Of a stretch of DNA of 64,000 bases, positions 1 through 64,000 are shown in pieces. The DNA is taken from contig CADCBO010000004.1 in the NCBI GenBank assembly GCA_902799685.1, positions 1-64,000 on the forward strand, read 5' to 3'. A program made the position numbers and the translations under genes. Position 1 is the stretch's first letter. Each line of letters starts with the position of its first letter. The DNA comes from an uncultured Bacteroidales bacterium. Its GTDB lineage: Bacteria > Bacteroidota > Bacteroidia > Bacteroidales > Bacteroidaceae. The notes beneath the pieces are model-generated. The model was not told where the DNA came from, made no database searches, and saw only the letters and a program-made list of their open reading frames with translations.

Positions 1-85
1 CTTCGATAACGGTGCATGGAACATTCTTTCCATCAGCACCGAAGACCGATGTCATACCGATCTTTTTTCCTAATAATCCTGGCAT
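1..85 (-). CDS. rplC: 50S ribosomal protein L3 (5' part, cut by window edge)
   Basis: Only the first 28 codons lie in the window; the gene runs off the left edge. Reading leftward from an ATG at 85, the protein begins [15 protein letters not shown] and continues through NVPCTVIE, the standard L3 N-terminus in Bacteroidota. L3 binds 23S rRNA and is an early assembly protein of the large subunit. It follows rpsJ by 52 bases on the same strand, the normal S10-operon order, and should be co-transcribed with the upstream str genes. Confidence 0.95.
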
Positions 86-137
86 TTCAAATATAAATTA
101 AGTTACTGTAAAAAAATTGTTTCACACTCTCTTAAGA

Positions 138-443
138 TCAAACCTTGATCTCTACCTCTACGCCGCTGGGAAGTTCCAGTTTCATCAGTGCGTCAACAGT
201 CTTGGCAGTGGAGCTGTAGATGTCTATCAGTCTCTTGAATGAAGAGAGCTGGAACTGCTCACGTGACTTCTTGTTGACGAATGTTGAACGGTTTACAGTG
301 AAGATACGCTTGTGGGTGGGAAGTGGAATAGGTCCGCTTACGATTGCACCTGTAGCCTTTACTGTCTTTACGATCTTCTCGGCCGACTTGTCAACCAGAT
401 TGTGGTCGTAGGATTTCAGTTTGATTCTGATTTTCTGACTCAT
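138..443 (-). CDS. rpsJ: 30S ribosomal protein S10
   Basis: This 101-residue protein starts [14 protein letters not shown] and contains [14 protein letters not shown], both diagnostic of S10; the length is typical. S10 sits in the head of the small subunit and, in bacteria that have the Nus system, also acts as NusE in antitermination. The gene follows fusA directly on the same strand with about 100 bases between them and precedes rplC. The elongation-factor gene tuf, which many bacteria place between fusA and rpsJ, is absent here. Confidence 0.98.
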
Positions 444-541
444 TGTTTAAGTTTTAAATTGTTATTATTCATTTTTTGCGGCTCACGATAAGAGTCATTT
501 GCTATCTGAAAGCCGCGTTCTCTCTTATACCTATTATTATA

Positions 542-2659
542 TTATAGAAGTGACACATTTCCACCCTGCTCCTCAACAACCTGACGGGCAAGAGCCTTGG
601 CAACCTCGGCATGACGCTCGTAAGACATTGACGATGTGGCACGGCCGGATGTGATGGTCCTGAGTGCAGTGACATAACCGAACATCTCGGCCAGAGGCAC
701 ATGTGCCTTGACAACCTTGGCACCTGAATGGTTTGTCTCCATTCCCTCAACCTGACCGCGACGCTTGTTAAGGTCACCTATTACATTACCCATGCTCTCC
801 TCGGGTGTTACAACCTCAAGCGACATGATAGGCTCCATAAGAACGGGAGCCGCCTTGACGCATGCGTTACGGAACGCGTTGGTTGCGCAAACCTCGAATG
901 AGAGGGCATCGGAATCAACAGGGTGATACTTGCCGTCCAGAACGGTAACCTTGAGTGAATCCATGGGAGCACCCATAAGCACGCCGTTCTTCATGGCGTT
1001 TGTAAAGCCCTTCTCTATTGCAGGCAGGTAGGTCTTGGGCAGAGCCTCACCCTTGGTGGAATCGATAAACTGGAGACCTCCTTTCCAATCAGGATCGGCA
1101 GGACCTATCTCAACCACAATGCAAGCGTAATGACCCTTACCGCCTGTCTGCTTTTTATACTCTTCACGCAGCTGAACTGTCTGTGAGATGGCCTCCTTGT
1201 AGCTGACCTGGGGACGACCCTGGTTGCACTCAACACCAAACTCACGTTTGAGACGGTCAATGATGATATCCAAATGAAGCTCACCCATACCGGATATCAA
1301 AGTCTGACCCGATTCCTCATCAACCTTTACGGTAAATGTAGGATCCTCTTCAGCCAGACGTGCCAGACCATCTGACAGTTTGCTCATATCCTTCTCGGTC
1401 TTAGGCTCAACAGCTATGCTGATAACCGGCTCCGGGAAATCCATGCTCTCCAACACCAAAGGTGCATCCTCATCACAAAGGGTATCACCGGTACGGATAT
1501 CCTTAAGAGCTACGACAGCACCTATATCACCTGCGCTGACCTCATCAACCTGAATCTGCTTCTTGGAGTACATCTGGAACAGACGGCTTACACGCTCCTT
1601 CTTACCACTGCGGGTGTTGAAGATATAGCTTCCGGCTGTAACCTTACCTGAATATACGCGGAAGAAGATAAGACGTCCTACATAGGGATCGACTGCAATC
1701 TTGAATGCCAGAGCTGCTGTCTTCTCATCAGAGCGGGGGTCACGGTGAGTGGTCTCATCCTCTGAACCGGGCAGGAATCCGTCCACGCCACCGCAATCGA
1801 TGGGTGAAGGAAGGAATGCGCAGACATAGTCAAGCAGAGGCTGAACACCCTTGTTACGGAAAGATGTACCGCATACGACAGGAACCAGCTTCTGAGTGAT
1901 TGTACCCTTACGCACTGCACGGAGAATATCAGCCTCAGTGATGGTAGCAGGATCATCAAGATACTTCTCCATCATTTCGTCATCAAAATCGGCAGCCTTC
2001 TCCAGAAGGTTGTCACGCCACTGCTGCGCTTCGTCCACCTGGTCAGCAGGAATATCCTCAACGGTATATTCTGCACCTAGTGTCTCGTCGCGCCAGTAGA
2101 TGGCCTTCATTCTAATAAGGTCTATGACACCCTTGAAAGACTCCTCCTGACCGATAGGAATCTCTATGGGGCAGGCGTTGGCCTTAAGGATGTTCTGCAT
2201 CTGGGTGATGACTCCAAAGAAGTCAGCACCTGAACGGTCCATCTTGTTGACATAACCCAGACGAGGTACGCCATACTTGCTGGCCTGATGCCATACGGTC
2301 TCTGACTGGGGCTGAACGCCACCTACAGCGCAGAATACTGCAACTGCACCGTCAAGAACGCGGAGTGAACGCTCCACCTCTGCGGTAAAGTCAACATGAC
2401 CCGGAGTATCAATAAGGTTTATTTTGTATGTGTTTTCCTGCCACTTCCAATGAGTGGTTACGGCAGCAGATGTAATTGTAATGCCACGCTCCTGCTCCTG
2501 TACCATCCAGTCCATGGTGGCAGAGCCGTCATGCACCTCACCTATTTTATGAGTGAGGCCTGTATAGTAAAGGATACGCTCAGAAGTCGTAGTCTTACCG
2601 GCATCAATGTGAGCCATGATGCCGATGTTTCTGGTAAGATGTAAATCCTGATCTGACAT
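542..2659 (-). CDS. fusA: Elongation factor G
   Basis: EF-G is the GTPase that drives translocation on the ribosome and, with RRF, ribosome recycling. From the ATG at 2659 the protein has 705 residues, the usual length. The G1 P-loop AHIDAGKTT is at residues 16-24, followed by the G3 motif DTPGHVDF and G4 NKMD; the later EF-G domains are intact (for example [18 protein letters not shown]). An in-frame TTG 9 bases upstream could extend it, but the ATG giving [14 protein letters not shown] is the family start. It lies 9 bases after the rpsG stop, so the two are co-transcribed. Confidence 0.97.
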
Positions 2660-2668
2660 GCAATACAA

Positions 2669-3145
2669 TTAGAATCTGAAGTGTGCGAAAGCTCTGTTGG
2701 CCTCAGCCATACGATGCATATCCTCCTTACGCTTGAATGCGCCGCCGGTGCTGTTGAATGCGTCAACGATTTCAGCCGACAGTTTGTCAGACATTGACTT
2801 ACCTCCACGTTTGCGGGCGAATGAGATAAGGTTCTTCATAGAAATGGACTCCTTGCGGTCAGCACGGATCTCGGTAGGAACCTGGAAGGTAGCACCACCT
2901 ATACGGCGGGACTTGACCTCAACCTGGGGAGTAATGTTATCAAGAGCCTTCTTCCAAATCTCAAGGGCAGACATCTCCTCATTGGGAAGCTTGGCCTTTA
3001 CCTTGTCCAGACTCTCGTAGAAAATCTCGAATGAAGTGTTCTTCTTGCCATCATACATAAGATGGTTCACGAACTTGGTCACTGCAACGTCGCCGAATAC
3101 GGGATCCGGAAGAATGACGTGCTTTCTCGGTTTTGCTTTTCTCAT
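2669..3145 (-). CDS. rpsG: 30S ribosomal protein S7
   Basis: S7 nucleates assembly of the 30S head and contacts the E site. Using the ATG at 3145 ([19 protein letters not shown]) gives 158 residues, the usual length; the open frame extends 15 codons further upstream with no family support. The conserved block [16 protein letters not shown] and the terminal [10 protein letters not shown] are present. It sits between rpsL and fusA in the classic str order and shares the promoter upstream of rpsL. Confidence 0.97.
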
Positions 3146-3249
3146 TTTAAATCTTTTGTTGTGTTCGGGTTGTCGTTTTTGATTCTTCAACGTCCACGCT
3201 TGGACATTTACTCAACCTCAATCTACAGACCAAAACTGTTAATGACTTT

Positions 3250-3633
3250 TTACTTCTTAGCTGCTTTTGGACGTTTAGCACCATACTTGGAACGTCTCTG
3301 GAGACGACCGTTGACACCGGCGGTATCAAGTGTACCGCGGATGATGTGGTAACGTACACCCGGAAGATCCTTTACACGACCGCCGCGTACGAGCACGATT
3401 GAGTGCTCCTGCAGGTTGTGACCCTCACCCGGAATGTAGGAGTTGACCTCCTTCTGGTTGGTAAGACGGACACGTGCAACCTTTCTCATGGCTGAGTTAG
3501 GTTTCTTAGGTGTCGTTGTGTAAACTCTCACGCAAACGCCTCTCCTTTGGGGGCAGGAATCAAGTGCGGGGGACTTACTCTTGTCCTCCAGGACCTGACG
3601 TCCTTTGCGTACTAACTGCTGAATTGTTGGCAT
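3250..3633 (-). CDS. rpsL: 30S ribosomal protein S12
   Basis: S12 lies at the decoding centre and affects accuracy. The 127-residue protein begins [12 protein letters not shown] and holds the conserved loops [10 protein letters not shown] and [13 protein letters not shown]. Both lysines whose substitution commonly gives streptomycin resistance are the wild-type residue, so nothing here predicts ribosomal streptomycin resistance. It is the first gene of the leftward str operon, and a good Bacteroidota promoter lies 58-88 bases upstream. Confidence 0.98.
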
Positions 3634-3690
3634 GTTTGTTTGTTTTTAATTATTATATATTAAATAGTAAAAATCCGAAATTTTGGCGTG

Positions 3691-3721
3691 CAAAGATACG
3701 GCTTATATTTTATAATACAAG
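3691..3721 (-). promoter_or_regulatory. Promoter of the str ribosomal operon
   Basis: On the minus strand a -7 box TATCTTTG (3691-3698) is preceded by a -33 box CTTG (3718-3721; consensus TTTG) with 19 bases between. This is the form used by the Bacteroidota primary sigma factor. It lies 58 bases upstream of the rpsL start and is the only such match in the gap. Confidence 0.75.
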
Positions 3722-3760
3722 CGAAAACCCATAGTTTTTGAACTTTTAACGGCAAAAAGG

Positions 3761-3796
3761 CAAAAAAAGAAGGCGGATACCGATGTGGAATCCGCC
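3761..3796 (-). terminator. Rho-independent terminator of the DUF3467 gene
   Basis: Read leftward, GGCGGAT (at 3796-3790) pairs with ATCCGCC (at 3778-3772) around a short loop and is followed by a T-rich run at 3769-3761. It lies 24 bases after the stop of the DUF3467 gene and insulates that gene from the str promoter downstream. Confidence 0.8.
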
Positions 3797-3819
3797 ATAA
3801 AAAAGCAAAAGACATGGAT

Positions 3820-4137
3820 TCAGGCCTCTCCGTGAAAATCAGAGATAGGCGGCATGTATGTTCCTTTCCGGTCCTTCATCTCAATTGTTCCGAAAGCCGC
3901 CTCATATTTTGCAACGTTATCCTGCAAAGCCATAAGCAGACGTTTGGCATGTTCGGGCGACATGATGATGCGGGACTTGACCTGGGCCTTGGCCATACCC
4001 GGAAGAATACTTATAAAATCCATTACAAACTCCGATGACGAATGAGTTATCATGGCAAGGTTTGAATATACACCCTGTGCCGTCTCCTCCTTAAGCTCTA
4101 TCTGGAGTTGTTTCTGTCCGTTTCCGTTCTGTTCCAT
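3820..4137 (-). CDS. DUF3467 family protein
   Basis: This 105-residue protein matches the small DUF3467 family, which is common in Bacteroidota and of unknown function. Visible family features are the N-terminal QLQIELKEETAQGVYSNL, the central HSSSEFVMDF and the IIMSPEHAKRLLMAL segment, ending with a conserved YMPPI-like tail. There is no signal peptide or membrane segment, so it should be cytosolic. It is a single-gene unit with its own promoter (4174-4205) and terminator. Placement next to rpsL may hint at a housekeeping role, but that is inference. Confidence 0.85.
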   Translation of the reverse strand: MEQNGNGQKQLQIELKEETAQGVYSNLAMITHSSSEFVMDFISILPGMAKAQVKSRIIMSPEHAKRLLMALQDNVAKYEAAFGTIEMKDRKGTYMPPISDFHGEA

Positions 4138-4173
4138 AATCGTTTATATACATTAAATGGTAATCTTTGACTG

Positions 4174-4205
4174 CAAATATAACACCTGGCGGAAAAAACT
4201 GCAAA
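4174..4205 (-). promoter_or_regulatory. Promoter of the DUF3467 gene
   Basis: On the minus strand -33 TTTG (4202-4205) and -7 TATATTTG (4174-4181) are separated by exactly 20 bases, a full consensus match. The predicted leader is about 33 bases. Confidence 0.8.
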
Positions 4206-4343
4206 TATCTTATCTGCAAATCCGGTACGGCAATGTCCGCCGACAACCTGAAGGATGCATGAATATGGTAAATTTTTCTTACATATATAAAAAGCTGCCA
4301 TCATCAGTTAACAAACTGCAATTGAACAAATATCGCATTTTAG

Positions 4344-4374
4344 GTTGTCATTTCTGCACAATTCATTATATTTG
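4344..4374 (+). promoter_or_regulatory. Promoter of the sugar symporter gene
   Basis: A -7 box TATATTTG (4367-4374) fits the TAnnTTTG consensus; GTTG at 4344-4347 is a one-mismatch -33 box at 19-base spacing. The start codon is at 4464, leaving a leader of about 85 bases. Confidence 0.6.
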
Positions 4375-4463
4375 CCTTGCATAGTCCTGATTCAACATTT
4401 CAGGTCTTGCCCACAAACGGCTAAAGGACTTAATTCAGACTAACATAACATTAACTTTTTTCT

Positions 4464-5912
4464 ATGAGCAATTACAAAGAGACAGGCAGTAAAGCCTACC
4501 TTTACGGTATCTGCGCAGTAGCTGTAATAGGCGGTCTGCTGTTCGGATATGACACCGCAGTCATATCGGGTGCCGAGCAGGCATTGCAGAAATTCTTCGT
4601 GAGCGGACTCGGTGATTACTACACCACAGGCCTTCATGGCTTTGTCACATCGTCGGCATTGATAGGATGCATAATCGGAGGCTTGATTTCAGGAATAATG
4701 GCCACCAGACTGGGACGTAGGAATGCATTGATATTCGCGTCTGTACTGTTCTTCCTTTCAGCCCTGGGCAGCTATATGCCCGAGTTCCTGTTCCGTCCCA
4801 ATTTTGAGTTCTTCCAGCCCGGCGAGGCTACCAAGGGACTCATGTGGGCGTTCATTCTGTACCGCATCCTTGGAGGTATCGGCGTAGGTATGGCATCAGC
4901 CATCTGCCCCATGTACATAGCGGAGGTGGCACCCGCGCAGATACGCGGTACACTGGTGTCATGCAACCAGTTTGCCATCATCTTCGGCCAGTTGGTAGTT
5001 TACGCCATCAACACGCTGATACGCAGCGGACTTGCCGACACTCCTGAACTTATACAGGCTGCCATGGTCAACATCGGCTGGCGCAAGATGTTCGTGAGCG
5101 AGGCCTTCCCGGCAGGCGCATTCGGACTGCTTCTGCTACTCGTTCCAAAGACCCCGCGTTACCTTGTCATGCGTGGCAATACCCAAAAGGCAATGGAGGT
5201 TCTTACCCGCATAAACGGTGAAGGACGTGCCCAGGAGATCCTTCAGGAGATCAAGGAAACCCTGGTAGAGAAAAAGGAGAAACTGTTCTCATACGGTATT
5301 CTGGTCATTGTAGTTGGTGTACTGCTCTCATTCTTCCAGCAGGCAGTAGGCATCAACGTGGTACTCTACTACGCTCCGCGCATATTCCAGAACATGGGTT
5401 CAAGCGGCGATGCAGCTATGCTTCAGACAGTTGTCATGGGCGTAGTCAACATCATATTCACTGTCGTTGCCATACTTACCGTTGACAAGTGGGGACGCAG
5501 GCCCTTGCTTATCATAGGCTCAATTGGTATGGCCATAGGTATGATTGCGCTGAGCATCCTGTCATTCTGCAATGTAATAGGAGTAACCGCACTTGTATTC
5601 ATCATCATCTACACCGCATCATTCATGATGTCATGGGGTCCCATCTGCTGGGTGCTCATTTCCGAGATATTCCCCAACACAATCCGAGGCAATGCGGTGG
5701 CTGTTGCTGTGGCAGCACAGTGGATATCAAACTATATCATATCATCCACATTCCCGTCACTATGCGAGTGGAGCATAGGCGGTACATACCTGATTTATGC
5801 AGGATTCTCAATCCTCTCGGCCCTGTTCGTACTCAGAATGGTACCGGAGACCAAGGGCAAGACACTGGAGGAGATGAGCGCTCTGTGGCGTGGCAAGATG
5901 AAGAAGAATTGA
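4464..5912 (+). CDS. xylE: Sugar porter family MFS symporter (XylE-like)
   Basis: The 482-residue protein is a 12-helix major-facilitator transporter of the sugar porter family. It has GLLFGYDTAVISG in helix 1, GRRNAL after helix 2, QQAVGINVVLYYAP in helix 7 (the residues that hold the sugar in XylE), the WGPICWVLISEIFP segment of helix 10 and PETKGKTLEEM at the C-terminus. The usual PESPR loop motif is PKTPR here. Xylose:H+ symport is the best guess; glucose, galactose or arabinose cannot be excluded. It stands alone, with no pentose catabolic genes beside it. The stop codon TGA is formed inside the repeat that begins at 5907. Confidence 0.85.
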   Translation: MSNYKETGSKAYLYGICAVAVIGGLLFGYDTAVISGAEQALQKFFVSGLGDYYTTGLHGFVTSSALIGCIIGGLISGIMATRLGRRNALIFASVLFFLSALGSYMPEFLFRPNFEFFQPGEATKGLMWAFILYRILGGIGVGMASAICPMYIAEVAPAQIRGTLVSCNQFAIIFGQLVVYAINTLIRSGLADTPELIQAAMVNIGWRKMFVSEAFPAGAFGLLLLLVPKTPRYLVMRGNTQKAMEVLTRINGEGRAQEILQEIKETLVEKKEKLFSYGILVIVVGVLLSFFQQAVGINVVLYYAPRIFQNMGSSGDAAMLQTVVMGVVNIIFTVVAILTVDKWGRRPLLIIGSIGMAIGMIALSILSFCNVIGVTALVFIIIYTASFMMSWGPICWVLISEIFPNTIRGNAVAVAVAAQWISNYIISSTFPSLCEWSIGGTYLIYAGFSILSALFVLRMVPETKGKTLEEMSALWRGKMKKN

Positions 5913-6028
5913 GAATTGAGAATTGAGAATTGAAAATTGAGAATTAATACGCAGAACCTGCGTAAAGCCCGCGACATGAAAAAGGCCTGCATCAGCAAGC
6001 CTTTTTCTAATTCTCAATTCTCAATTCA
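5907..6028. repeat. Terminator-bearing dispersed repeat, copy 1
   Basis: A left arm of about five head-to-tail 7-base units (TTGAGAA, one variant TTGAAAA) runs to about 5945. Then come a short palindrome TACGCAG-AAC-CTGCGTA, the core CCCGCGACAT, a terminator hairpin and a right arm of inverted units (TTCTCAA) ending near 6027. The same layout recurs inverted at 17864-18003. The stop codon of the symporter gene lies inside the left arm, and the asd stop lies within a few bases of the right arm. Confidence 0.8.
5979..6006. terminator. Bidirectional terminator between symporter and asd
   Basis: AAAAAGGC and GCCTTTTT flank a 12-base loop region containing a further GC/GC pair. T-runs on both strands make it suitable for stopping both convergent genes. 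It forms the centre of the dispersed repeat. Confidence 0.7.
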
Positions 6029-7039
6029 TCATTTTACCACTCCCTGCTTGATCAGATACTCGGCTATCTGGACGGCATTAAGGGCAGCACCCTTGCGAAT
6101 CTGGTCTCCCACAATCCAGAAGCACATCACATTGGGATTGGCAATGTCCTTGCGGATACGTCCCACATAAACCGGGTCAGTACCTGCCAGGAACAAAGGC
6201 ATGGGATATTCCTTCTTAGACGGATCATCCATCAGCACAAGACCCTCACCGTTCTTTACTGCCTCACGGAACGCCTCAACCGATACAGGCTGCTCGGTCT
6301 CCGCCCAGATGGCCTCTGAGTGGCAACGCAGAGCGGGAACGCGCACGCATGTGGCACTGCACTTTATATCGTTGTGGAACATCTTGCGGGTCTCATAGAA
6401 CATCTTCTCCTCCTCCTTGGTATATCCGCTCTCCTTGAAAACATCGATATGAGGAATCAGGTTGAAAGCAAGTTGATAGGCAAACTTGTTGACGGTCACC
6501 TCCTCACCTGCCAGAGCCTGACGGTACTGCTGCTCAAGCTCTGCCATTGCAGCTGCACCTGCACCGCTGGCAGCCTGATAGGTTGAAACCTGAACGTTCT
6601 TGACGGGAGAAAGGTCATTCAGGACCTTAAGCGCCACAATCATCATGATTGTAGAACAGTTAGGATTGGCAATGATACCTTTGGGGCGAACCAGGGCATC
6701 CTCAGGGTTAACCTCGGGGACAACCAGAGGAACCTGCGGATCCATACGGAAAGCGCTTGAGTTATCGATCATTATTGCGCCGTACTTGGTGATGGTCTCG
6801 GCGAATTCCTCGGAGGTACTGCCACCGGCCGATACGAACGCGATGTCTATTCCCTTGAAATCATCATTATGCTGGAGCAACTTGACCTGAATCTTCTTAC
6901 CGCCATAGGTGTAATAAGATCCGGCACTGCGGGATGACCCGAACAAAACCAACTCATCGAGCGGGAAATTACGCTCTTCCAGCACGCGCAGGAACTCCTG
7001 TCCTACAGCTCCGCTGGCTCCAACAATTGCTACTCGCAT
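6029..7039 (-). CDS. asd: Aspartate-semialdehyde dehydrogenase
   Basis: It reduces L-aspartyl-4-phosphate to the semialdehyde with NADPH, the branch point to lysine/diaminopimelate, threonine and methionine. The 336-residue protein has the nucleotide-binding GASGAVG at residues 7-13, the catalytic cysteine C128 in NPNCST and the substrate-binding [10 protein letters not shown] segment. Length and motifs are normal. It is a single gene; a -7 box TAATTTTG lies on the minus strand at 7074-7081, about 35 bases upstream. Together with ddh (47257-48156) it supplies diaminopimelate for the cell wall. Confidence 0.96.
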
Positions 7040-7190
7040 AGGATTATTTGTTTTAGTTTGAATAATTCGGGCGCAAAATTAGTGTTTCCTTACAAAATTG
7101 AGTGAGCAAAAAGCATAAAAACTCAAAACAAAGAGTCAAAATAAGACGAAACCGTATATTTTTGCATCATAAATAAGAATCCTTAAGGAA

Positions 7191-7844
7191 ATGATTGAAC
7201 TGGACAACATAACAAAAAGTTTCGGCAACCTGAAAGTGCTCAAAGGAATAAGCCTGAAAGTTGAAAAGGGAGAGGTAATAAGCATAACCGGCCCCAGTGG
7301 CGCCGGCAAGACCACCCTACTCCAGATCATGGGCTCACTGGACAAACCGGACAGCGGCCGTGTACTCTATGGCAGCCAGGACATCACCGGCATGAACGAG
7401 AAAGAGCTGTCGGCATTCAGGTGCAGGCATATAGGTTTTGTATTCCAGTTCCATCAGCTGTTGCCGGAATTCACGGCATTGGAGAATATTACAATACCAA
7501 TGCTTATCGGCGGACAGAACATGCGCCAGGCAACCGCAAGAGCCAAGGAACTGTTGGATCTTATGGGATTGTCTGACAGGGCTGAGCACAAACCGGCACA
7601 ACTGTCAGGCGGTGAGAAACAAAGGATAGCGGTAGCTCGCGCATTGGCCAACCAACCGGATGTGATTCTGGCCGACGAGCCATCGGGAAGTCTTGACACC
7701 AAAAACAAGGAGGAACTGCACAGACTGTTCTTCAATCTACGTGACCAGCTGGGACAGACATTCGTGATAGTGACGCATGACGAATCGCTTGCCGCCATGA
7801 CTGACCGCACAATACACCTGCTTGACGGAGCAATTTCCCGTTGA
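7191..7844 (+). CDS. ABC transporter ATP-binding protein, LolD-like
   Basis: The 217-residue ATPase has Walker [10 protein letters not shown] (34-42), the Q-loop glutamine at 86, the signature LSGGE (138-142), Walker B VILADE (158-163) and a switch histidine in VTHDE. Sequence and length match the LolD/MacB-type ATPases that power lipoprotein release or efflux from the inner membrane. No permease lies beside it, so its partner must be elsewhere. LolD is the most likely identity because Bacteroidota often keep a lone lolD. A -7 box TATTTTTG lies at 7157-7164. Its stop abuts the stop of the convergent lipoprotein gene with no gap. Confidence 0.8.
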
Positions 7845-8273
7845 CTACCATCTGGTCAGTTCCAGGACCGTCTTGTTACCGGTAAGTTTCATATTACTAC
7901 GGTTAAGTTCCGTAACCTGGAAGGTGGACACCAAAGTATCCATACCCATCATCCTTAGGCCATCCATAATGACAAGCCAATCGGAATACATGGAGAAATC
8001 AAAGACCAGGACATCGCCGCTGTCCTTGAGTATTCCTATTGCCTTGAACTCGCTGTTCTGGTTCTCTATCTCCACCAGGTCACGTGAAAAGCTGAACCAC
8101 AAACCGGACTTGTTTTCCTTCTCACATGGATTGCCCAGAAAATCCTTACCGTCAATATACTCCACACTGTCCAGACGCCACAGGAAATCAAGCCTGTCAT
8201 TATGAAACACATTCTCACATGACATGACAGGCAGCAGACAAGCCAGGATCAGGATAACACGCAACCGTTTCAT
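7845..8273 (-). CDS. Lipocalin-like lipoprotein, function unknown
   Basis: From the ATG at 8273 the protein has 142 residues with a lipoprotein signal (MKRLRVILILACLLPVMSC) and a mature N-terminus CENVF. The body (LDFLWRLDSVEYIDG, then short beta-rich stretches) resembles the small lipocalin-like lipoproteins of Bacteroidales, but the match is weak. The start overlaps the stop of the upstream Wzi-family gene as ATGA, so translation is probably coupled; an in-frame start 12 bases earlier is possible but fits the signal peptide less well. It may assist the outer-membrane partner encoded before it; that is inference. Confidence 0.65.
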   Translation of the reverse strand: MKRLRVILILACLLPVMSCENVFHNDRLDFLWRLDSVEYIDGKDFLGNPCEKENKSGLWFSFSRDLVEIENQNSEFKAIGILKDSGDVLVFDFSMYSDWLVIMDGLRMMGMDTLVSTFQVTELNRSNMKLTGNKTVLELTRW

Positions 8274-9832
8274 AATATTCTCCATGATTTGGAAACCGTA
8301 AACAATACTCCGGTATTATTCCCGGTCATATCACCGTCGTTAAGATCAAATCCCATGGACATCCCCACCTTCCAGCCATTTATATCGCCAAACCGGTACG
8401 CCCCCTCCAGCAGGCATGAGGTCACCTTCTGTTTCTCATTTAAAGCGGCCTCATATGTCCCCCAATGCACGGTACTTGTAAACAAAGCCCTGTAATCCCA
8501 ACGGTCACCGGCCACACCTTCAACACCCAGATGATACATCAGAACACGGTTACTGCGAAAGCACTGATTACCATCTCTGTTGTATATAGGCGACAGGAGC
8601 ACAGGGTTACCAATGGCATAACCTGCCATACTATATGAATCGTACAGCTGGTGGTTATACATGTCGTCACGTCCGTCAACCGATTCCTGGACCGGAAAAA
8701 CCAGGTCCCTTCTTATAGGACCGCACTGACCTCGCGTGTTCAGCACTTCAATTACCACATTGCTTACGGAGAAGCCATGAGGCAGTTTGAATTCAAGTCC
8801 GTATAAACCGTCAAACCAGTTCCGGCGGAAGCCATAGAACACAAAATCATTGTTGCCGTCCATATCACTTTTGTATTCTATCCCAAGCATGCTGGAATGA
8901 TCCTCATAAAAGTGCTCATAATATGCCCTGACGCCCCAGTCATGGCCAAAATAATCGAATGAAAGATGCCAACTGCCCAATACATTCCCGTTCTCTTTAC
9001 CCTGACTGCCTGCGTCATTAAACGGCAAAAAGGCTGTAAAATAAGCATTAGGACCGGATGGGAGCCTGTACTCTTCAAGTATCTCCATGGAATTGAGCTG
9101 CCTGTTATGCAATACGCCTCCGAACATGGCATACATCTCAAGCCCCACCGTGGCCTGAAACGGGAAACGGTCCGAATCACCGAACCTGAGAAAAAAATCT
9201 TTGCTGTGGAACAGTATCCCATCCGTATAAGGCCCCGTCACGGCTACACTTTCTGACTGGCTCCTGCGCCATTTGTCATCGGTGAACCGGCCATATCCCA
9301 TACTGGCCTTTACCGAGAACCAGTCTCCCAACACGCGGATGCGTGTAAAATCCTTTGTTCCCAAACGCACCTGTGGTATAGGCTGGCTGTTTCCGGACCA
9401 TGTCAAACCGCCGCTGCTAATCCTGTGATTCTTGAGTTCACCCCAACGTTCCTTCATGCCTGCAGACAGTTCAAACCATCGGTAATCCAGATCAACATAA
9501 AGCTGATGCAGGAAAATAGCTGAACGCAATCCGGCCCCTATGCCAATATCCGCCCCATAGTCCAGACCTAATCCGGAAGGCATCTGCATTCCACCCAGAA
9601 CGGCAAGATGCATATAACCGTTGTCCTTTCTGACAGACGGAAGCCCCTGCCGGTTCGAAGTATGCCAGAACGGGGCAAAATCACCATTCCCCACCATGCC
9701 CACAGTCTCAATGCCATATACAAGACTGTGCTTTACCCCGGCATTGGACACAGGATCCTGTGCCCGGAGAGAGACCGTAGCCAGAACAAAACAAAGCAAG
9801 ACAGGAATCAGTCTGATGACAGTTTTTTTCAT
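8270..9832 (-). CDS. Capsule assembly Wzi family outer-membrane protein
   Basis: The 520-residue protein starts at the ATG at 9832 with signal peptide MKKTVIRLIPVLLCFVLATV ending near LRAQ. The open frame upstream of this ATG is not supported by the signal peptide. The body is a long series of aromatic-rich amphipathic strands (for example GLDYGADIGIGAGLRSAIF, YVDLDYRWFELSAGMKERWG) and ends in VSKSWRIL, as expected of an outer-membrane barrel. The pattern fits the Wzi family, whose E. coli member helps anchor capsule at the surface. No capsule genes are adjacent, so a role in capsule is inferred from family only. Confidence 0.75.
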   Translation of the reverse strand: MKKTVIRLIPVLLCFVLATVSLRAQDPVSNAGVKHSLVYGIETVGMVGNGDFAPFWHTSNRQGLPSVRKDNGYMHLAVLGGMQMPSGLGLDYGADIGIGAGLRSAIFLHQLYVDLDYRWFELSAGMKERWGELKNHRISSGGLTWSGNSQPIPQVRLGTKDFTRIRVLGDWFSVKASMGYGRFTDDKWRRSQSESVAVTGPYTDGILFHSKDFFLRFGDSDRFPFQATVGLEMYAMFGGVLHNRQLNSMEILEEYRLPSGPNAYFTAFLPFNDAGSQGKENGNVLGSWHLSFDYFGHDWGVRAYYEHFYEDHSSMLGIEYKSDMDGNNDFVFYGFRRNWFDGLYGLEFKLPHGFSVSNVVIEVLNTRGQCGPIRRDLVFPVQESVDGRDDMYNHQLYDSYSMAGYAIGNPVLLSPIYNRDGNQCFRSNRVLMYHLGVEGVAGDRWDYRALFTSTVHWGTYEAALNEKQKVTSCLLEGAYRFGDINGWKVGMSMGFDLNDGDMTGNNTGVLFTVSKSWRIL

Positions 9833-9861
9833 GCCGTTTGTGGAAATACCATTTGATGACG

Positions 9862-9869
9862 CGAAGATA
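9862..9869 (-). promoter_or_regulatory. Possible -7 box (TAnnTTCG variant) of the Wzi-family gene
   Basis: On the minus strand TATCTTCG lies 29 bases upstream of the start. It differs from TAnnTTTG at one position, as do the boxes before the lptF/G-type gene and ddh. No clear -33 box is seen, so this is tentative. Confidence 0.35.
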
Positions 9870-9871
9870 AT

Positions 9872-9903
9872 AAAAAAGAACGGCAACCTGACGGCTGCCG
9901 TTC
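9872..9903 (-). terminator. Terminator of rplS
   Basis: Read leftward, GAACGGCA (from 9903) pairs with TGCCGTTC (to 9878) and is followed by six T residues at 9877-9872. It begins 23 bases after the rplS stop. Confidence 0.85.
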
Positions 9904-9925
9904 CCTGTTTGTAGATATTCCGGAA

Positions 9926-10285
9926 TCAGGCGTTTGCTCTCTTCTCGCGGATACGTGCCTTCTTACCTGTAAGGTTACGCAGGTAGTACAGCTTGGCGCG
10001 ACGAACCTTACCAACCTTATTCACCTCAATGCTGTCAATAGCCGGTGAACTGATGGGGAATATACGCTCCACACCTACAGTACCTGACATCTTACGGACG
10101 GTGAAACGACGGTTATCACCATGGCCGCTGATCTTGATTACAACACCACGATAGAGCTGGATACGCTCCTTGTTACCCTCAACGATACGGTATGCTACTG
10201 TTACGGTATCACCAGACTTGAATGCAGGGAACTTACCCTCATTACCGGTAGCAAAAGCCTGTTCTGCAACTTTGATTAAATCCAT
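9926..10285 (-). CDS. rplS: 50S ribosomal protein L19
   Basis: L19 lies at the 30S-50S interface. From the ATG at 10285 ([12 protein letters not shown]) the protein has 119 residues. Family blocks [24 protein letters not shown] and [18 protein letters not shown] are present. The frame continues nine codons upstream, but the chosen start agrees with the family. It is a single-gene unit with a strong promoter (10369-10399) and a terminator (9872-9903). Confidence 0.96.
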
Positions 10286-10368
10286 TTTTCTGGAATTTTC
10301 TGAGTTTGTCATACGCTAGAGCGACATACCAAGTTACTCTTCCTTGACAGCGATCGCATAAAGCGGCG

Positions 10369-10399
10369 CAAAGATAGCATCTTTTCTTTTCAATTCAAA
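10369..10399 (-). promoter_or_regulatory. Promoter of rplS
   Basis: On the minus strand -33 TTTG (10396-10399) and -7 TATCTTTG (10369-10376) are 19 bases apart, a full consensus match. The leader would be about 80 bases. Confidence 0.8.
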
Positions 10400-10419
10400 A
10401 TAAAAAAAGATAAAATGCT

Positions 10420-11166
10420 CTATTCGAAATACAGAGTGAGCACAATCATACTGCTCTGCGCCCTGTCAACAGCCTGACTGTATTTGAGCAATGCGCCATC
10501 AGTAAGGTCAGACCGGTTTTTTTCCAGTACATTGTCCAGTCCGAAACAGAACTTCAGTTCAGGTATCATCTTAAAGAACGGGTAATACAGATCGAGTCCC
10601 ATACCAACCTCGAACATCAGGTCTGTACGCTTCATAAGCAGTTCCTTTCCCTTTTTTACGGTCAGGTCAATGACAGGAGCTATTCCCAACACAAAATAGG
10701 GACGATAATTATTGAAACGCATGGCACTTATCTTAAGGTCAACCGGAATCGACATATAGGTGGATTTGATATACTGGTCAACTTCCTGACCGCTACGTTG
10801 CTCCTTGAACACCACCTTCTTGTCGCCAAAATGCATTGTAGGAATCAGACGCACCGACAACCAGTCATTAGCCTTAATCTCTCCCAATACGCCAACGCTG
10901 AATCCGGGAGTGTATTCAGGCACATCGGCATACCAGTATTCGGCCCTTCCGTTCTGGTTGATATACGGCAATCCGTTGTTTGCCAGAGATAGGTCCTGTA
11001 CATGAAGACCCACCAGAAAGCCGTAATGCCATACCCTGTCATCCAGAAACGGACGGTTCTGTATCTTGCGCTCTTGGGCACAGGCACGGCCCGCTCCGCC
11101 CAGCGGTGCAAGCAAAAGCAGGGTTGCAAACAGCAACGCCGCCATCATCATCCGTATCTTATTCAT
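10420..11166 (-). CDS. porT: PorT-like type IX secretion / outer-membrane protein
   Basis: From the ATG at 11166 the protein has 248 residues, with a signal peptide (MNKIRMMMAALLFATLLLLA, ending near ACAQ) and a small beta-barrel-like body: YGFLVGLHVQDLSL, TPGFSVGVLGEIKAN, WLSVRLIPTMHFGDKKVVF, YMSIPVDLKISAMRFNNYRPYF cut by turns, and a final aromatic strand MIVLTLYFE. Length and these blocks fit PorT (SprT of gliding bacteria), an outer-membrane component of the type IX secretion system. The frame extends 37 codons upstream but lacks a signal peptide there. SprA, the T9SS translocon, is also in this window (48899-56137). Not in an obvious operon. Confidence 0.75.
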   Translation of the reverse strand: MNKIRMMMAALLFATLLLLAPLGGAGRACAQERKIQNRPFLDDRVWHYGFLVGLHVQDLSLANNGLPYINQNGRAEYWYADVPEYTPGFSVGVLGEIKANDWLSVRLIPTMHFGDKKVVFKEQRSGQEVDQYIKSTYMSIPVDLKISAMRFNNYRPYFVLGIAPVIDLTVKKGKELLMKRTDLMFEVGMGLDLYYPFFKMIPELKFCFGLDNVLEKNRSDLTDGALLKYSQAVDRAQSSMIVLTLYFE

Positions 11167-11216
11167 CCAAATTAAAACGAAGAAATACCCATTATATTGC
11201 AAAAACCGCCATGCCA

Positions 11217-11248
11217 TTTGGTCAAGTACCCAAAAGTATGTATTTTTG
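11217..11248 (+). promoter_or_regulatory. Promoter of the ferredoxin gene
   Basis: -33 TTTG (11217-11220) and -7 TATTTTTG (11241-11248) are exactly 20 bases apart. The ATG is 31 bases further on. Confidence 0.8.
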
Positions 11249-11279
11249 CAGCACATAAACCAAAAACAAAAAGACAACT

Positions 11280-11450
11280 ATGGCATACGTAATCAGTGAC
11301 GACTGCATAGCATGCGGAACTTGCATCGATGAATGTCCGTCTGAGGCTATCTCTGAGGGCGACAAGTACTCAATCAACCCTGACCTTTGCGTAGATTGCG
11401 GCACATGCGCCAGCGTCTGCCCGTCAGAGGCTATCCACCCGGGAGAATAA
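11280..11450 (+). CDS. 2[4Fe-4S] ferredoxin
   Basis: This 56-residue protein (MAYVISDDCIACGTCIDECP...) carries two CxxCxxCxxxCP motifs, CIACGTCIDECP and CVDCGTCASVCP, so it should bind two [4Fe-4S] clusters. It is the small clostridial-type electron carrier of anaerobes, likely serving pyruvate:ferredoxin oxidoreductase, hydrogenase or Rnf reactions. The halves are near-repeats of each other, as expected. It is a single gene with its own consensus promoter and a strong terminator 23 bases after the stop. Confidence 0.95.
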   Translation: MAYVISDDCIACGTCIDECPSEAISEGDKYSINPDLCVDCGTCASVCPSEAIHPGE

Positions 11451-11473
11451 TTCCGCTGGCAGATAAAAAGAAC

Positions 11474-11507
11474 AAAAGCGGGGGCTCCGTTCGGGACCCC
11501 CGCTTTT
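11474..11507. terminator. Bidirectional terminator between ferredoxin and aminotransferase
   Basis: AAAAGCGGGGG (11474-11484) pairs with CCCCCGCTTTT (11497-11507). The flanking A- and T-runs allow termination of both convergent genes. Confidence 0.9.
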
Positions 11508-11526
11508 ATTATGTCTGCTCTCAGTT

Positions 11527-12717
11527 TTACTTGAGAGCGGCAAGTGCCTCCTTTACACGGCGGAAAGCCTCAATGATTTTCTCTTCACTGGTTGCGTAAC
11601 TGAAACGGATGCACTCGGGAGATCCGAAAGCAGTGCCGCCCACGGTAGCCACATGCCCCACTTCTAGCAGATACATTGCCAGATCCTCGGCGCTGTTGAT
11701 CACTTTGTCACCATAGCGCTTGCCAAAGTAAGAATCGCACTTGGGGAACAGGTAGAAAGCACCCTGAGGATTGTTCACCTCAAATCCGGGAACCTCCTTG
11801 GCCAGAGAAACAATAAGGTCGCGGCGTTTCTGGAATACCAGACGCATCTTCTCAACATCATCCTGAGGCCCGTCAAAAGCCACCTGAGCAGCCTTCTGGG
11901 CAACTGAGCAGGTTCCGCTGGTATATTGGCCCTGCAGCTTGTTGCAAGCCTTTACAAGCCATTCAGGACCAGCCATGAAACCTATACGCCAACCGGTCAT
12001 GGCATAAGCCTTTGAAACACCGTTGATGACTGCAATACGGTCCTTGTCAACGAACTGGGCAAGACTGTTGTGTCCGCCTATAAAGTTGATATGCTCGTAA
12101 ATCTCATCGGATACTATGAATACATCGGGGTACTTGTCAAGGACCTTAGCTATTGACTCAAGTTCATCCTTGGTATAAACTGAACCGGTGGGGTTTGACG
12201 GTGAGCAGATCATGATGGCCTTTGTCTTGGGAGTGATGGCTGCCTCAACCTGAGCGGCAGTAACCTTGAAGTCCTGATCTATGCCGGCCCTGATGACAAC
12301 GGGAACGCCTCCGGCCAGCTTGACCATCTCAGGATAGCTCACCCAGCAGGGTGAAGGCAGAAGCACCTCGTCACCGGGATTGATGATAGCCATGATAACA
12401 TTGCAGAGTGACTGCTTGGCACCTGTGGAAACAAGAATCTCAGCAGGAGCATAGTCAAGGTTGTTCTCACGCTTCAGTTTGTCGGCGCATGCCTTGCGCA
12501 GCCACATATAGCCCGGAACGGGAGAATACTTGGAGTAGTTCTGCTCCACTGCCTCAACAGCAGCCTTCTTGACGTAATCAGGCGTATTGAAGTCGGGCTC
12601 ACCCACACTCATGTTAACTACATCGACACCCTGTGCCGAAAGTTCATTGCTTTTTTGCAGCATGGCAAATGTAGCCGATGCAGCAAGTCTGTTGACTCGA
12701 TCTGAAATCTGTCCCAT
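11527..12717 (-). CDS. aspC: PLP-dependent aminotransferase, aspartate aminotransferase type (class I)
   Basis: The 396-residue enzyme belongs to fold-type I class I aminotransferases. Visible motifs are SVGEPDFNTP near the N-terminus, SPSNPTGSVY (substrate carboxylate/PLP region), the IVSDEIYEH segment, the Schiff-base lysine in NGVSKAYAMTGWRIG and RFSYATS near the C-terminus with the arginine that binds the alpha-carboxylate. Aspartate/2-oxoglutarate transamination is most likely, though related enzymes act on aromatic amino acids or LL-DAP. It starts 6 bases after the stop of the LptF/G-type permease gene, so the two are probably co-transcribed without an obvious functional link. Confidence 0.85.
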   Translation of the reverse strand: MGQISDRVNRLAASATFAMLQKSNELSAQGVDVVNMSVGEPDFNTPDYVKKAAVEAVEQNYSKYSPVPGYMWLRKACADKLKRENNLDYAPAEILVSTGAKQSLCNVIMAIINPGDEVLLPSPCWVSYPEMVKLAGGVPVVIRAGIDQDFKVTAAQVEAAITPKTKAIMICSPSNPTGSVYTKDELESIAKVLDKYPDVFIVSDEIYEHINFIGGHNSLAQFVDKDRIAVINGVSKAYAMTGWRIGFMAGPEWLVKACNKLQGQYTSGTCSVAQKAAQVAFDGPQDDVEKMRLVFQKRRDLIVSLAKEVPGFEVNNPQGAFYLFPKCDSYFGKRYGDKVINSAEDLAMYLLEVGHVATVGGTAFGSPECIRFSYATSEEKIIEAFRRVKEALAALK

Positions 12718-12723
12718 TTATCT

Positions 12724-14610
12724 TTATTGTTTGTTGTTGTTACTCATATAATCAATAAGGTTCTCAGCCACCTGGGCAGTCTTGGCCATCTGACGCTTGA
12801 GCTTGCGGGTAAACAGCCAGGCCCTGAGTTCAAAAAGCAGTCCTATGGGGAACACAATACCCACCATTTTGTTGGCCCACTCCCGGGCAAAGGGAGGCTG
12901 CACACCATGGATAGGCAGTATGGGGAACCCGTTAAGCATATCCAGTTCCACACGGTCACGGCTATTGCCAAGTTCCGTGACAAGACCCTCAAGACAGGTA
13001 TTCAGTTCTGAAAGCTCACCTGCGTCAACGCTCCCAAAGAACAGTTTGCGGTAATCAGGCAGGGAGTTGAGAAGTCTGGACTGACCTAACTCATCACTCA
13101 TACGCTTTATGTCCTGTAACGCGGCTATGCACTCTTCCCTGTCGGGGTCATCTATCACCACATCCTTACGTGTAACATGGCGACTGGTTCTGGTTCCGAA
13201 CCAGTAACGGATGAACTCCATTACCACATCCCATTGGAAAAGGGTTGAGTCTCCGTTGGCCTTTATGGTAAAGAACACGCTCAATGGCGAAAGCACCATA
13301 ACGCTGAACCAGCATCCCACAATACTCCATTCGCCTTCACGGTACATCTTGTCGCCCGATACGGACGTAATATAGAAAAGGATGAAAGTGAATACCGAAA
13401 CCAGCACCGGTACACCCAGGCCACCCTTCCTTATAATAGCCCCCAGAGGTGCGCCTATAAAGAAGAAGATAAGTATTGAGAGTGAATTGGTTATCTTTTT
13501 CATCCACTGTATCCAGTGTTTCCTTATCTGCTTGTCGCCATAATACATATTAGTGCTTTTGATGGCCAGGTCACTGGATTGGGTCTGTATCTTGGAGCGC
13601 ATGTCATTCTTTATGTCAACCTGCCTGTTACGGCTTGATACGGCATAAACGCTGTCAGCGCTAATGCTCCTGCCCATGAGTTTTTCCAACGCCACAGAGT
13701 CACTTTTCTGCATCCTATAGGTACTCAGAGCACTTACCCTGTAGTCACGCATGTTTCCCCGTCCGATACTGTCCTGTGCAACTGAAAGAGAGTCTATGGT
13801 ACTTTTTATCTCATTCATGTTCTTGCTCATGGCCTGAGAGCTGACCAGCCCCTCGGGCGCCTGTTTCATATCGGAGTTGAACTCCAACAGGATATGTTTC
13901 TCACGGAATCCCTCCCTGCGATAAGGCTTTCCGTTACTCTCCATATCATTCTCCTGACCAAACTGCTCACCGCTGAACAGATGCAGATACAGGTGCTGCT
14001 TATCGGATGTGGTCTCCAGATAGGCGGAGTCTGACACTATCACATTAAGGTTATCATATCCTTTACGGTGGTCATAAATGGTCACGTCATACAACATGCC
14101 GCTGTCAAAGTCCTTGTGCCTGACAAACAGGTTGAACCCTCTTATCTGGGAGTAGAAAACGCCTTCGGGAATCTCCAGCTCGGGATTCTTCTCATTGATG
14201 GTAAAGATAAGGGAGTAAAGATTCTTGGCCGCCCTGGGCACAGTCACGTTCTGGAAATAGAATGATACGCCTGCCAGGATTATCGAGAAGATCATGACCG
14301 GGCGCATTATGCGCAGCAAAGGTATGCCCGATGTCTTCATGGCCAACAGCTCCAGACGCTCTCCAAAATTGCCGAATGTGATAAGCGATGCCATCAGAAC
14401 CGCCAACGGCAATGCCTCAGGCACAAGAGTAAGACCAAACTCCCAGAAAAACCTGGCCAGGAAAGAAAATTGCAGACCCTTGCCCACAATATCCTCGGCG
14501 TAACGCCACAGCACATTCATCAGGAGCACGAAAAGACAGATGGCAAACGCCGCCACAAACAGCAGCAGAAAGCTTTTCAGAATAAAGATATCAAGTCTTT
14601 TCGGTCTCAT
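12724..14610 (-). CDS. LptF/LptG family lipopolysaccharide export permease
   Basis: The 628-residue membrane protein begins MRPKRLDIFILKSFLLLF and belongs to the YjgP/YjgQ family, the permeases that with LptB extract lipopolysaccharide from the inner membrane. Three N-terminal membrane spans (to about residue 115), a long periplasmic domain and three more spans from about residue 375 (KITNSLSILIFFFIGAPLGA onward) are visible. At over 600 residues it is much longer than the ~360-residue E. coli proteins; the extra length includes a C-terminal cytoplasmic extension and a seventh hydrophobic stretch, seen in Bacteroidota homologues. The frame opens at a TTG 21 bases earlier, but the ATG at 14610 fits better. 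Confidence 0.88.
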   Translation of the reverse strand: MRPKRLDIFILKSFLLLFVAAFAICLFVLLMNVLWRYAEDIVGKGLQFSFLARFFWEFGLTLVPEALPLAVLMASLITFGNFGERLELLAMKTSGIPLLRIMRPVMIFSIILAGVSFYFQNVTVPRAAKNLYSLIFTINEKNPELEIPEGVFYSQIRGFNLFVRHKDFDSGMLYDVTIYDHRKGYDNLNVIVSDSAYLETTSDKQHLYLHLFSGEQFGQENDMESNGKPYRREGFREKHILLEFNSDMKQAPEGLVSSQAMSKNMNEIKSTIDSLSVAQDSIGRGNMRDYRVSALSTYRMQKSDSVALEKLMGRSISADSVYAVSSRNRQVDIKNDMRSKIQTQSSDLAIKSTNMYYGDKQIRKHWIQWMKKITNSLSILIFFFIGAPLGAIIRKGGLGVPVLVSVFTFILFYITSVSGDKMYREGEWSIVGCWFSVMVLSPLSVFFTIKANGDSTLFQWDVVMEFIRYWFGTRTSRHVTRKDVVIDDPDREECIAALQDIKRMSDELGQSRLLNSLPDYRKLFFGSVDAGELSELNTCLEGLVTELGNSRDRVELDMLNGFPILPIHGVQPPFAREWANKMVGIVFPIGLLFELRAWLFTRKLKRQMAKTAQVAENLIDYMSNNNKQ

Positions 14611-14635
14611 CAAGGATGCAGAATTTTCCAAACTG

Positions 14636-14667
14636 CGAAGGTACTACAATCAGAAAAAACCTGCAAT
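14636..14667 (-). promoter_or_regulatory. Promoter of the lptF/G-type permease operon (TTCG variant)
   Basis: On the minus strand ATTG (14664-14667) and TACCTTCG (14636-14643) are 20 bases apart. Each box has one mismatch to consensus. It lies 25 bases before the start codon. Confidence 0.5.
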
Positions 14668-14723
14668 TATAAAGATAGGTATTTGATAATGATTAAGAAA
14701 TATTGTCTATAAAGCAAACGTTA

Positions 14724-15125
14724 TCACAGACCGCAGCGGCGCAATGCATCCATAGATGTATCCCAAAGGCTACGCACATCATCCTCATCATCCGAATCCG
14801 CATAATCAGTAACCTGAAGTGAATAGTTCTGTGTAAGGTCATTCTTGAGAATGCGCATTTCAAAGTAAGTACCCGGCTCTTCGTCAAGCCAGTGGAAACG
14901 AACGTATGTATTCTGACGACAGTTTGTAAGTTCCGCCTCACGCAGTTCATGCTTGCCCCATCCAAAACTGAAGTTCTTGCCGTCTGACTGGACATTATCG
15001 GCAAACCATGAAGTCAGACCCGGAGCAGTAGCTATTGCCTCCCATATCATGGGCACGGACTGCGTACTCAATCCGTATTCCAGAACGACCTTGGTCTTGG
15101 TGGGTATAGTTTTATCAGTAGCCAT
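14724..15125 (-). CDS. START-like (SRPBCC fold) domain protein
   Basis: The 133-residue cytosolic protein starts MATDKTIPTKTKVVLEYGL at the ATG at 15125. It resembles the small START/AHSA1-like proteins of Bacteroidales, which have a helix-grip fold (WEAIATAPGLTSWFADNVQ, FSFGWG, YVRFHWLDEEPGTYFEMRI, SLWDTSMDALRR). Function is not known; such folds bind hydrophobic ligands or act as co-chaperones. It is a single gene. Its upstream region has TTTG and a near-consensus TTTCTTTG 20 bases apart at 15150-15182. Confidence 0.8.
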   Translation of the reverse strand: MATDKTIPTKTKVVLEYGLSTQSVPMIWEAIATAPGLTSWFADNVQSDGKNFSFGWGKHELREAELTNCRQNTYVRFHWLDEEPGTYFEMRILKNDLTQNYSLQVTDYADSDDEDDVRSLWDTSMDALRRCGL

Positions 15126-15221
15126 ATCACTTGTGTTGTTATATTGCAAAGAAATATTAAAATCATTTAATTTCCAAATTAAAAGGAAACATTTTTACAA
15201 CAAAAATATGCGGTTAAAATG

Positions 15222-15252
15222 TTGCACGTATCAAAAAACGGCATTACCTTTG
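15222..15252 (+). promoter_or_regulatory. Promoter of tRNA-Met
   Basis: A -7 box TACCTTTG (15245-15252) is preceded by a partial -33 box (GTTG at 15221-15224) with 20 bases between. The mature tRNA begins 20 bases after the -7 box. Confidence 0.65.
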
Positions 15253-15272
15253 CACCCGCTTAAGAGAGCGAT

Positions 15273-15346
15273 GGCGGGATAGCTCAGCTGGTTAGAGCGC
15301 ATGATTCATAATCATGAGGTCCCCGGTTCAATCCCGGGTCCCGCTA
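15273..15346 (+). tRNA. tRNA-Met (anticodon CAU)
   Basis: The 74-base sequence folds as a cloverleaf. The acceptor GGCGGGA pairs with TCCCGCT (first pair G-U), the anticodon stem CATGA/TCATG encloses loop TTCATAA with anticodon CAT at 15307-15309, and the T-arm is CCGG-paired around TTCAATC. The discriminator is A and CCA is not encoded. CAU is read as elongator methionine; a lysidine-modified isoleucine tRNA has the same gene anticodon and cannot be fully excluded. The first G-U pair argues against the initiator only weakly. Confidence 0.93.
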
Positions 15347-15405
15347 CAAGAAAAGGAGGTCCTAATGACCTCCTTTTTCCGTAGCGGGACCCGAGATTGA
15401 ACCGG
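15323..15405. repeat. 39-bp inverted repeat containing the tRNA 3' end and terminator
   Basis: Bases 15323-15361 (T-arm, acceptor 3' strand and start of the terminator) are matched in inverse orientation by 15367-15405 at 35 of 39 positions, with a 5-base centre. The tRNA-derived 25 bases differ at only one position. Confidence 0.85.
15351..15378 (+). terminator. Terminator of tRNA-Met
   Basis: AAAAGGAGGTC (15351-15361) pairs with GACCTCCTTTT (15367-15377) across the loop CTAAT, followed by T. Confidence 0.85.
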
Positions 15406-15426
15406 AAATAGGGCTAGCCCTATTTC
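15405..15426. repeat. Perfect 22-bp palindrome
   Basis: The half-site GAAATAGGGCT is followed directly by its exact complement. It lies immediately beyond the inverted tRNA fragment, on a stretch with no gene. Confidence 0.8.
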
Positions 15427-15502
15427 TTGCTATGCAAACGCGCTCCATTTCATTACGCTTGGCGGCCATCCGGGACCGCGGTCTCGCTCCAGGCATTCGC
15501 TA

Positions 15503-15562
15503 GCACCAATACGCATGTTCGTGCGTATCAACTCTCAATTCCATTCTTTCAATTCTCAATTA
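15503..15562. repeat. Partial copy of the TTGAGAA dispersed repeat (copy 3)
   Basis: A short palindrome ATACGCA-N6-TGCGTAT is followed by inverted units CTCTCAATT, TTTCAATTCTCAATT. It lacks the CCCGCGACAT core and the terminator hairpin of the two full copies. Confidence 0.55.
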
Positions 15563-15650
15563 ATTATAATTAAAGGTGAGGGTTATCGGAAAAAGTGTAA
15601 TTTTGCGATGCTTTTGCAAAGTAGAGATTACAAATTCAATATATAGCATT

Positions 15651-16664
15651 ATGGAACTAATGGAGCAGATAATTGCGCGGGCCAAGCAGAACAGGCAGCG
15701 CATTGTGTTGCCCGAGGGTACCGAGGAGCGTACCCTGAAGGCAGCCGACATGGTTCTGGCCGACGGTGTGGCAGACCTTATCATATTAGGCAACAGACAG
15801 GAGATTGAGGGACTTGCTGCACAGTGGGGTCTAACCCACATCACAAAGGCCACAATCATCGACCCGGAGAACAACCCCAGGAAGGATGAATACGCAAACC
15901 TGCTGTTTGAGCTGCGCAAGAACAAGGGCATGACCATAGACGAGGCACAGAAGAAGGTGCTTGACCCTCTTTATCTGGGTTGCCTTATAATAAAGAGCGG
16001 ACACGCCGACGGTCAGTTGGCAGGCGCCCGCAACACCACCGGCAACGTATTGCGTCCTGCACTCCAGATTATCAAGACCGCTCCCGGCATATCGGTTGTA
16101 TCGGGCGCATTCATAATGATTACCCAGACCCCGCAGTACGGCGAGAACGGCATTATGGTATTTGCCGATTGTGCCGTCACTCCTGTGCCCGATGCAGACC
16201 AGCTGGCACAGATTGCAGTGGCATCGGCCGGAACCGCTACGGCTGTAGCCGGATTTGGCGAGCCCCGCGTGGCCATGCTGAGTTTCTCCACCAAGGGTTC
16301 TGCCAAGCATGAGGTGGTTGACAAGGTTACAACCGCCCTGCAGAAAGCAAAGGAACTTGCCCCCACCCTAAAGATTGACGGTGAACTGCAGGCCGATGCC
16401 GCCATAGTACCGTCTGTTGGCGCAAGCAAGGCCCCGGGATCGGAGATTGCAGGGCGTGCAAACGTATTGGTATTCCCCAACCTTGAGGTGGGCAACATAG
16501 CTTACAAACTGGTGCAGCGTATAGGTAACGCCCAGGCCATCGGCCCTATCCTGCAGGGTATTGCACGTCCCGTGAACGACCTTTCACGCGGCTGCTCGGT
16601 AGATGACGTTTATAAAATGATTGCAGTCACCGCCAATCAGGCTATGGCTGCCAAAAAAGCATAA
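15651..16664 (+). CDS. pta: Phosphate acetyltransferase
   Basis: It interconverts acetyl-CoA and acetyl phosphate; with AckA it makes ATP and acetate in fermentation. From the ATG at 15651 ([13 protein letters not shown]) it has 337 residues, the short single-domain Pta form. Conserved blocks include [17 protein letters not shown], the [12 protein letters not shown] region, [18 protein letters not shown] and the C-terminal [16 protein letters not shown] motif. The frame opens 25 codons earlier, but the region overlaps the promoter and has no family support. It lies 6 bases upstream of ackA. Confidence 0.96.
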
Positions 16665-16670
16665 CACAAG

Positions 16671-17870
16671 ATGAAGATTCTGGTATTGAACTGCGGCAGC
16701 TCGTCCATAAAGTACAAGCTGTTTGATATGGACCGTAACGATGTGATTGCACAGGGCGGTATAGAGAAGATAGGTATGGCCGGTTCTTTCCTTAAGCTAA
16801 CCGATAAGGACGGCAACAAGGTTGTTATTGAGAAGGAGATTCCCGAGCATACCGTAGGCGTAAAGTTCATATTCGAGATACTTACCGGCAGCCAGTACGG
16901 CGTTATCAAGTCTCTTGATGAGATAAACGCAGTAGGTCACCGCATGGTGCACGGAGGCGAAAAGTTCAACAAGAGCGTGATACTTACCCCCGATGTACTG
17001 GAGGCTTTTGCAGCCTGCAACGATCTGGCTCCGCTGCACAATCCCGCCAATCTTAAGGGCGTGAACGCTGTAAGCGAACTGCTGCCCGACGTTCCTCAGG
17101 TAGGCGTATTTGATACCGCATTCCATCAGACTATGCCTGATTACGCATATCTGTATGCAATTCCTTACGAATTGTATCAGAAGTACGGAGTGCGCCGTTA
17201 CGGATTCCACGGAACATCACACCGTTTTGTATCGGGCGAGATTTTCAAGTATCTGAACATGCCTGTACAGGGCTCAAAGATCATAACCTGCCACATAGGC
17301 AACGGCGGCTCAATTACAGCTGTAAAGGACGGCAAGAGCGTGGATACCACAATGGGGCTTACCCCTCTGGAAGGCATAATGATGGGCACCCGCAGCGGTG
17401 ATATTGATGCCGGCGCTGTTACATTCCTTATGGAGAAGGAGCATCTGGACAGCACCGGAATGTCAAACCTGCTCAACAAGAAATCAGGCCTGCTGGGTAT
17501 CTCTGGCGCTTCATCCGATATGCGTGAGGTAACGGCATCAATGGAGGCCGGCAACGAGCGCGCTGCCCTGGCCAAGAAGATGTACGCCTACCGCATAAAG
17601 AAGTACATAGGCGCGTTCGCGGCCGCAATGGGAGGCGTTGACGTTGTGATATTCACCGGCGGCGTGGGCGAGAACCGTCACGAGGTGCGCGAGGCCGTAT
17701 GTGAGGGCCTTGAGTTCCTGGGCATAAAGCTGGACAAGGAGCAGAACGCCAAAATCATGTTCGGCAAGGACGGCATAATCAGCACAAAAGATTCTAAGGT
17801 GAAGGTGGTGGTACTGCCTACTGATGAGGAGCTGATGATTGCTCAGGACACGATGGCGCTGGTCAATTGA
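16671..17870 (+). CDS. ackA: Acetate kinase
   Basis: It transfers phosphate from acetyl phosphate to ADP, giving ATP and acetate. The 399-residue protein has the sugar-kinase/actin fold motifs: VLNCGSSSIKYK at residues 4-15, HRMVHGGEKF, PLHNPANLKGV, VGVFDTAFHQTMP (catalytic aspartate region), RRYGFHGTSHRFVS and VVIFTGGVGEN. It is the second gene of the pta-ackA operon. The stop codon TGA is formed within the first unit of the repeat starting at 17866. Confidence 0.97.
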   Translation: MKILVLNCGSSSIKYKLFDMDRNDVIAQGGIEKIGMAGSFLKLTDKDGNKVVIEKEIPEHTVGVKFIFEILTGSQYGVIKSLDEINAVGHRMVHGGEKFNKSVILTPDVLEAFAACNDLAPLHNPANLKGVNAVSELLPDVPQVGVFDTAFHQTMPDYAYLYAIPYELYQKYGVRRYGFHGTSHRFVSGEIFKYLNMPVQGSKIITCHIGNGGSITAVKDGKSVDTTMGLTPLEGIMMGTRSGDIDAGAVTFLMEKEHLDSTGMSNLLNKKSGLLGISGASSDMREVTASMEAGNERAALAKKMYAYRIKKYIGAFAAAMGGVDVVIFTGGVGENRHEVREAVCEGLEFLGIKLDKEQNAKIMFGKDGIISTKDSKVKVVVLPTDEELMIAQDTMALVN

Positions 17871-18003
17871 GAATTGAAAATTGAGAATTGAAAATTGGGA
17901 ATTATAAAAGGCGTTCGAAATTTTTTTCGAGCGCCTTTTAATGTCGCGGGAATTAACGCAGGTGCTTGTTAATTCTCAATTCTCAATTTTCAATTCTCAA
18001 TTA
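17864..18003. repeat. Terminator-bearing dispersed repeat, copy 2 (inverted)
   Basis: This has the same parts as copy 1 but in opposite orientation: TTGAGAA/TTGAAAA units at 17866-17900, a terminator hairpin, a core whose reverse complement reads ACCTGCGT-N5-CCCGCGACAT, and TTCTCAA units to 18001. The ackA stop lies in the left arm and the lpxH stop TAA directly adjoins the right arm. Confidence 0.8.
17906..17939. terminator. Bidirectional terminator between ackA and lpxH
   Basis: AAAAGGCGTTCGA (17906-17918) pairs with TCGAGCGCCTTTT (17927-17939) with one G-T pair; the loop itself is T-rich. It is the centre of repeat copy 2. Confidence 0.8.
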
Positions 18004-18765
18004 TTTGTTCTCTCCTCCTTCCAAGTAATTGTGCATCGTAAGGGTTTTGCCGTCAAATACTGCGTAAGTGTATTGGCTTATCCAATCCCCCAGAATCATA
18101 AGGCGGCATGAATGCGTAAGCATCAGGTCCAGTTCAATGTGACGATGACCGAATATGAAATAGTTTATATCCGGGTGAGTCTTGAGATACTCCTTGGCAT
18201 AGATTACCTGAAACTCCTTATCCTCGCCCAGGTATTTGTCTCCTCCGTTCAGGCGATGGTCCTCCATGCTTTTCTTGGCCCATCGCAGCCCCATCCACAT
18301 ACTCCAGCGGGTGGGCAGAAGAGAGAACAGAAACTGGCAGAAACGGTTACGGAATATCTTACGCAGCAAACGGAAAGAACGGCTGGGGTCACCCATTCCG
18401 TCGCCGTGAGCCAAGAAAAATTCCTTACCCATTATCTCAACCGTCATAGGCTCCTTGTGCAGTATGACGCCGCACTCTCGCTCCAGGTAGCCGAACATCC
18501 AGATATCATGGTTGCCTATGAAATAGTGTACTTCCACTCCGCTGTCAGTCAGCTCTGATATCTTGCCCAGAAAACGGGTGTAGCCCTTGGGTACCACATA
18601 TTTGTACTCATACCAGTAGTCAAACATATCGCCCAGCATATAGACAGCCTGCGCCTTATCCTTGATGTCATCAAGGAAACGCACCAGACGGCGTTCCTGC
18701 ATACGGCGGTGGCTGATAGCCCACGAGCCCAGATGCGCATCGGAGATGAAATAAACACTTTTCAT
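18001..18765 (-). CDS. lpxH: UDP-2,3-diacylglucosamine hydrolase (LpxH-like metallophosphoesterase)
   Basis: LpxH cleaves UDP-2,3-diacylglucosamine to lipid X and UMP in lipid A synthesis at the inner membrane. The 254-residue protein shows the calcineurin-type metal ligands in order: SDAHLG (8-13), GDMFDYW, GNHD (about residue 105), HGDG and the C-terminal GHRH. The FDYW block is typical of LpxH rather than generic phosphodiesterases. It is the last gene of the efp-radC-sufT-lpxH cluster, 11 bases after sufT. Confidence 0.88.
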   Translation of the reverse strand: MKSVYFISDAHLGSWAISHRRMQERRLVRFLDDIKDKAQAVYMLGDMFDYWYEYKYVVPKGYTRFLGKISELTDSGVEVHYFIGNHDIWMFGYLERECGVILHKEPMTVEIMGKEFFLAHGDGMGDPSRSFRLLRKIFRNRFCQFLFSLLPTRWSMWMGLRWAKKSMEDHRLNGGDKYLGEDKEFQVIYAKEYLKTHPDINYFIFGHRHIELDLMLTHSCRLMILGDWISQYTYAVFDGKTLTMHNYLEGGENK

Positions 18766-18776
18766 ATCGCTGTGTT

Positions 18777-19091
18777 TTATATAAGTCCAAGTTCAAGTTT
18801 GGCCTCTTCACTCATCATGTCCTTATCCCATTCAGGCTCAAAGACAAGATTCACTGTGGCCGATTTGACGCACTCCAACCCCTCTACCCTAAGACGCACA
18901 TCCTCTACTATGAAATCCGCCAGAGAGCAGCCGGGCGCAGTAAGAGTCATGTCGATAACCACGTTTGCGTCATCATCAACATCAACCTTGTAAATCAATC
19001 CAAGATTGTAAATATCTACAGGTATCTCAGGATCATAAACGGTCTTGAGTACCTCTACCACTTTCTCCTCTATATCAAACTTCTCACTCAT
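18777..19091 (-). CDS. sufT: MIP18/DUF59 family iron-sulfur assembly protein (SufT-like)
   Basis: The 104-residue protein contains the DUF59 signature DPEIPVDIYNLGLIY (about 20-34) and the conserved cysteine in LTAPGCSLAD. Members such as SufT and the eukaryotic MIP18 help mature Fe-S proteins. There is no fused domain or membrane segment. It follows radC by 6 bases and precedes lpxH by 11 bases on the same strand; the neighbours do not clarify its client proteins, though a Fe-S-rich anaerobe needs such a factor. Confidence 0.88.
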   Translation of the reverse strand: MSEKFDIEEKVVEVLKTVYDPEIPVDIYNLGLIYKVDVDDDANVVIDMTLTAPGCSLADFIVEDVRLRVEGLECVKSATVNLVFEPEWDKDMMSEEAKLELGLI

Positions 19092-19097
19092 CTCTTA

Positions 19098-19793
19098 TCA
19101 TATCCTACCGTGGTCGGCATAACTGTAATAACCGCCGTCCGTAAATATCACATGATCCAGCAGCGATATATCCATAGTATAACAGGCCTGTCTTACTGCA
19201 GTAGTCAGCCCGTCATCCTGACGGCTGGGCATCAGGTTGCCCGAAGGATGATTGTGGCACATTGCTATAGCAGTAGCCCTGTGCACAATCGCTTCACGTA
19301 CTATCAGGCGGACATCGACCGATGCACTGGACAATCCTCCCTGACTTACAAGTATGCTGTCCACCACCCTACTGGCCTGATTAAGAAGCAGCACGTGGCA
19401 CTCCTCAACCTGCTTGTCGGCCATAACCGGATAGAACCAGTCATATATGTCACGAGACGTCCTGATGACAGGCTTACGCACAGGCTCCTCCTCCTTGCGG
19501 CGTCTGCCCAACTCACATGCGGCCAGGATTGTAATTGCCTTGGCCTCACCTATTCCCTTAAAAGAGCATAGCTCCCCGACGCTAAGTTTTCCAAGTTCGG
19601 AAAGACTGTTGCGGCAGGAAGCCATCACCTTTTGTGTCAAAGCCACCACCGAATCTTCAGTGTTTCCAGTGTGTATCAGAATCGCCAATAACTCAGCGTT
19701 TGTAAGCGCGCTTGCGCCTTTTTGCTTCATCTTTTCACGGGGGCGATCCTCTTTGGCCCACTGCTTAAGATTCAGCTTGTCTGGCTTATTCAT
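19098..19793 (-). CDS. radC: RadC family JAB/MPN-domain protein
   Basis: The 231-residue protein has the N-terminal helix-hairpin-helix part (NAELLAILIHTGN, SFKGIGEAKA) and a C-terminal JAB1/MPN metalloprotease-like domain with the ligand motif CHNHPSGN-N7-D (HxHPSG...D). RadC was named for DNA repair, but its role is disputed and its biochemical activity is unproven. It is 7 bases downstream of efp and 6 bases upstream of sufT, so co-transcribed. Confidence 0.92.
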   Translation of the reverse strand: MNKPDKLNLKQWAKEDRPREKMKQKGASALTNAELLAILIHTGNTEDSVVALTQKVMASCRNSLSELGKLSVGELCSFKGIGEAKAITILAACELGRRRKEEEPVRKPVIRTSRDIYDWFYPVMADKQVEECHVLLLNQASRVVDSILVSQGGLSSASVDVRLIVREAIVHRATAIAMCHNHPSGNLMPSRQDDGLTTAVRQACYTMDISLLDHVIFTDGGYYSYADHGRI

Positions 19794-19800
19794 TCATTTG

Positions 19801-20367
19801 CTATGCCTTTACGCGGCCCTGGTACGATCCGTCGCGGGTATCGACCTCTATGAGTTCACCCTCATTGATGAACAGAGGTACGCGAACCTCGCAGCCGGTC
19901 TCAACCTTGGCGGGCTTGGTGGCGTTGGTAGCCGTATCACCCTTAAGGCCGGGTTCTGTATAAACAACCTTCAGCACTACCTTTACAGGCAGGTCAGCAA
20001 ACAGTATCTCTCCTGTATTGGCGTTGGTGACAACGTCAACAACCTCACCCTCCTTAAGGTAATCAACACCGTTGATGAGGTCCTTGATGATTGTAACCTG
20101 CTCAAAGTTCTCCTGGTTCATGAAAATGTATCCCATATCGTCCTGGTACAGGTACTGGTACGGACGACGCTCCACACGTACATCCTCCAGCTTGAAACCA
20201 ATCTGGAACGTACGCTCCAGCACACGGCCGTTTACGACGTTCTTAAGTTTGGTGCGCACGAATGTGTTGCCCTTACCGGGTTTTACATGCAGGAAATCAA
20301 TGCAGAAATAGAGCTGGCCCTCCAGATTGATGCAGGTGCCGATCTTGATGTCTTGACAAAGAATCAT
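19801..20367 (-). CDS. efp: Elongation factor P
   Basis: EF-P relieves ribosome stalling at polyproline. The 188-residue protein has the three beta-barrel domains of the family; the loop that reaches the peptidyl-transferase centre reads VKPGKGNTF with the conserved lysine at residue 32, the site that is post-translationally modified in many bacteria. No modification enzyme is encoded nearby. It is the first gene of the efp-radC-sufT-lpxH cluster with a consensus promoter at 20411-20441. Confidence 0.96.
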
Positions 20368-20410
20368 AAAAAATCTGTGCTATTTATTAGTAAATCATTC
20401 TATTGTTCTG

Positions 20411-20441
20411 CAAAAGTAGTGTAATGAGGCAAATAGACAAA
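20411..20441 (-). promoter_or_regulatory. Promoter of the efp operon
   Basis: On the minus strand -33 TTTG (20438-20441) and -7 TACTTTTG (20411-20418) are 19 bases apart. It is divergent from and close to the rpmH promoter. Confidence 0.8.
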
Positions 20442-20466
20442 ACTTTAGACAAAAAAAGAGATGCAA

Positions 20467-20498
20467 TTTGCATATTAAGAAAAAAGAAAGTACCTTTG
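20467..20498 (+). promoter_or_regulatory. Promoter of rpmH
   Basis: -33 TTTG (20467-20470) and -7 TACCTTTG (20491-20498) are 20 bases apart. The ATG is 47 bases downstream of the -7 box. Confidence 0.8.
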
Positions 20499-20545
20499 CC
20501 CTCCGATTCCCGAATCAGGACAGAAAACAATAAAAATATATAACG

Positions 20546-20707
20546 ATGAAAAGAACATTTCAGCCTTCCAACAGGAAGAGAAAGAACAAGCACGGTTTCC
20601 GTGAGAGAATGGCCACAGCAAACGGCCGCAGGGTACTTGCTTCACGTAGAGCCAAGGGCCGCAAGAAACTGACAGTATCTGACGAGTACTGCGGAAACAA
20701 GAAGTGA
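20546..20707 (+). CDS. rpmH: 50S ribosomal protein L34
   Basis: The 53-residue basic protein begins [20 protein letters not shown] and contains [15 protein letters not shown], the L34 signature; the C-terminal tail SDEYCGNKK is a few residues longer than in E. coli. L34 is a late-assembling large-subunit protein. The usual neighbour rnpA is absent, so this is a lone gene with its own promoter and terminator. Confidence 0.97.
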
Positions 20708-20730
20708 TCCTTCTTTAGTTTAAGGCATAA

Positions 20731-20763
20731 AAAGAAGACCGGACATACTGCCCGGTCTTCTTT
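20731..20763. terminator. Bidirectional terminator of rpmH and the unknown gene
   Basis: AAAGAAGACCGG (20731-20742) pairs with CCGGTCTTCTTT (20752-20763), with T-runs on both strands. Confidence 0.88.
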
Positions 20764-20785
20764 ATTCTTACTATTCAGGATTGAA

Positions 20786-21484
20786 TCAATTGGCCAATGA
20801 GTAAAGATATTCCACCACTTTATAGAGGTCCTCTGCCTTACGCCACTTTATCTTGTTTGACTTAAGGAAAGACTTCCATTCGCTGTTACCTGAAAGGTTG
20901 AACTCTTTTTCAACATCCTTCTGATATGCAGGACAGCCGGTATTCCTGATTTTAATATAAAGTTTCTCTTTTGTTGAGAGAGATTTGCCGGAATCCTCCT
21001 TCTTTTCGGCCAGCAGTTTTGCATGACTGACCACATTCTTTCCGCCTATCTCAAGCGATGTCTGACTTCTGACAGCCTGCGTATTGGCGCTTGAGCCGTA
21101 TGCGCCGGAGCCCACATACAAGGCCTCAAAATCGCCCAGTACAGAAAGCAGCACAAAAGCCTTGCGGGATTCATTCTCATCCAGGACTTTCATCATGCTT
21201 TTACCCACAACCACATATTTGTCTGTACCTATTACAGCATAATCAACATTCCTCAAATCCGTAGTCATGATCACGTCACCTTCCAGATACTGAAGCTCGC
21301 CTTCAGCCAGATGCACATTCAGTTTGGCTTTGATTGCATTCCCGTCATTATACATTACCAGTCCGTCGGTAAAATTCTCATAAATGTACGGCCACATTGT
21401 GGTGGGACTGTACTCTGCCTTTACAAAAGAGCAAAACAGAATTGACAGCAGTAGAAACGCTGTTCTTTTTATGTAAAACTTCAT
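20786..21484 (-). CDS. Secreted protein of unknown function, coupled to the C10 protease
   Basis: The 232-residue protein has a Sec signal peptide (MKFYIKRTAFLLLSILFCSF, cleavage near VKA). The mature part starts with a beta-rich half (YENFTDGLVMYNDGNAIKAKLNVHLAEGELQYLEGD) and ends with a lysine-rich, helical half including KIRNTGCPAYQKDVEKEFN. I do not recognise a named family. Its ATG overlaps the TGA of the upstream C10 protease gene (ATGA at 21484-21481), so translation is coupled and the products are likely made together. C10 proteases in other bacteria often have an inhibitor gene beside them; this protein could play that part, but no inhibitor motif is visible. Confidence 0.6.
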   Translation of the reverse strand: MKFYIKRTAFLLLSILFCSFVKAEYSPTTMWPYIYENFTDGLVMYNDGNAIKAKLNVHLAEGELQYLEGDVIMTTDLRNVDYAVIGTDKYVVVGKSMMKVLDENESRKAFVLLSVLGDFEALYVGSGAYGSSANTQAVRSQTSLEIGGKNVVSHAKLLAEKKEDSGKSLSTKEKLYIKIRNTGCPAYQKDVEKEFNLSGNSEWKSFLKSNKIKWRKAEDLYKVVEYLYSLAN

Positions 21485-23034
21485 CTTATTACCACTTTGG
21501 TTTTCTTACTTGTTCCGTCAGGCTGTGTCTGGACACGGATATAGATACCCGGCTCCAAATCTGTTTCCGAAGAATTGATTTTCACGCCCGATATGGAATA
21601 GAACTCCTGTTTCTGCTCTCCCGCAACACTTATCACCTCCGTATCATTGGAAACAGTCAGGACAAAATCCCTTTTCAGCGACTCGCCCTCCATTGTACTG
21701 ACAGTGATTATCACTTCATACTCATCGCCGGCATTCAATGACTGGGTGGAAACCAGCTCCTGATTAAAATTAACCTTAAAAGGTACGGAAGCATATTTAC
21801 GCGTTACAATGTTATAAGGGCCCGTTATCTTGAAATTGTACAAACCCTCTATGTCACTCTTGACATACACCTTTGAAAGCGGTGTTCCTGCCGGTAAGCC
21901 TGCCTGTAATTCGGTTGTTGACAGAGTTAAATCCAATGGCGCTGCAGACGGTTCCTTTACTCCTATAACAACACCGTGGTCTGCGTCATAATCCATCTTC
22001 ATGTAAACGTCACGTAACCCGTCTATAGGGAAATAACCGTTGTTTGAACCGCCCCATCCCCAGTTAACATGAAACAGCGCGCCGTCATAGCCGTCAATAT
22101 TGAAACAGTGTCCATAGCCACCCTTTGTATCGGTTCCGGAATAGACAATTGCCCTGCCGGCCTGCAGCTCCTCCAAAAGCAGTTTGCTCCAATCTCCTGT
22201 ATAAGAATCCCTGGATATATACTGGACTGTATTTGATGAATATCCAAAATTCCTGACCAATGCGTTTGCAACTCTTGATGTGAATGAACCTGAGCCATCC
22301 ACCCCATAGTTCATGGCAACGGAGACGCCGCAATGATATAGCAGGTGAGCCACCCAGACCTTATTGTCGGCACCGGAAATGATCTTGTCCCAATCATACG
22401 GTTCCTCCTGATCATAGTCAATTGAAATGATTCCGTACTTGTTGTGCCTGTATGAGAAAGTACCGTTAGGCTTGGGCGGCCATTGTGCCACACTCATAGC
22501 CTGCGCCATACCGACTGCCACACACCCTACAACTGCCGTACCGTCATCGTCCGAAGGACAGAATACATTATAAGGACGGCCCTGGTTCCAGTTTACCTTG
22601 ACCAGGGGTTCTATCTGACCTGAAGCACGGTTATGGGGTCTGGACGGAAGCTCCCAACCCGACACAGTCTTGTCATTGTCCCTTATGGCATCGGTAATCT
22701 GCCTGGTGTAATATTCCATCCACTGGGCATGGTTTGTCATGTCCGGATCATTCACATACTCACCCTCCGGATTATATCCCAACAAAGGCTTGACACCGTC
22801 CTGTGCCGATACAAGGACCCATCCCTGAGGATTCATGTTAACAATGTAATATAATGCATTCCCATCTTTAGAGACGCATTTGATATCTCTGACCGAGAAG
22901 TTATCATAACCTAACGATGAGAAATAATCCACGGCGAACGTACGTGCACGCCGGGAATCAACCTCTGCTGCTGCCGCATTATAGAAAACCGAAAAGGACA
23001 GCCAGACCAACAATAATAAGTTCTTAGTTTTCAT
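21481..23034 (-). CDS. C10 family cysteine protease (streptopain-like) with sorting-type tail
   Basis: From the ATG at 23034 the protein has 517 residues: signal peptide (MKTKNLLLLVWLSFSVFYNA), a propeptide of the Spi-like type, then the C10 catalytic domain with cysteine C171 in VGCVAVGMAQ and histidine H309 in GHCFNIDGYDG, and NWGWGG near 327-332. Streptococcal SpeB and the Bacteroides bfp and Prevotella interpain enzymes belong here. The last ~80 residues form a beta-sandwich region and end with FYSISGVKI...PGIYI...KKTKVVIR, which resembles type IX sorting tails. It has its own promoter (23044-23074) and is separated from the SusCD operon by a terminator. Confidence 0.88.
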   Translation of the reverse strand: MKTKNLLLLVWLSFSVFYNAAAAEVDSRRARTFAVDYFSSLGYDNFSVRDIKCVSKDGNALYYIVNMNPQGWVLVSAQDGVKPLLGYNPEGEYVNDPDMTNHAQWMEYYTRQITDAIRDNDKTVSGWELPSRPHNRASGQIEPLVKVNWNQGRPYNVFCPSDDDGTAVVGCVAVGMAQAMSVAQWPPKPNGTFSYRHNKYGIISIDYDQEEPYDWDKIISGADNKVWVAHLLYHCGVSVAMNYGVDGSGSFTSRVANALVRNFGYSSNTVQYISRDSYTGDWSKLLLEELQAGRAIVYSGTDTKGGYGHCFNIDGYDGALFHVNWGWGGSNNGYFPIDGLRDVYMKMDYDADHGVVIGVKEPSAAPLDLTLSTTELQAGLPAGTPLSKVYVKSDIEGLYNFKITGPYNIVTRKYASVPFKVNFNQELVSTQSLNAGDEYEVIITVSTMEGESLKRDFVLTVSNDTEVISVAGEQKQEFYSISGVKINSSETDLEPGIYIRVQTQPDGTSKKTKVVIR

Positions 23035-23043
23035 ATCAAACGG

Positions 23044-23074
23044 CAAATTTATAGCAAAAAACCATAAGTTCAAA
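23044..23074 (-). promoter_or_regulatory. Promoter of the C10 protease gene (very short leader)
   Basis: On the minus strand -33 TTTG (23071-23074) and -7 TAAATTTG (23044-23051) are 19 bases apart. Only 9 bases separate the -7 box from the ATG, so the mRNA leader would be a few bases at most. Confidence 0.75.
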
Positions 23075-23085
23075 CCCTATGTAAC

Positions 23086-23121
23086 AAAAAATCCGGCGGT
23101 ACTGGACCAGCCGGATTTTTT
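23086..23121 (-). terminator. Terminator of the leftward SusCD operon
   Basis: AAAAATCCGGC and GCCGGATTTTT pair across a 12-base loop (23098-23109). Read leftward it ends in a T-run and lies about 35 bases after the last lipoprotein gene. Confidence 0.85.
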
Positions 23122-23155
23122 ATAATAGGATAATGTTTTCAGTTTACTGTCACTT

Positions 23156-25186
23156 TTACTCCATATCTGTTATTTCTAACGGAGCGCTTCTCTTAGCAGC
23201 TCTTACTGAAGCGGTTACTTCAGGAATATATGGCTTAAGTATCAGGTCACCCTCGGAGAGTGCGAGCCAGCCTTTGCCAACCCCATCCAGAGTTGCCTGA
23301 ATACCCCACAATATATTATTTTCGGAATCAGAACCATTTGCTACAGCTGATCCGTCTGGAGAACAGGTAAATGTAATATCAGCCAGATCATAAGTGCTAA
23401 TATAGCAATCGTAAGTATTTTTATATACTCCTGCGAACTGCCAGTCAGGAATTACAAGCTTACCGTCAATTGAATCAAAATAAGCCACAATCTCATTACC
23501 CTCAAAATAGAAGTCCTTAATTACAAGTGATGTGTCTGCATCGGCAATAGTGCAGGTGATAGTATCTCTTGTATCGGGATCATCATCAAAATAGCTGTGG
23601 AAAATCCACTGGTAGGAACCTACCATGAGATTATTGGGATAGTTTAAACTCTGGTCGGCGGAATACGATGCAAGAACGTTCATTGAATAATCCATCCAAC
23701 CTTGCTGACCTGTAGAAGGAATAACTACATACTGTCCTATCTCTGCGGTCTCTGAAGATGAGAATGTCTTGAGTGCAGGATTATACTGAAGCTGTGCATA
23801 ACCGTCGCTGCGTCCGGTTGCAAAATAAACATCCCTACCCATAGACTCAATAGAGTACATGTACTGGAAATCTTCTATATACAGTATTGCCAGATCACCG
23901 TCAAAATCTGCCGAAAGAACAGTGTTGTCAGAGAACAGACGGCTAACCTGCAATCCATCGGCAGAGCGGGTTATCAGCATACTGGTCTCTTCAACTGCTC
24001 CGGTTGCAGCACTCAAGTACTGGACATCATAAACGCCAAGTATATCATCAACGGTAAGACCGTAGCTGCGCATCCATGCTTCGTTCACCTTAAATTCCTT
24101 GTTGGGGTTTCCGAAAGCATCAACGACAGCACCCTCGGGTACGGTGAATGAAATCTTGGAACCATACTCCATCTCCTTATAGAAAGAGAATATGATAGCT
24201 GTATCGTTTACATCCCACTGGGCAGGAAGCTTTGTCTCAATACCATCTTTGGTATAGAACATGTTAATGACAGGCTGTGCATCATTCTCATCATAGTTGA
24301 TGAACATGGGCTTTTCATAACTGATAGTGGGTTGGAACACGGTATAATCAACAAAAGGTTCACCAAGACCAAGCACATCTGATACGGAGAATCCGAACGG
24401 CTCGTTCTCCATATAGAAGTAGCAACCGTTGGCCACCCTTCCGGTAGTCATGTTGATCTCAGTGACATTGGCATTGCAGTTGTTGCCCTTCAGGTCCTTA
24501 AAGGCACCGGCCTCCCATGATACAAGCACAAGTGCACCTGCGGGAACGCTGTCACAAGAAATGCTCACGTTCTTTCCGTCAACACTGCAGTTAATGAACT
24601 TGCTGTCTATATCACCGGTCACCGACAGGTCAAAGGGTGCATAGTACTTGGCAGTAATCTTGCCTTCACCACGCTGCATAGGCTCTGAGAATGCCACAGA
24701 GAATGAACCGGCATCACCAGGAGTGGCCTTTGAAACGACGGGAGACAGATTATCAGTTGTCAACACAGAAGTACCTTTAACAGAACTAACCATTCCGAAC
24801 TTGTTGGATACAACAGCCACAAATGTGTATGAAGTGTTAGGCATAAGGCCGGGATAGCTGAACGTCAACGTACCCAAACCAGTAGCAAGTGTATCAGCAT
24901 TAAACTTCTGAACACTCTTGGCACTTACATTGCCCTTGAGCAGAGACATGGAATCCGGATACTCAGCTGCAGCAAGGTTATCATTGATAAGAGCCACAGT
25001 AAAACGAGTGGTATTGGCCCTGTCAATAACAAGCTTGAAAGTAGCGGAGCTGTCTGCCACAGCAACATTATCAACCGAGAACTCCGGAGCCGGAGCATAC
25101 GTCTCAGTGCTAGGTGCATCAAACTTGGTACATCCCACCATCAAGATGGTCAGTAACGCTGTAATGCTATAAATTGATTTTTTCAT
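23156..25186 (-). CDS. Multidomain surface lipoprotein of the leftward SusCD operon
   Basis: The 676-residue protein has a lipoprotein signal (MKKSIYSITALLTILMVGC) and mature start CTKFDAPS. An Fn3-like domain (roughly 30-145) and an Ig/Big-like domain (LSPVVSKATPGDAGSFSVAFSEPM and on) precede two longer beta-rich modules. Domain layout and position last in a susC-susD operon suggest a surface ligand-binding lipoprotein, but I cannot assign the ligand. It is translated 19 bases after the Calx-beta lipoprotein gene. No enzyme domain is seen. Confidence 0.65.
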   Translation of the reverse strand: MKKSIYSITALLTILMVGCTKFDAPSTETYAPAPEFSVDNVAVADSSATFKLVIDRANTTRFTVALINDNLAAAEYPDSMSLLKGNVSAKSVQKFNADTLATGLGTLTFSYPGLMPNTSYTFVAVVSNKFGMVSSVKGTSVLTTDNLSPVVSKATPGDAGSFSVAFSEPMQRGEGKITAKYYAPFDLSVTGDIDSKFINCSVDGKNVSISCDSVPAGALVLVSWEAGAFKDLKGNNCNANVTEINMTTGRVANGCYFYMENEPFGFSVSDVLGLGEPFVDYTVFQPTISYEKPMFINYDENDAQPVINMFYTKDGIETKLPAQWDVNDTAIIFSFYKEMEYGSKISFTVPEGAVVDAFGNPNKEFKVNEAWMRSYGLTVDDILGVYDVQYLSAATGAVEETSMLITRSADGLQVSRLFSDNTVLSADFDGDLAILYIEDFQYMYSIESMGRDVYFATGRSDGYAQLQYNPALKTFSSSETAEIGQYVVIPSTGQQGWMDYSMNVLASYSADQSLNYPNNLMVGSYQWIFHSYFDDDPDTRDTITCTIADADTSLVIKDFYFEGNEIVAYFDSIDGKLVIPDWQFAGVYKNTYDCYISTYDLADITFTCSPDGSAVANGSDSENNILWGIQATLDGVGKGWLALSEGDLILKPYIPEVTASVRAAKRSAPLEITDME

Positions 25187-25205
25187 AATTCAAAAGCTTT
25201 AATGA

Positions 25206-26213
25206 TTACTTCTTTTTCAGGGTTACGCCATTAAGGTATATATCGTTCCATGAATTGGAACCTACGCCTTCTGCAGAATAAATCTGAGAACCATAAGCAT
25301 CCACAATAGTTATGGTTGCATCAGGAGCAATAGTGGCATTAATGAACTCACCCTCAGGAATAACGTCATCATCATTGTAAATGTCACGGAAACCATCAAG
25401 TGTTGCTTTCCTGCCGTCACTATATAGACCTAGAACCTGTCTGACAGGAATCTTAAGTTCTGTCTTATCCTCATTTACGATACCATATACGGAACGAGGC
25501 ATACCGCTCACGAACGGCTGTATCCAAACCTTGTTGAGGTCACCGTCAGGATCCTTTGTAATAGTCAGATCCCAGATTGTTGCACCATTGAAATATGACT
25601 CGCCCTGAGCACCGAATGTACCAAGCATGAATGCAAGAGGATGCTCATCGTCGGCTACAGTAACCTCACATGACTTGCTGGCGCCAAGATTTGCGCCCTG
25701 AGCGTTCTTAAGATTAATGGTGAAGTAGGTGTCGCCTGCGAAATAATCATTATCAATTGCCTTGATATAAATGGTGTCTGAATACTGCTTCTTGGTGAAA
25801 ACCAACTTATTGCTGTCAGTAAAGGCAGGATCGGCAAGGCAGTTTGTGGAGAAGGTGAAGTGTACACCCTCCTTGGCACCCGTGTCAGTTGTGTCATAGA
25901 CCACTGAATCCTTATAACCGATAATAGAATCGGCAATAGTGGCATGCATAATCTCAATCTTTAATACAGTAGAGTCTATCTTGATTGCCCTTGGAACAAT
26001 CTCAAACTCCACAGATGCATCAATACCATCCAGTGATGAACAAAGCACTTCAATCTTTACCAGATTGGAATCATTTTCTGTAACCGTGGCAGTGGAACTC
26101 GTAAAGGCTATAAAGGAGTCCGATGCCTTAAAGGTAGGCAATTCATTCTTTTCACACCCCACAAGAAGGAATGCAACAGAGAGAACGCCGAACAAAATAT
26201 TTCTTAATTTCAT
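25206..26213 (-). CDS. Calx-beta-domain lipoprotein of the leftward SusCD operon
   Basis: From the ATG at 26213 the protein has 335 residues with lipoprotein signal MKLRNILFGVLSVAFLLVGC and mature start CEKNELPTF, whose acidic residues after cysteine fit surface export. Residues ~25-190 look like a Calx-beta-type beta sandwich (SFIAFTSSTATVTENDSN, EGVHFTFS, VFTKKQYSDTIYIKAIDND), and the C-terminal part is a further beta domain seen in Bacteroidales nutrient-binding lipoproteins. A GTG nine bases upstream is possible. It lies between susD and the long lipoprotein gene. Confidence 0.7.
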   Translation of the reverse strand: MKLRNILFGVLSVAFLLVGCEKNELPTFKASDSFIAFTSSTATVTENDSNLVKIEVLCSSLDGIDASVEFEIVPRAIKIDSTVLKIEIMHATIADSIIGYKDSVVYDTTDTGAKEGVHFTFSTNCLADPAFTDSNKLVFTKKQYSDTIYIKAIDNDYFAGDTYFTINLKNAQGANLGASKSCEVTVADDEHPLAFMLGTFGAQGESYFNGATIWDLTITKDPDGDLNKVWIQPFVSGMPRSVYGIVNEDKTELKIPVRQVLGLYSDGRKATLDGFRDIYNDDDVIPEGEFINATIAPDATITIVDAYGSQIYSAEGVGSNSWNDIYLNGVTLKKK

Positions 26214-26236
26214 AACATTCACTAATTTGAGGGTGA

Positions 26237-27655
26237 TTAATAAGGATTCTGCACCATATTAGGATTAGCATCGCACTCTGCCTTAGGAATAGGCATAGCC
26301 CATATATTGCCAGGGAATGCAACATCCTTGTTCTGGGTGGCGCGGAAGTCTGTACGGGTAATGCTCTTGCCCAGACGCTTGTAGTCAAAGAATATGTGAC
26401 CTTCAAAAGCAAGCTCCCTGCGACGCTCGTTGAATATGGTCTCTACACCGGGAGATACCTGAGAAGCTCCACGGGCATCGGTAATGGCATCAAGGTCATT
26501 CTGAGCCGAAACACCTGTAATGCTGGCACCGTTGTAGATAGCCTCAGCGCGGTTAAGATACATCTCAGCCAGACGGAGCACAGGAACATTATTCTCCTTG
26601 GGGTCAACTGAACCGGGCTTGCCGGGATACTTCAGGATGAAGTGGTCAGCCTCGTTGTCAACAAACAAAGACTTACGCACGTCATTATCCTCATAAAGGT
26701 TATAGAGATCATTGGTGGCGCATACATCAGCACTACCTTCTATAGCTGTAATATAGGGAAGCATGGTCCAACCTGAATCATCCCATGAACCGTTCTTCTT
26801 TGAAGAATAGATTTCAAATATCACTTCACCGCCCTTGTCGGCAATGCTCTTGCCCCACATTTCGGTATAACCGGCTTTGCTGGCCAGCTTGAACTTCTTG
26901 GAGTTAATGACAAGTGTAGCATAGTCAGCAGCCTTCTGCCACTCACCCATATAAAGATATACACGTGAAAGCAGAGCCTGGATAGCAGGCTTGGTTACGG
27001 TTGCCAGAGGATCAGTAACCTGTGCACGCTGGTAGTTGTCACTCATAAGAGACTCAGCCCTGAGAAGGTCGGCTACAACCTGGTCATAAACTTCTCCTAC
27101 AGTATTACGGGCAGGTGAACCGATGCTGGATTTAAGCAAGACAGGAACACCAAGCTCATTTCTGTTAGCTCCTGCCAGATAAGGCTGAGCATAGACGTTA
27201 ACCAGCTGGAAGTGGCAGAAAGCGCGCAGGAACAGGCACTCTGCCTCAAGGTTATTGACATTCTCCTGTGTAACGCCGGAGCCTACCTTACCGCCCAGAT
27301 TGGCAAGTACGTTATTGGCAGCGTTTATGGTGTAATATGCAAGAGCCCATGTTGACCATGTTGAACTCTCGGTAAAACTCCAAGGTTCGGGAGTCCTGTA
27401 ACGGCCTGAACCGGGAAGAGATTTGGGGTTTGTGGCATTTCCGGCCATAAGCTCACCGTTAAGAATGAACTGACAACCCATCCAGCTATTGCTCTGGAAA
27501 TAGTAGTAAACACCAGCAGTTGAATTGTCCAAACCTTCAAACTTGGACAGTGTAAGTTCATTGCTCTGAGACAGTTTGGGTTCCTCTACGAGGAAATCCT
27601 TACATGATGCTGTGACAAGTGTCAGGGCAGCAAGATAAATTATTGTCTTTTTCAT
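26237..27655 (-). CDS. SusD/RagB family nutrient-binding lipoprotein (leftward operon)
   Basis: SusD-type lipoproteins form the lid over the SusC barrel at the cell surface. The 472-residue protein has lipoprotein signal MKKTIIYLAALTLVTASC and mature start CKDFLVEEPK, tetratricopeptide-like helices (FLRAFCHFQLVNVYAQPYL, ALLSRVYLYMGEWQKAADYA) and the C-terminal RagB-type block VLRLAEMYLNRAEAIYN with NERRRELAFEGHIFFDYKRLG. These features place it in the RagB/SusD PF07980-PF14322 group. It starts 13 bases after the susC stop. Confidence 0.93.
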   Translation of the reverse strand: MKKTIIYLAALTLVTASCKDFLVEEPKLSQSNELTLSKFEGLDNSTAGVYYYFQSNSWMGCQFILNGELMAGNATNPKSLPGSGRYRTPEPWSFTESSTWSTWALAYYTINAANNVLANLGGKVGSGVTQENVNNLEAECLFLRAFCHFQLVNVYAQPYLAGANRNELGVPVLLKSSIGSPARNTVGEVYDQVVADLLRAESLMSDNYQRAQVTDPLATVTKPAIQALLSRVYLYMGEWQKAADYATLVINSKKFKLASKAGYTEMWGKSIADKGGEVIFEIYSSKKNGSWDDSGWTMLPYITAIEGSADVCATNDLYNLYEDNDVRKSLFVDNEADHFILKYPGKPGSVDPKENNVPVLRLAEMYLNRAEAIYNGASITGVSAQNDLDAITDARGASQVSPGVETIFNERRRELAFEGHIFFDYKRLGKSITRTDFRATQNKDVAFPGNIWAMPIPKAECDANPNMVQNPY

Positions 27656-27668
27656 ACTTTCGCCTTAT

Positions 27669-30644
27669 TTAAAATGAAAGATCAAGACCTACAACAAATG
27701 ACTTTGTCATAGGATATATACCATATCCCATACCGTCAATACCGCGTTCAGGATCCCAGAAATCAACATTGTGGAATGTATATACATTCAAGCCGCTGGT
27801 ATAGATCTTGCAGCTGCTTAACTTGGCCTTGCTGATTATATTGCGGGGGAGTTCATAGGAGAGTGTGATATCCTTGATACGGAAGTAATCTCCGTTCTCA
27901 ATGAATCTGTCTGTGCTGAAACTATATGAGTTTGTAGAGTTACCGGCAATAGGCTTGGGGTTGACACCGGTGTCACCCATCTTCTTCCAGTAATTGAGCT
28001 CTGTCGAAGACTGGTTCATTGACATCTGGTTACCGTCGGAATGCAGGTAACGGTTCTCAATAATCATGATCTTGTTACCGCCCTTGAATTCGCCCACTGC
28101 ACTCAGGGTGATACCCTTCCATGATACGGAAGTGCTTACACCACCTGTATATGTGGGTTCAGGACTGCCAGCCTCAATGTAGCGTGCCTTATTGTAGTCA
28201 TTTGTAAGAGAACCGTCTTCGGATACAAACAGAGCCTCACCGTTAATAGGATTAACTCCATAGTAGTCTAACAGATAGAATGTAAGAAGGCTGTTGCCTA
28301 CGATATGCTTAAGACGGCTGTCCTCTGAATAGTTGAGCATCTGGTCATCACCCAGGTCAAGAATCTTGGTCTTGTTGTGTGAGATGTTGAAACCTACTGT
28401 CCAGTTAAGATCCTTCTTGTCAATGACATCATAGTCAATCTGGAACTCAATACCCTTGTTCTCCATCTTACCTATGTTCATAAGGGCGCTGCCGAAACCT
28501 GATGTTCTGGAAAGAGACTTGTTAAGAAGCATATCCTCGGTTGTACGGGAATAGATATCAATGCTACCGTAAAGTCTCTTGAAGAAACGGAAGTCCAGAC
28601 CTACGTTATATGACCTGTTCTTCTCCCATGAAAGGGTAGGATTGGCAGGTGTGGAAGGATACATTCCGCTTACGCCGTTGTAAGCCACGGTTGTATAGAG
28701 ACCGTACTGGCGGTAAGGAGAAATGTTGTTGTTACCGTTAAGACCGTATGACAGACGAACCTTGAGAAGGTCAACTGCATCAACGCCGCTCATGAACTTC
28801 TCATTGTGGATGTTCCAGCTGGCACCTACTGAATAGAATGTACCCCAGCGGTTCTCTTCACCAAACAATGAACTGCCGTCTTCACGGATAGAAGCCTGCA
28901 GATAATAACGTGAATCAAAGTTATAATCCAGAATACCGAAGAAAGACAGCATGGTCCTGCGGTTTGTTGAATAATCAACATCGTTAGTGGTATTGCCGCC
29001 AGTATGATAAGGTATATCAGGATTCAGGTTCTCGGCAGACTCATAGAAATAGCCGTAATCACGTGAGTTAGCCTCCTGACCTGCAAGTACACGCAGATAA
29101 TGCTTCTGGAAGGTGTTCTCGTAAGTAGCCGTATTTGATGTAGTCAGAAGGTGGTACTGAACCTGTGAAGTCTGAAGTGTAGCGGACTGGTTCTTGCCTG
29201 AAAGCGGTGACCAGTAACGGCGACCCTCGTTGAATGTCAGTTCAGCAGCATTTGTTGTCTTGAATACCAGACCCTTGACAGGCTTGAACTCCAAATACAT
29301 GCTTCCGTTGAAACGGTACTGCTTCTCCCACTGGTCATCATACTCGGCTGTGGCGCGGGGGTTGGTATTGGAGTTTTCAGGAATCTCAATGGTATGAGTT
29401 CCGTCGGCATTGTATGCAGGCGACCAGGGAAGTATGGTCATGCCGGCAAATGCAGGGTTAGAATAGTAAAGGCTCTGCATTGGGACATCCTGATTGTACA
29501 TATAACCGGCATTGATACGGGTACCTGTGGTAAAGTACTTGTTGATCTCATGGTCGGCATTGATACGTGCCTGGAACTTATTGAATGTAACTCCGTAATA
29601 CACACCGTCGTTCTTGTGATATGATACAGAGCTGTAGTACTTGGTCCTTGAAGAACCACCGGTCATGTTAACCTCATACTCCTGCATCTGGCCCAGACGC
29701 GTAAAGTGGTCCATCCAGTTGGTCTGAGGCCTGGAAAGGAGCTCGTACGGACGGTAATATGTAGCGTTGGGGTCATCAGGATCCATTCCTGCATTCACGA
29801 TGGCGTCACGCTGATAGGAAAGCAGCTCTGCACCATTCATTATGCGGAAATTGTTGTCATTGGCAAGTGATGAAACACCATACTTGGCACGGGCGGTGAT
29901 TACGCTCTTGCCCTCCTTACCGCTCTTAGTGGTAATAAGGATGACACCGTTAGCGGCACGTGAGCCATATACGCTTGCCGAAGCGGCATCCTTAAGGACT
30001 GTAACGCTCTCGATATCATCGGGGTTGATCATTGCTATGGCGTTGTTGGTGTTTGTGAACACACTCTGGTCACCGTTCATTACGGGAACACCGTCAACAA
30101 CATACAGAGGCTCATTGCCAGAGTTGATTGAGGATGTACCGCGGATACGGATGCTGGTTGATGAACCGGGCTGACCGGACTGTGAAGTGATCTGCACACC
30201 AGACATCTTACCTGAAAGCATCTTGTCTATTGACGATGCGGGGATAGTAGTAATCTTGTCCGATGTGACAGAAACCACGGATCCTGTCTTGGCCTCACGC
30301 TTGGTAGTACCGTAAGCCACAACCACCACGTCTTCCAATACCTCTGCGTCCTCATCAAGTTCTACTGTTACGTTAGCAGAGACGGGAACTTCCTTGGTAT
30401 GCATACCAAGATATGAAATCACCAAATTCTTAGCCTCTGCAGGAAGCCCAGTCAATTCGAACCTACCGTTCAAGTCAGTTGCGGCACCCATTGTAGGTAC
30501 CTCCTTGACAACGACTGACGCGCCTATGATCGGCTCTCCATCTGTACTGCTGGTTACCTTACCGGTCACCCTTGCAGTCTGAGCTGTTATTGCGCTTATA
30601 CCTAAAAGAATACAAGACAATAACATAGTCAATCTTTTCTTCAT
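27669..30644 (-). CDS. SusC/RagA family TonB-linked outer-membrane importer (leftward operon)
   Basis: The 991-residue protein has a signal peptide (MKKRLTMLLSCILLGISAIT, ending near TAQ), an N-terminal carboxypeptidase-regulatory-like beta domain (ARVTGKVTSSTDGEPIIGA...), a TonB-box-like VVVVAYG stretch, the plug (SGKMSGVQITSQSGQPGSSTSIRIRGTSSINSGNEPLYVVDG split over 145-190) and a 22-strand barrel ending in SFVVGLDLSF. It forms the pore beneath the SusD lid. It is the first gene of the leftward operon. Its promoter and the end of its leader are near copies of those of the divergent susC. Confidence 0.94.
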   Translation of the reverse strand: MKKRLTMLLSCILLGISAITAQTARVTGKVTSSTDGEPIIGASVVVKEVPTMGAATDLNGRFELTGLPAEAKNLVISYLGMHTKEVPVSANVTVELDEDAEVLEDVVVVAYGTTKREAKTGSVVSVTSDKITTIPASSIDKMLSGKMSGVQITSQSGQPGSSTSIRIRGTSSINSGNEPLYVVDGVPVMNGDQSVFTNTNNAIAMINPDDIESVTVLKDAASASVYGSRAANGVILITTKSGKEGKSVITARAKYGVSSLANDNNFRIMNGAELLSYQRDAIVNAGMDPDDPNATYYRPYELLSRPQTNWMDHFTRLGQMQEYEVNMTGGSSRTKYYSSVSYHKNDGVYYGVTFNKFQARINADHEINKYFTTGTRINAGYMYNQDVPMQSLYYSNPAFAGMTILPWSPAYNADGTHTIEIPENSNTNPRATAEYDDQWEKQYRFNGSMYLEFKPVKGLVFKTTNAAELTFNEGRRYWSPLSGKNQSATLQTSQVQYHLLTTSNTATYENTFQKHYLRVLAGQEANSRDYGYFYESAENLNPDIPYHTGGNTTNDVDYSTNRRTMLSFFGILDYNFDSRYYLQASIREDGSSLFGEENRWGTFYSVGASWNIHNEKFMSGVDAVDLLKVRLSYGLNGNNNISPYRQYGLYTTVAYNGVSGMYPSTPANPTLSWEKNRSYNVGLDFRFFKRLYGSIDIYSRTTEDMLLNKSLSRTSGFGSALMNIGKMENKGIEFQIDYDVIDKKDLNWTVGFNISHNKTKILDLGDDQMLNYSEDSRLKHIVGNSLLTFYLLDYYGVNPINGEALFVSEDGSLTNDYNKARYIEAGSPEPTYTGGVSTSVSWKGITLSAVGEFKGGNKIMIIENRYLHSDGNQMSMNQSSTELNYWKKMGDTGVNPKPIAGNSTNSYSFSTDRFIENGDYFRIKDITLSYELPRNIISKAKLSSCKIYTSGLNVYTFHNVDFWDPERGIDGMGYGIYPMTKSFVVGLDLSF

Positions 30645-30764
30645 AGATAATTTAATTATAAAATTTAGTTTGACAATAGTTTTCTATGCATTTTCACCCT
30701 CTTCAGAGTCGGGGTGTAAATTTGACTTGGATTTTTATCATAATACCTATAGTCCTTAATATCG

Positions 30765-30786
30765 GGCAAAATTACACATTTTGCAT
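30765..30786 (-). promoter_or_regulatory. Promoter region of the leftward SusCD operon
   Basis: On the minus strand the 22 bases contain ATGCAAAATGTG followed by the -7 box TAATTTTG (30774-30767). Twenty-one of 22 bases equal the promoter region of the divergent operon at 30985-31006. No TTTG -33 box is seen at the usual distance, which suggests help from an activator or another sigma factor. Confidence 0.7.
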
Positions 30787-30984
30787 TTATATCAGACATT
30801 TTTCATAAAAAAATATTAAACACAGGCCATATCATATAACAAACCGCACATATTCTGCCCACAAATCTCCCTTTTTTTCTTATGAAACTACTCATTAAAT
30901 AGCATATTTATTCTATAGTTATTCCTTTTTATAAATGAAAGCCTGTTGAACAACAACTTTTTTTTCAAAAAGATTAATAAAACA

Positions 30985-31006
30985 ATGCAAAATGTGTATT
31001 TTTGCC
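30985..31006 (+). promoter_or_regulatory. Promoter region of the rightward SusCD operon
   Basis: ATGCAAAATGTG precedes the -7 box TATTTTTG (30997-31004). The block is nearly identical to the minus-strand block at 30765-30786, and again lacks a clear -33 TTTG. Confidence 0.7.
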
Positions 31007-31123
31007 GCATATATAAGGGTGCAAAATTGACAGAAAGATGTATAAATATCCAGACAAAAAAGCTGCACCTTTTTATATGAATAAAATGCATTGAAAACTA
31101 TTGTCAAACTTAACAAATTATCT

Positions 31124-34100
31124 ATGAGAAAGATTCTCTTAATGATGACTGCAATTCTGAGTGCAGGTCTTGCTTTTGCTCAGGAAATGCAAGTTACGGG
31201 AATTGCCACTGCCGCTGATGACGGAAGTCCCATGCCGGCGGTTTCAGTTTCTGTTCAGGGAACAAGTAGAGGTACCACAACCGATCTGGATGGTGCCTAT
31301 ACTATTTCAGTACCTTCAAACGGCACACTGGTATTCTCATTCATGGGTTATGAGGATGCTATGGTACCCGTAAACGGAAGGAAAGTGATTAACGTGACTC
31401 TGAATCCGGGTTCAATCCAGATTGACGAGGTGGTAATCACTGCTCTGGGTATATCAAAGGCAGAAAAGGCCATTGGTTATGCCGCAACAACCATAAAGGC
31501 TGATGACATCATTTCGGCACGCACCACAAACGTTGCCAACGCATTGGCAGGTAAAGTGGCTGGTGTACAGATCCAGTCAACATCAAGTGATCCCGGTGCT
31601 GCCAGCAACATCATAATCCGTGGTTACAACTCCATTTCAGGCAGCAACCAGCCTCTTTATGTAGTGGATGGTGTGCCATTGCAGAATACCGTAACCTATT
31701 CCGGTGAAAAGAGCACATCTCTGGGCGGTATAAGCAACATCCCGTCGGAGGATATCGAGTCCATGACTATCCTTAAAGGTGCCGCCGCTACCGCATTGTA
31801 TGGAAGCCGTGCCGCCAATGGTGTTGTGGTAATAACAACCAAGAACGGTAAAAAAGGCCAGGGACGCAACTACACAATTGAGTACAGCGGAGGCATGCAG
31901 TTCCGTCAGGTATCCGTATTCCCCGATATGCAGAATGATTTCGGACAGGGATGGAACGGCACACAGACTTACATAGAGAACGGTTCTTGGGGTCCTGCAT
32001 TGGACGGCTCCACCCAGGTCTATGGTCCTATCTGGAACAACCAGCAGAGAATACACAAGTATTCGGCTGTTCCCACAAACGTCAAGGATTTCTTTGACAT
32101 AGGCATATCAAACAACCACACCGTATCATTGAGCGGTATTTCTGATGACAGCAAGATGACATACTTCCTGTCATATTCGTACAATAAGGACGATGGTATC
32201 ATGCCGTCTGACCATGATGTATTTAAGCGTAACACCATTGCGTACAGGTCAACATACCAGGCTGCCAAATGGCTCAAGCTCTCATCGTCAATGAACTTTG
32301 CACGTTCAGAAAGTGACATTGTACCCACTTTCCAGGGTGCATCTGTAATTGACGGTCTGTATGAGCTGCCCCGCGACATATCCATCTATGACATGAGGGA
32401 TCTGAGCAATGCCTTCAACACTCCTGAGGCATACCTTACTCCTTACGGAATCACCAACCCATACTGGGCTATAGAGAACAACTATAACCACAACAACTCA
32501 AAGCAGGTGTTTGGTAAACTGCAGCTTGACGTTAATCCCATCAAGGAAATCACTCTGACATACCGTATGGGATTTGATTATACTGATTATGACCGCAAGG
32601 TGGGTTATCCTGAAATAGCCCTTGACGACGCTCTGATTCAGAATGATTACGGATATGCGCCATCTAACATGAACCAAAGCGGATATGTATTTACAAACTA
32701 CGCCCGTAGCTATGAGACCAACCATGACTTCCTGGCCAACTACAGTAACAAGTTCGGAGATTTTGATCTGGGAGTTGTTGTAGGCGTAAACATCAATGAA
32801 AGAGGCAATACTCTTATGAACGGTGAGACCGACAAGCTTACTTTCGCATCCGGATTCTGGGACCTGAGCAACGGTGCCACCAAGACCACCCTTGAGGAAT
32901 CACAATCCAAGAGACGTCTGATAGGTGCGTTTGCCGATATCAACTTAGGCTGGAACGACCTTCTGTTCCTGGAACTGACCGCACGTAACGACTGGTCATC
33001 AACACTGCCTGTAAATTCAAACCACTACTTCTATCCCGGCGCTACCTTGAGCTGGCTGTTCAGCAACATGCTGGAGGATGACGATATTCTCTCACACGGT
33101 AAACTCCGTCTGGCTTATGGTAAGACCGGTAATGATGCTCCGGTATATAGGACATCGGCTTCATACGTACAGGCATTCGCCAACGGTTACTACTATTCGT
33201 CTATGGCCCAGTTCCCAATGAGCGGTACAAACGCTTTCATGAAGAGTGCAACCATGGGCAGCAGCACCTTGAGCCCTGAGATGACGACCGAATTTGAAGC
33301 AGGTCTGAATCTGGAATTCTTCAAGGGCCGTCTGGGATTGGACGCAACATTCTACAACCGCACTACCGATGACCTTATTTTCTCACTACCCGTTGACCCA
33401 GCCACCGGTTACCAGAGAATGTACACCAACTTTGGTTCTATCGGGAACAAGGGCTTTGAGCTGGTACTTAACACCACTCCCGTCGAGACACGTGATTTCC
33501 GTTGGGATTTAGGTTTCAACTTCTCCAAGAACTGGAACAAGGTGCTCTCATTGCCTGAAGGACTTGACGAAGGCAAGAGCGTAATCAACAGCTTCTCGGC
33601 TGGAAACGATGCCGTTTATGTATATGCCGAGGAGGGTAAGCCCCTTGGACAGTTCTACACATATCTCCCCTCTTACACTGCCGACGGCAAGATTATAGTT
33701 GACACTGACGGACAGCCCATTCTCAGCAAGGAGGTTATGGACACCGGCAAGAACATGCAGAGTGACTGGACAGGAGGTATTACAACCTCACTTTCATACA
33801 AAGGCATTTCATTGAGCGCAGTTCTTGACATACGTTATGGAGGATATATGTTCTCACGCACCAAAAACCTTATGCAGTTTACAGGTAACGGCGTGGTAAC
33901 AACCTACAATGACCGCAAGCCTTTTGTGATTCCCAACTCTGTAGTTGAGGTGGCAGAAGGTGATTATCAGCCCAATGAGACTCCCATATATCTTGCCAAC
34001 AGCAGCTATCAGGATTATTTCAATGAGTACGGTGCAGGACAGGGAGGTGAATTCTATCTGATAGACCGCTCCTTTGCAAAGCTGCGTAACATCAGCCTTT

Positions 34101-34324
34101 CATACTCCTTCCCCAAGAAACTTGTCAAGCCACTGTCTCTGAGCGGTCTGACCATGACAGCGTTCTGCAACAACCCGTTTATCTGGACAGCCAAGACCAA
34201 CAGATACATCGACCCGGAAACCACTTCTTACGCTGATGACGGAGACCTGGGTTCACAGTTCGGTGAGCTGTACTCCAATCCTGCCTGCCGCACATACGGT
34301 TTCAACATTAACATCACATTCTAA
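31124..34324 (+). CDS. SusC/RagA family TonB-linked outer-membrane importer (rightward operon)
   Basis: From the ATG at 31124 the protein has 1066 residues: signal peptide MRKILLMMTAILSAGLAFA ending at AQ, regulatory-like domain (MQVTGIATAADDGSPMPAVSV), TonB-box-like DEVVITALG, plug with IIIRGYNSISGSNQPLYVVDG in two parts (about 160-185) and a barrel ending in YGFNINITF. It differs clearly from the leftward SusC in length and sequence, so it is not a recent copy. The frame can be opened at a TTG 33 bases earlier, but the ATG starts the signal peptide. The leader is shared in sequence with the divergent susC. Confidence 0.94.
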   Translation: MRKILLMMTAILSAGLAFAQEMQVTGIATAADDGSPMPAVSVSVQGTSRGTTTDLDGAYTISVPSNGTLVFSFMGYEDAMVPVNGRKVINVTLNPGSIQIDEVVITALGISKAEKAIGYAATTIKADDIISARTTNVANALAGKVAGVQIQSTSSDPGAASNIIIRGYNSISGSNQPLYVVDGVPLQNTVTYSGEKSTSLGGISNIPSEDIESMTILKGAAATALYGSRAANGVVVITTKNGKKGQGRNYTIEYSGGMQFRQVSVFPDMQNDFGQGWNGTQTYIENGSWGPALDGSTQVYGPIWNNQQRIHKYSAVPTNVKDFFDIGISNNHTVSLSGISDDSKMTYFLSYSYNKDDGIMPSDHDVFKRNTIAYRSTYQAAKWLKLSSSMNFARSESDIVPTFQGASVIDGLYELPRDISIYDMRDLSNAFNTPEAYLTPYGITNPYWAIENNYNHNNSKQVFGKLQLDVNPIKEITLTYRMGFDYTDYDRKVGYPEIALDDALIQNDYGYAPSNMNQSGYVFTNYARSYETNHDFLANYSNKFGDFDLGVVVGVNINERGNTLMNGETDKLTFASGFWDLSNGATKTTLEESQSKRRLIGAFADINLGWNDLLFLELTARNDWSSTLPVNSNHYFYPGATLSWLFSNMLEDDDILSHGKLRLAYGKTGNDAPVYRTSASYVQAFANGYYYSSMAQFPMSGTNAFMKSATMGSSTLSPEMTTEFEAGLNLEFFKGRLGLDATFYNRTTDDLIFSLPVDPATGYQRMYTNFGSIGNKGFELVLNTTPVETRDFRWDLGFNFSKNWNKVLSLPEGLDEGKSVINSFSAGNDAVYVYAEEGKPLGQFYTYLPSYTADGKIIVDTDGQPILSKEVMDTGKNMQSDWTGGITTSLSYKGISLSAVLDIRYGGYMFSRTKNLMQFTGNGVVTTYNDRKPFVIPNSVVEVAEGDYQPNETPIYLANSSYQDYFNEYGAGQGGEFYLIDRSFAKLRNISLSYSFPKKLVKPLSLSGLTMTAFCNNPFIWTAKTNRYIDPETTSYADDGDLGSQFGELYSNPACRTYGFNINITF

Positions 34325-34330
34325 AACAGA

Positions 34331-34335
34331 GGAGG
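34331..34335 (+). promoter_or_regulatory. Shine-Dalgarno-like site before the rightward susD
   Basis: GGAGG lies 7 bases before the ATG at 34343, in AGAGGAGG. Such sites are rare in Bacteroidota, where most starts in this window have only A-rich upstream sequence. Confidence 0.5.
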
Positions 34336-34342
34336 ATACAAT

Positions 34343-35851
34343 ATGAAAAAGATTATATTTGCATCAGCTGTTGTAATCGCATTAGGCACAGCCTCTTGCT
34401 CTGATTATCTGGACATAAACCAGGATCCCAACGCTCCGGCCGAAAAGGATGTGTCAACCGACATGATTCTTCCCGCCGTAGAGATGAACCTTGCCGCCAC
34501 ATACGGAGACTATTTCCGCATTACCGGCGGATACTACGCACAGATATATGCCCACCAGTTCGGTACAAGCAACTATGTGGACTATTCACAGTTCAAGATG
34601 TCTGCAACCCGTAGCAGCGGCAGTTACACGCAGCTCTACCAGAAAGTTCTCCAGAACGCCAAGACAATAATCAGCAAATCAGCCGAAGAGGAGGACTGGG
34701 GTACATATATTGCAGCCGTTACTTTACGTGCCTTTGCTCTTGAAGCCTTAGTCGATGTCTATGGAGAGATTCCATATACCGAAGCTCTTGACCCAAGCAA
34801 CCTCACACCCAAGTATGACGAAGGTGAGGATGTTTACAAAGGTGTCATTGCTGAACTTGACGAAGCTATTGCAAAGGCTGCAATCACAATGCCGGTTGCC
34901 ACCAATTTCATATTCAAAGGACAGAAAGCCGACAAATGGATCAAGTTTGCCAAGTCACTCAAGTTCAAGATGCTGATGCGCATGGGAGACACTGCATCCG
35001 CCAAGGCACTTGTTGATGAGAACGACTTCATTGATTCAGATGTAATGCTGGCCGGTTGCTGGAAACAGGAGGCACAGCAGGAAAGCCCGTTCTATGCTGA
35101 GGAGTTCTCCACCCTGGGAGGTTCCACACAGATTAACGTGGTTGCAAACCTGGCTATCATAGGCACTATGCTTCAGAAAGACATTGACGGAAACGTGATT
35201 TATCAGGATCCGCGTCTGACCAGCTATTTCACCCCCAATTCATCGGGCGAATTTGTAGGAAACATTTCGGGCAGCAACATGAGTACCGCTTCAGCACCTT
35301 TCAACACCACAGCTTATTGGTGCCGCCCCGTTGCCAGCTTTGATATGCCGGTATATTTCCTCACTGTTGCAGAGATTGACTTCTTCCTGGCAGAGTATTA
35401 TGCAAAGGCAAATGATGCCGCAAAAGCCGCCAGCTACTATCAGGAGGCAATTGAGGCATCGTGCGCAACAAGCGGAATCGGAGCCTCGGCTGCTGCAACC
35501 ATACTTGCCCAATATCCCTATGACAACGACAATTTCAAGGAATGCATAGGAATACAGAAGTGGATTGCTATGGCCGGTATCAACCCGTTCGAGGCTTATT
35601 GCGAAGTACGTCGTCTGGACTATCCCGCATTTGACACTACACTGACAGGAAATGACATGTATGCCGGTAAGGGTGCCCTGAACACAGATGGCTACATACC
35701 CGGAACACTCTACACTCCCTATGATGTGGAAGCTGAATTAGGTGCCAACAAACTGCTTGAACGTTGGCCTTATGCTGAGTCATCACAGTCAAGAAACGCA
35801 AAAACGCCCAAATTCAAGGGTTACAGTACTCCTATATTCTGGGGTAAGTAA
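34343..35851 (+). CDS. SusD-like lipoprotein, PF12771-type (rightward operon)
   Basis: The 502-residue lipoprotein (MKKIIFASAVVIALGTASC, mature CSDYLDINQDPN) belongs to the second SusD branch, recognisable by DYLDINQDPNAP, the N-terminal helices around GDYFRITGGYYAQIYAHQFG and KWIKFAKSLKFKMLMRM. The C-terminal half has YFLTVAEIDFFLAEYYAKAN and the CIGIQKWIAMAGINPFEAYCEVRR stretch split across 395-420. The serine-aspartate after cysteine fits a surface-export signal. It is 18 bases after susC and preceded by a Shine-Dalgarno-like GGAGG. Partner of the SusC encoded just before. Confidence 0.93.
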   Translation: MKKIIFASAVVIALGTASCSDYLDINQDPNAPAEKDVSTDMILPAVEMNLAATYGDYFRITGGYYAQIYAHQFGTSNYVDYSQFKMSATRSSGSYTQLYQKVLQNAKTIISKSAEEEDWGTYIAAVTLRAFALEALVDVYGEIPYTEALDPSNLTPKYDEGEDVYKGVIAELDEAIAKAAITMPVATNFIFKGQKADKWIKFAKSLKFKMLMRMGDTASAKALVDENDFIDSDVMLAGCWKQEAQQESPFYAEEFSTLGGSTQINVVANLAIIGTMLQKDIDGNVIYQDPRLTSYFTPNSSGEFVGNISGSNMSTASAPFNTTAYWCRPVASFDMPVYFLTVAEIDFFLAEYYAKANDAAKAASYYQEAIEASCATSGIGASAAATILAQYPYDNDNFKECIGIQKWIAMAGINPFEAYCEVRRLDYPAFDTTLTGNDMYAGKGALNTDGYIPGTLYTPYDVEAELGANKLLERWPYAESSQSRNAKTPKFKGYSTPIFWGK

Positions 35852-35871
35852 TAACTATTAACGGTATTACA

Positions 35872-36552
35872 ATGAAAAAATATTTATTATCTACAATTGC
35901 GCTGTCAGCTTTATTGCTGACCAGTTGTGAAAAGGAGTCAGAAGGACTGACCCGTACTACATATTATCCTGTTCTTAATGTTGTTGGCGGTTCGGTAGTT
36001 ATGTCTATAGGTGATTCTTACACAGAACAAGGTTGCACGGCAATTCTTAATGGTGTAGATGTTACAGACAAGATAAAAACTACAAATAATATTGACAATA
36101 CAAAGCCCGGAGTCTATTCCGTCAACTATCTCATTGTCAATGAAGACGGATTCGCCGCGTCTGCCAGCAGAAATGTTTATGTGACTAATGGCAAAAACTT
36201 TGATAATCTCTATCTGTCGGAGTGTCAATACGGATCAAGGCACTACTATGACCTTCCTATCAATATTGTTGACAATGGTGACGGAACTTACCTGATTGAT
36301 GACATCCTGGGAGGTTTTTATGCATTAGGAAGATATCCAGGTTATCCATATGACTTCTATGCTGAAGCAGTAATTCAAGTAAATCCAGACAACAGCATTT
36401 CACTTGTTAGTGTAGGAAGTTGGTATTTTTCCCAATACGAAATATCTATAGTAACGGGTGTTTATGACCCAGCAACTTGTACTATCACTTTAAATCTTGA
36501 TTTTGACGGTGACCCGGTCTATGTACAACTAGTGGTGCCCGGTAATAACTAA
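35872..36552 (+). CDS. BT_2262-like lipoprotein with Ig-like and DUF5012-type domains
   Basis: The 226-residue lipoprotein (MKKYLLSTIALSALLLTSC, mature CEKESEG) has an N-terminal Ig-like DUF5011-type domain (VVGGSVVMSIGDSYTEQGCT, KPGVYSVNYLIVNEDGFAAS) and a C-terminal beta domain with DNGDGTYLIDDILGGFYA and YDPATCTITLNL. This order matches the lipoproteins that follow susCD in the Bacteroides BT_2261-2264-type operon. It likely sits on the SusCD complex at the surface. Base composition is more AT-rich than the preceding genes. Confidence 0.75.
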   Translation: MKKYLLSTIALSALLLTSCEKESEGLTRTTYYPVLNVVGGSVVMSIGDSYTEQGCTAILNGVDVTDKIKTTNNIDNTKPGVYSVNYLIVNEDGFAASASRNVYVTNGKNFDNLYLSECQYGSRHYYDLPINIVDNGDGTYLIDDILGGFYALGRYPGYPYDFYAEAVIQVNPDNSISLVSVGSWYFSQYEISIVTGVYDPATCTITLNLDFDGDPVYVQLVVPGNN

Positions 36553-36569
36553 TACAATATTAGACAGAT

Positions 36570-37118
36570 ATGAAAAAAACAATATTTTTGGCTATTGCAG
36601 CCATAGCATTGAGTCTTGTTTCATGCGAGAAAGAGGAACCGGGTGGAACCGCTACTCAGTCTCTTGCCGGTGATTGGGTATGCACGGTATATTATTCCGA
36701 CGGTGTCAAGTGGAATATCTACATGGGCCTTGACCTTCTTACATACAACACTTCGGCCAATCTGTCTTCCGAGATTTGGTTGGATGACGTTGAATCTTTC
36801 TGGGGAACCCTCTGCAAGGTAAACAGCAACGCAGATAACATGACCTTTGGAGCTAAAGATTCTATCTACACAGACCAATACAATGATGTAGGTCAGAAAA
36901 TCTGGGGCGGTAAAGTTACTCCTAACGGTGCAGTAGGACCTACCGGTAAAAACGTAGATAAGATTGAATACTACATCCAGTTTGGGGACGAAGAAGATGA
37001 TGAGGGTCTTAATCCATATGGAACCACATTTTATGTTGTAGGTTACAGAAGGACAGGCTTTGATGAAGGCAATGCAGATCAGCCAAAGGAAGATTGGACA
37101 CTTCCCGAAGTTATCTGA
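36570..37118 (+). CDS. Lipid-binding-like lipoprotein (BT_2261-like), last gene of rightward SusCD operon
   Basis: The 182-residue lipoprotein (MKKTIFLAIAAIALSLVSC, mature CEKEEPGG) has the small beta-barrel pattern of PF12888-type proteins: LAGDWVCTVYYSDG, LLTYNTSANLSSEIWLDD, FYVVGYRRTGFD. The acidic stretch after cysteine fits surface export. It follows the DUF5012-type gene by 17 bases and closes the operon; a terminator lies at 37147-37191. Ligand unknown. Confidence 0.72.
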   Translation: MKKTIFLAIAAIALSLVSCEKEEPGGTATQSLAGDWVCTVYYSDGVKWNIYMGLDLLTYNTSANLSSEIWLDDVESFWGTLCKVNSNADNMTFGAKDSIYTDQYNDVGQKIWGGKVTPNGAVGPTGKNVDKIEYYIQFGDEEDDEGLNPYGTTFYVVGYRRTGFDEGNADQPKEDWTLPEVI

Positions 37119-37146
37119 TCAAACTCATCTGAAACATAACAATCAA

Positions 37147-37191
37147 TTGAGTCCGGCTATAGCAATTATAGTCGGACTCAATATTTTTTTT
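37147..37191 (+). terminator. Terminator of the rightward SusCD operon
   Basis: TTGAGTCCGGCTATA (37147-37161) pairs with TATAGTCGGACTCAA (37167-37181) with one G-T pair, followed by a long T-run to 37191. Confidence 0.9.
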
Positions 37192-37241
37192 GTATCCCGC
37201 CAAATTATTACTTTTGTATTTTGAAACTGATTTGACAGAGA

Positions 37242-37853
37242 ATGGCTAAAGGAAAAAACGGTAAAGGACGCGGTATGGTTATCATACTGCTCAATGTGCT
37301 GGCAATGGTTGTCATAGCTACCATCCTGGTGCTTCTGACATTCCGATGGATCAAATCATACACTCTTCACGGACAGTATATTGCTGTGCCGGATATAACA
37401 GGCATGTATGAGGAGGAGGCCGCAAAGGCTCTTGCTGCGGCAGGACTCAAGTATGAGGTATCGGACTACAAATATGACAACCAACTGGTGGAAGGCGGAG
37501 TTATAGAGCAGAAACCAAGACCGGGCGCATACGTAAAGGAGGGGCGCAAGATTTACCTCACGCTCAATTCCGGCAAGGAGCCCGTCAAGGCTGTACCCGA
37601 CCTGGCCGACAACAGTTCATTGCGTGCCGCCGAGTCACAACTGCTGGCTGCCGGATTCAAGCTGACCGAAACGGAATACATAGACGGAGACCTGGACTGG
37701 GTATATGAAATAAGGTATAAAGGCAATGAGATAAAGGCTGGAACCGAAATCCCTGTAGGTTCCGTGCTCACAATCGTGGCCGGAAACGGCATTCCGGTTG
37801 AGGAGATTGAGGAGACAGACTCACTGACTTTGATTGACTCTGATTTCTTTTGA
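37242..37853 (+). CDS. Membrane-anchored PASTA-domain protein
   Basis: The 203-residue protein has a short basic N-terminus, one membrane span (VIILLNVLAMVVIATILVLL, about 13-32) and two periplasmic PASTA domains: YIAVPDITGMYEEEAAKALA...YLTLNSG and KAVPDLADNSSLRAAESQL...LTIVAGNG. PASTA domains usually bind peptidoglycan fragments on penicillin-binding proteins or kinases; here no kinase domain is fused. An acidic tail follows. It starts an operon with a pseudouridine synthase, ddl, an acyltransferase and a NigD-like gene; a -7 box TACTTTTG lies at 37209-37216. A wall-related role beside ddl is plausible. Confidence 0.85.
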   Translation: MAKGKNGKGRGMVIILLNVLAMVVIATILVLLTFRWIKSYTLHGQYIAVPDITGMYEEEAAKALAAAGLKYEVSDYKYDNQLVEGGVIEQKPRPGAYVKEGRKIYLTLNSGKEPVKAVPDLADNSSLRAAESQLLAAGFKLTETEYIDGDLDWVYEIRYKGNEIKAGTEIPVGSVLTIVAGNGIPVEEIEETDSLTLIDSDFF

Positions 37854-38926
37854 TGATGCTGGATCTTGAGGACGAGATTGAGGAGTCACTTGATGACCTG
37901 GAACCCACCCCCGATGCGGTAGAGCTCTATGAACACTTCCGCGTGGTGGCCGACAAGGGCCAGAGTCTGCTCAGGGTTGACAAGTTCCTTTTTGACCATC
38001 TGGAGCACTCGTCACGCAACCGCATTCAGAAAGCTGCCGACGCCGGAATGGTTATGGCAAACGGCCGTCCCGTAAAGAGCAACTATAAGGTCAAGCCGCT
38101 GGACGTGATAACGGTCATGATGGACCGTCCGCGCTACAGCAGCGACATAGAGCCTGAAGATATTCCGCTGGATATAGTATATGAGGATGAGTGTCTGATG
38201 GTTGTAAACAAGCCGGCCGGTCTGGTGGTACATCCGGGATGCGGCAACTTTCACGGAACACTGGTAAATGCTGTTGCCTGGCATTTGAGAGACAATAAGG
38301 ATTATGACCCCAACAGCCCGCAGGTAGGACTTGTGCACCGCATAGACAAGGATACCAGCGGTCTGCTGGTTATAGCCAAGACGCCCGATGCCAAGACCTG
38401 CCTGGGCCGTCAGTTCTTTGACAAGACCACCAAGCGTGCCTATCAGGCTCTGGTATGGGGTGTGCCCAGCCCTGCTGAAGGGACAGTAGAGAGCCAGATA
38501 ACCCGCAACCCTAAGGACCGCCTGCAGATGGCGGTATCCTTTGACCCCGAGGTAGGCAAACATGCGGTCACGCACTACACAGTGCTGGAAAGGTTCGGTT
38601 ACACATCACTTGTGGAGTGCCGCCTGGAGACAGGACGCACGCACCAGATAAGGGTACACATGAAACATCTGGGGCATCCGCTGTTCAGCGATGAACGTTA
38701 CGGAGGCAATCAGATACTGAAAGGGACCACATACAGCCGTTACCGCCAGTTCGTTCAAAACTGCTTTGAGGTATGCCACCGCCAGGCCCTGCACGCCAAG
38801 ACACTGGGGTTTGTACACCCTGTTACCGGACAGGAGATGTTCTTCAACTCTGAACTGCCGCAGGACATGGCCACCCTCATAGCCTGCTGGCGGGATTATG
38901 TGAGTTCAAGGGATTACGGGAAATAG
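37853..38926 (+). CDS. rluD: RluD-family 23S rRNA pseudouridine synthase
   Basis: The 357-residue enzyme starts at the ATG overlapping the PASTA stop (TGATG). An N-terminal S4 RNA-binding domain (LLRVDKFLFDHLEHSSRNRIQKA split over 40-65) is followed by the RluA/RluD catalytic domain with GLVVHPGCG and the catalytic aspartate D165 in HRIDKDTSGL, then RTHQIRVHMKHLGHP. It probably modifies helix 69 uridines of 23S rRNA like E. coli RluD, although RluC-type specificity cannot be separated by eye. Translational coupling places it firmly in the PASTA-ddl operon. Confidence 0.88.
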   Translation: MMLDLEDEIEESLDDLEPTPDAVELYEHFRVVADKGQSLLRVDKFLFDHLEHSSRNRIQKAADAGMVMANGRPVKSNYKVKPLDVITVMMDRPRYSSDIEPEDIPLDIVYEDECLMVVNKPAGLVVHPGCGNFHGTLVNAVAWHLRDNKDYDPNSPQVGLVHRIDKDTSGLLVIAKTPDAKTCLGRQFFDKTTKRAYQALVWGVPSPAEGTVESQITRNPKDRLQMAVSFDPEVGKHAVTHYTVLERFGYTSLVECRLETGRTHQIRVHMKHLGHPLFSDERYGGNQILKGTTYSRYRQFVQNCFEVCHRQALHAKTLGFVHPVTGQEMFFNSELPQDMATLIACWRDYVSSRDYGK

Positions 38927-38950
38927 ACAAATACACATATTATATATATA

Positions 38951-39925
38951 ATGAAACGTATTATTGCAATAGTGGCAGGAGGTGACTCAAGCGAGAATCC
39001 AGTATCGCTCCGCAGTGCAGCGACTATCCTTGAGTACATGGACAAGGACAGGTACGAACCATATATTCTGGAAGTTGAAGGCAAGAGCTGGCTGGTTCAC
39101 GTAAAGGAGGGTGTTACCGCCCCCGTTGACAGGAACGACTTCAGTTTCACGTACAACGGGCACAAGACCGTGTTTGACTACGCTTACATAATAATCCACG
39201 GAACCCCCGGTGAAAACGGTGTTTTTGAGGGTTATCTGCGTCTGATGCGCATACCTTTCTCCACATGCGATGTGCTGGCATCGGCACTCACGTTCAACAA
39301 GTTCGTGCTCAACAAGACAATGAAGAGCTGCAAGGTAAACGTGGCAAACTCCCGCCGTCTGCGCAAGGGAGACGTTGTGGATCCCGACAAGATTATCCGT
39401 AAGGTTGGACTGCCCTGTTTTATCAAGCCCACCGACGGCGGTTCCAGCTTTGGCACCACCAAGGTCAAGACACGTGAACAGATAATACCTGCCGTAGAGG
39501 AGGCTTTCAAGGAGAACAATGAGATAATGATAGAGTCATTCATGCAGGGTATTGAGGTAACCAACGGCTACTACAGGACCCGCAAGCGTGAGGTAAAGCT
39601 GCCGGTAACCGAGGTGGTTCCCAAAACTGATTTCTTTGACTACGACGCCAAGTACAACGGCAAGGTCGAGGAGATTACCCCCGCCCGCATTCCCGATGAG
39701 TTGCGTGACCGCATACAGGACCTGACAGCAAAGATCTATGACCTGCTGGGCTGCCACGGCATTATCCGCAATGACTACATCATCACAGACGGTGACAAAA
39801 TCAATCTGCTTGAGGTGAACACCACCCCCGGCATGACCGCTACCAGTTTCATACCGCAGCAGATAAGGGCTGCAGGCATGAACCTGACCGACGTTCTCAC
39901 CGAGATAATAGAAGACAGCTTCTGA
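38951..39925 (+). CDS. ddl: D-alanine--D-alanine ligase
   Basis: The ATP-grasp enzyme joins two D-alanines for peptidoglycan synthesis. The 324-residue protein has the N-terminal AGGDSSENPVSL loop with the conserved glutamate, the ATP-binding block GLPCFIKPTDGGSSFGTTKV, IESFMQGIEV, and the C-terminal LLEVNTTPGMTATSF with metal-binding residues. Ligation of D-Ala to D-Ala, not D-lactate, is expected from its housekeeping setting, but specificity residues were not tested. It is 24 bases after rluD in the same operon. Confidence 0.93.
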   Translation: MKRIIAIVAGGDSSENPVSLRSAATILEYMDKDRYEPYILEVEGKSWLVHVKEGVTAPVDRNDFSFTYNGHKTVFDYAYIIIHGTPGENGVFEGYLRLMRIPFSTCDVLASALTFNKFVLNKTMKSCKVNVANSRRLRKGDVVDPDKIIRKVGLPCFIKPTDGGSSFGTTKVKTREQIIPAVEEAFKENNEIMIESFMQGIEVTNGYYRTRKREVKLPVTEVVPKTDFFDYDAKYNGKVEEITPARIPDELRDRIQDLTAKIYDLLGCHGIIRNDYIITDGDKINLLEVNTTPGMTATSFIPQQIRAAGMNLTDVLTEIIEDSF

Positions 39926-39943
39926 TAAAACATTAAAAGGACT

Positions 39944-41104
39944 ATGGAGATTCCCGCTGAGTTTGAGAAGATGCGTTCACTGGAGGACAGCGAGGTACGC
40001 GGCGCCGTACTGACTCTGCTTGATGACCCCGCTTTCTGCAAGATAATCAAGAGACTGGTCAAGGGAGTGCCTATCTGGGCCCACAAGCTCTATACCAGGC
40101 GATTCAAGACCGTGAACAGCTTCCAGATTGGAATGATACATCCGTTCCTTAAGAAGATACTCAAAGAGGGATGTACTGGTTTCAGCAAGGATTTCAATGC
40201 CATTCCGCAGGGAAGGGAAGATTTCATTTATCTGTCTAACCATCGCGACATTGTGCTGGATTCGGCATTCCTGGACTACATACTGCTGCTGTCAGGTAAG
40301 AAATCGGTGGAGATAGGCATAGGTAACAACCTGCTCATTCACCCTTGGATAGAGACTCTGGTACGCCTTAACCGCAGTTTCATAGTAAACCGCTCCGCCA
40401 CGGCCAGCGAACTGTTGGAATCATCCAGGCAGCTGTCCAGATACATAAGGTTCGTGATTGAGGAAAAGAAGAGCCCCGTATGGCTGGCACAGCGCGAGGG
40501 CCGCGCCAAGGATTCCGATGACCGCACCCAGAAGAGCGTGCTCAAGATGCTGGCCATGTCAGGCCCAGATGACATGCCGCTTTCCGAGCGCTTGCAGTCA
40601 CTCCACATCTGCCCGCTTACCATCAGCTACGAGTACGACCCGTGTGACTGGCTCAAAGCACAGGAATTCCAGCTGAAGCGTGACAACCCCGATTATACCA
40701 AGAGCCAGCAGGATGACCTGGACAACATGAAGACCGGCATCTGGGGATTCAAGGGACACATGCACTATCAGGTGGCGGCACCCATAGACCGGGAGATTGC
40801 GGCTCTGGACAGTTCCGTTCCACGCAACCAGTTCCTGGACCAGGTGGCACAGATAATAGACCGTCACATATTCCGGAACTACCGCATATACCCATGCAAC
40901 TATATAGCTCTGGATATGCTGCGCGGAGAGAAGGCCCAGTCTGCCCACTACACCCCGCAACAGGAGCAGGATTTCAATAAATATCTGGATGGCCAGCTGG
41001 CCAGGATAAAGATACCTGACCCTGATTGGGATTACCTGAGGGAGCGCATTCTCACCATGTATGCCAATCCGCTCATTAACCACTTAAGTGTAATGCAGTC
41101 ATGA
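39944..41104 (+). CDS. Lysophospholipid/glycerol-phosphate acyltransferase family protein
   Basis: The 386-residue protein belongs to the PlsC/PlsB acyltransferase superfamily used in membrane lipid synthesis. It has the catalytic block YLSNHRDIVLD (about 98-108), where the aspartate is five residues after the histidine rather than the usual four (or the adjacent HRD serves instead), FIVNRSA, and a REGRAKDSDD block equivalent to the substrate-binding EGxR motif. The long C-terminal half (about 240-386) is conserved-looking but unassigned. It overlaps the NigD-like gene by ATGA and follows ddl by 18 bases. Confidence 0.75.
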   Translation: MEIPAEFEKMRSLEDSEVRGAVLTLLDDPAFCKIIKRLVKGVPIWAHKLYTRRFKTVNSFQIGMIHPFLKKILKEGCTGFSKDFNAIPQGREDFIYLSNHRDIVLDSAFLDYILLLSGKKSVEIGIGNNLLIHPWIETLVRLNRSFIVNRSATASELLESSRQLSRYIRFVIEEKKSPVWLAQREGRAKDSDDRTQKSVLKMLAMSGPDDMPLSERLQSLHICPLTISYEYDPCDWLKAQEFQLKRDNPDYTKSQQDDLDNMKTGIWGFKGHMHYQVAAPIDREIAALDSSVPRNQFLDQVAQIIDRHIFRNYRIYPCNYIALDMLRGEKAQSAHYTPQQEQDFNKYLDGQLARIKIPDPDWDYLRERILTMYANPLINHLSVMQS

Positions 41105-41733
41105 AAGGTTTCATATCGTTCATAGCAGTTTCGGCGCTGGCCGCTGTCATGTCACTGGCTTCATGCCAGGATGAGAGGGAACCGGTAGATACCATGTTTA
41201 GCGGGTTCATGACCGGCTATACAGACTCTCAGGGTTATATTTCCTCACTCAAGGATGACATGGGTAATACGTATAAGGTTAACAACAAGTCTGAAAAGCT
41301 TCAACCCGACACTCTGGTCAGAGTGGTTGCAGTCATTACCTTGGATGACCAAAAGCAGGCACAGATAGTCCAGGTAGCCTACCCTATTTCATACGTCGCC
41401 CCAAAAGACAAGATTCTCCATGACTCCGTGCGGGTGAAAGACCCCATCCAGATTGAGAGCATCTACATCGGTGGCGGACACCTTAACGTTAATATCGGAA
41501 TCAAGGTACAGAAAGAGGGAACCAAGCACTCCCTAATATACTCACAGCTGGAGAGCCCGGGTAAGCTCAAGTTCACGTTCTACCACAACGCATACGGTGA
41601 CAAGCCAGTCTATACCAAGCATGCCTACGTGTCGATTCCGCTGTCGGGATACGGGCTACACAAAAATGACACAGTCTTCCTGAGCTGCAAAGGCTACGAG
41701 GAAGACTATGACTATAAGTTGGTTTACAAATAA
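41101..41733 (+). CDS. NigD-like lipoprotein
   Basis: The 210-residue lipoprotein (signal ending LASC, mature CQDEREPVDTMF) matches the NigD-like family of Bacteroidales, with an N-terminal OB-like part (GFMTGYTDSQGYISSLKDDMG, DTLVRVVAVITL) and a C-terminal beta sandwich (IESIYIGGGHLNVNIGIKVQ, GKLKFTFYHNAYGD). NigD was named from a bacteriocin-linked operon, but the function of most members is unknown. The start overlaps the acyltransferase stop (ATGA), so it is coupled to it. It ends three bases from the convergent carbamoyltransferase gene. Confidence 0.85.
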   Translation: MKGFISFIAVSALAAVMSLASCQDEREPVDTMFSGFMTGYTDSQGYISSLKDDMGNTYKVNNKSEKLQPDTLVRVVAVITLDDQKQAQIVQVAYPISYVAPKDKILHDSVRVKDPIQIESIYIGGGHLNVNIGIKVQKEGTKHSLIYSQLESPGKLKFTFYHNAYGDKPVYTKHAYVSIPLSGYGLHKNDTVFLSCKGYEEDYDYKLVYK

Positions 41734-41736
41734 ATC

Positions 41737-42693
41737 TTATTTCAGACCCTCCAGAATCTTCTTGAGAACCACCGTAGCTGATATCTCACGGTTGGCGGCC
41801 TCGGGGATGACAAGAGAGCGCGGACCCTCTATCACGTCATCAGTCACAATCATGTTGCGGCGTACCGGAAGGCAGTGCATGAAGTAAGCGTTGTCAGTCA
41901 CCGCCATCTGACGGTCACAGATGGTCCAGATACGGTCCTTGCTGAGCACCTGTCCGTAATGCTCGGGACTTGCACATGACCAGTTCTTGCCATATACAAA
42001 GTGGGCACCCTCAAACGCCTTCATCTGGTCATACTCTATTGTAGCACCTGCCGTAAACCTGGGGTCTAGTTCATAACCGCGAGGATGAGTAATGACAACT
42101 TCATATCCTGCAGCCACCATCCACTGTGCGAATGAGTTTGGAACGGCTTGAGGCAGAGCCTTGGGATGCGGAGCCCAGCTCATGACCACCTTGGGACGCT
42201 CTACGGTCTTGTACTCCTCGATTGTAATCCAATCGGCAAAACTCTGTAGCGGATGTCCTGTGGCAGCCTCCATTGAGAAAACGGGACGGCCGGAGTACTG
42301 TATGAACTGGTTGAGTATCTTTTCCTGATAATCATCCTCACGGCTCTCAAAACGGGCAAAAGAGCGGACACCTATCACATCACAGTAGCAACCCATAACG
42401 GGAATGGCCTCAAGCAGATGCTCGGATTTGTCACCGTCCATTATCACGCCGCGCTCCGTCTCCAGTTTCCATGCGCCCTGGTTCACATCCAGGACTATAA
42501 CGTTCATACCCAGGTTCAAACCTGCCTTCTGAGTGCTCAGTCTGGTGCGCAGGCTGGAATTGAAGAACACCATGAGCAGGGTCTTGTTACGGCCCAGCTC
42601 CACATACTTATAACGGTCTCTCTTTATCTCAAGGGCCTCCTGCAATGCCTCATGCAGGTCACCCAGATCAAATACACTGGTAAAATGTCTCAT
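41737..42693 (-). CDS. argF': N-succinylornithine carbamoyltransferase
   Basis: This enzyme carbamoylates N-succinyl-L-ornithine in the Bacteroides route to arginine. From the ATG at 42693 it has 318 residues, the same length as the B. fragilis enzyme, with FFNSSLRTRLSTQKAGLNLG (carbamoyl-phosphate loop), the DGDKSEHLLEAIP loop and FMHCLPVRRNM. Family work on acetyl- versus succinylornithine enzymes makes residue 90 decisive: glutamate there marks acetyl, small or proline residues mark succinyl; here it is serine. The frame opens 17 codons earlier within proA. It is the last gene of the DUF2007-proB-proA-argF' cluster. Confidence 0.9.
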   Translation of the reverse strand: MRHFTSVFDLGDLHEALQEALEIKRDRYKYVELGRNKTLLMVFFNSSLRTRLSTQKAGLNLGMNVIVLDVNQGAWKLETERGVIMDGDKSEHLLEAIPVMGCYCDVIGVRSFARFESREDDYQEKILNQFIQYSGRPVFSMEAATGHPLQSFADWITIEEYKTVERPKVVMSWAPHPKALPQAVPNSFAQWMVAAGYEVVITHPRGYELDPRFTAGATIEYDQMKAFEGAHFVYGKNWSCASPEHYGQVLSKDRIWTICDRQMAVTDNAYFMHCLPVRRNMIVTDDVIEGPRSLVIPEAANREISATVVLKKILEGLK

Positions 42694-42707
42694 ATCCTGA
42701 ATCTTTT

Positions 42708-43952
42708 TTATTGTCTGGTCTGGCCGTCTCCGTTTATCAGCCATTTGTAGGTTGTCATCTCCTCAAGTGCCATAGGGCCGCGGGCATGCATCTTCTGGGT
42801 GCTTATGCCTATCTCAGCCCCTAACCCGAATTGCGCGCCGTCAGTGAATGCCGTGGAAACGTTCACATATACACATGCAGCATCGGTCAATTGCTGGAAC
42901 AGACGGCCATGCTCGGCATTCTCGGTAACGATACACTCGCTGTGATGCGATGTGTAGCGGCGTATGTGCATCATGGCATCTTCAAATGAATCGACCGTTT
43001 TGACCGACATACGGTAGTCAAGGAACTCCTTGCCGAAACTCTCAGCCGTGGCATGCTCAAGCAACTCTGCCGGATAACGGCCGTCAAGAGCCTTGTATGC
43101 CTGCTCATCGGCTTCTATCACCACGTTCTTTGCGGCCATCCGGATGCAAATTTCCGGAAGGTCGCTGAGGCGGTCCTTATGTATTACAAGAGAGTCCAGG
43201 GCGTTGCAGACACTCACACGCCTGGTCTTGGCATTGAACACTATGTCTGAACCTTTTTTAAGGTCTCCCTCCAGGTCAAAATAGGTGTGGCATACACCTG
43301 CTCCGGTTTCTATTACAGGAACCTGGGCCTGTTCACGGACCGACTTGATAAGCCGGGCGCTGCCACGCGGTATGAGCAGGTCAACCATCCCCACCGCTTT
43401 CATCAGTTCCTGGGCGGCATCATGGCCGGCGGGGAGCAGTTCAACCACATGCGAGTCAATACCCTTGTCAGCAAGCACACTATGTATCAGATCCACAATA
43501 GCCTTGTTTGAACCATATGCATCGCTGCCGCCCTTGAGAGCACAGGCGTTGCGTGACTTGAAACAGAGCGAGAAGACGTCAAAACTCACATTGGGACGCG
43601 CTTCATATATAACGCCGATTACGCCAAAGGGAACTCTGACGCGTGTCAGTTTCATTCCATTGGGACGCACACGGTCATCAATCACCTTGCCTACGGGATT
43701 CTCCAGTTCCGCCACATGGCGCATATCTGACGCAATGCCTTTAAGACGCTCATCGGTAAGCATAAGGCGGTCATATACAGGATTGTTACGGTCCATACGG
43801 GCCAGATCCCTTGCGTTGGCCTCAAGCAGGCCGGCGGCATTGCTTTCTATGGCATCTGCCAAAGCAAGCAGCACATCATTGATACGGTTCTCCTCCAGCA
43901 TGGGGAGAGAGTACGATGCATTCTTAAGCAGTTCTAAGGTATTCTCTATCAT
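42708..43952 (-). CDS. proA: Gamma-glutamyl phosphate reductase
   Basis: ProA reduces gamma-glutamyl phosphate to the semialdehyde in proline synthesis. The 414-residue protein has the aldehyde-dehydrogenase-like motifs [41 protein letters not shown], the catalytic cysteine in [12 protein letters not shown], and the C-terminal [16 protein letters not shown]. Length is normal. It begins three bases after the proB stop and ends 15 bases before argF', so it is co-transcribed with both. Confidence 0.97.
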
Positions 43953-43955
43953 GGC

Positions 43956-44738
43956 TTACTTTTTTGACTGCGAATGGAAACGGGTGCAACGGGCATTCTC
44001 GGGATCGGTAAGGACATCAATGAGTACATCCTGACGACGTCCGTTTGCTATGCGTACCTCTATGCCATCGGCAGCTACGCCAAGTGCGGTCTTCATCTTG
44101 GTCATCATGCCGCCACGGCCGAACCTGGACTTGGTGCCGCTCACACAGCCCGAGTAATCATCATCGGGCCAGACATCATGAATGAGTTCCGATCCGGGTT
44201 CATCGGGATTACCGGTGAACACGCCATCCACGTTGCTCAGTATGACCAGTATCTCAGCCTTCATCATTCGGGCCACAAGACCGGAAAGCTCATCATTATC
44301 GGTAAACATCAGCTCCTGCACCGATACGGTGTCATTCTCGTTTATGACCGGTACCACGCCATTGTCTAGCATGGCGGTCATACAGCGCATCTGATTGGCC
44401 AGCAGCGTCTCGTTCACAAAATTCTCTTTTGTGGTAAGTATCTGGCCTACAGTGATTCCGTACTCCTGGAACAGGTCATAATAATGCTCAATGAGTTTGG
44501 CCTGGCCCACAGCGGCAAAAAGCTGACGGCCTGTCACGCTCTCATCCTTGATATGAGGTAAAGCTCCCCTGCCCGATGCCACGGCACCGGAGGATATGAG
44601 CAATACCTCTATACCCCTGTGGCGCAACTCGGCAATCTGGTCCACCAGAGCTGCCATGCGCGATATGTCCAGACGTCCGTCAGCACGTGTAAGGACATTG
44701 CTGCCTACCTTGACAGCTATACGTTTAGGCTGGTTCAT
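43956..44738 (-). CDS. proB: Glutamate 5-kinase without PUA domain
   Basis: ProB phosphorylates glutamate, the first and feedback-controlled step of proline synthesis. The 260-residue protein is an amino-acid kinase with VKVGSNVLT (about 9-17), LLISSGAVASGRG, PVINENDTVS and the SRFGRGGMMTKMKTALGVA segment. It ends after the kinase domain; the ~100-residue C-terminal PUA domain of the E. coli enzyme is missing, a short form that occurs in several lineages. Its start overlaps the DUF2007 stop by four bases. Confidence 0.95.
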   Translation of the reverse strand: MNQPKRIAVKVGSNVLTRADGRLDISRMAALVDQIAELRHRGIEVLLISSGAVASGRGALPHIKDESVTGRQLFAAVGQAKLIEHYYDLFQEYGITVGQILTTKENFVNETLLANQMRCMTAMLDNGVVPVINENDTVSVQELMFTDNDELSGLVARMMKAEILVILSNVDGVFTGNPDEPGSELIHDVWPDDDYSGCVSGTKSRFGRGGMMTKMKTALGVAADGIEVRIANGRRQDVLIDVLTDPENARCTRFHSQSKK

Positions 44739-44950
44739 TCCTTAAGAAGTTGTTCGGCACGGTCCTGGTCCTGCGGGTTTACAAGCACGCTTACCGGACC
44801 GGCCATTGCGGTATATGTTGAAAAAATGGCACTCATGGAGTTGTTCATTATCATGGCGGGTATCCCGTCCGATTCCAGACGTGACCTCACAACCTCAGCT
44901 TCAAAGGCCTGGCCTTTGAAAATGCATACCAAATCCTGTTTTTCATTCAT
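44735..44950 (-). CDS. DUF2007-type small protein
   Basis: From the ATG at 44950 the protein has 71 residues: VCIFKGQAFEAEVVRSRLESDGIPAMIMNN then a PVSVLVNPQDQDRAEQLLKE tail, the GlnB-like ferredoxin-fold pattern of DUF2007 (putative signal-transducing proteins). Function is unknown. It heads the proB-proA-argF' operon and is coupled to proB by ATGA, so a regulatory role in proline or arginine synthesis is a reasonable guess. A -7 box TAACTTTG lies on the minus strand at 44981-44988. Confidence 0.8.
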   Translation of the reverse strand: MNEKQDLVCIFKGQAFEAEVVRSRLESDGIPAMIMNNSMSAIFSTYTAMAGPVSVLVNPQDQDRAEQLLKE

Positions 44951-45000
44951 AGCAACCGGTGTTTTACTATTGTGAACTCGCAAAGTTAATGATTTTTCCA

Positions 45001-45008
45001 TACCTTTA
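45001..45008 (+). promoter_or_regulatory. Possible -7 box of the first MORN gene (short leader)
   Basis: TACCTTTA, one mismatch to TAnnTTTG, ends 7 bases before the ATG at 45016. It faces the minus-strand -7 box of the DUF2007 operon at 44981-44988. No clear -33 box. Confidence 0.4.
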
Positions 45009-45015
45009 CACCGAT

Positions 45016-46140
45016 ATGCAGGCCAAACACATTGTCATAATAGCATTATTGGCGTCAAACATACTGTCAGCCAGTGCAATCATGGTTCAGGACACCACCC
45101 CTGCCATACAGGACACCATCCGTTTTGATGATGGTTCCTGGTATCTGGGGCAGATTGCCGATTCGCTGTTCAACGGTTACGGCAAGATGGTATATCCCGA
45201 CAGCACGGTCTATGAAGGCAACTGGAAAGACGGCCTGTGGAACGGCAAGGGAGAACTCTCCTACCCTGACGGCGACCATTATTCCGGAAATTTCAGCAAT
45301 CACCGTTTCAGCGGATACGGCACATACCTGTATGCAAACGGCGACAGGTATGAAGGCTATTGGGATAACGGTATGTTCAACGGTCCAGGTACCATGGATT
45401 ATGCCGACGGCAGCACCTATGCGGGCTTATGGAAGGATGACATGAAGGAAGGACTTGGGGTCATGTACGATGCGCGCACCCAATCCCTTTACAAAGGTTA
45501 TTTTGTGAAAGACAGATTCAGCCATCCGGTATCAGACAACTCCGAAACTCCGGATAATAAACCTTTGCTGAACCCCTCTCCCCGGCCAGTAGTACAGGAT
45601 GGAAGGTTTCATTACAAAGGGCTTACTAATATCAGTCTGTCTTACGGATTGGGACAGATACTGTCAATACACGTACATTATCACATATCGGACTGGTTCT
45701 TTGCCGGCGGACAACTAGGTCTGAACATGGCAAACTACGGGATAGGCGAAGTGTCGGAGACTACGAATGACGACACCGGCGAAAAAGTTACGCTTGTGGA
45801 ATGGGACAGCTACATGGACGAGGTCCTGACCGAACATACCTACCCGTTTTTCAAGATAGCCGCAGAGTGCGGCGTAAGCTGGAAGAGGCTATCGTTGGGA
45901 GCATCCGTAGGCTTAGGGCTTGACAACACCGTGCGCAACTGCCGCAGCAAGGAGGGCAACGACAGCTACTATGAGCCCGGCACGCTCTATTTCCGAAGCC
46001 GGACCACCGGTGCCCGTTTTGCATATGACATCTACACCGAGTTCGTACCCAAGATGAACCTTCCGCTCATTGACATATCCATCAGGGCCGGTTACTCCAA
46101 TCTGGACCTTTTTCATCTTGGACTGGGCGTAGTGTTCTGA
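45016..46140 (+). CDS. MORN-repeat outer-membrane-like protein 1
   Basis: From the ATG at 45016 the protein has 374 residues: signal peptide (MQAKHIVIIALLASNILSASA), then about five MORN-type repeats of the form YxGxWKDGxxNGxGxxxYxDG (about 38-160), a proline-rich linker (PLLNPSPRPVVQD) and a C-terminal region of alternating amphipathic strands (ISLSYGLGQILSIHVHYHI, FFKIAAECGVSWKRLSLGAS, LFHLGLGVVF) ending in phenylalanine, like a small outer-membrane barrel. MORN repeats are otherwise known from phospholipid-binding and cytosolic proteins. The upstream frame extension lacks a signal. It has a tandem paralogue next door. Confidence 0.75.
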   Translation: MQAKHIVIIALLASNILSASAIMVQDTTPAIQDTIRFDDGSWYLGQIADSLFNGYGKMVYPDSTVYEGNWKDGLWNGKGELSYPDGDHYSGNFSNHRFSGYGTYLYANGDRYEGYWDNGMFNGPGTMDYADGSTYAGLWKDDMKEGLGVMYDARTQSLYKGYFVKDRFSHPVSDNSETPDNKPLLNPSPRPVVQDGRFHYKGLTNISLSYGLGQILSIHVHYHISDWFFAGGQLGLNMANYGIGEVSETTNDDTGEKVTLVEWDSYMDEVLTEHTYPFFKIAAECGVSWKRLSLGASVGLGLDNTVRNCRSKEGNDSYYEPGTLYFRSRTTGARFAYDIYTEFVPKMNLPLIDISIRAGYSNLDLFHLGLGVVF

Positions 46141-46147
46141 TTATTGT

Positions 46148-46155
46148 TATTTTTG
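46148..46155 (+). promoter_or_regulatory. -7 box abutting the start of the second MORN gene
   Basis: TATTTTTG is a full -7 match and ends only four bases before the ATG at 46160, so an RNA started from it would be leaderless or nearly so. Confidence 0.5.
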
Positions 46156-46159
46156 CCGT

Positions 46160-47242
46160 ATGCTGCATAAGATATCCGTCATAACCGTATCATTTATGGC
46201 ATGCCTGTTCTGTAACGCACAGGCACTGCATGACAGCATCCCTGTTGATACCATACTGCTCAATGACGGCTCACTCTACATGGGGCAGATAGCAGACTCC
46301 CTGTTCAATGGGCACGGGACACTGATATATGCTGACGGCACGGTCTATGACGGAGGCTGGAAAGACGGTCTGTGGGACGGCCAGGGTACGCTGGTATATC
46401 CCGACGGTGACATTTACAAGGGAGGTTTCCGGGCACATATAAAGGAGGGGCTTGGCACATACATATACAGCAGCGGGGCACGGTATGACGGTGAATGGAA
46501 AGATGACAGGTTCAACGGAAAGGGCAAACTTCTATTTGAGGACGGCGGCATGTATGACGGAGCCTGGAAAGATGACATGAAACACGGGTACGGCCAGCTT
46601 ACGCCACCTCAAGGGCGTCCCATTACGGGCTACTTTTACTATGACGAATATCTGGGTTGGCCGCATGACACATACATTGATATCGACAGCACCCTTACCG
46701 ATGAACTCAAAGAATGGGGATTCAGTCATGAACCTGAAGAGATGTCCGGAGACATATATCTGGGATTCTCTTATTCTGACACAAGGATAGCCACGCTGTC
46801 ACTGTGGCTTGATTATTCAGACAAATTCTTTTGGGGCATGTCAGTGGGATTCAATCTGGATCCTCCCACCCAAGGCAAGTATGGGGCATTCGGCTGGACT
46901 GCATACCCCAAAGATGTCCACATGGAGGGAGAATACACATCGTCCATCTTCACCTTAGACATGGGACTCAAATGGAAGAGACTCTCCCTGGGAGGTGCGG
47001 CAGGAATAGGCCTTGACAAGGCTTACAGGAACTGTAAGGCAAACGGGAACTACAAGGAATATATCAACTACGGCTTATCATACGGCGAAGCATATTACAT
47101 GACCACCCCCACTTCCTCTTCTTTCATATACAGGGCATATATACGCTATTCCATCATCATAAAAAACCGACCCAAGGCATTGACATACCTTGGGTACGGT
47201 AATTCCGAGGGGTTATTCCTGGGAGTGGGAATCAATCTGTAA
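46160..47242 (+). CDS. MORN-repeat outer-membrane-like protein 2
   Basis: The 360-residue protein is a paralogue of its upstream neighbour, 19 bases away. It has a signal peptide (MLHKISVITVSFMACLFCNA), four to five MORN-type repeats (LYMGQIADSLFNGHGTLIYADG, VYDGGWKDGLWDGQG and on, about 33-150) and a C-terminal strand-rich domain (KFFWGMSVGFNLDP, FTLDMGLKWKRLSLGGAAGIGLDK, GLFLGVGINL). The segments QIADSLFNG and WKRLSLG are shared by both proteins, showing duplication of the whole two-domain unit. Function unknown. Confidence 0.75.
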   Translation: MLHKISVITVSFMACLFCNAQALHDSIPVDTILLNDGSLYMGQIADSLFNGHGTLIYADGTVYDGGWKDGLWDGQGTLVYPDGDIYKGGFRAHIKEGLGTYIYSSGARYDGEWKDDRFNGKGKLLFEDGGMYDGAWKDDMKHGYGQLTPPQGRPITGYFYYDEYLGWPHDTYIDIDSTLTDELKEWGFSHEPEEMSGDIYLGFSYSDTRIATLSLWLDYSDKFFWGMSVGFNLDPPTQGKYGAFGWTAYPKDVHMEGEYTSSIFTLDMGLKWKRLSLGGAAGIGLDKAYRNCKANGNYKEYINYGLSYGEAYYMTTPTSSSFIYRAYIRYSIIIKNRPKALTYLGYGNSEGLFLGVGINL

Positions 47243-47256
47243 CCTCTGTCCGCACG

Positions 47257-48156
47257 TCAGACAAGATGACGTACCAGGTCCTCCCTGTCGCCATACAGAT
47301 AGTCAATTACAGGAATCTCTATCATAGTATAGCAACCCGGTTTCTGGAGCATAGATGCGCGTGCGGCGCATACCAGGATCTGACCTGTCAGGGCCGGATT
47401 GTTTATCTTCATGTCAAATTCAAAGAGCTGGTTCTGTGTCTTGCCCGATACACCCTTGCGGGTAAGGTTCACGCCGTGTCCCATATCCTTGAGAGCATCC
47501 ACGCTCTCCACCTGCATCACGTGGGTCTCATCATTCACAAAGTAGGGATCTGCCTTGATTGCGGCGGCCACATCCTCAAAGCGGTAACCGTCAAGAATCT
47601 CAACATATACCATACGGCGATGGATACCTGTACCCACCGGAATGGTCATTGAAAGAGCGGCCTTCACGCCGGGGACGGCCTTTACTGCAACCGAGTGTCC
47701 CATTGACATTCCGGGACCGAAATTGGTATAACTCACTCCCTTGGGAGCCATGGCCTGCATCAGGGCGCGGACAATGGAATCAGTACCCGGATCCCATCCT
47801 GCAGATATTATGGCCACCTTTCCGGATTCTGAAGCCACCTGCATCAGACGCTTGCGGGTTTCCGGGATAAGGGTGTGAATGTCAAAACTGTCAACTGTAT
47901 TTATACCCAGCGGGAGTATATCATTTGCATACTCCTCGGTCTTGCGTGACGGGACGCACAGTATAGCTACATCGGGCTTGGGGAGTTCCTGAATTTTCCT
48001 TACAATCTTATATCCTGCAAGCTCCTTGGGGCAGTCAGCGTCACCGTTACGGCGCACTATTCCCGCAACCTCAAAATCAGGTGCCGTCTCCAGTGCCTCA
48101 AGCACATACTTGCCAATGTTTCCATAGCCTACAATTGCTGCTTTTATCTTTTCCAT
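47257..48156 (-). CDS. ddh: meso-Diaminopimelate D-dehydrogenase
   Basis: Ddh makes meso-diaminopimelate from tetrahydrodipicolinate, ammonia and NADPH in one step, bypassing the succinylase or acetylase branch. The 299-residue protein has the Rossmann motif VGYGNIGK (9-16), [37 protein letters not shown] and the [11 protein letters not shown] substrate segment, all typical. It is a single gene; a variant -7 box TATCTTCG lies on the minus strand at 48185-48192. It works with asd elsewhere in the window to feed wall synthesis. Confidence 0.95.
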
Positions 48157-48286
48157 AGCTCAATGTTGTTTGGTTTACGGGGTGCGAAGATATGAAAAAA
48201 GGGCTTTATGTATATACGCGCGTGCAATAATAACGCATGGATTACGTTATTTTTTAGCATACGCACATAACAAACGCATATTTATC

Positions 48287-48883
48287 ATGATTGAATTCAT
48301 ACAGGGAAAGATAGAGGAACTTACTCCCACACAGGCGGTGCTGCTTACCCAAGGCGGCGTGGCATATGACCTGAACATATCACTCTATACATACTCTGCC
48401 ATACAGGGCAAGGATGACGCCAGGCTGTATGTTTATGAGGCCATTCGCGAGGATGCATATATCCTGTACGGTTTCAGCGGCAGGCAGGAGCGCGAACTGT
48501 TCCTCATGCTCATTTCCGTGCCGGGCATAGGCGGCGCATCGGCCAGAATGATACTGTCATCATTCTCACCGTCAGAGCTGACAGGCATAATCAGCTCCGG
48601 CAATGACGCGCTCCTTAAGAAAGTGAAGGGCATAGGCGCCAAGACCGCGCAGCGCATCATAGTTGACCTGCATGACAAGATAGCCAAGACCCAGTCCGAT
48701 GACATGCCATTGGACCTGCAGACAGGCGTACAGACCGGACAGGTGGCAACTGAGGCCGTGACAGCCATGGTAACGCTGGGATTCCCGCAGGCAGCGTCCC
48801 AGAAAGTAGTACAGGCCATACTCAAGGAACAGGGCGGCCTTACCGTGGAAGCCGTAATACGCGAGGCTTTGAAACGGATCTGA
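48287..48883 (+). CDS. ruvA: Holliday junction helicase subunit RuvA
   Basis: RuvA binds four-way junctions and loads RuvB for branch migration. From the ATG at 48287 it has 198 residues: OB fold ([19 protein letters not shown]), two helix-hairpin-helix motifs ([16 protein letters not shown] and [18 protein letters not shown]) and the C-terminal RuvB-contact domain ([16 protein letters not shown]). The frame extends 39 codons upstream without family support. It precedes sprA by 15 bases on the same strand. Confidence 0.95.
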
Positions 48884-48898
48884 CTCCAAAGATACTGA

Positions 48899-51800
48899 AT
48901 GATTAAGGGAAGACATCTCATAGCGGCACTGCTGATCACAGGCTCCTGCATCTGCGGGAGCCTTGACAGCCTTTTTGCGCAAGGTACGCCGCAGAGAGTG
49001 CTCCCCATTCCCGAGAACATAACCGAGGAGATAACATACGACGAGACCGACGACACCTACAGCATGGGATACAAGATGGGCGACTACTACCTGGAAGTGC
49101 CCACCGTGATGACCCCAAATGAGTACAACAGGCTCTTGATGAAACGCTCGCTTGAGTCATTCTACCGTGACAAATATGCCGAGGAGCTTGCCAACCAGAA
49201 AGAGAACCGTTTTGACTTTACCGACATGAAGTTTGACCTGGGCCCTGCCGAGAAGATATTCGGCCCGGGCGGAGTACAGGTCAAGACCAGCGGATCGGCA
49301 GCCATAAAACTGGGCTATAACCGCAACAAGGTCGATAATCCGTCACTGTCAGTACAGAACCGCGCCACAGGTGGTTTTGACTTTGACGAACAGATAAACC
49401 TGAACATCAGCGCCAGCGTAGGTGACAAGATCAACATGAACCTGAACTACAACACCGAGGCTACGTTCGACATTGACGCCAAGATGATAAAGCTGCGCTA
49501 CGAGGGCAAGGAGGATGAGATAATCCGCCTGCTTGAGGCCGGCAACATAAGTTTCCCCACAAACTCGTCACTGATACAGGGCGCATCCTCACTGTTCGGA
49601 ATCCGCACAGACCTGCAGTTCGGAAAGCTGAAGCTGCAGATGGTGCTTTCACAGAAGGAGTCATCATCGGCCACCGTGAACTCACGTGGCGGTCAGCAGA
49701 TTACGGACTTTGAGATTGACGCCAGCAGCTATGACGAGAACCGCCATTTCTTCCTGGCCCATTTCTTCCGTGACAACTACGACGACAACATGGCCATGCT
49801 GCCCAGCATAGTGTCTGGTGTGCAGATAACCCGCATAGAGGTATGGGTTACAAACAAGCGCAGCAACTATGACAACCCGCGCAACATAGTGGCGTTTACA
49901 GACCTGGGTGAGACCGGCCATATAAGCAACAACATCTGGAACGCACAGGGAGGCCCCGCCCCGGCCAACAACGCGAATGACCTTTACCGCCGCATATCTT
50001 CCGACTACCCTGCCGCACGTGACATAGACCAGGTGGCAACCACGCTGGGGACATTCCTGGAGGGCAGCACAGACTACGAAAAGATATCCAACGCCCGCAA
50101 ACTGAACTCATCGGACTACACGCTTAACAGTGAGTTGGGTTACATATCACTCAAGAGCGCGCTGGCATCGGACGAGGTGCTGGCCGTGGCGTTTGAATAC
50201 ACCTACGGCGGCAACAGCTATCAGGTGGGTGAGTTCTCATCCGACAGGACCGATGCCAAGGAGACCCTCTACGTAAAACTGCTCAAGTCCAACTCTAACT
50301 CACCCGGAAGCGGAACCTGGGACCTGATGATGAAGAACATCTACTCCATCACGCAAGGCAGCATACAGAGCGCACAGTTCCAGCTGGGCATATACTACAA
50401 CAGCGACAGCACGGGCAGCCGCCTTACCTACATACCTGAGCCGGGACTCAAGAACACGCCACTGCTCAGGCTGCTCAACCTGGACCGTCTGGATGACAAG
50501 AACAACCCCCACTCCAACGGCAAGTTTGACTTTATTGAAAGATATACCGTGCAGGCGCAGAACGGAAAGATAATATTCCCTGTGGTGGAGCCTTTCGGAA
50601 GCCACCTGCGCAAGGTCATAGACAATGACGCCGTTGCACAGAAATATGTATTCCAGGAACTCTATGACTCAACCCGCGTGGTGGCCAAGCGCATAGCCGA
50701 CAAGGACAAGTTCATGCTCATAGGCCAATACTCGGGCACCAACAGCAATGTCATAAGCCTGGGTTCCAATAACATACCCAGAGGATCGGTTATAGTGACA
50801 GCCGGAGGAACAACCCTGGTGGAGAACAGCGACTACACCGTGGATTACAGCATGGGTACGGTTACCATTATCAACCAGAGCATAATAGATGCCGGCACAA
50901 GCGTGAGCGTACAGCTGGAGAGCAACACCGAATACAGCATGCAGCGCAAGACCATGGCAGGAGTGAACTGGATGTATGACTTCAGCAAGGACCTGCAGTT
51001 GGGCGGTACCTTCATGCACCTGAACGAGAAACCCCTGACCAGCAAGGTCACCATGGGCGACGAACCGCTGGTAAATACCATGTACGGACTCAACATAAGC
51101 TGGAAGCATGAGAGCCAGGCCATAACGAACATACTGGACAAGATACCTTTTGTAACCGCCACCAAGCCGTCAACCATTAACTTCAAGGCCGAGATGGCGG
51201 CGCTGCAGTCATCGGTATCGGACAAGGTTCAGGGACAGGCTTCATACATTGATGACTTTGAGGCGGCCGAGAGTGGCATAAGCATCTCCCAGCCATCGGC
51301 ATGGACGCTAAGCGCAGTACCCAAGGGCATGAAAGGCTACGGCAAGTCGGGTCAGGTGGAGGCAGGTTACAACCGCGCCCTACTGAACTGGTTCACGATA
51401 GACCCGCTGTTCACCCGCAGAAACTCACCGCTAACGCCGGCACATATCAAGACAGACCTGGACCAGCTGTCCAACCACTATGTGCGTGAGGTCTATGAGC
51501 GTGAGCTCTACCCCAACAAGGAGTCCACATCAAGCGAATCCACCACTCTGCAGATACTCAACCTGGCTTACTATCCCACAGAGCGCGGCCCCTACAACCT
51601 GAATCCCGACCTGGATGCAGACGGTCACCTGGGCAACCCGCAGGACAACTGGGGCGGTATAATGCGCCGTCTGACCACGACAGACTTTGAGGCGGCCAAT
51701 ATTGAGTACATAGAGTTCTGGATGCTTGACCCGTTCATATACAACCCGGCGGCTGCAGGCGGTGACCTGTACATGAACCTAGGCGAGGTATCCGAGGATG

Positions 51801-54800
51801 TGCTTCTGGACGGCAAGAAGTTCTTTGAGAACGGCCTGCCCGTAGATGACGATACAACAAAATGGGCACAGTCCGTATGGGGCAAGGTACCCACAGGCAA
51901 GAGCCTGGTATATGCTTTTGACAACAACGCCGCCGACAGCCGTGACCGTCAGGACGTAGGTCTGAACGGACTGTCATCGGACGAGGAACGCAGCTGGCCT
52001 GCATATGCAAACTATCTGAGTGAGATACGCGGCAAGGTCAAACCGGATGTGTTCCAGTCTTTCTATGACGATCCCGCCGCCGACACCTACCACTACTACC
52101 GCGGATCGGACTATGATGATATTGAAATGTCTGTGCTGGACCGTTACCGCAAGTACAACGGCACTGAGGGCAACTCGCCCAATTCGGGCCAGAGCGGCAG
52201 CCGTTATGACCAGTCGGCCCGCACCACCCCCGATGTGGAGGATGCCAACGGTGACTATACCATGGACGAGTATGAGAAGTTCTTCCAATACCGCATCTCA
52301 CTCAGACCGTCAGACCTGGAGATAGGCCGCAACTACATAGCCGACAAGCGTGAGGTGAAAGTCAAGCTACGCAACGGGGCCACCGAGACCGTCAACTGGT
52401 TCTGTTTCCGCATACCCATTACCGAATATGAGAAAGCCGAGGGCGGAATACGCGATTTCAGTTCTATAAGGTTCATGCGCATGTACCTTACTGGATTCAG
52501 CCAAGAGGTTCATGTACGTTTCGGCTCACTGGAACTTATGACCAGCCAATGGCGCAACTACGAGCAGCCCATTTACAGCGCCACCAACCGCACCCCCACC
52601 GTATCGGGCAAGTTCTCGGCCACATCGGTCAACATTGAGGAGAACGGTGACCGCGCCCCTGTGAACTACGTGGTTCCCCCAGGCGTGACGCGCATACTTG
52701 ACCCCAACCAGGTGCAGTTGGTGCAGGACAACGAGCAGGCTATGAGCCTTAAGGTGATGGGGCTGGGCGCAGGCGAGGCACGCGGCATATACAAGAAGAG
52801 CTCACTGGACCTGCGCAAGTACAAGCGCATACAGATGTTCAGCCACGCCGAGGCCGTGATACCCGATGACGGCACGCTCAAGAACGGCGATGTATCCGTG
52901 TTCATACGCCTGGGTTCCGACTATTCCGGCAACTACTATGAATATGAGATCCCTCTGGACCTCACCCCCGCCGGACACTACAGCGGCACCAACGAGAATG
53001 ACCGCCGCATGGTCTGGCCGGAGCGCAACATGCTGGACATAGACTTTGATGTACTCACCCAGGTCAAGAACAACCGCAACATACAGAGGAATCTGGGTGC
53101 TATAAGCGCATCGGCGGTATATAGCGAGTATGACCCCAATAACCCGGAGAACCGCATCAGCGTAGTAGGTAACCCCACCATAGGCAATGTCCGCGCCATA
53201 ATGATTGGTGTGCGCAACAACTCCATGAGCTCCAAGAATGCCGAGGTATGGGTAAACGAGCTGCGTCTGGTTGGTTATGAGAGCAAGGGCGGCATGGCGG
53301 CTCGCAGTACCCTAGGCCTGAGGTTGTCTGACCTGGCATCGGTTGACCTGGCAGGACAGATGAGCACAGCCGGCTACGGAGGCCTGGAGCAGAGCATCAA
53401 GGACCGCAAGACCGATGACTATTACAAATACTCCATAACCACAAGCACCAATGTGGGCCGTTTCCTGCCCGAAAAAGCCAAGATATCCGTTCCTATCTAT
53501 TACTCATACACCAGGGAGAAGACATCGCCGCGTTACAGTCCTTATGACACAGACCTTATACTGAACGATGTGATAGAATCCTACCCCGAGGGCCATGCAC
53601 GTGACTCTGTGCGCAGCATATCGCAGGACCTGCGGGAGAGCCATAACTTCAGCATATCAAATGCCAAGATAAACATAAGCAGTGACAAGCCCATGCCTTA
53701 TGACCCGGCCAACTTCTCAGTAAGCTACTCCAAGAGCGTGAGCGACAGGAGCAACAGCACCATAGACTATGAGCATGATGAAAACTGGAAAGCATCGGTT
53801 GACTACAGCTATTCGCACAACATAGACGGATGGACACCGTTTGACTCGCTGCCTGACAGCAAGTGGTTCCAACTGATAAGGGACACCAAGATAAACTTCC
53901 TGCCGCAGAGTTTCTCATTCAACACGGGCCTGCAGCGCAACTACCATGAGCTCCAGGAACGTGATTTGGAGGGATCTGAAGGTATCCCAGTCATATTCTC
54001 CCAGCAGTTCTACTGGAACCGTGACCTCTCCATCCGTTGGGATCCCCTGCAACTGCTCAAGCTTAATTTCAGCGCCAGTACCAGGGCAGAGGTAGAGGAG
54101 CCTTACACCGTGGTGAACAAGGATCTTTACCCGGACCAGTACCAGCTGTGGAAAGACTCCGTCAAGATGAGTCTCAGGAACCTGGGACGTCCGCTGGACT
54201 ACAACCAGTCCTTCAACGCATCGTACAACATACCGCTCAACAAGATTCCGCTCCTGGACTGGGTGACCGCCGATGCAAGCTTCAACTCCAGTTACTCATG
54301 GAACCGTGGTACCACATACGCCAACGGAGCCAACTACGGCAATATCATATCAAACAGACGCTCCATATCCGTAAACGGCAGGCTTAACCTGATAAATCTG
54401 TATAACAAGGTGACATACCTGCACCGTATCAACACCCGTTACAACACAAGCAGGACTTCGGCAAACTCATATGCCACAAACCGCAACAAGAGATATCAGG
54501 AGGAGGTCACGCTGCTGCCGGGCCAGAGCAATATCATTGTGCATAATCTTGGCACGTTCAATCCGCAGCTTACCGCCACTACAAAAGACGGCAGCACCGT
54601 AAAGCTCAAGTTCCGCAAGTTGGGAGCCGACAGCGTATCAATCAAGGTCAAGGACACGCTTAACCTGGTGCTCAAGATGATACAGGATCCCGATATGCCT
54701 GTAAGGACCAAGAGATTCAACCTGCGTGAGGGTATGGATATTGGCCTAAGGGTACTGATGATGGTACGCAATGTTTCAGTAACTTACCGCAATGACTACT

Positions 54801-56137
54801 CCATGTCACTGCCCGGATTCATGCCCAACTCCAGGATGCTGGGCCAGAACAACTCATCGGGATTGCTGGCACCCGGACTGGACTTTGCATTCGGCCTTAC
54901 GGGTGATGACTATCTGTACAAGGCCATGAACCACGGCTGGCTGCTTACAGGTGACAGCATAGCCCACACGGCCGCATCCACAGCAACAGAAGACCTCCAG
55001 ATAAAGATGACCATAGAGCCCTTCCGTGACATCAAGATAGATGCCAACGCCAGCTGGAGCAAGAGCGGCAACAACCGCATCCAATACATGTACGCCGGTA
55101 TGCCCAGCACACGCGGAGGCAACTTCAACATGACCACCATCACAATATGGAGCGCGTTTGAACGGCATTCCGCCAGCAACAACTACCATTCCCGCAGCTT
55201 TGAACGCTTCATCAGCAGCCTGCCCGACGTCCGTGACCGCATAGAGGCACAGTATGAGGGGGCACGCTATCCGGCCCGCAGCTCACTGTCAGGACAGACC
55301 TACAACAGCGCCAACGGCGGAGTTGACATGTATTCATCGGATGTACTCATCCCCGCGTTCCTGGCGGCATATACCGGCCGTGATGCCAAGAAAGCCACCC
55401 TGGACCTGTTCCCGGGCATTTTGAGCATACTGCCCAACTGGTCATTCACATACAGCGGTCTGAGCAAACTGCCCTTCTTCAAGAAATACTTCAAGAGCTT
55501 TAACCTGACACATGCCTACAAAAGCGTCTATTCAATAGGCAGTTTCAACACATTCAACAGCTACATGGAGTACATGAACGGCCGCGGATTCATAGAGGAC
55601 GTGACCAGCGGCAACCCCATACCCAGCACCATGTTCAACATAAGCTCAGTATCCATAAACGAGTCATTCGCACCGCTGGCCGGCGTGAACATGACATTTC
55701 TCAATGACATATCGGCCCGGTTCGAGTACCGCAAGACCCGAGTCCTGACCTTGAGCACCACCGCCGTGCAGGTGGTAGAGACCACTTCCGATGACATAAC
55801 CGCCGGTGCCGGCTACAAGATAACCGGAGTCAAGCTGTTCGGGGCCCAGCCCGGCAGCGGCCGCAACAAGGTGAGCAATGACATAAACATGAGCCTGGAT
55901 TTCTCACTGCGCAACCAGAACGCCCTGTGCCGCAGCCTGCGCGATGAGACCACCCAGGCCACCAGCGGTAACCGCGCCGTCAAGCTCTCGTTCAGCGCCG
56001 ACTACACCTACAGCCGCATGCTTACCCTGAACTTCTACTACGATTTCCAGAGCAACTTCCCGCTGGTATCCACATCATCCTACCCCACATCCACCCATGA
56101 TGCCGGCATGACCCTCAAGTTCACCTTGACACGGTAA
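48899..56137 (+). CDS. sprA: SprA/Sov, type IX secretion outer-membrane translocon
   Basis: SprA forms the very large outer-membrane beta-barrel through which T9SS cargo leaves the cell. The 2412-residue protein has a signal peptide (residues 1-28, ending LFAQ) and the family blocks DFTDMKFDLGPAEKIFGPGG, IDAKMIKLRYEGKEDEI, NISFPTNSSLIQGASSLFGI, and QASYIDDFEAAESGISI, then thousands of bases of aromatic amphipathic strands; the last strand ends FTLTR. No frameshift is seen over 7.2 kb. It is 15 bases after ruvA, and probably transcribed with it. Its cargo would carry C-terminal sorting tails such as those on the C10 protease and the protein at 61758. Confidence 0.95.
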   Translation: MIKGRHLIAALLITGSCICGSLDSLFAQGTPQRVLPIPENITEEITYDETDDTYSMGYKMGDYYLEVPTVMTPNEYNRLLMKRSLESFYRDKYAEELANQKENRFDFTDMKFDLGPAEKIFGPGGVQVKTSGSAAIKLGYNRNKVDNPSLSVQNRATGGFDFDEQINLNISASVGDKINMNLNYNTEATFDIDAKMIKLRYEGKEDEIIRLLEAGNISFPTNSSLIQGASSLFGIRTDLQFGKLKLQMVLSQKESSSATVNSRGGQQITDFEIDASSYDENRHFFLAHFFRDNYDDNMAMLPSIVSGVQITRIEVWVTNKRSNYDNPRNIVAFTDLGETGHISNNIWNAQGGPAPANNANDLYRRISSDYPAARDIDQVATTLGTFLEGSTDYEKISNARKLNSSDYTLNSELGYISLKSALASDEVLAVAFEYTYGGNSYQVGEFSSDRTDAKETLYVKLLKSNSNSPGSGTWDLMMKNIYSITQGSIQSAQFQLGIYYNSDSTGSRLTYIPEPGLKNTPLLRLLNLDRLDDKNNPHSNGKFDFIERYTVQAQNGKIIFPVVEPFGSHLRKVIDNDAVAQKYVFQELYDSTRVVAKRIADKDKFMLIGQYSGTNSNVISLGSNNIPRGSVIVTAGGTTLVENSDYTVDYSMGTVTIINQSIIDAGTSVSVQLESNTEYSMQRKTMAGVNWMYDFSKDLQLGGTFMHLNEKPLTSKVTMGDEPLVNTMYGLNISWKHESQAITNILDKIPFVTATKPSTINFKAEMAALQSSVSDKVQGQASYIDDFEAAESGISISQPSAWTLSAVPKGMKGYGKSGQVEAGYNRALLNWFTIDPLFTRRNSPLTPAHIKTDLDQLSNHYVREVYERELYPNKESTSSESTTLQILNLAYYPTERGPYNLNPDLDADGHLGNPQDNWGGIMRRLTTTDFEAANIEYIEFWMLDPFIYNPAAAGGDLYMNLGEVSEDVLLDGKKFFENGLPVDDDTTKWAQSVWGKVPTGKSLVYAFDNNAADSRDRQDVGLNGLSSDEERSWPAYANYLSEIRGKVKPDVFQSFYDDPAADTYHYYRGSDYDDIEMSVLDRYRKYNGTEGNSPNSGQSGSRYDQSARTTPDVEDANGDYTMDEYEKFFQYRISLRPSDLEIGRNYIADKREVKVKLRNGATETVNWFCFRIPITEYEKAEGGIRDFSSIRFMRMYLTGFSQEVHVRFGSLELMTSQWRNYEQPIYSATNRTPTVSGKFSATSVNIEENGDRAPVNYVVPPGVTRILDPNQVQLVQDNEQAMSLKVMGLGAGEARGIYKKSSLDLRKYKRIQMFSHAEAVIPDDGTLKNGDVSVFIRLGSDYSGNYYEYEIPLDLTPAGHYSGTNENDRRMVWPERNMLDIDFDVLTQVKNNRNIQRNLGAISASAVYSEYDPNNPENRISVVGNPTIGNVRAIMIGVRNNSMSSKNAEVWVNELRLVGYESKGGMAARSTLGLRLSDLASVDLAGQMSTAGYGGLEQSIKDRKTDDYYKYSITTSTNVGRFLPEKAKISVPIYYSYTREKTSPRYSPYDTDLILNDVIESYPEGHARDSVRSISQDLRESHNFSISNAKINISSDKPMPYDPANFSVSYSKSVSDRSNSTIDYEHDENWKASVDYSYSHNIDGWTPFDSLPDSKWFQLIRDTKINFLPQSFSFNTGLQRNYHELQERDLEGSEGIPVIFSQQFYWNRDLSIRWDPLQLLKLNFSASTRAEVEEPYTVVNKDLYPDQYQLWKDSVKMSLRNLGRPLDYNQSFNASYNIPLNKIPLLDWVTADASFNSSYSWNRGTTYANGANYGNIISNRRSISVNGRLNLINLYNKVTYLHRINTRYNTSRTSANSYATNRNKRYQEEVTLLPGQSNIIVHNLGTFNPQLTATTKDGSTVKLKFRKLGADSVSIKVKDTLNLVLKMIQDPDMPVRTKRFNLREGMDIGLRVLMMVRNVSVTYRNDYSMSLPGFMPNSRMLGQNNSSGLLAPGLDFAFGLTGDDYLYKAMNHGWLLTGDSIAHTAASTATEDLQIKMTIEPFRDIKIDANASWSKSGNNRIQYMYAGMPSTRGGNFNMTTITIWSAFERHSASNNYHSRSFERFISSLPDVRDRIEAQYEGARYPARSSLSGQTYNSANGGVDMYSSDVLIPAFLAAYTGRDAKKATLDLFPGILSILPNWSFTYSGLSKLPFFKKYFKSFNLTHAYKSVYSIGSFNTFNSYMEYMNGRGFIEDVTSGNPIPSTMFNISSVSINESFAPLAGVNMTFLNDISARFEYRKTRVLTLSTTAVQVVETTSDDITAGAGYKITGVKLFGAQPGSGRNKVSNDINMSLDFSLRNQNALCRSLRDETTQATSGNRAVKLSFSADYTYSRMLTLNFYYDFQSNFPLVSTSSYPTSTHDAGMTLKFTLTR

Positions 56138-56204
56138 TTCCAAGATAGGCTTCGCCTCGGGATAAAAAATGAGTAAACTCCTTTTTTCTCCTCTCGGCTT
56201 GCAC

Positions 56205-56212
56205 TATCTTTG
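56205..56212 (+). promoter_or_regulatory. -7 box just upstream of the CCA/poly(A) polymerase gene
   Basis: TATCTTTG is a full match and ends six bases before the ATG at 56219, again predicting a leader of only a few bases. Confidence 0.5.
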
Positions 56213-56218
56213 TGCTCA

Positions 56219-57661
56219 ATGAAGTTATACAGTGATGAGGAACTTGCCCGGCTGCTTGACCGTAAGGAGTTCAGGCTGCTGTCACGGACTGCAGACAGTC
56301 TGGGACTGGAGTGCTATGTGGTGGGAGGATACGTACGTGACCTGTTTCTGGAGCGGCCCAGCAAGGATATAGATGTGGTCGTTGTGGGCAGCGGTCTGGA
56401 GATGGCCAAAGCTTACGGCAATGCGCTTGGTAAGGGAGCTCACGTGAGCCTGTTCAAGAACTTCGGAACCGCTCAGGTAAAGAAGGGTGATCTGGAGGTG
56501 GAGTTTGTGGGAGCGCGCAAGGAGTCATACCACCGTGAGTCACGCAATCCCATTGTTGAGGATGGCACGCTTGAGGATGACCAGAACCGCCGTGACTTTA
56601 CCATAAATGCAATGGCCATCTGCCTGAACGGGGAACGGTTTGGTGAACTGGTTGACCCGTTTGACGGAATCTATGACCTTCAGGACCATATAATCCGAAC
56701 CCCGCTGGACCCCGATATCACATTCAGTGATGACCCTCTGCGCATGATGCGCTGCATAAGGTTTGCAACTCAACTGAACTTCTATATTGATGACAATACG
56801 TTTGCATCGTTGGAGAAAAACCGCGAGCGCATAGGTATAATATCAAAGGAACGTATTGCCGAGGAACTCAACAAGATAATCCTGGCACCCATTCCGTCCA
56901 AGGGATTCATTGACCTGGACCGTTGCGGCCTGCTGGAGCTGATATTTCCGGAACTGGCTGCCCTGCAGGGTGTGGAGACCGTGAACGGACGCGGTCACAA
57001 GGATGTGTTCCTGCATACCCTTGAGGTGCTGGACAACGTGGCACGTAACAGTGATGACCTGTGGCTGCGCTGGGCCGCACTGCTGCATGACATAGGCAAG
57101 CCTCGTACCAAGAAGTGGGAGCCGGCTCACGGCTGGACATTCTACAACCACAACTATGTGGGCATGAAGATGATTCCCGCCATTTTTGAGCGCATGAAAC
57201 TGCCCAAGAACGAGAAGATGAAGTATGTGCAAAAGATGGTTGAGCTGCACATGCGCCCAATAGCCATTGTGGATGATGAGGTTACTGATTCAGCTGTTCG
57301 CCGGCTGCTCTTTGATGCTGGCAATGACATTGATGACCTTATGACCCTGTGTGAGGCCGATATAACCTCAAAGAATGAGCTTAAGAAGAAACGTCATCTG
57401 GAGAACTTCAAGCTGGTGCGCCAAAAGATGGTGGATCTGGAGGAGAAAGACCGCATACGCAATTTCCAGCCGCCTGTAGATGGCATGGAGATAATGCGCG
57501 TGTTTGGGCTGGAGCCCACGGCGATAGTAGGCGAACTCAAGGCGTCAATAAAGGATGCCATACTGGATGGAGTCATTCCCAATGAGCACGATGCCGCTTA
57601 TGCTTTCCTGCTTCAAGAGGCACGCAAGCGTGGTTTGGAACCCGTACAACAAGAACCCTAA
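56219..57661 (+). CDS. CCA tRNA nucleotidyltransferase / poly(A) polymerase family protein with HD domain
   Basis: From the ATG at 56219 the protein has 480 residues. The N-terminal class II nucleotidyltransferase head has VGGYVRD (35-41) and the catalytic DID at 50-52, then RRDFTINAMA and DPLRMMRCIRFATQL. A C-terminal HD domain has HD at 290-291 (LLHDIGKPRT). Because the tRNA gene in this window lacks an encoded CCA, an enzyme adding CCA is needed, and this is the likely one; poly(A) polymerase activity cannot be excluded by eye. An in-frame TTG nine bases upstream is ignored. Confidence 0.88.
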   Translation: MKLYSDEELARLLDRKEFRLLSRTADSLGLECYVVGGYVRDLFLERPSKDIDVVVVGSGLEMAKAYGNALGKGAHVSLFKNFGTAQVKKGDLEVEFVGARKESYHRESRNPIVEDGTLEDDQNRRDFTINAMAICLNGERFGELVDPFDGIYDLQDHIIRTPLDPDITFSDDPLRMMRCIRFATQLNFYIDDNTFASLEKNRERIGIISKERIAEELNKIILAPIPSKGFIDLDRCGLLELIFPELAALQGVETVNGRGHKDVFLHTLEVLDNVARNSDDLWLRWAALLHDIGKPRTKKWEPAHGWTFYNHNYVGMKMIPAIFERMKLPKNEKMKYVQKMVELHMRPIAIVDDEVTDSAVRRLLFDAGNDIDDLMTLCEADITSKNELKKKRHLENFKLVRQKMVDLEEKDRIRNFQPPVDGMEIMRVFGLEPTAIVGELKASIKDAILDGVIPNEHDAAYAFLLQEARKRGLEPVQQEP

Positions 57662-57675
57662 ATACTGACCTTATT

Positions 57676-59991
57676 ATGAGTAAGAGATTGTCTGTGCCGG
57701 CTGTATGCCTTATGCTGGCTGTCGTCCTGTTTTCATGCAACCGCACTGTAGAGTTTGGCAAATCACCTGTAAAGAAGGTGGTGGCGGCCATGACCCTTGA
57801 GGAGAAAGTAAGCCTGCTGGTGGGCGTAGCTGCCTGGAACGGCGATGACATTGCCCAGGAGATAAAGGATACCAAGGCTCTTATTCCCGGTTGCGCGGGT
57901 CAGACCTATCCCATACCGCGTCTGGGCATACCGTCGGTTATGCTGCCCGATGGCCCGGGCGGACTCAGGATAAATCCTACACGTGAGGGCCAGGACAAGA
58001 CCTATTACTGCACATCATTCCCGGTAGCCACAATGCTTGCCCAGAGCTGGAACCAGCAGCTTGTAGAAGAGGTTGGAACAGCCATTGGCGATGAGGTAAA
58101 ACGTTACGGAGCGGACTGCCTGCTGGCACCGGCACTGAACCTGCACCGCAATCCATTGCTGGGACGTAATTTCGAGTACTACTCCGAGGACCCCGTGGTA
58201 TCGGGCAAGACAGCTGCCGCAATGGTGCGTGGAGTGCAGTCAAACGGCGTAGGTGCCACAATCAAACACTATGCCCTTAACAACCAGGAGACCAACCGCA
58301 TGGCCAACGATGCAAGGGTGGACCAGCAGACTGCCCGTGAGCTTTACCTTAAAGGGTTTGAGATAGCCGTACGTGAGTCACAGCCGTGGGCGGTGATGAC
58401 CTCATATAACAAAATAAATGGCACGTACGCCCCCGAAAACGCCACTCTTATAGACAGCATACTGCGCCATGAGTGGGGATTTGAGGGAATGGTAATGACA
58501 GACTGGGGCGGTGGCCGTGATGCTGTGGCCACAGTTAAGGCCGGCAACGACCTGCTTATGCCGGGCAGTGCAAACCAGATTAAGGCTATTATTGAAGCCG
58601 TACAGAATGGAACACTGGATGAAAGAATTATAGACCGTAACGTGGAGAATATACTTGCCTTTGTGGAGCGTTCACCCAAAATGCAGGGATATGAGTTCCT
58701 TAACGACCCGGACCTGACAGCCCACGCACAGGTGTCACGCTCCAGCGCAACGGAAGGTATGGTGCTGCTCAAGAATAACGGAGCACTGCCTTTGGGTAAG
58801 AGCTGCAGGATGATAGCCCTGTACGGCGTAAGTTCATACGATATGTATGTGGTAGGCACTGGCAGCGGCAGCGTGAACTACAAGCATGCCGTGGGTCTGG
58901 ATGAGGGCCTCAAGACCGCTGGGTACAAGCTGGAGCCTTCGGTGTCACAGTCATACAGCAGGTATGTTACGGAGAACAACAAGCGTGTAGGCGCCAATGA
59001 CTTTATGCGCACCAACCTGACCAACCATGTGATACCGCAGTCACTTGTGCGCAAGCCTTACCAGTACCGTGCCGATGCTATAGCAAGTGATATTGCCATA
59101 ATCACCATAGGCCGTAGCTGCGGTGAATCGGCAGACCGAGGCTATGAAGACGATTATCTGCTCACAGATATAGAACAGGGGCTGATAAAGGATGTGTGCG
59201 ATGCCTTCCATTCCAAGAGCAAGAAGGTTGTAGTGATACTGAACATAGGTGCTCCCATAGAGACAGCCACCTGGAAAGGGTACCCCGATGCCATACTTCT
59301 GGCCGGTCTGCCTGGCCAGGAGGCCGGCTATGCGGTGACCGATGTACTCAAGGGCATAGTCAACCCGTCGGGCAAACTGGTGGATACATATGTTGTGGAT
59401 TATATGAACATGCCATCTACAGCCAACTATCCCGTCCGTGCCCGTGAACTCCAGAATCAGGCACGCGCCAACCGCGGTAATCCCGATGCCAAGCCTGTAC
59501 CGGGCTATGACTACACTGAATATAAGGAGCGTATGGATATAGGCTATCGTTATTATGACCGCCATCCGGAGCAGGTATCCTATCCGTTCGGATTCGGACT
59601 GAGTTACACCACATTCTCTTACAGTGATCCGCAGGCCAAGGTAGTGGATGGCGTGGTCAACCTTTCCGTAAAAGTGACCAATACCGGTAGCGTAACCGGC
59701 AAAGAGGCCGTGCAGGTCTATGTAGAATCTCCTGACGGCGGGTTAACCAAGCTTGTCAAGGAACTCAGGGCATACGGCAAGACCGCCCTGTTACAACCGG
59801 GTGAGAGCCAGACGCTGGAGTTCAGGCTGTCGGAGTATGAGCTGGCCGGGTTCAATTCAGAAACCTCCGTCTGGCAGACACTGCAGGGTGACTACAAGGC
59901 CCTCTTTGCCGCCTCGTCTCAGGATATCCGCTGCCAGGCACAGTTCACCATAGCCGAAAGCTGTAACTATCCGGCTTACGGCAAACTGTAA
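57676..59991 (+). CDS. Glycoside hydrolase family 3 lipoprotein (beta-glucosidase type)
   Basis: The 771-residue enzyme has a lipoprotein signal with cysteine at residue 21 (VVLFSC, mature CNRTVEFG; no acidic export signal, so probably periplasmic). The GH3 N-terminal barrel has PDGPGGLRIN, GRNFEYYSEDP, the KHYALNNQE acid region and the nucleophile aspartate D276 in VMTDWGG; the second domain and a C-terminal fibronectin-III-like domain (YPFGFGLSYTTFSYSDP) follow. Beta-glucosidase is most likely, but GH3 also includes xylosidases and glucosaminidases. It lies 14 bases after the nucleotidyltransferase gene and is not tied to a SusCD pair here. Confidence 0.88.
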   Translation: MSKRLSVPAVCLMLAVVLFSCNRTVEFGKSPVKKVVAAMTLEEKVSLLVGVAAWNGDDIAQEIKDTKALIPGCAGQTYPIPRLGIPSVMLPDGPGGLRINPTREGQDKTYYCTSFPVATMLAQSWNQQLVEEVGTAIGDEVKRYGADCLLAPALNLHRNPLLGRNFEYYSEDPVVSGKTAAAMVRGVQSNGVGATIKHYALNNQETNRMANDARVDQQTARELYLKGFEIAVRESQPWAVMTSYNKINGTYAPENATLIDSILRHEWGFEGMVMTDWGGGRDAVATVKAGNDLLMPGSANQIKAIIEAVQNGTLDERIIDRNVENILAFVERSPKMQGYEFLNDPDLTAHAQVSRSSATEGMVLLKNNGALPLGKSCRMIALYGVSSYDMYVVGTGSGSVNYKHAVGLDEGLKTAGYKLEPSVSQSYSRYVTENNKRVGANDFMRTNLTNHVIPQSLVRKPYQYRADAIASDIAIITIGRSCGESADRGYEDDYLLTDIEQGLIKDVCDAFHSKSKKVVVILNIGAPIETATWKGYPDAILLAGLPGQEAGYAVTDVLKGIVNPSGKLVDTYVVDYMNMPSTANYPVRARELQNQARANRGNPDAKPVPGYDYTEYKERMDIGYRYYDRHPEQVSYPFGFGLSYTTFSYSDPQAKVVDGVVNLSVKVTNTGSVTGKEAVQVYVESPDGGLTKLVKELRAYGKTALLQPGESQTLEFRLSEYELAGFNSETSVWQTLQGDYKALFAASSQDIRCQAQFTIAESCNYPAYGKL

Positions 59992-60021
59992 AAGGCTTGT
60001 TTACAGGCAGATAACCATAGC

Positions 60022-60062
60022 GGGAAAGTTTTGTCCCGAATTTGTCCCATATCTGTCCCGCC
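60022..60062 (+). repeat. Three-unit GTCCC repeat, copy A
   Basis: GTCCC occurs at 60033, 60044 and 60055, an exact 11-base period, preceded by GGGAAAG. The same 41-base layout recurs at 63918-63958 (34 of 41 bases identical). Copy A lies just upstream of the promoter of the TPR lipoprotein gene. Confidence 0.75.
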
Positions 60063-60067
60063 CATTA

Positions 60068-60108
60068 TTTCAGTTGCTTATACGCATTCTATACATTTGG
60101 TGTATAGA
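60068..60108 (+). promoter_or_regulatory. Promoter and overlapping palindrome of the TPR lipoprotein gene
   Basis: A -7 box TACATTTG (60092-60099) with TTTC at 60068-60071 as a weak -33 box (20-base spacing). A perfect inverted repeat TCTATAC-N7-GTATAGA (60088-60108) straddles the -7 box, the place for an operator. The start codon follows 16 bases after the palindrome. Confidence 0.6.
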
Positions 60109-60124
60109 AAAAACAGGATAAAAA

Positions 60125-61729
60125 GTGAAAAGAACAGGTTTAATATTGCTGTTGCTTATGCTTGCCGTATCCTGCCGGGATAACGGCGCATACCGTGACT
60201 TGCAGTATGCTGAGCAATTGCTTGAGACCGATGCTGTGGCGGCCGATTCACTTCTGGGCACCATACAGCTGCCGGACAGCAAGCGTATCAGGGCTTATTA
60301 TGCAGTACTTAAGACACAGGCCGATTACAAGAACTATGTAATAGCTCAGGATGACAGCCTGATACGTACCGCCACCGGTTATTACGGCAGTAGCAGGAAA
60401 GATTATCATGCCGCAATGGCCTGGTATTCGCAGGGATGCGTCTATTCGGATATGGGCAATGACGTTGAAGCCATTGACGCATATATCAAGGCAAAGGCCC
60501 TGTTTCCGGATACTTTGGTCCGTTACTATGCCCTTGCGGAACAGAACCTGGGCCAACATTATCTGAACCAGATGATGTTTGACCTGTCACTGGACAACCT
60601 GAACGCATGTCTAAAGAACTCGCTGCGGCTTCATGACAATGTGCTTACATCGAATGCCCGTTATCTCATAGCATTGAACGCACTGCACCAGGCTCATTAT
60701 GCCCTGGCAGACTCACTGTTCAACATTCTGCTTAAAGACCCGCATGCCTCAAGCCTGCGTAGCCGCCAATGCTACATGAACCTGGCCAAGATATACCTGC
60801 ATGGCTATAATGACCATTCCAGGGCAATGTATTACATAGACCGCTATCTCTATGAGCTTAAAGACCCAGCAGAGGTTGGAGTAGGCTACAGCGTAAAGGC
60901 GGACATATTCTTTGATGCCGGGCAGTTTGATTCGGCATACATCTATTACAGCAAGTCCATGGAATGCCCCGCAGAGCTTTACACCGTGTGTGACAACAGC
61001 GGCAAGCTGGCGGTATTATCCATCATGAAAGGATACTCTGATGAGGCCCTTGAATACATGCAGCTGCATGATGCACTTGTGGATTCCATCTATGACATAC
61101 GCAAGGACATAGCTATAGAGGACGTTATACGCAACCATGAAATAAAGTTTAAGGAGAGCGAAACCAGCTACAGGAACAAGAGGCTTATCATTATCACCCT
61201 CTCGCTTCTGGCACTAATGGCAATGGCATATCTGCTCTATCTGTCAGCCCGCAGTAACCGAATAGCCCGTATGCAGATACGCCAGCGCGACCAGGCCCGC
61301 AGCAACAGCATAGAGATAATGAAAGCCCACATGCTTGATGCCCCGTTCAATGACAGGAATCTGTCCAGAGAGTCCATACTTAAAATGTACAAGGACAAGC
61401 TTGAGGTATGCAAGGAACAGTTCCGCAATACCGATGCCTACTCCTGTCTCTCTTCAAAGCTGCTCAACAACGACCTGTCATTCACGGCCGATGAACGTAC
61501 CGCCATAATCAACCGGATATCGGAATCATTCATAGACACAATACTGGACATGAACATAGAGATAGAGAATCTGGTGCGAGAGGATATAGTGATATGCTTA
61601 CTCTCCAGCCTGAACTTCAGCAACAGGTTCATATCAGCGTTCATAAACCTGTCAGAGAGCGGAGTGCGCAAACGCAAGCTGAGACTGTTGGAGAAAGGAT
61701 CCAAGGATTTTCTGGACTTGTTTATTTAA
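60125..61729 (+). CDS. TPR-containing membrane lipoprotein with possible C-terminal DNA-binding helix
   Basis: It starts with GTG; the 534-residue protein has a lipoprotein-like signal with cysteine 17 (MLAVSC). Tetratricopeptide-like helices fill residues ~20-320 (AMAWYSQGCVYSDMGNDVEAIDAYIKA, QCYMNLAKIYLHGY). One membrane span lies at ~352-374 (LIIITLSLLALMAMAYLLYL), then a coiled-coil and a C-terminal helical domain with VREDIVICLLSSLNFSNRFISAFINLSESGVRKRKLRLL in two parts, reminiscent of a degenerate LuxR-type helix-turn-helix. If so, it is a one-piece sensor-regulator. The next gene begins 28 bases later. Confidence 0.7.
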   Translation: MKRTGLILLLLMLAVSCRDNGAYRDLQYAEQLLETDAVAADSLLGTIQLPDSKRIRAYYAVLKTQADYKNYVIAQDDSLIRTATGYYGSSRKDYHAAMAWYSQGCVYSDMGNDVEAIDAYIKAKALFPDTLVRYYALAEQNLGQHYLNQMMFDLSLDNLNACLKNSLRLHDNVLTSNARYLIALNALHQAHYALADSLFNILLKDPHASSLRSRQCYMNLAKIYLHGYNDHSRAMYYIDRYLYELKDPAEVGVGYSVKADIFFDAGQFDSAYIYYSKSMECPAELYTVCDNSGKLAVLSIMKGYSDEALEYMQLHDALVDSIYDIRKDIAIEDVIRNHEIKFKESETSYRNKRLIIITLSLLALMAMAYLLYLSARSNRIARMQIRQRDQARSNSIEIMKAHMLDAPFNDRNLSRESILKMYKDKLEVCKEQFRNTDAYSCLSSKLLNNDLSFTADERTAIINRISESFIDTILDMNIEIENLVREDIVICLLSSLNFSNRFISAFINLSESGVRKRKLRLLEKGSKDFLDLFI

Positions 61730-61757
61730 GAGTATTGACGATAAAGCAACAGTTGAT

Positions 61758-63464
61758 ATGAAAAGAATATTGTTTTCATTTTTTATTGTGTTGTTTATTG
61801 CACTGCCATCAGGTGCTAAGGTCTTTATTCCTTTGGTAAAGAACGTTCCTCCCGGTACCAATGGCGGCGGTAATGCACGGGCCTCCACAAGAAACTGCTC
61901 ATATTCCCCTCTGGCATATTATGAAGAAAACAAATTATACATTTTTTATCCTAACAGTACCACATCAAACGTTATAATTACCAATGACTATACAGGTTCC
62001 GAAGTAGTAAATGGCGTGTTTGAAGAAACCACATCTATTCAGATTAAGACAGATTCTTTTGATAAAACCGGCTTATATCTGATAACGATCAATGCATACG
62101 GAAACACATGGACCGGTTACCTTGATTTTCAAGAAACATTGTATAATGAGCAAACCATTAAAGTAGGTGATGGACAAAGTATAACGCTAAGGATTGGTGA
62201 AAGCAGACAGCTTGTCATTGATCCTGCCGCCTCTGACATAAAATGGTTTGAAGATCTGAATTGGATAGATAATCCCGTTTTAGTTATTGACAGAAACGGA
62301 TTGATGACAGCTTTAAGAGCGGGTAATTCTTATGTCAGAATAGAATCTGATGATTACAGTATTTTTGATTATCACCAGGTTTCCGTTCTTAATAAGGGAT
62401 ACATTAGCACAGGCCAAAGAAAATTATATCCGACTGATGAATGTGAATGGCGGGATATGCAATACACATTAACGGATAATGGTAAGTTCATAGCAGAAGG
62501 AGTGTATTGCGGTAGCGGAGCTCAACCCAGTTATCTTAATTATACAGTTACTGACCAATGCATCTTCTTGCGGTTTGACATTAATTATGAAGATTCTTCA
62601 AAGATGTTTTATAACCAGCCTTTCTACCTTGAAATAGAAGACTGTAATGCACCTAAATACACCATCTATCTCAATAATAGGGCACAGGTGATTGAATCAC
62701 ATAACAATATGGTCAGACATGCTATTTCAAGAGGCACCTCAATATCAGGACAGGATAAAAAAGATACTGATGTTTATTATTATGATGGTTGGACGGAAGT
62801 CTGTCTTGTTAAGATTCCAGACAATCTGATTGTCCAAAAGAATGCTGATGTGACAAAAACATATTTGTCAACTCTTTTGGACAGCAAGATTTATGGTTCA
62901 TTCCAAATAGAATGGGGTGGCGAAGATGTATGCAGAGTTACTGCAGATGAAGTTCAGATTGACGCTGCGTTAGACGAGTTGCTGAAAGAAGATGTTATAG
63001 CGGCAGCAAGTCATTTATATGTCAATAAAGGGGATTATGAGTGTTATCTCATGAATAATTGCCCTGAATCAATGGAGTTGATTCCTTTAAACAGTATAGT
63101 ATATAGACTTAATGATGCATATAATAAATCCGTAATGGATAGTTTGGCTTATGTTTATGATCTGACCATACCTTCAGACGTGTATCTCCCGGAAGACATG
63201 AGCCTGTTATATACATCCAAAACGACAGATGTTTTTGAACTTTCAAGAATACTTTTTGAGACCGGATACTTTATGTATGCATACCCTGAGTTCGTCCACT
63301 CACTTTCACAGATAACTGACGTTACTCAAACAAGTGCTGAAGTTGAATATGAGGAGTATTATAATTTGTCAGGACAACGTGTAGATTCCAAGTCTGGTGT
63401 TACAATTGTAGTGACTCGTTACAGCGACGGAAGCATATTTATAGAGAAAAAGCTGTTTCAGTAA
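61758..63464 (+). CDS. AT-rich secreted protein with DUF3244-like, Big-like and propeptide-like modules
   Basis: The 568-residue protein has a signal peptide (MKRILFSFFIVLFIALPSGA). Residues ~25-125 resemble DUF3244 (SPLAYYEENKLYIFYPN, TGLYLITINAYGNTWTGYLDF). A Big-like domain follows (~135-210), then an unassigned beta region. Residues ~375-525 hold two units that resemble subtilase propeptides (AALDELLKEDVIAAASHLYV; DVFELSRILFETGYFMYAYPEF), but no protease domain follows. The end, YYNLSGQRVDSKSGVTIVV...SIFIEKKLFQ, resembles a type IX sorting tail. Composition is clearly more AT-rich than the neighbours, suggesting transfer or rapid evolution. It probably shares a transcript with the TPR gene. 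Confidence 0.6.
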   Translation: MKRILFSFFIVLFIALPSGAKVFIPLVKNVPPGTNGGGNARASTRNCSYSPLAYYEENKLYIFYPNSTTSNVIITNDYTGSEVVNGVFEETTSIQIKTDSFDKTGLYLITINAYGNTWTGYLDFQETLYNEQTIKVGDGQSITLRIGESRQLVIDPAASDIKWFEDLNWIDNPVLVIDRNGLMTALRAGNSYVRIESDDYSIFDYHQVSVLNKGYISTGQRKLYPTDECEWRDMQYTLTDNGKFIAEGVYCGSGAQPSYLNYTVTDQCIFLRFDINYEDSSKMFYNQPFYLEIEDCNAPKYTIYLNNRAQVIESHNNMVRHAISRGTSISGQDKKDTDVYYYDGWTEVCLVKIPDNLIVQKNADVTKTYLSTLLDSKIYGSFQIEWGGEDVCRVTADEVQIDAALDELLKEDVIAAASHLYVNKGDYECYLMNNCPESMELIPLNSIVYRLNDAYNKSVMDSLAYVYDLTIPSDVYLPEDMSLLYTSKTTDVFELSRILFETGYFMYAYPEFVHSLSQITDVTQTSAEVEYEEYYNLSGQRVDSKSGVTIVVTRYSDGSIFIEKKLFQ

Positions 63465-63483
63465 TAAACCGCCTTGCAATACA

Positions 63484-63516
63484 GAAGACGGATTCCCGAT
63501 GATTGGAATCCGTCTT
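63484..63516. terminator. Hairpin between the AT-rich gene and the Rpn fragment
   Basis: GAAGACGGATTCC (63484-63496) pairs exactly with GGAATCCGTCTTC (63504-63516) across an 8-base loop. The T-run is poor on both strands (CATATAAATTT), so termination is likely but not certain. Confidence 0.65.
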
Positions 63517-63538
63517 CCATATAAATTTACTAGTGGGT

Positions 63539-63913
63539 TCAAAGGCTCGCTATCTGTTCTTCGGTCAACCCTGTAATCTCAATAATCTCAGAGATGTCAT
63601 AACCTCTGGCCTTCATTGCTTTAGCGGTTTCAGCACGACCTTCAACGCGGCCTTCTGCACGGCCTTCGGCAATACCTTCGGCACGGCCTTCGGCAATACC
63701 TTCGGCAATACCGTCCTCACGGGCAGTACGCATACGGCTCTTCTGGTCCATCTCATACATGAACTCACGGAAGTATCGGTCTTGCAGTTCTGGTGTCATG
63801 TTTGCAAACATAGTGGTTTCAAATAACCTGTCCAAATTTTTGTCCTTAAAATAAGCGGGAATCTCTTTCATCTCGCCTAGATTACGGAACAGAAAGAGCA
63901 TATTGTCAAGCAC
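63539..63913 (-). pseudogene. Truncated Rpn / PD-(D/E)XK nuclease family transposase, C-terminal part only
   Basis: The 124-codon frame (GTG at 63913, or ATG at 63901) encodes the C-terminal part of an Rpn-type protein: LDNMLFLFRNLGEMKEIPAYF, then TPELQDRYFREFMYEMDQKSRM, an EGxAEGRAEG low-complexity stretch and a final ISEIIEITGLTEEQIASL. Full proteins have about 300 residues with the nuclease core first; that core is missing. The homology stops a few bases before the GTCCC repeat copy B, and no continuation is seen upstream of it. It is likely non-functional. Confidence 0.75.
63650..63715 (-). repeat. Tandem coding repeat EGxAEGRAEG in the Rpn fragment
   Basis: About six 12-base units of the type GGCCTTCGGCAA/CGGCCTTC (plus strand) encode alternating EGIA and EGRA. 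Such linkers are typical of Rpn proteins and prone to slippage. Confidence 0.7.
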
Positions 63914-63917
63914 ACAT

Positions 63918-63958
63918 GGGAAAGGTTTGTCCCGAAATTGTCACATAATTGTCCCACA
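63918..63958 (+). repeat. Three-unit GTCCC repeat, copy B
   Basis: GTCCC at 63929, GTCAC at 63940 and GTCCC at 63951, an 11-base period as in copy A, with the same preceding GGGAAAG. It adjoins the broken end of the Rpn gene; any gene it controls on the plus strand would lie beyond the window. Confidence 0.7.
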
Positions 63959-64000
63959 AAAAGTTATACATTATTTGTTGTCAATAATCAACTAAACACT

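Follow-up and report, generated by a model that had tools for sequence, protein, structure and literature searches.

The two divergent susC genes of the window (the entire 64,000-nt stretch of DNA analyzed here) share promoter and leader sequences in inverted orientation, and we consider it moderately probable that their common leader forms part of the junction at which a SusC/SusD phase-switch slot recombines; this slot lies between efp-rpmH and the gene for a PASTA-domain protein. In three relatives (G026, G029, and G030), a tyrosine integrase is located between two divergent susC genes in this slot. This head-to-head layout with a flipping enzyme in the relatives suggests an on/off switch, of which the enzyme is absent in the window.

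First, we focus on the intergenic region of the window (Table 1). A first-pass annotation had described promoter and leader blocks common to both susC genes, and its coordinates and counts hold: the 22-base promoter blocks agree at 21 positions and the 28-base leader blocks at 27, with one base different in each pair. The two ATGs, before which it had also noticed a matching sequence, are covered by AAATTATCTATGA, a 13-base perfect inverted match. The inverted repeat of the window comprises 31 nt (94%) with 388 nt between the arms, and the 18-base core of the leader block occurs at two places in the window compared to 0.02 expected (≤3 mismatches). Counted from the respective ATGs, the promoter consensus TAnnTTTGC is positioned at -127 (plus operon) and -130 (minus operon), which fits leader lengths of roughly 115-120 nt and thus the ~120 bases estimated earlier. 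Between promoter and block, the similarity of the two leaders is weak, with identity at 42 columns over 70-76 nt and an equally high score in 18 of 500 shuffles. Over positions -80 to -1, they are 66% alike as compared to a background of 60 (sd 6; 211 pairs with class and genome both different). Being near background, the leaders were either homogenized long ago in this stretch or are constrained in the blocks only. The minus susC has the junction element in common only as far as the ATG. A sigma-70 scan of the intergenic region returned three promoter hits with 3.5 expected, and a terminator scan found a single terminator-like site (0.3 expected), which falls within the start of the plus susC coding sequence. 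In an Rfam scan of the window, the single match at gathering score is a tRNA elsewhere in the window, and three hits of a relaxed scan are at chance level; an Rfam leader element was rejected for want of a credible family match.

Table 1. Coordinates of the two operons, their shared sequences, and the border genes of the slot in the window.
Feature	Position	Strand	Remarks
Leader block, minus susC	30667..30694	-	≤3 mismatches: two places in the genome in total
Leader block, plus susC	31083..31110	+	18-base core near-matches before the slot susC in 10 other genomes of the genus
AAATTATCTATGA over start codon, minus copy	30641..30653	-	13-nt perfect inverted repeat
AAATTATCTATGA over start codon, plus copy	31115..31127	+	13-nt perfect inverted repeat
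Promoter block of minus operon, TAATTTTGC consensus at -130	30765..30786	-	21/22 compared to plus copy
Promoter block of plus operon, TATTTTTGC consensus at -127	30985..31006	+	21/22 compared to minus copy
Predicted leader hairpin of plus operon	31008..31079	+	z -2.28, z -3.18
SusC, class D	27669..30644	-	TIGR04056; 75% aa identity with the one slot susC of G024 and of G032
SusD partner, minus operon	26237..27655	-	PF14322, PF07980
Remainder of minus operon: no-Pfam protein, Big_5 protein, C10-family peptidase with Spi-type inhibitor domain, no-Pfam protein	20786..26222	-	
SusC, closest solved structure BT_2264	31124..34324	+	
SusD partner, plus operon	34343..35851	+	PF12771
Remainder of plus operon: BT_2262-like protein and Lipid_bd protein	35872..37118	+	
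efp, left border gene of the slot	19801..20367	-	
Presumably rpmH (ribosomal protein L34), core gene nearest the slot on its left side	20546..20707	+	Name assumed from the translation
Gene for PASTA-domain protein, bordering the slot on the right	37242..37853	+	

The best matches of the minus SusC are a SusC homologue and RagA, and the gene order in the remainder of the minus operon is the same beside the class D susC in G032. The C10-family peptidase with its N-terminal Spi-type inhibitor domain (21481-23073, minus strand) lies within this SusC/SusD operon; homologues are encoded by the class D operon of G032 and by the efp-carrying contig of G024. The plus operon resembles the BT_2261-2264 SusCD system, which provides the closest solved SusC (5fq6), in its BT_2264-like SusC and its BT_2262-like and Lipid_bd genes, but differs in standing head to head with an unlike SusC/SusD operon. 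Both operons may import peptides, judging from their likeness to these relatives.

The genome of the window (G000; 2.81 Mb, 85.8% complete) has five full-length susC genes above the TIGR04056 family cut-off. The 28-base block precedes two of these, both in one slot, while the DNA upstream of the other three was read and has no block. The search of this genome and of related genomes that had been proposed with the annotation yields two places for each block in G000 and no third copy of either (≤3 mismatches). A generic susC leader is rejected, as the block stands before only two of the five genes. Among the 37 genomes of the genus, the 18-base core is found at 20 places in 14 genomes (≤2 mismatches), 15 of which are before the susC of the same slot, in 11 genomes; the other five are in different contexts as judged by sequence reading alone.

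The gene order efp-rpmH-[slot]-PASTA gene can be followed across the genus, the PASTA gene being present in 36 and efp in 34 of the 37 genomes. Slot states were counted in the 30 genomes with efp and the PASTA gene on one contig. The slot is empty in 11 of them, with an interval of about 0.45-0.54 kb that is too short for an operon (the eight intervals printed all contain rpmH; G028, G034, and G018 are known by length alone, as their efp start is unrecognised). In 18 genomes, the slot carries SusC/SusD operons that are unlike each other, with a single susC in 15 and a divergent pair in three (G000, G026, and G030). The slot of G007 spans 24 kb with no recognised Sus gene (L070, L071; G007:C9:35100-60700), and its content may mark a general insertion spot or a rearrangement site. 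Outside of this count, the two susC genes of the G029 pair are on separate contigs, each ending at the repeat, G002, G024, G004, and G012 have one susC each with borders not on one contig, and G016 and G003 are unreadable at the slot. The named contigs with this gene start (12 stretches) belong to uncultured Bacteroidales or Bacteroidaceae, and their sources, where stated, are ruminants or horse.

The integrases between the divergent susC genes of G026 and G029 match Phage_integrase and Arm-DNA-bind_5. The G030 integrase is 38% identical, and both this integrase and its leader are unlike those of the other pairs. The inverted repeats of the three pairs span both leaders and the gene starts and measure 319 nt (80%), 92 + 27 nt (100%), and 371 nt (89%), which are lower bounds because some arms stop at the end of the searched stretch or of the contig. 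In all three, TAnnTTTG occurs on the 5' side of the integrase and not on the 3' side. Hence a promoter directed to one side is present in these relatives and absent in the window, where the consensus stands on both sides. As far as can be read from sequence, a one-sided promoter, inverted repeats, and an integrase are the anatomy of an invertible promoter segment.

Integrase homologues occur in six of the 393 genomes of the order (E <= 1e-60). Six of the seven closer homologues outside the slot lie beside susC or susD, the seventh (G398) does not. Those of G018 (46%) and G294 are located between divergent susC genes, in G294 with a 113-nt inverted repeat (95%). At the G018 locus (L101, G018:C41), which has the order susC-integrase-susC, 22-nt inverted repeats at 95% flank the integrase. 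Another homologue beside susC is broken by a stop codon (L113, G201:C1). Six more distant homologues of the genus (24-34%) have no Sus gene within about 1.5 kb. Since susC is common in the order and this small control is limited to the six homologues of the genus, we use the association of integrase and susC as supporting evidence only.

The SusC proteins of the slot form classes A (G026R, G029R, G002, G033, G004, G013, G014), B (G029L, G010, G005, G017, G023), C (G026L, G025), D (window minus, G024, G032), E (G030L, G006, and also G012), and F (G030R, G031). Identity is 64-97% within classes and mostly about 28-55% between them, considering the best six partners per gene, with G004 and G023 as partial sequences; the susC of G012 was left out of the class-identity, leader, codon, and body-swap comparisons. 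Compared over full length, the plus SusC of the window is nearest to that of G009 (54.6%; best six partners listed per gene), and the remaining SusCs are singletons. Of the eight operons that make up the four pairs, seven have a class found as a single operon in another genome.

In these relatives, the leader follows the genome and not the gene. Over -80 to -1, the two leaders of an integrase pair are 98, 100, and 100% identical within the genome despite different SusC classes, while leaders of the same class in different genomes are 50-71% identical. G010 and G011 share 79% over the 168-nt upstream stretch -200 to -32 and 30% over the SusC body, as compared to 82% upstream and 93% over the body for G010 and G005, and the PASTA genes of these two pairs are about equally related (77 vs 78% nt). 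Similarly, G026L and G029L share 71% upstream and 31% over the body. According to these comparisons, recombination close to the start codon joins leaders to different SusC bodies. The swap evidence is limited to conserved leaders with changed bodies and to identity within genomes; the low upstream identity of same-class susC genes across species is not used as proof of a swap because non-coding DNA may diverge faster. The proposal that regulatory DNA is kept or copied apart from coding DNA is thereby strengthened, and it gains further from class D, as the block is absent in G024 and G032, the two relatives of the minus operon at 75% aa.

The element at the putative junction is best seen in the eight single-susC genomes with the block, which are 94% identical at -31 to -1 (28 pairs) and 56-57% in each of three 31-base stretches upstream. 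These genomes were chosen by a pattern over -31 to -14; the unselected stretch -13 to -1 lies outside this pattern and is 95% identical. Eight other single-susC slot genes reach 60% at -31 to -14 and 55% at -13 to -1, near the 50-52% of their upstream DNA, so the idea that the slot generally conserves the element does not hold; all 16 genes together give 70 and 65%. In the genes with an MRK start (19 of 24, with G023 and G004 left out and genes without the block included), agreeing residues share the codon in 92% for codons 1-9 and in 45-60% later (145 pairs).

In G026 and G029, AATTGTCTATGA is present at the susC start and as a third copy inside the integrase cassette, near the integrase end. 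The two 11-mers of AATTGTCTATGA are the only ones with three copies in G026/G029, and any 12-mer of the element appears in the cassette in 39 and 44 of 2000 shuffles. As the two cassettes are homologous, their third copies are one observation and not independent. Both copies in the window carry the same change relative to AATTGTCTATGA, namely AATTATCTATGA. Two AATTGTCTATGA copies of G026 (L057, 9345-9356 and 10797-10808) flank integrase and promoter as direct repeats. If they recombined, the integrase would be lost, which may be one way to arrive at integrase-free pairs such as that of the window.

In the phase-switch reading, the slot is taken up by different SusC/SusD operons in different species. 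Each would be attached close to its susC start to the promoter and leader of the site, and in many species the joining point would be the conserved element from about -31 to codon 9. In the head-to-head pairs of the relatives, one promoter and the tyrosine integrase lie between inverted copies of the junction, and the integrase would act on the element. The middle segment would then flip and thereby choose which importer gets made. The window has the same layout with promoter and leader on each side, and a flip of its 388-base middle would change little because nearly equal promoters are exchanged. With no integrase and a promoter consensus on each side, the window is probably an integrase-free form in which both operons are transcribed and thus ON. 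It may descend from an integrase-bearing ancestor or, alternatively, represent an integrase-free stage.

No recombinase was found in the window and no integrase homologue either in the window (E 1e-3) or in the 85.8% complete assembly of G000 (E <= 1e-20). A search for an integrase relic in the 601 bases around the intergenic region gave only a 7-residue match at chance level (E 2.2). As candidates for a recombinase acting in trans, six PF00589 proteins are encoded on other contigs of G000. One-mismatch part-copies of the element, TATTGTTAAACT in L128 and GATTATCTATGA in L131, lie within about 1.5 kb of PF00589 proteins, and we judge these near-copies to be chance.

Control at the RNA level is the main rival to the phase-switch reading. 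The block would be a translation-start or sRNA target, where a FopS-like sRNA or an RNA-binding protein contacts both leaders and co-controls both importers. We consider this unlikely, at odds of a kind that still call for attention: the element extends as far as the translation start, and eight single-susC genomes retain it although their slot has no integrase, hence something other than the enzyme must preserve it there. Together with the eight other genomes that lack the element, this leaves room for a role in RNA or translation. In B. thetaiotaomicron, FopS/RbpB control of susC mRNAs is described, with FopS sRNAs that pair at susC mRNA starts and repress them, so that the contact region is likewise at the susC translation start (PMC11697453). 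FopS is reported on several PULs, whereas the block was found before two of five full-length susC genes in G000 and in one slot across the genus; a target shared by several separate operons is thus absent, with the proviso that a short seed could be missed.

The leader hairpins bear on the same question. A hairpin before the block had been proposed for each leader, of which that of the plus leader is supported (z -2.28; z -3.18 and 2 of 200 shuffles in a second run) and that of the minus leader is not (z -0.53; z -0.24 and 66 of 200 shuffles). In the plus leader, the 5' end and the bases directly preceding the block form a stem with 15 outer pairs, which is longer than the hairpins of G005, G008, G010, G011, and G017. 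The block directly follows a leader hairpin in which two double compensatory changes occur across five genomes, which favors RNA-level control, but 26 of 500 shuffles reach this covariation. Support for the hairpin as a general feature is modest, with a mean z of -0.95 over 24 of 26 leaders (G029R was too short and G023 has N runs). Moreover, RNA-level control matches no credible Rfam family and leaves the 98-100% identity of whole leaders in the integrase genomes as well as the swapped bodies unexplained.

A second rival places the control in the DNA. Both promoters might hold one operator, the near-palindrome GCAAAAT-gtgta-ATTTTGC, that answers to one transcription factor. The palindrome is read as exact on the minus strand and with one mismatch on the plus strand, and the promoter bases common to both sides have no other copy in G000. 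However, no regulator family, HTCS and ECF sigma/anti-sigma included, was detected among the 20 neighboring proteins scanned beside the pair, and none of the nine matches to the 22-base promoter block in other genomes (≤3 mismatches) is on the slot contig stretch. The leaders of relatives that were read differ upstream of the consensus, as expected from promoter copying inside this genome. We therefore regard a shared operator as improbable. The first-pass annotation had supposed that one regulator or one leader-binding RNA or protein governs both importers. This supposition loses ground, since the recombinase between the genes in three relatives of like arrangement explains leader sharing without a common regulator, although for an RNA the small probability given above stands. 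As a third rival, a single susC operon could have been duplicated together with its leader in inverted orientation, with later divergence of the proteins. This would fit the neighborhood of two SusC/SusD operons whose leaders are similar in part, but is very improbable because the minus SusC shows 75% identity to the only slot susC of G024/G032 and 28-31% to other classes among the matches listed, and its class lacks the block in those two genomes.

Inversion systems for SusC/SusD are already known, and the slot is a new variant of these. In Bacteroides fragilis, Tsr0667 is reported to drive shufflon-type DNA inversion of SusC/SusD (Nakayama-Imaohji 2009, via PMC4747536, PMC11852207). These sources describe SusC/SusD operons, a DNA invertase, and an expressed importer chosen by inversion, as proposed for the slot, but with one invertase that serves three SusC/SusD clusters and nine other regions. 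The integrase of the relatives is instead located between head-to-head susC genes in one slot, and the repeat covers the susC start; in the window, the enzyme is absent and a promoter stands on each side. This comparison concerns layout and not enzyme kinship. The nutrient-receptor shufflons of B. thetaiotaomicron also express alternative receptors through recombination and are described as using a single transcription factor (PMC12548429), whereas no such factor is among the proteins scanned beside the slot. SusCD orthologues and regions near susC/susD homologues appear among listed invertible regions in two further sources (PMC12632263, PMC10939037). Our literature search found nothing closer to the slot, which does not establish that the slot is absent from publications.

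The reported SusC/SusD inversion concerns human gut Bacteroides, while the slot belongs to uncultured gut Bacteroidales, from ruminants or horse where a source is stated. One and the same slot can be compared across the genus in its empty, single, paired-with-integrase, and paired-without-integrase states. Such a comparison allows tests of how pairs of switchable importers come together and disappear, and of whether the start-codon region of a gene can contain a recombination site. On this last point, we tentatively suggest, while thinking it rather doubtful, that the ~58-bp element over the susC start codon might be recombination site and translation start at once. The slot would then be a fixed expression site for plugged-in SusC/SusD operons behind one promoter, leader, and signal-peptide start, either singly or as a switchable head-to-head pair, and the window would be the integrase-free double-promoter form in which formerly alternative importers are now constitutive partners. 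If true, importer repertoires would evolve by cassette exchange at the gene start.
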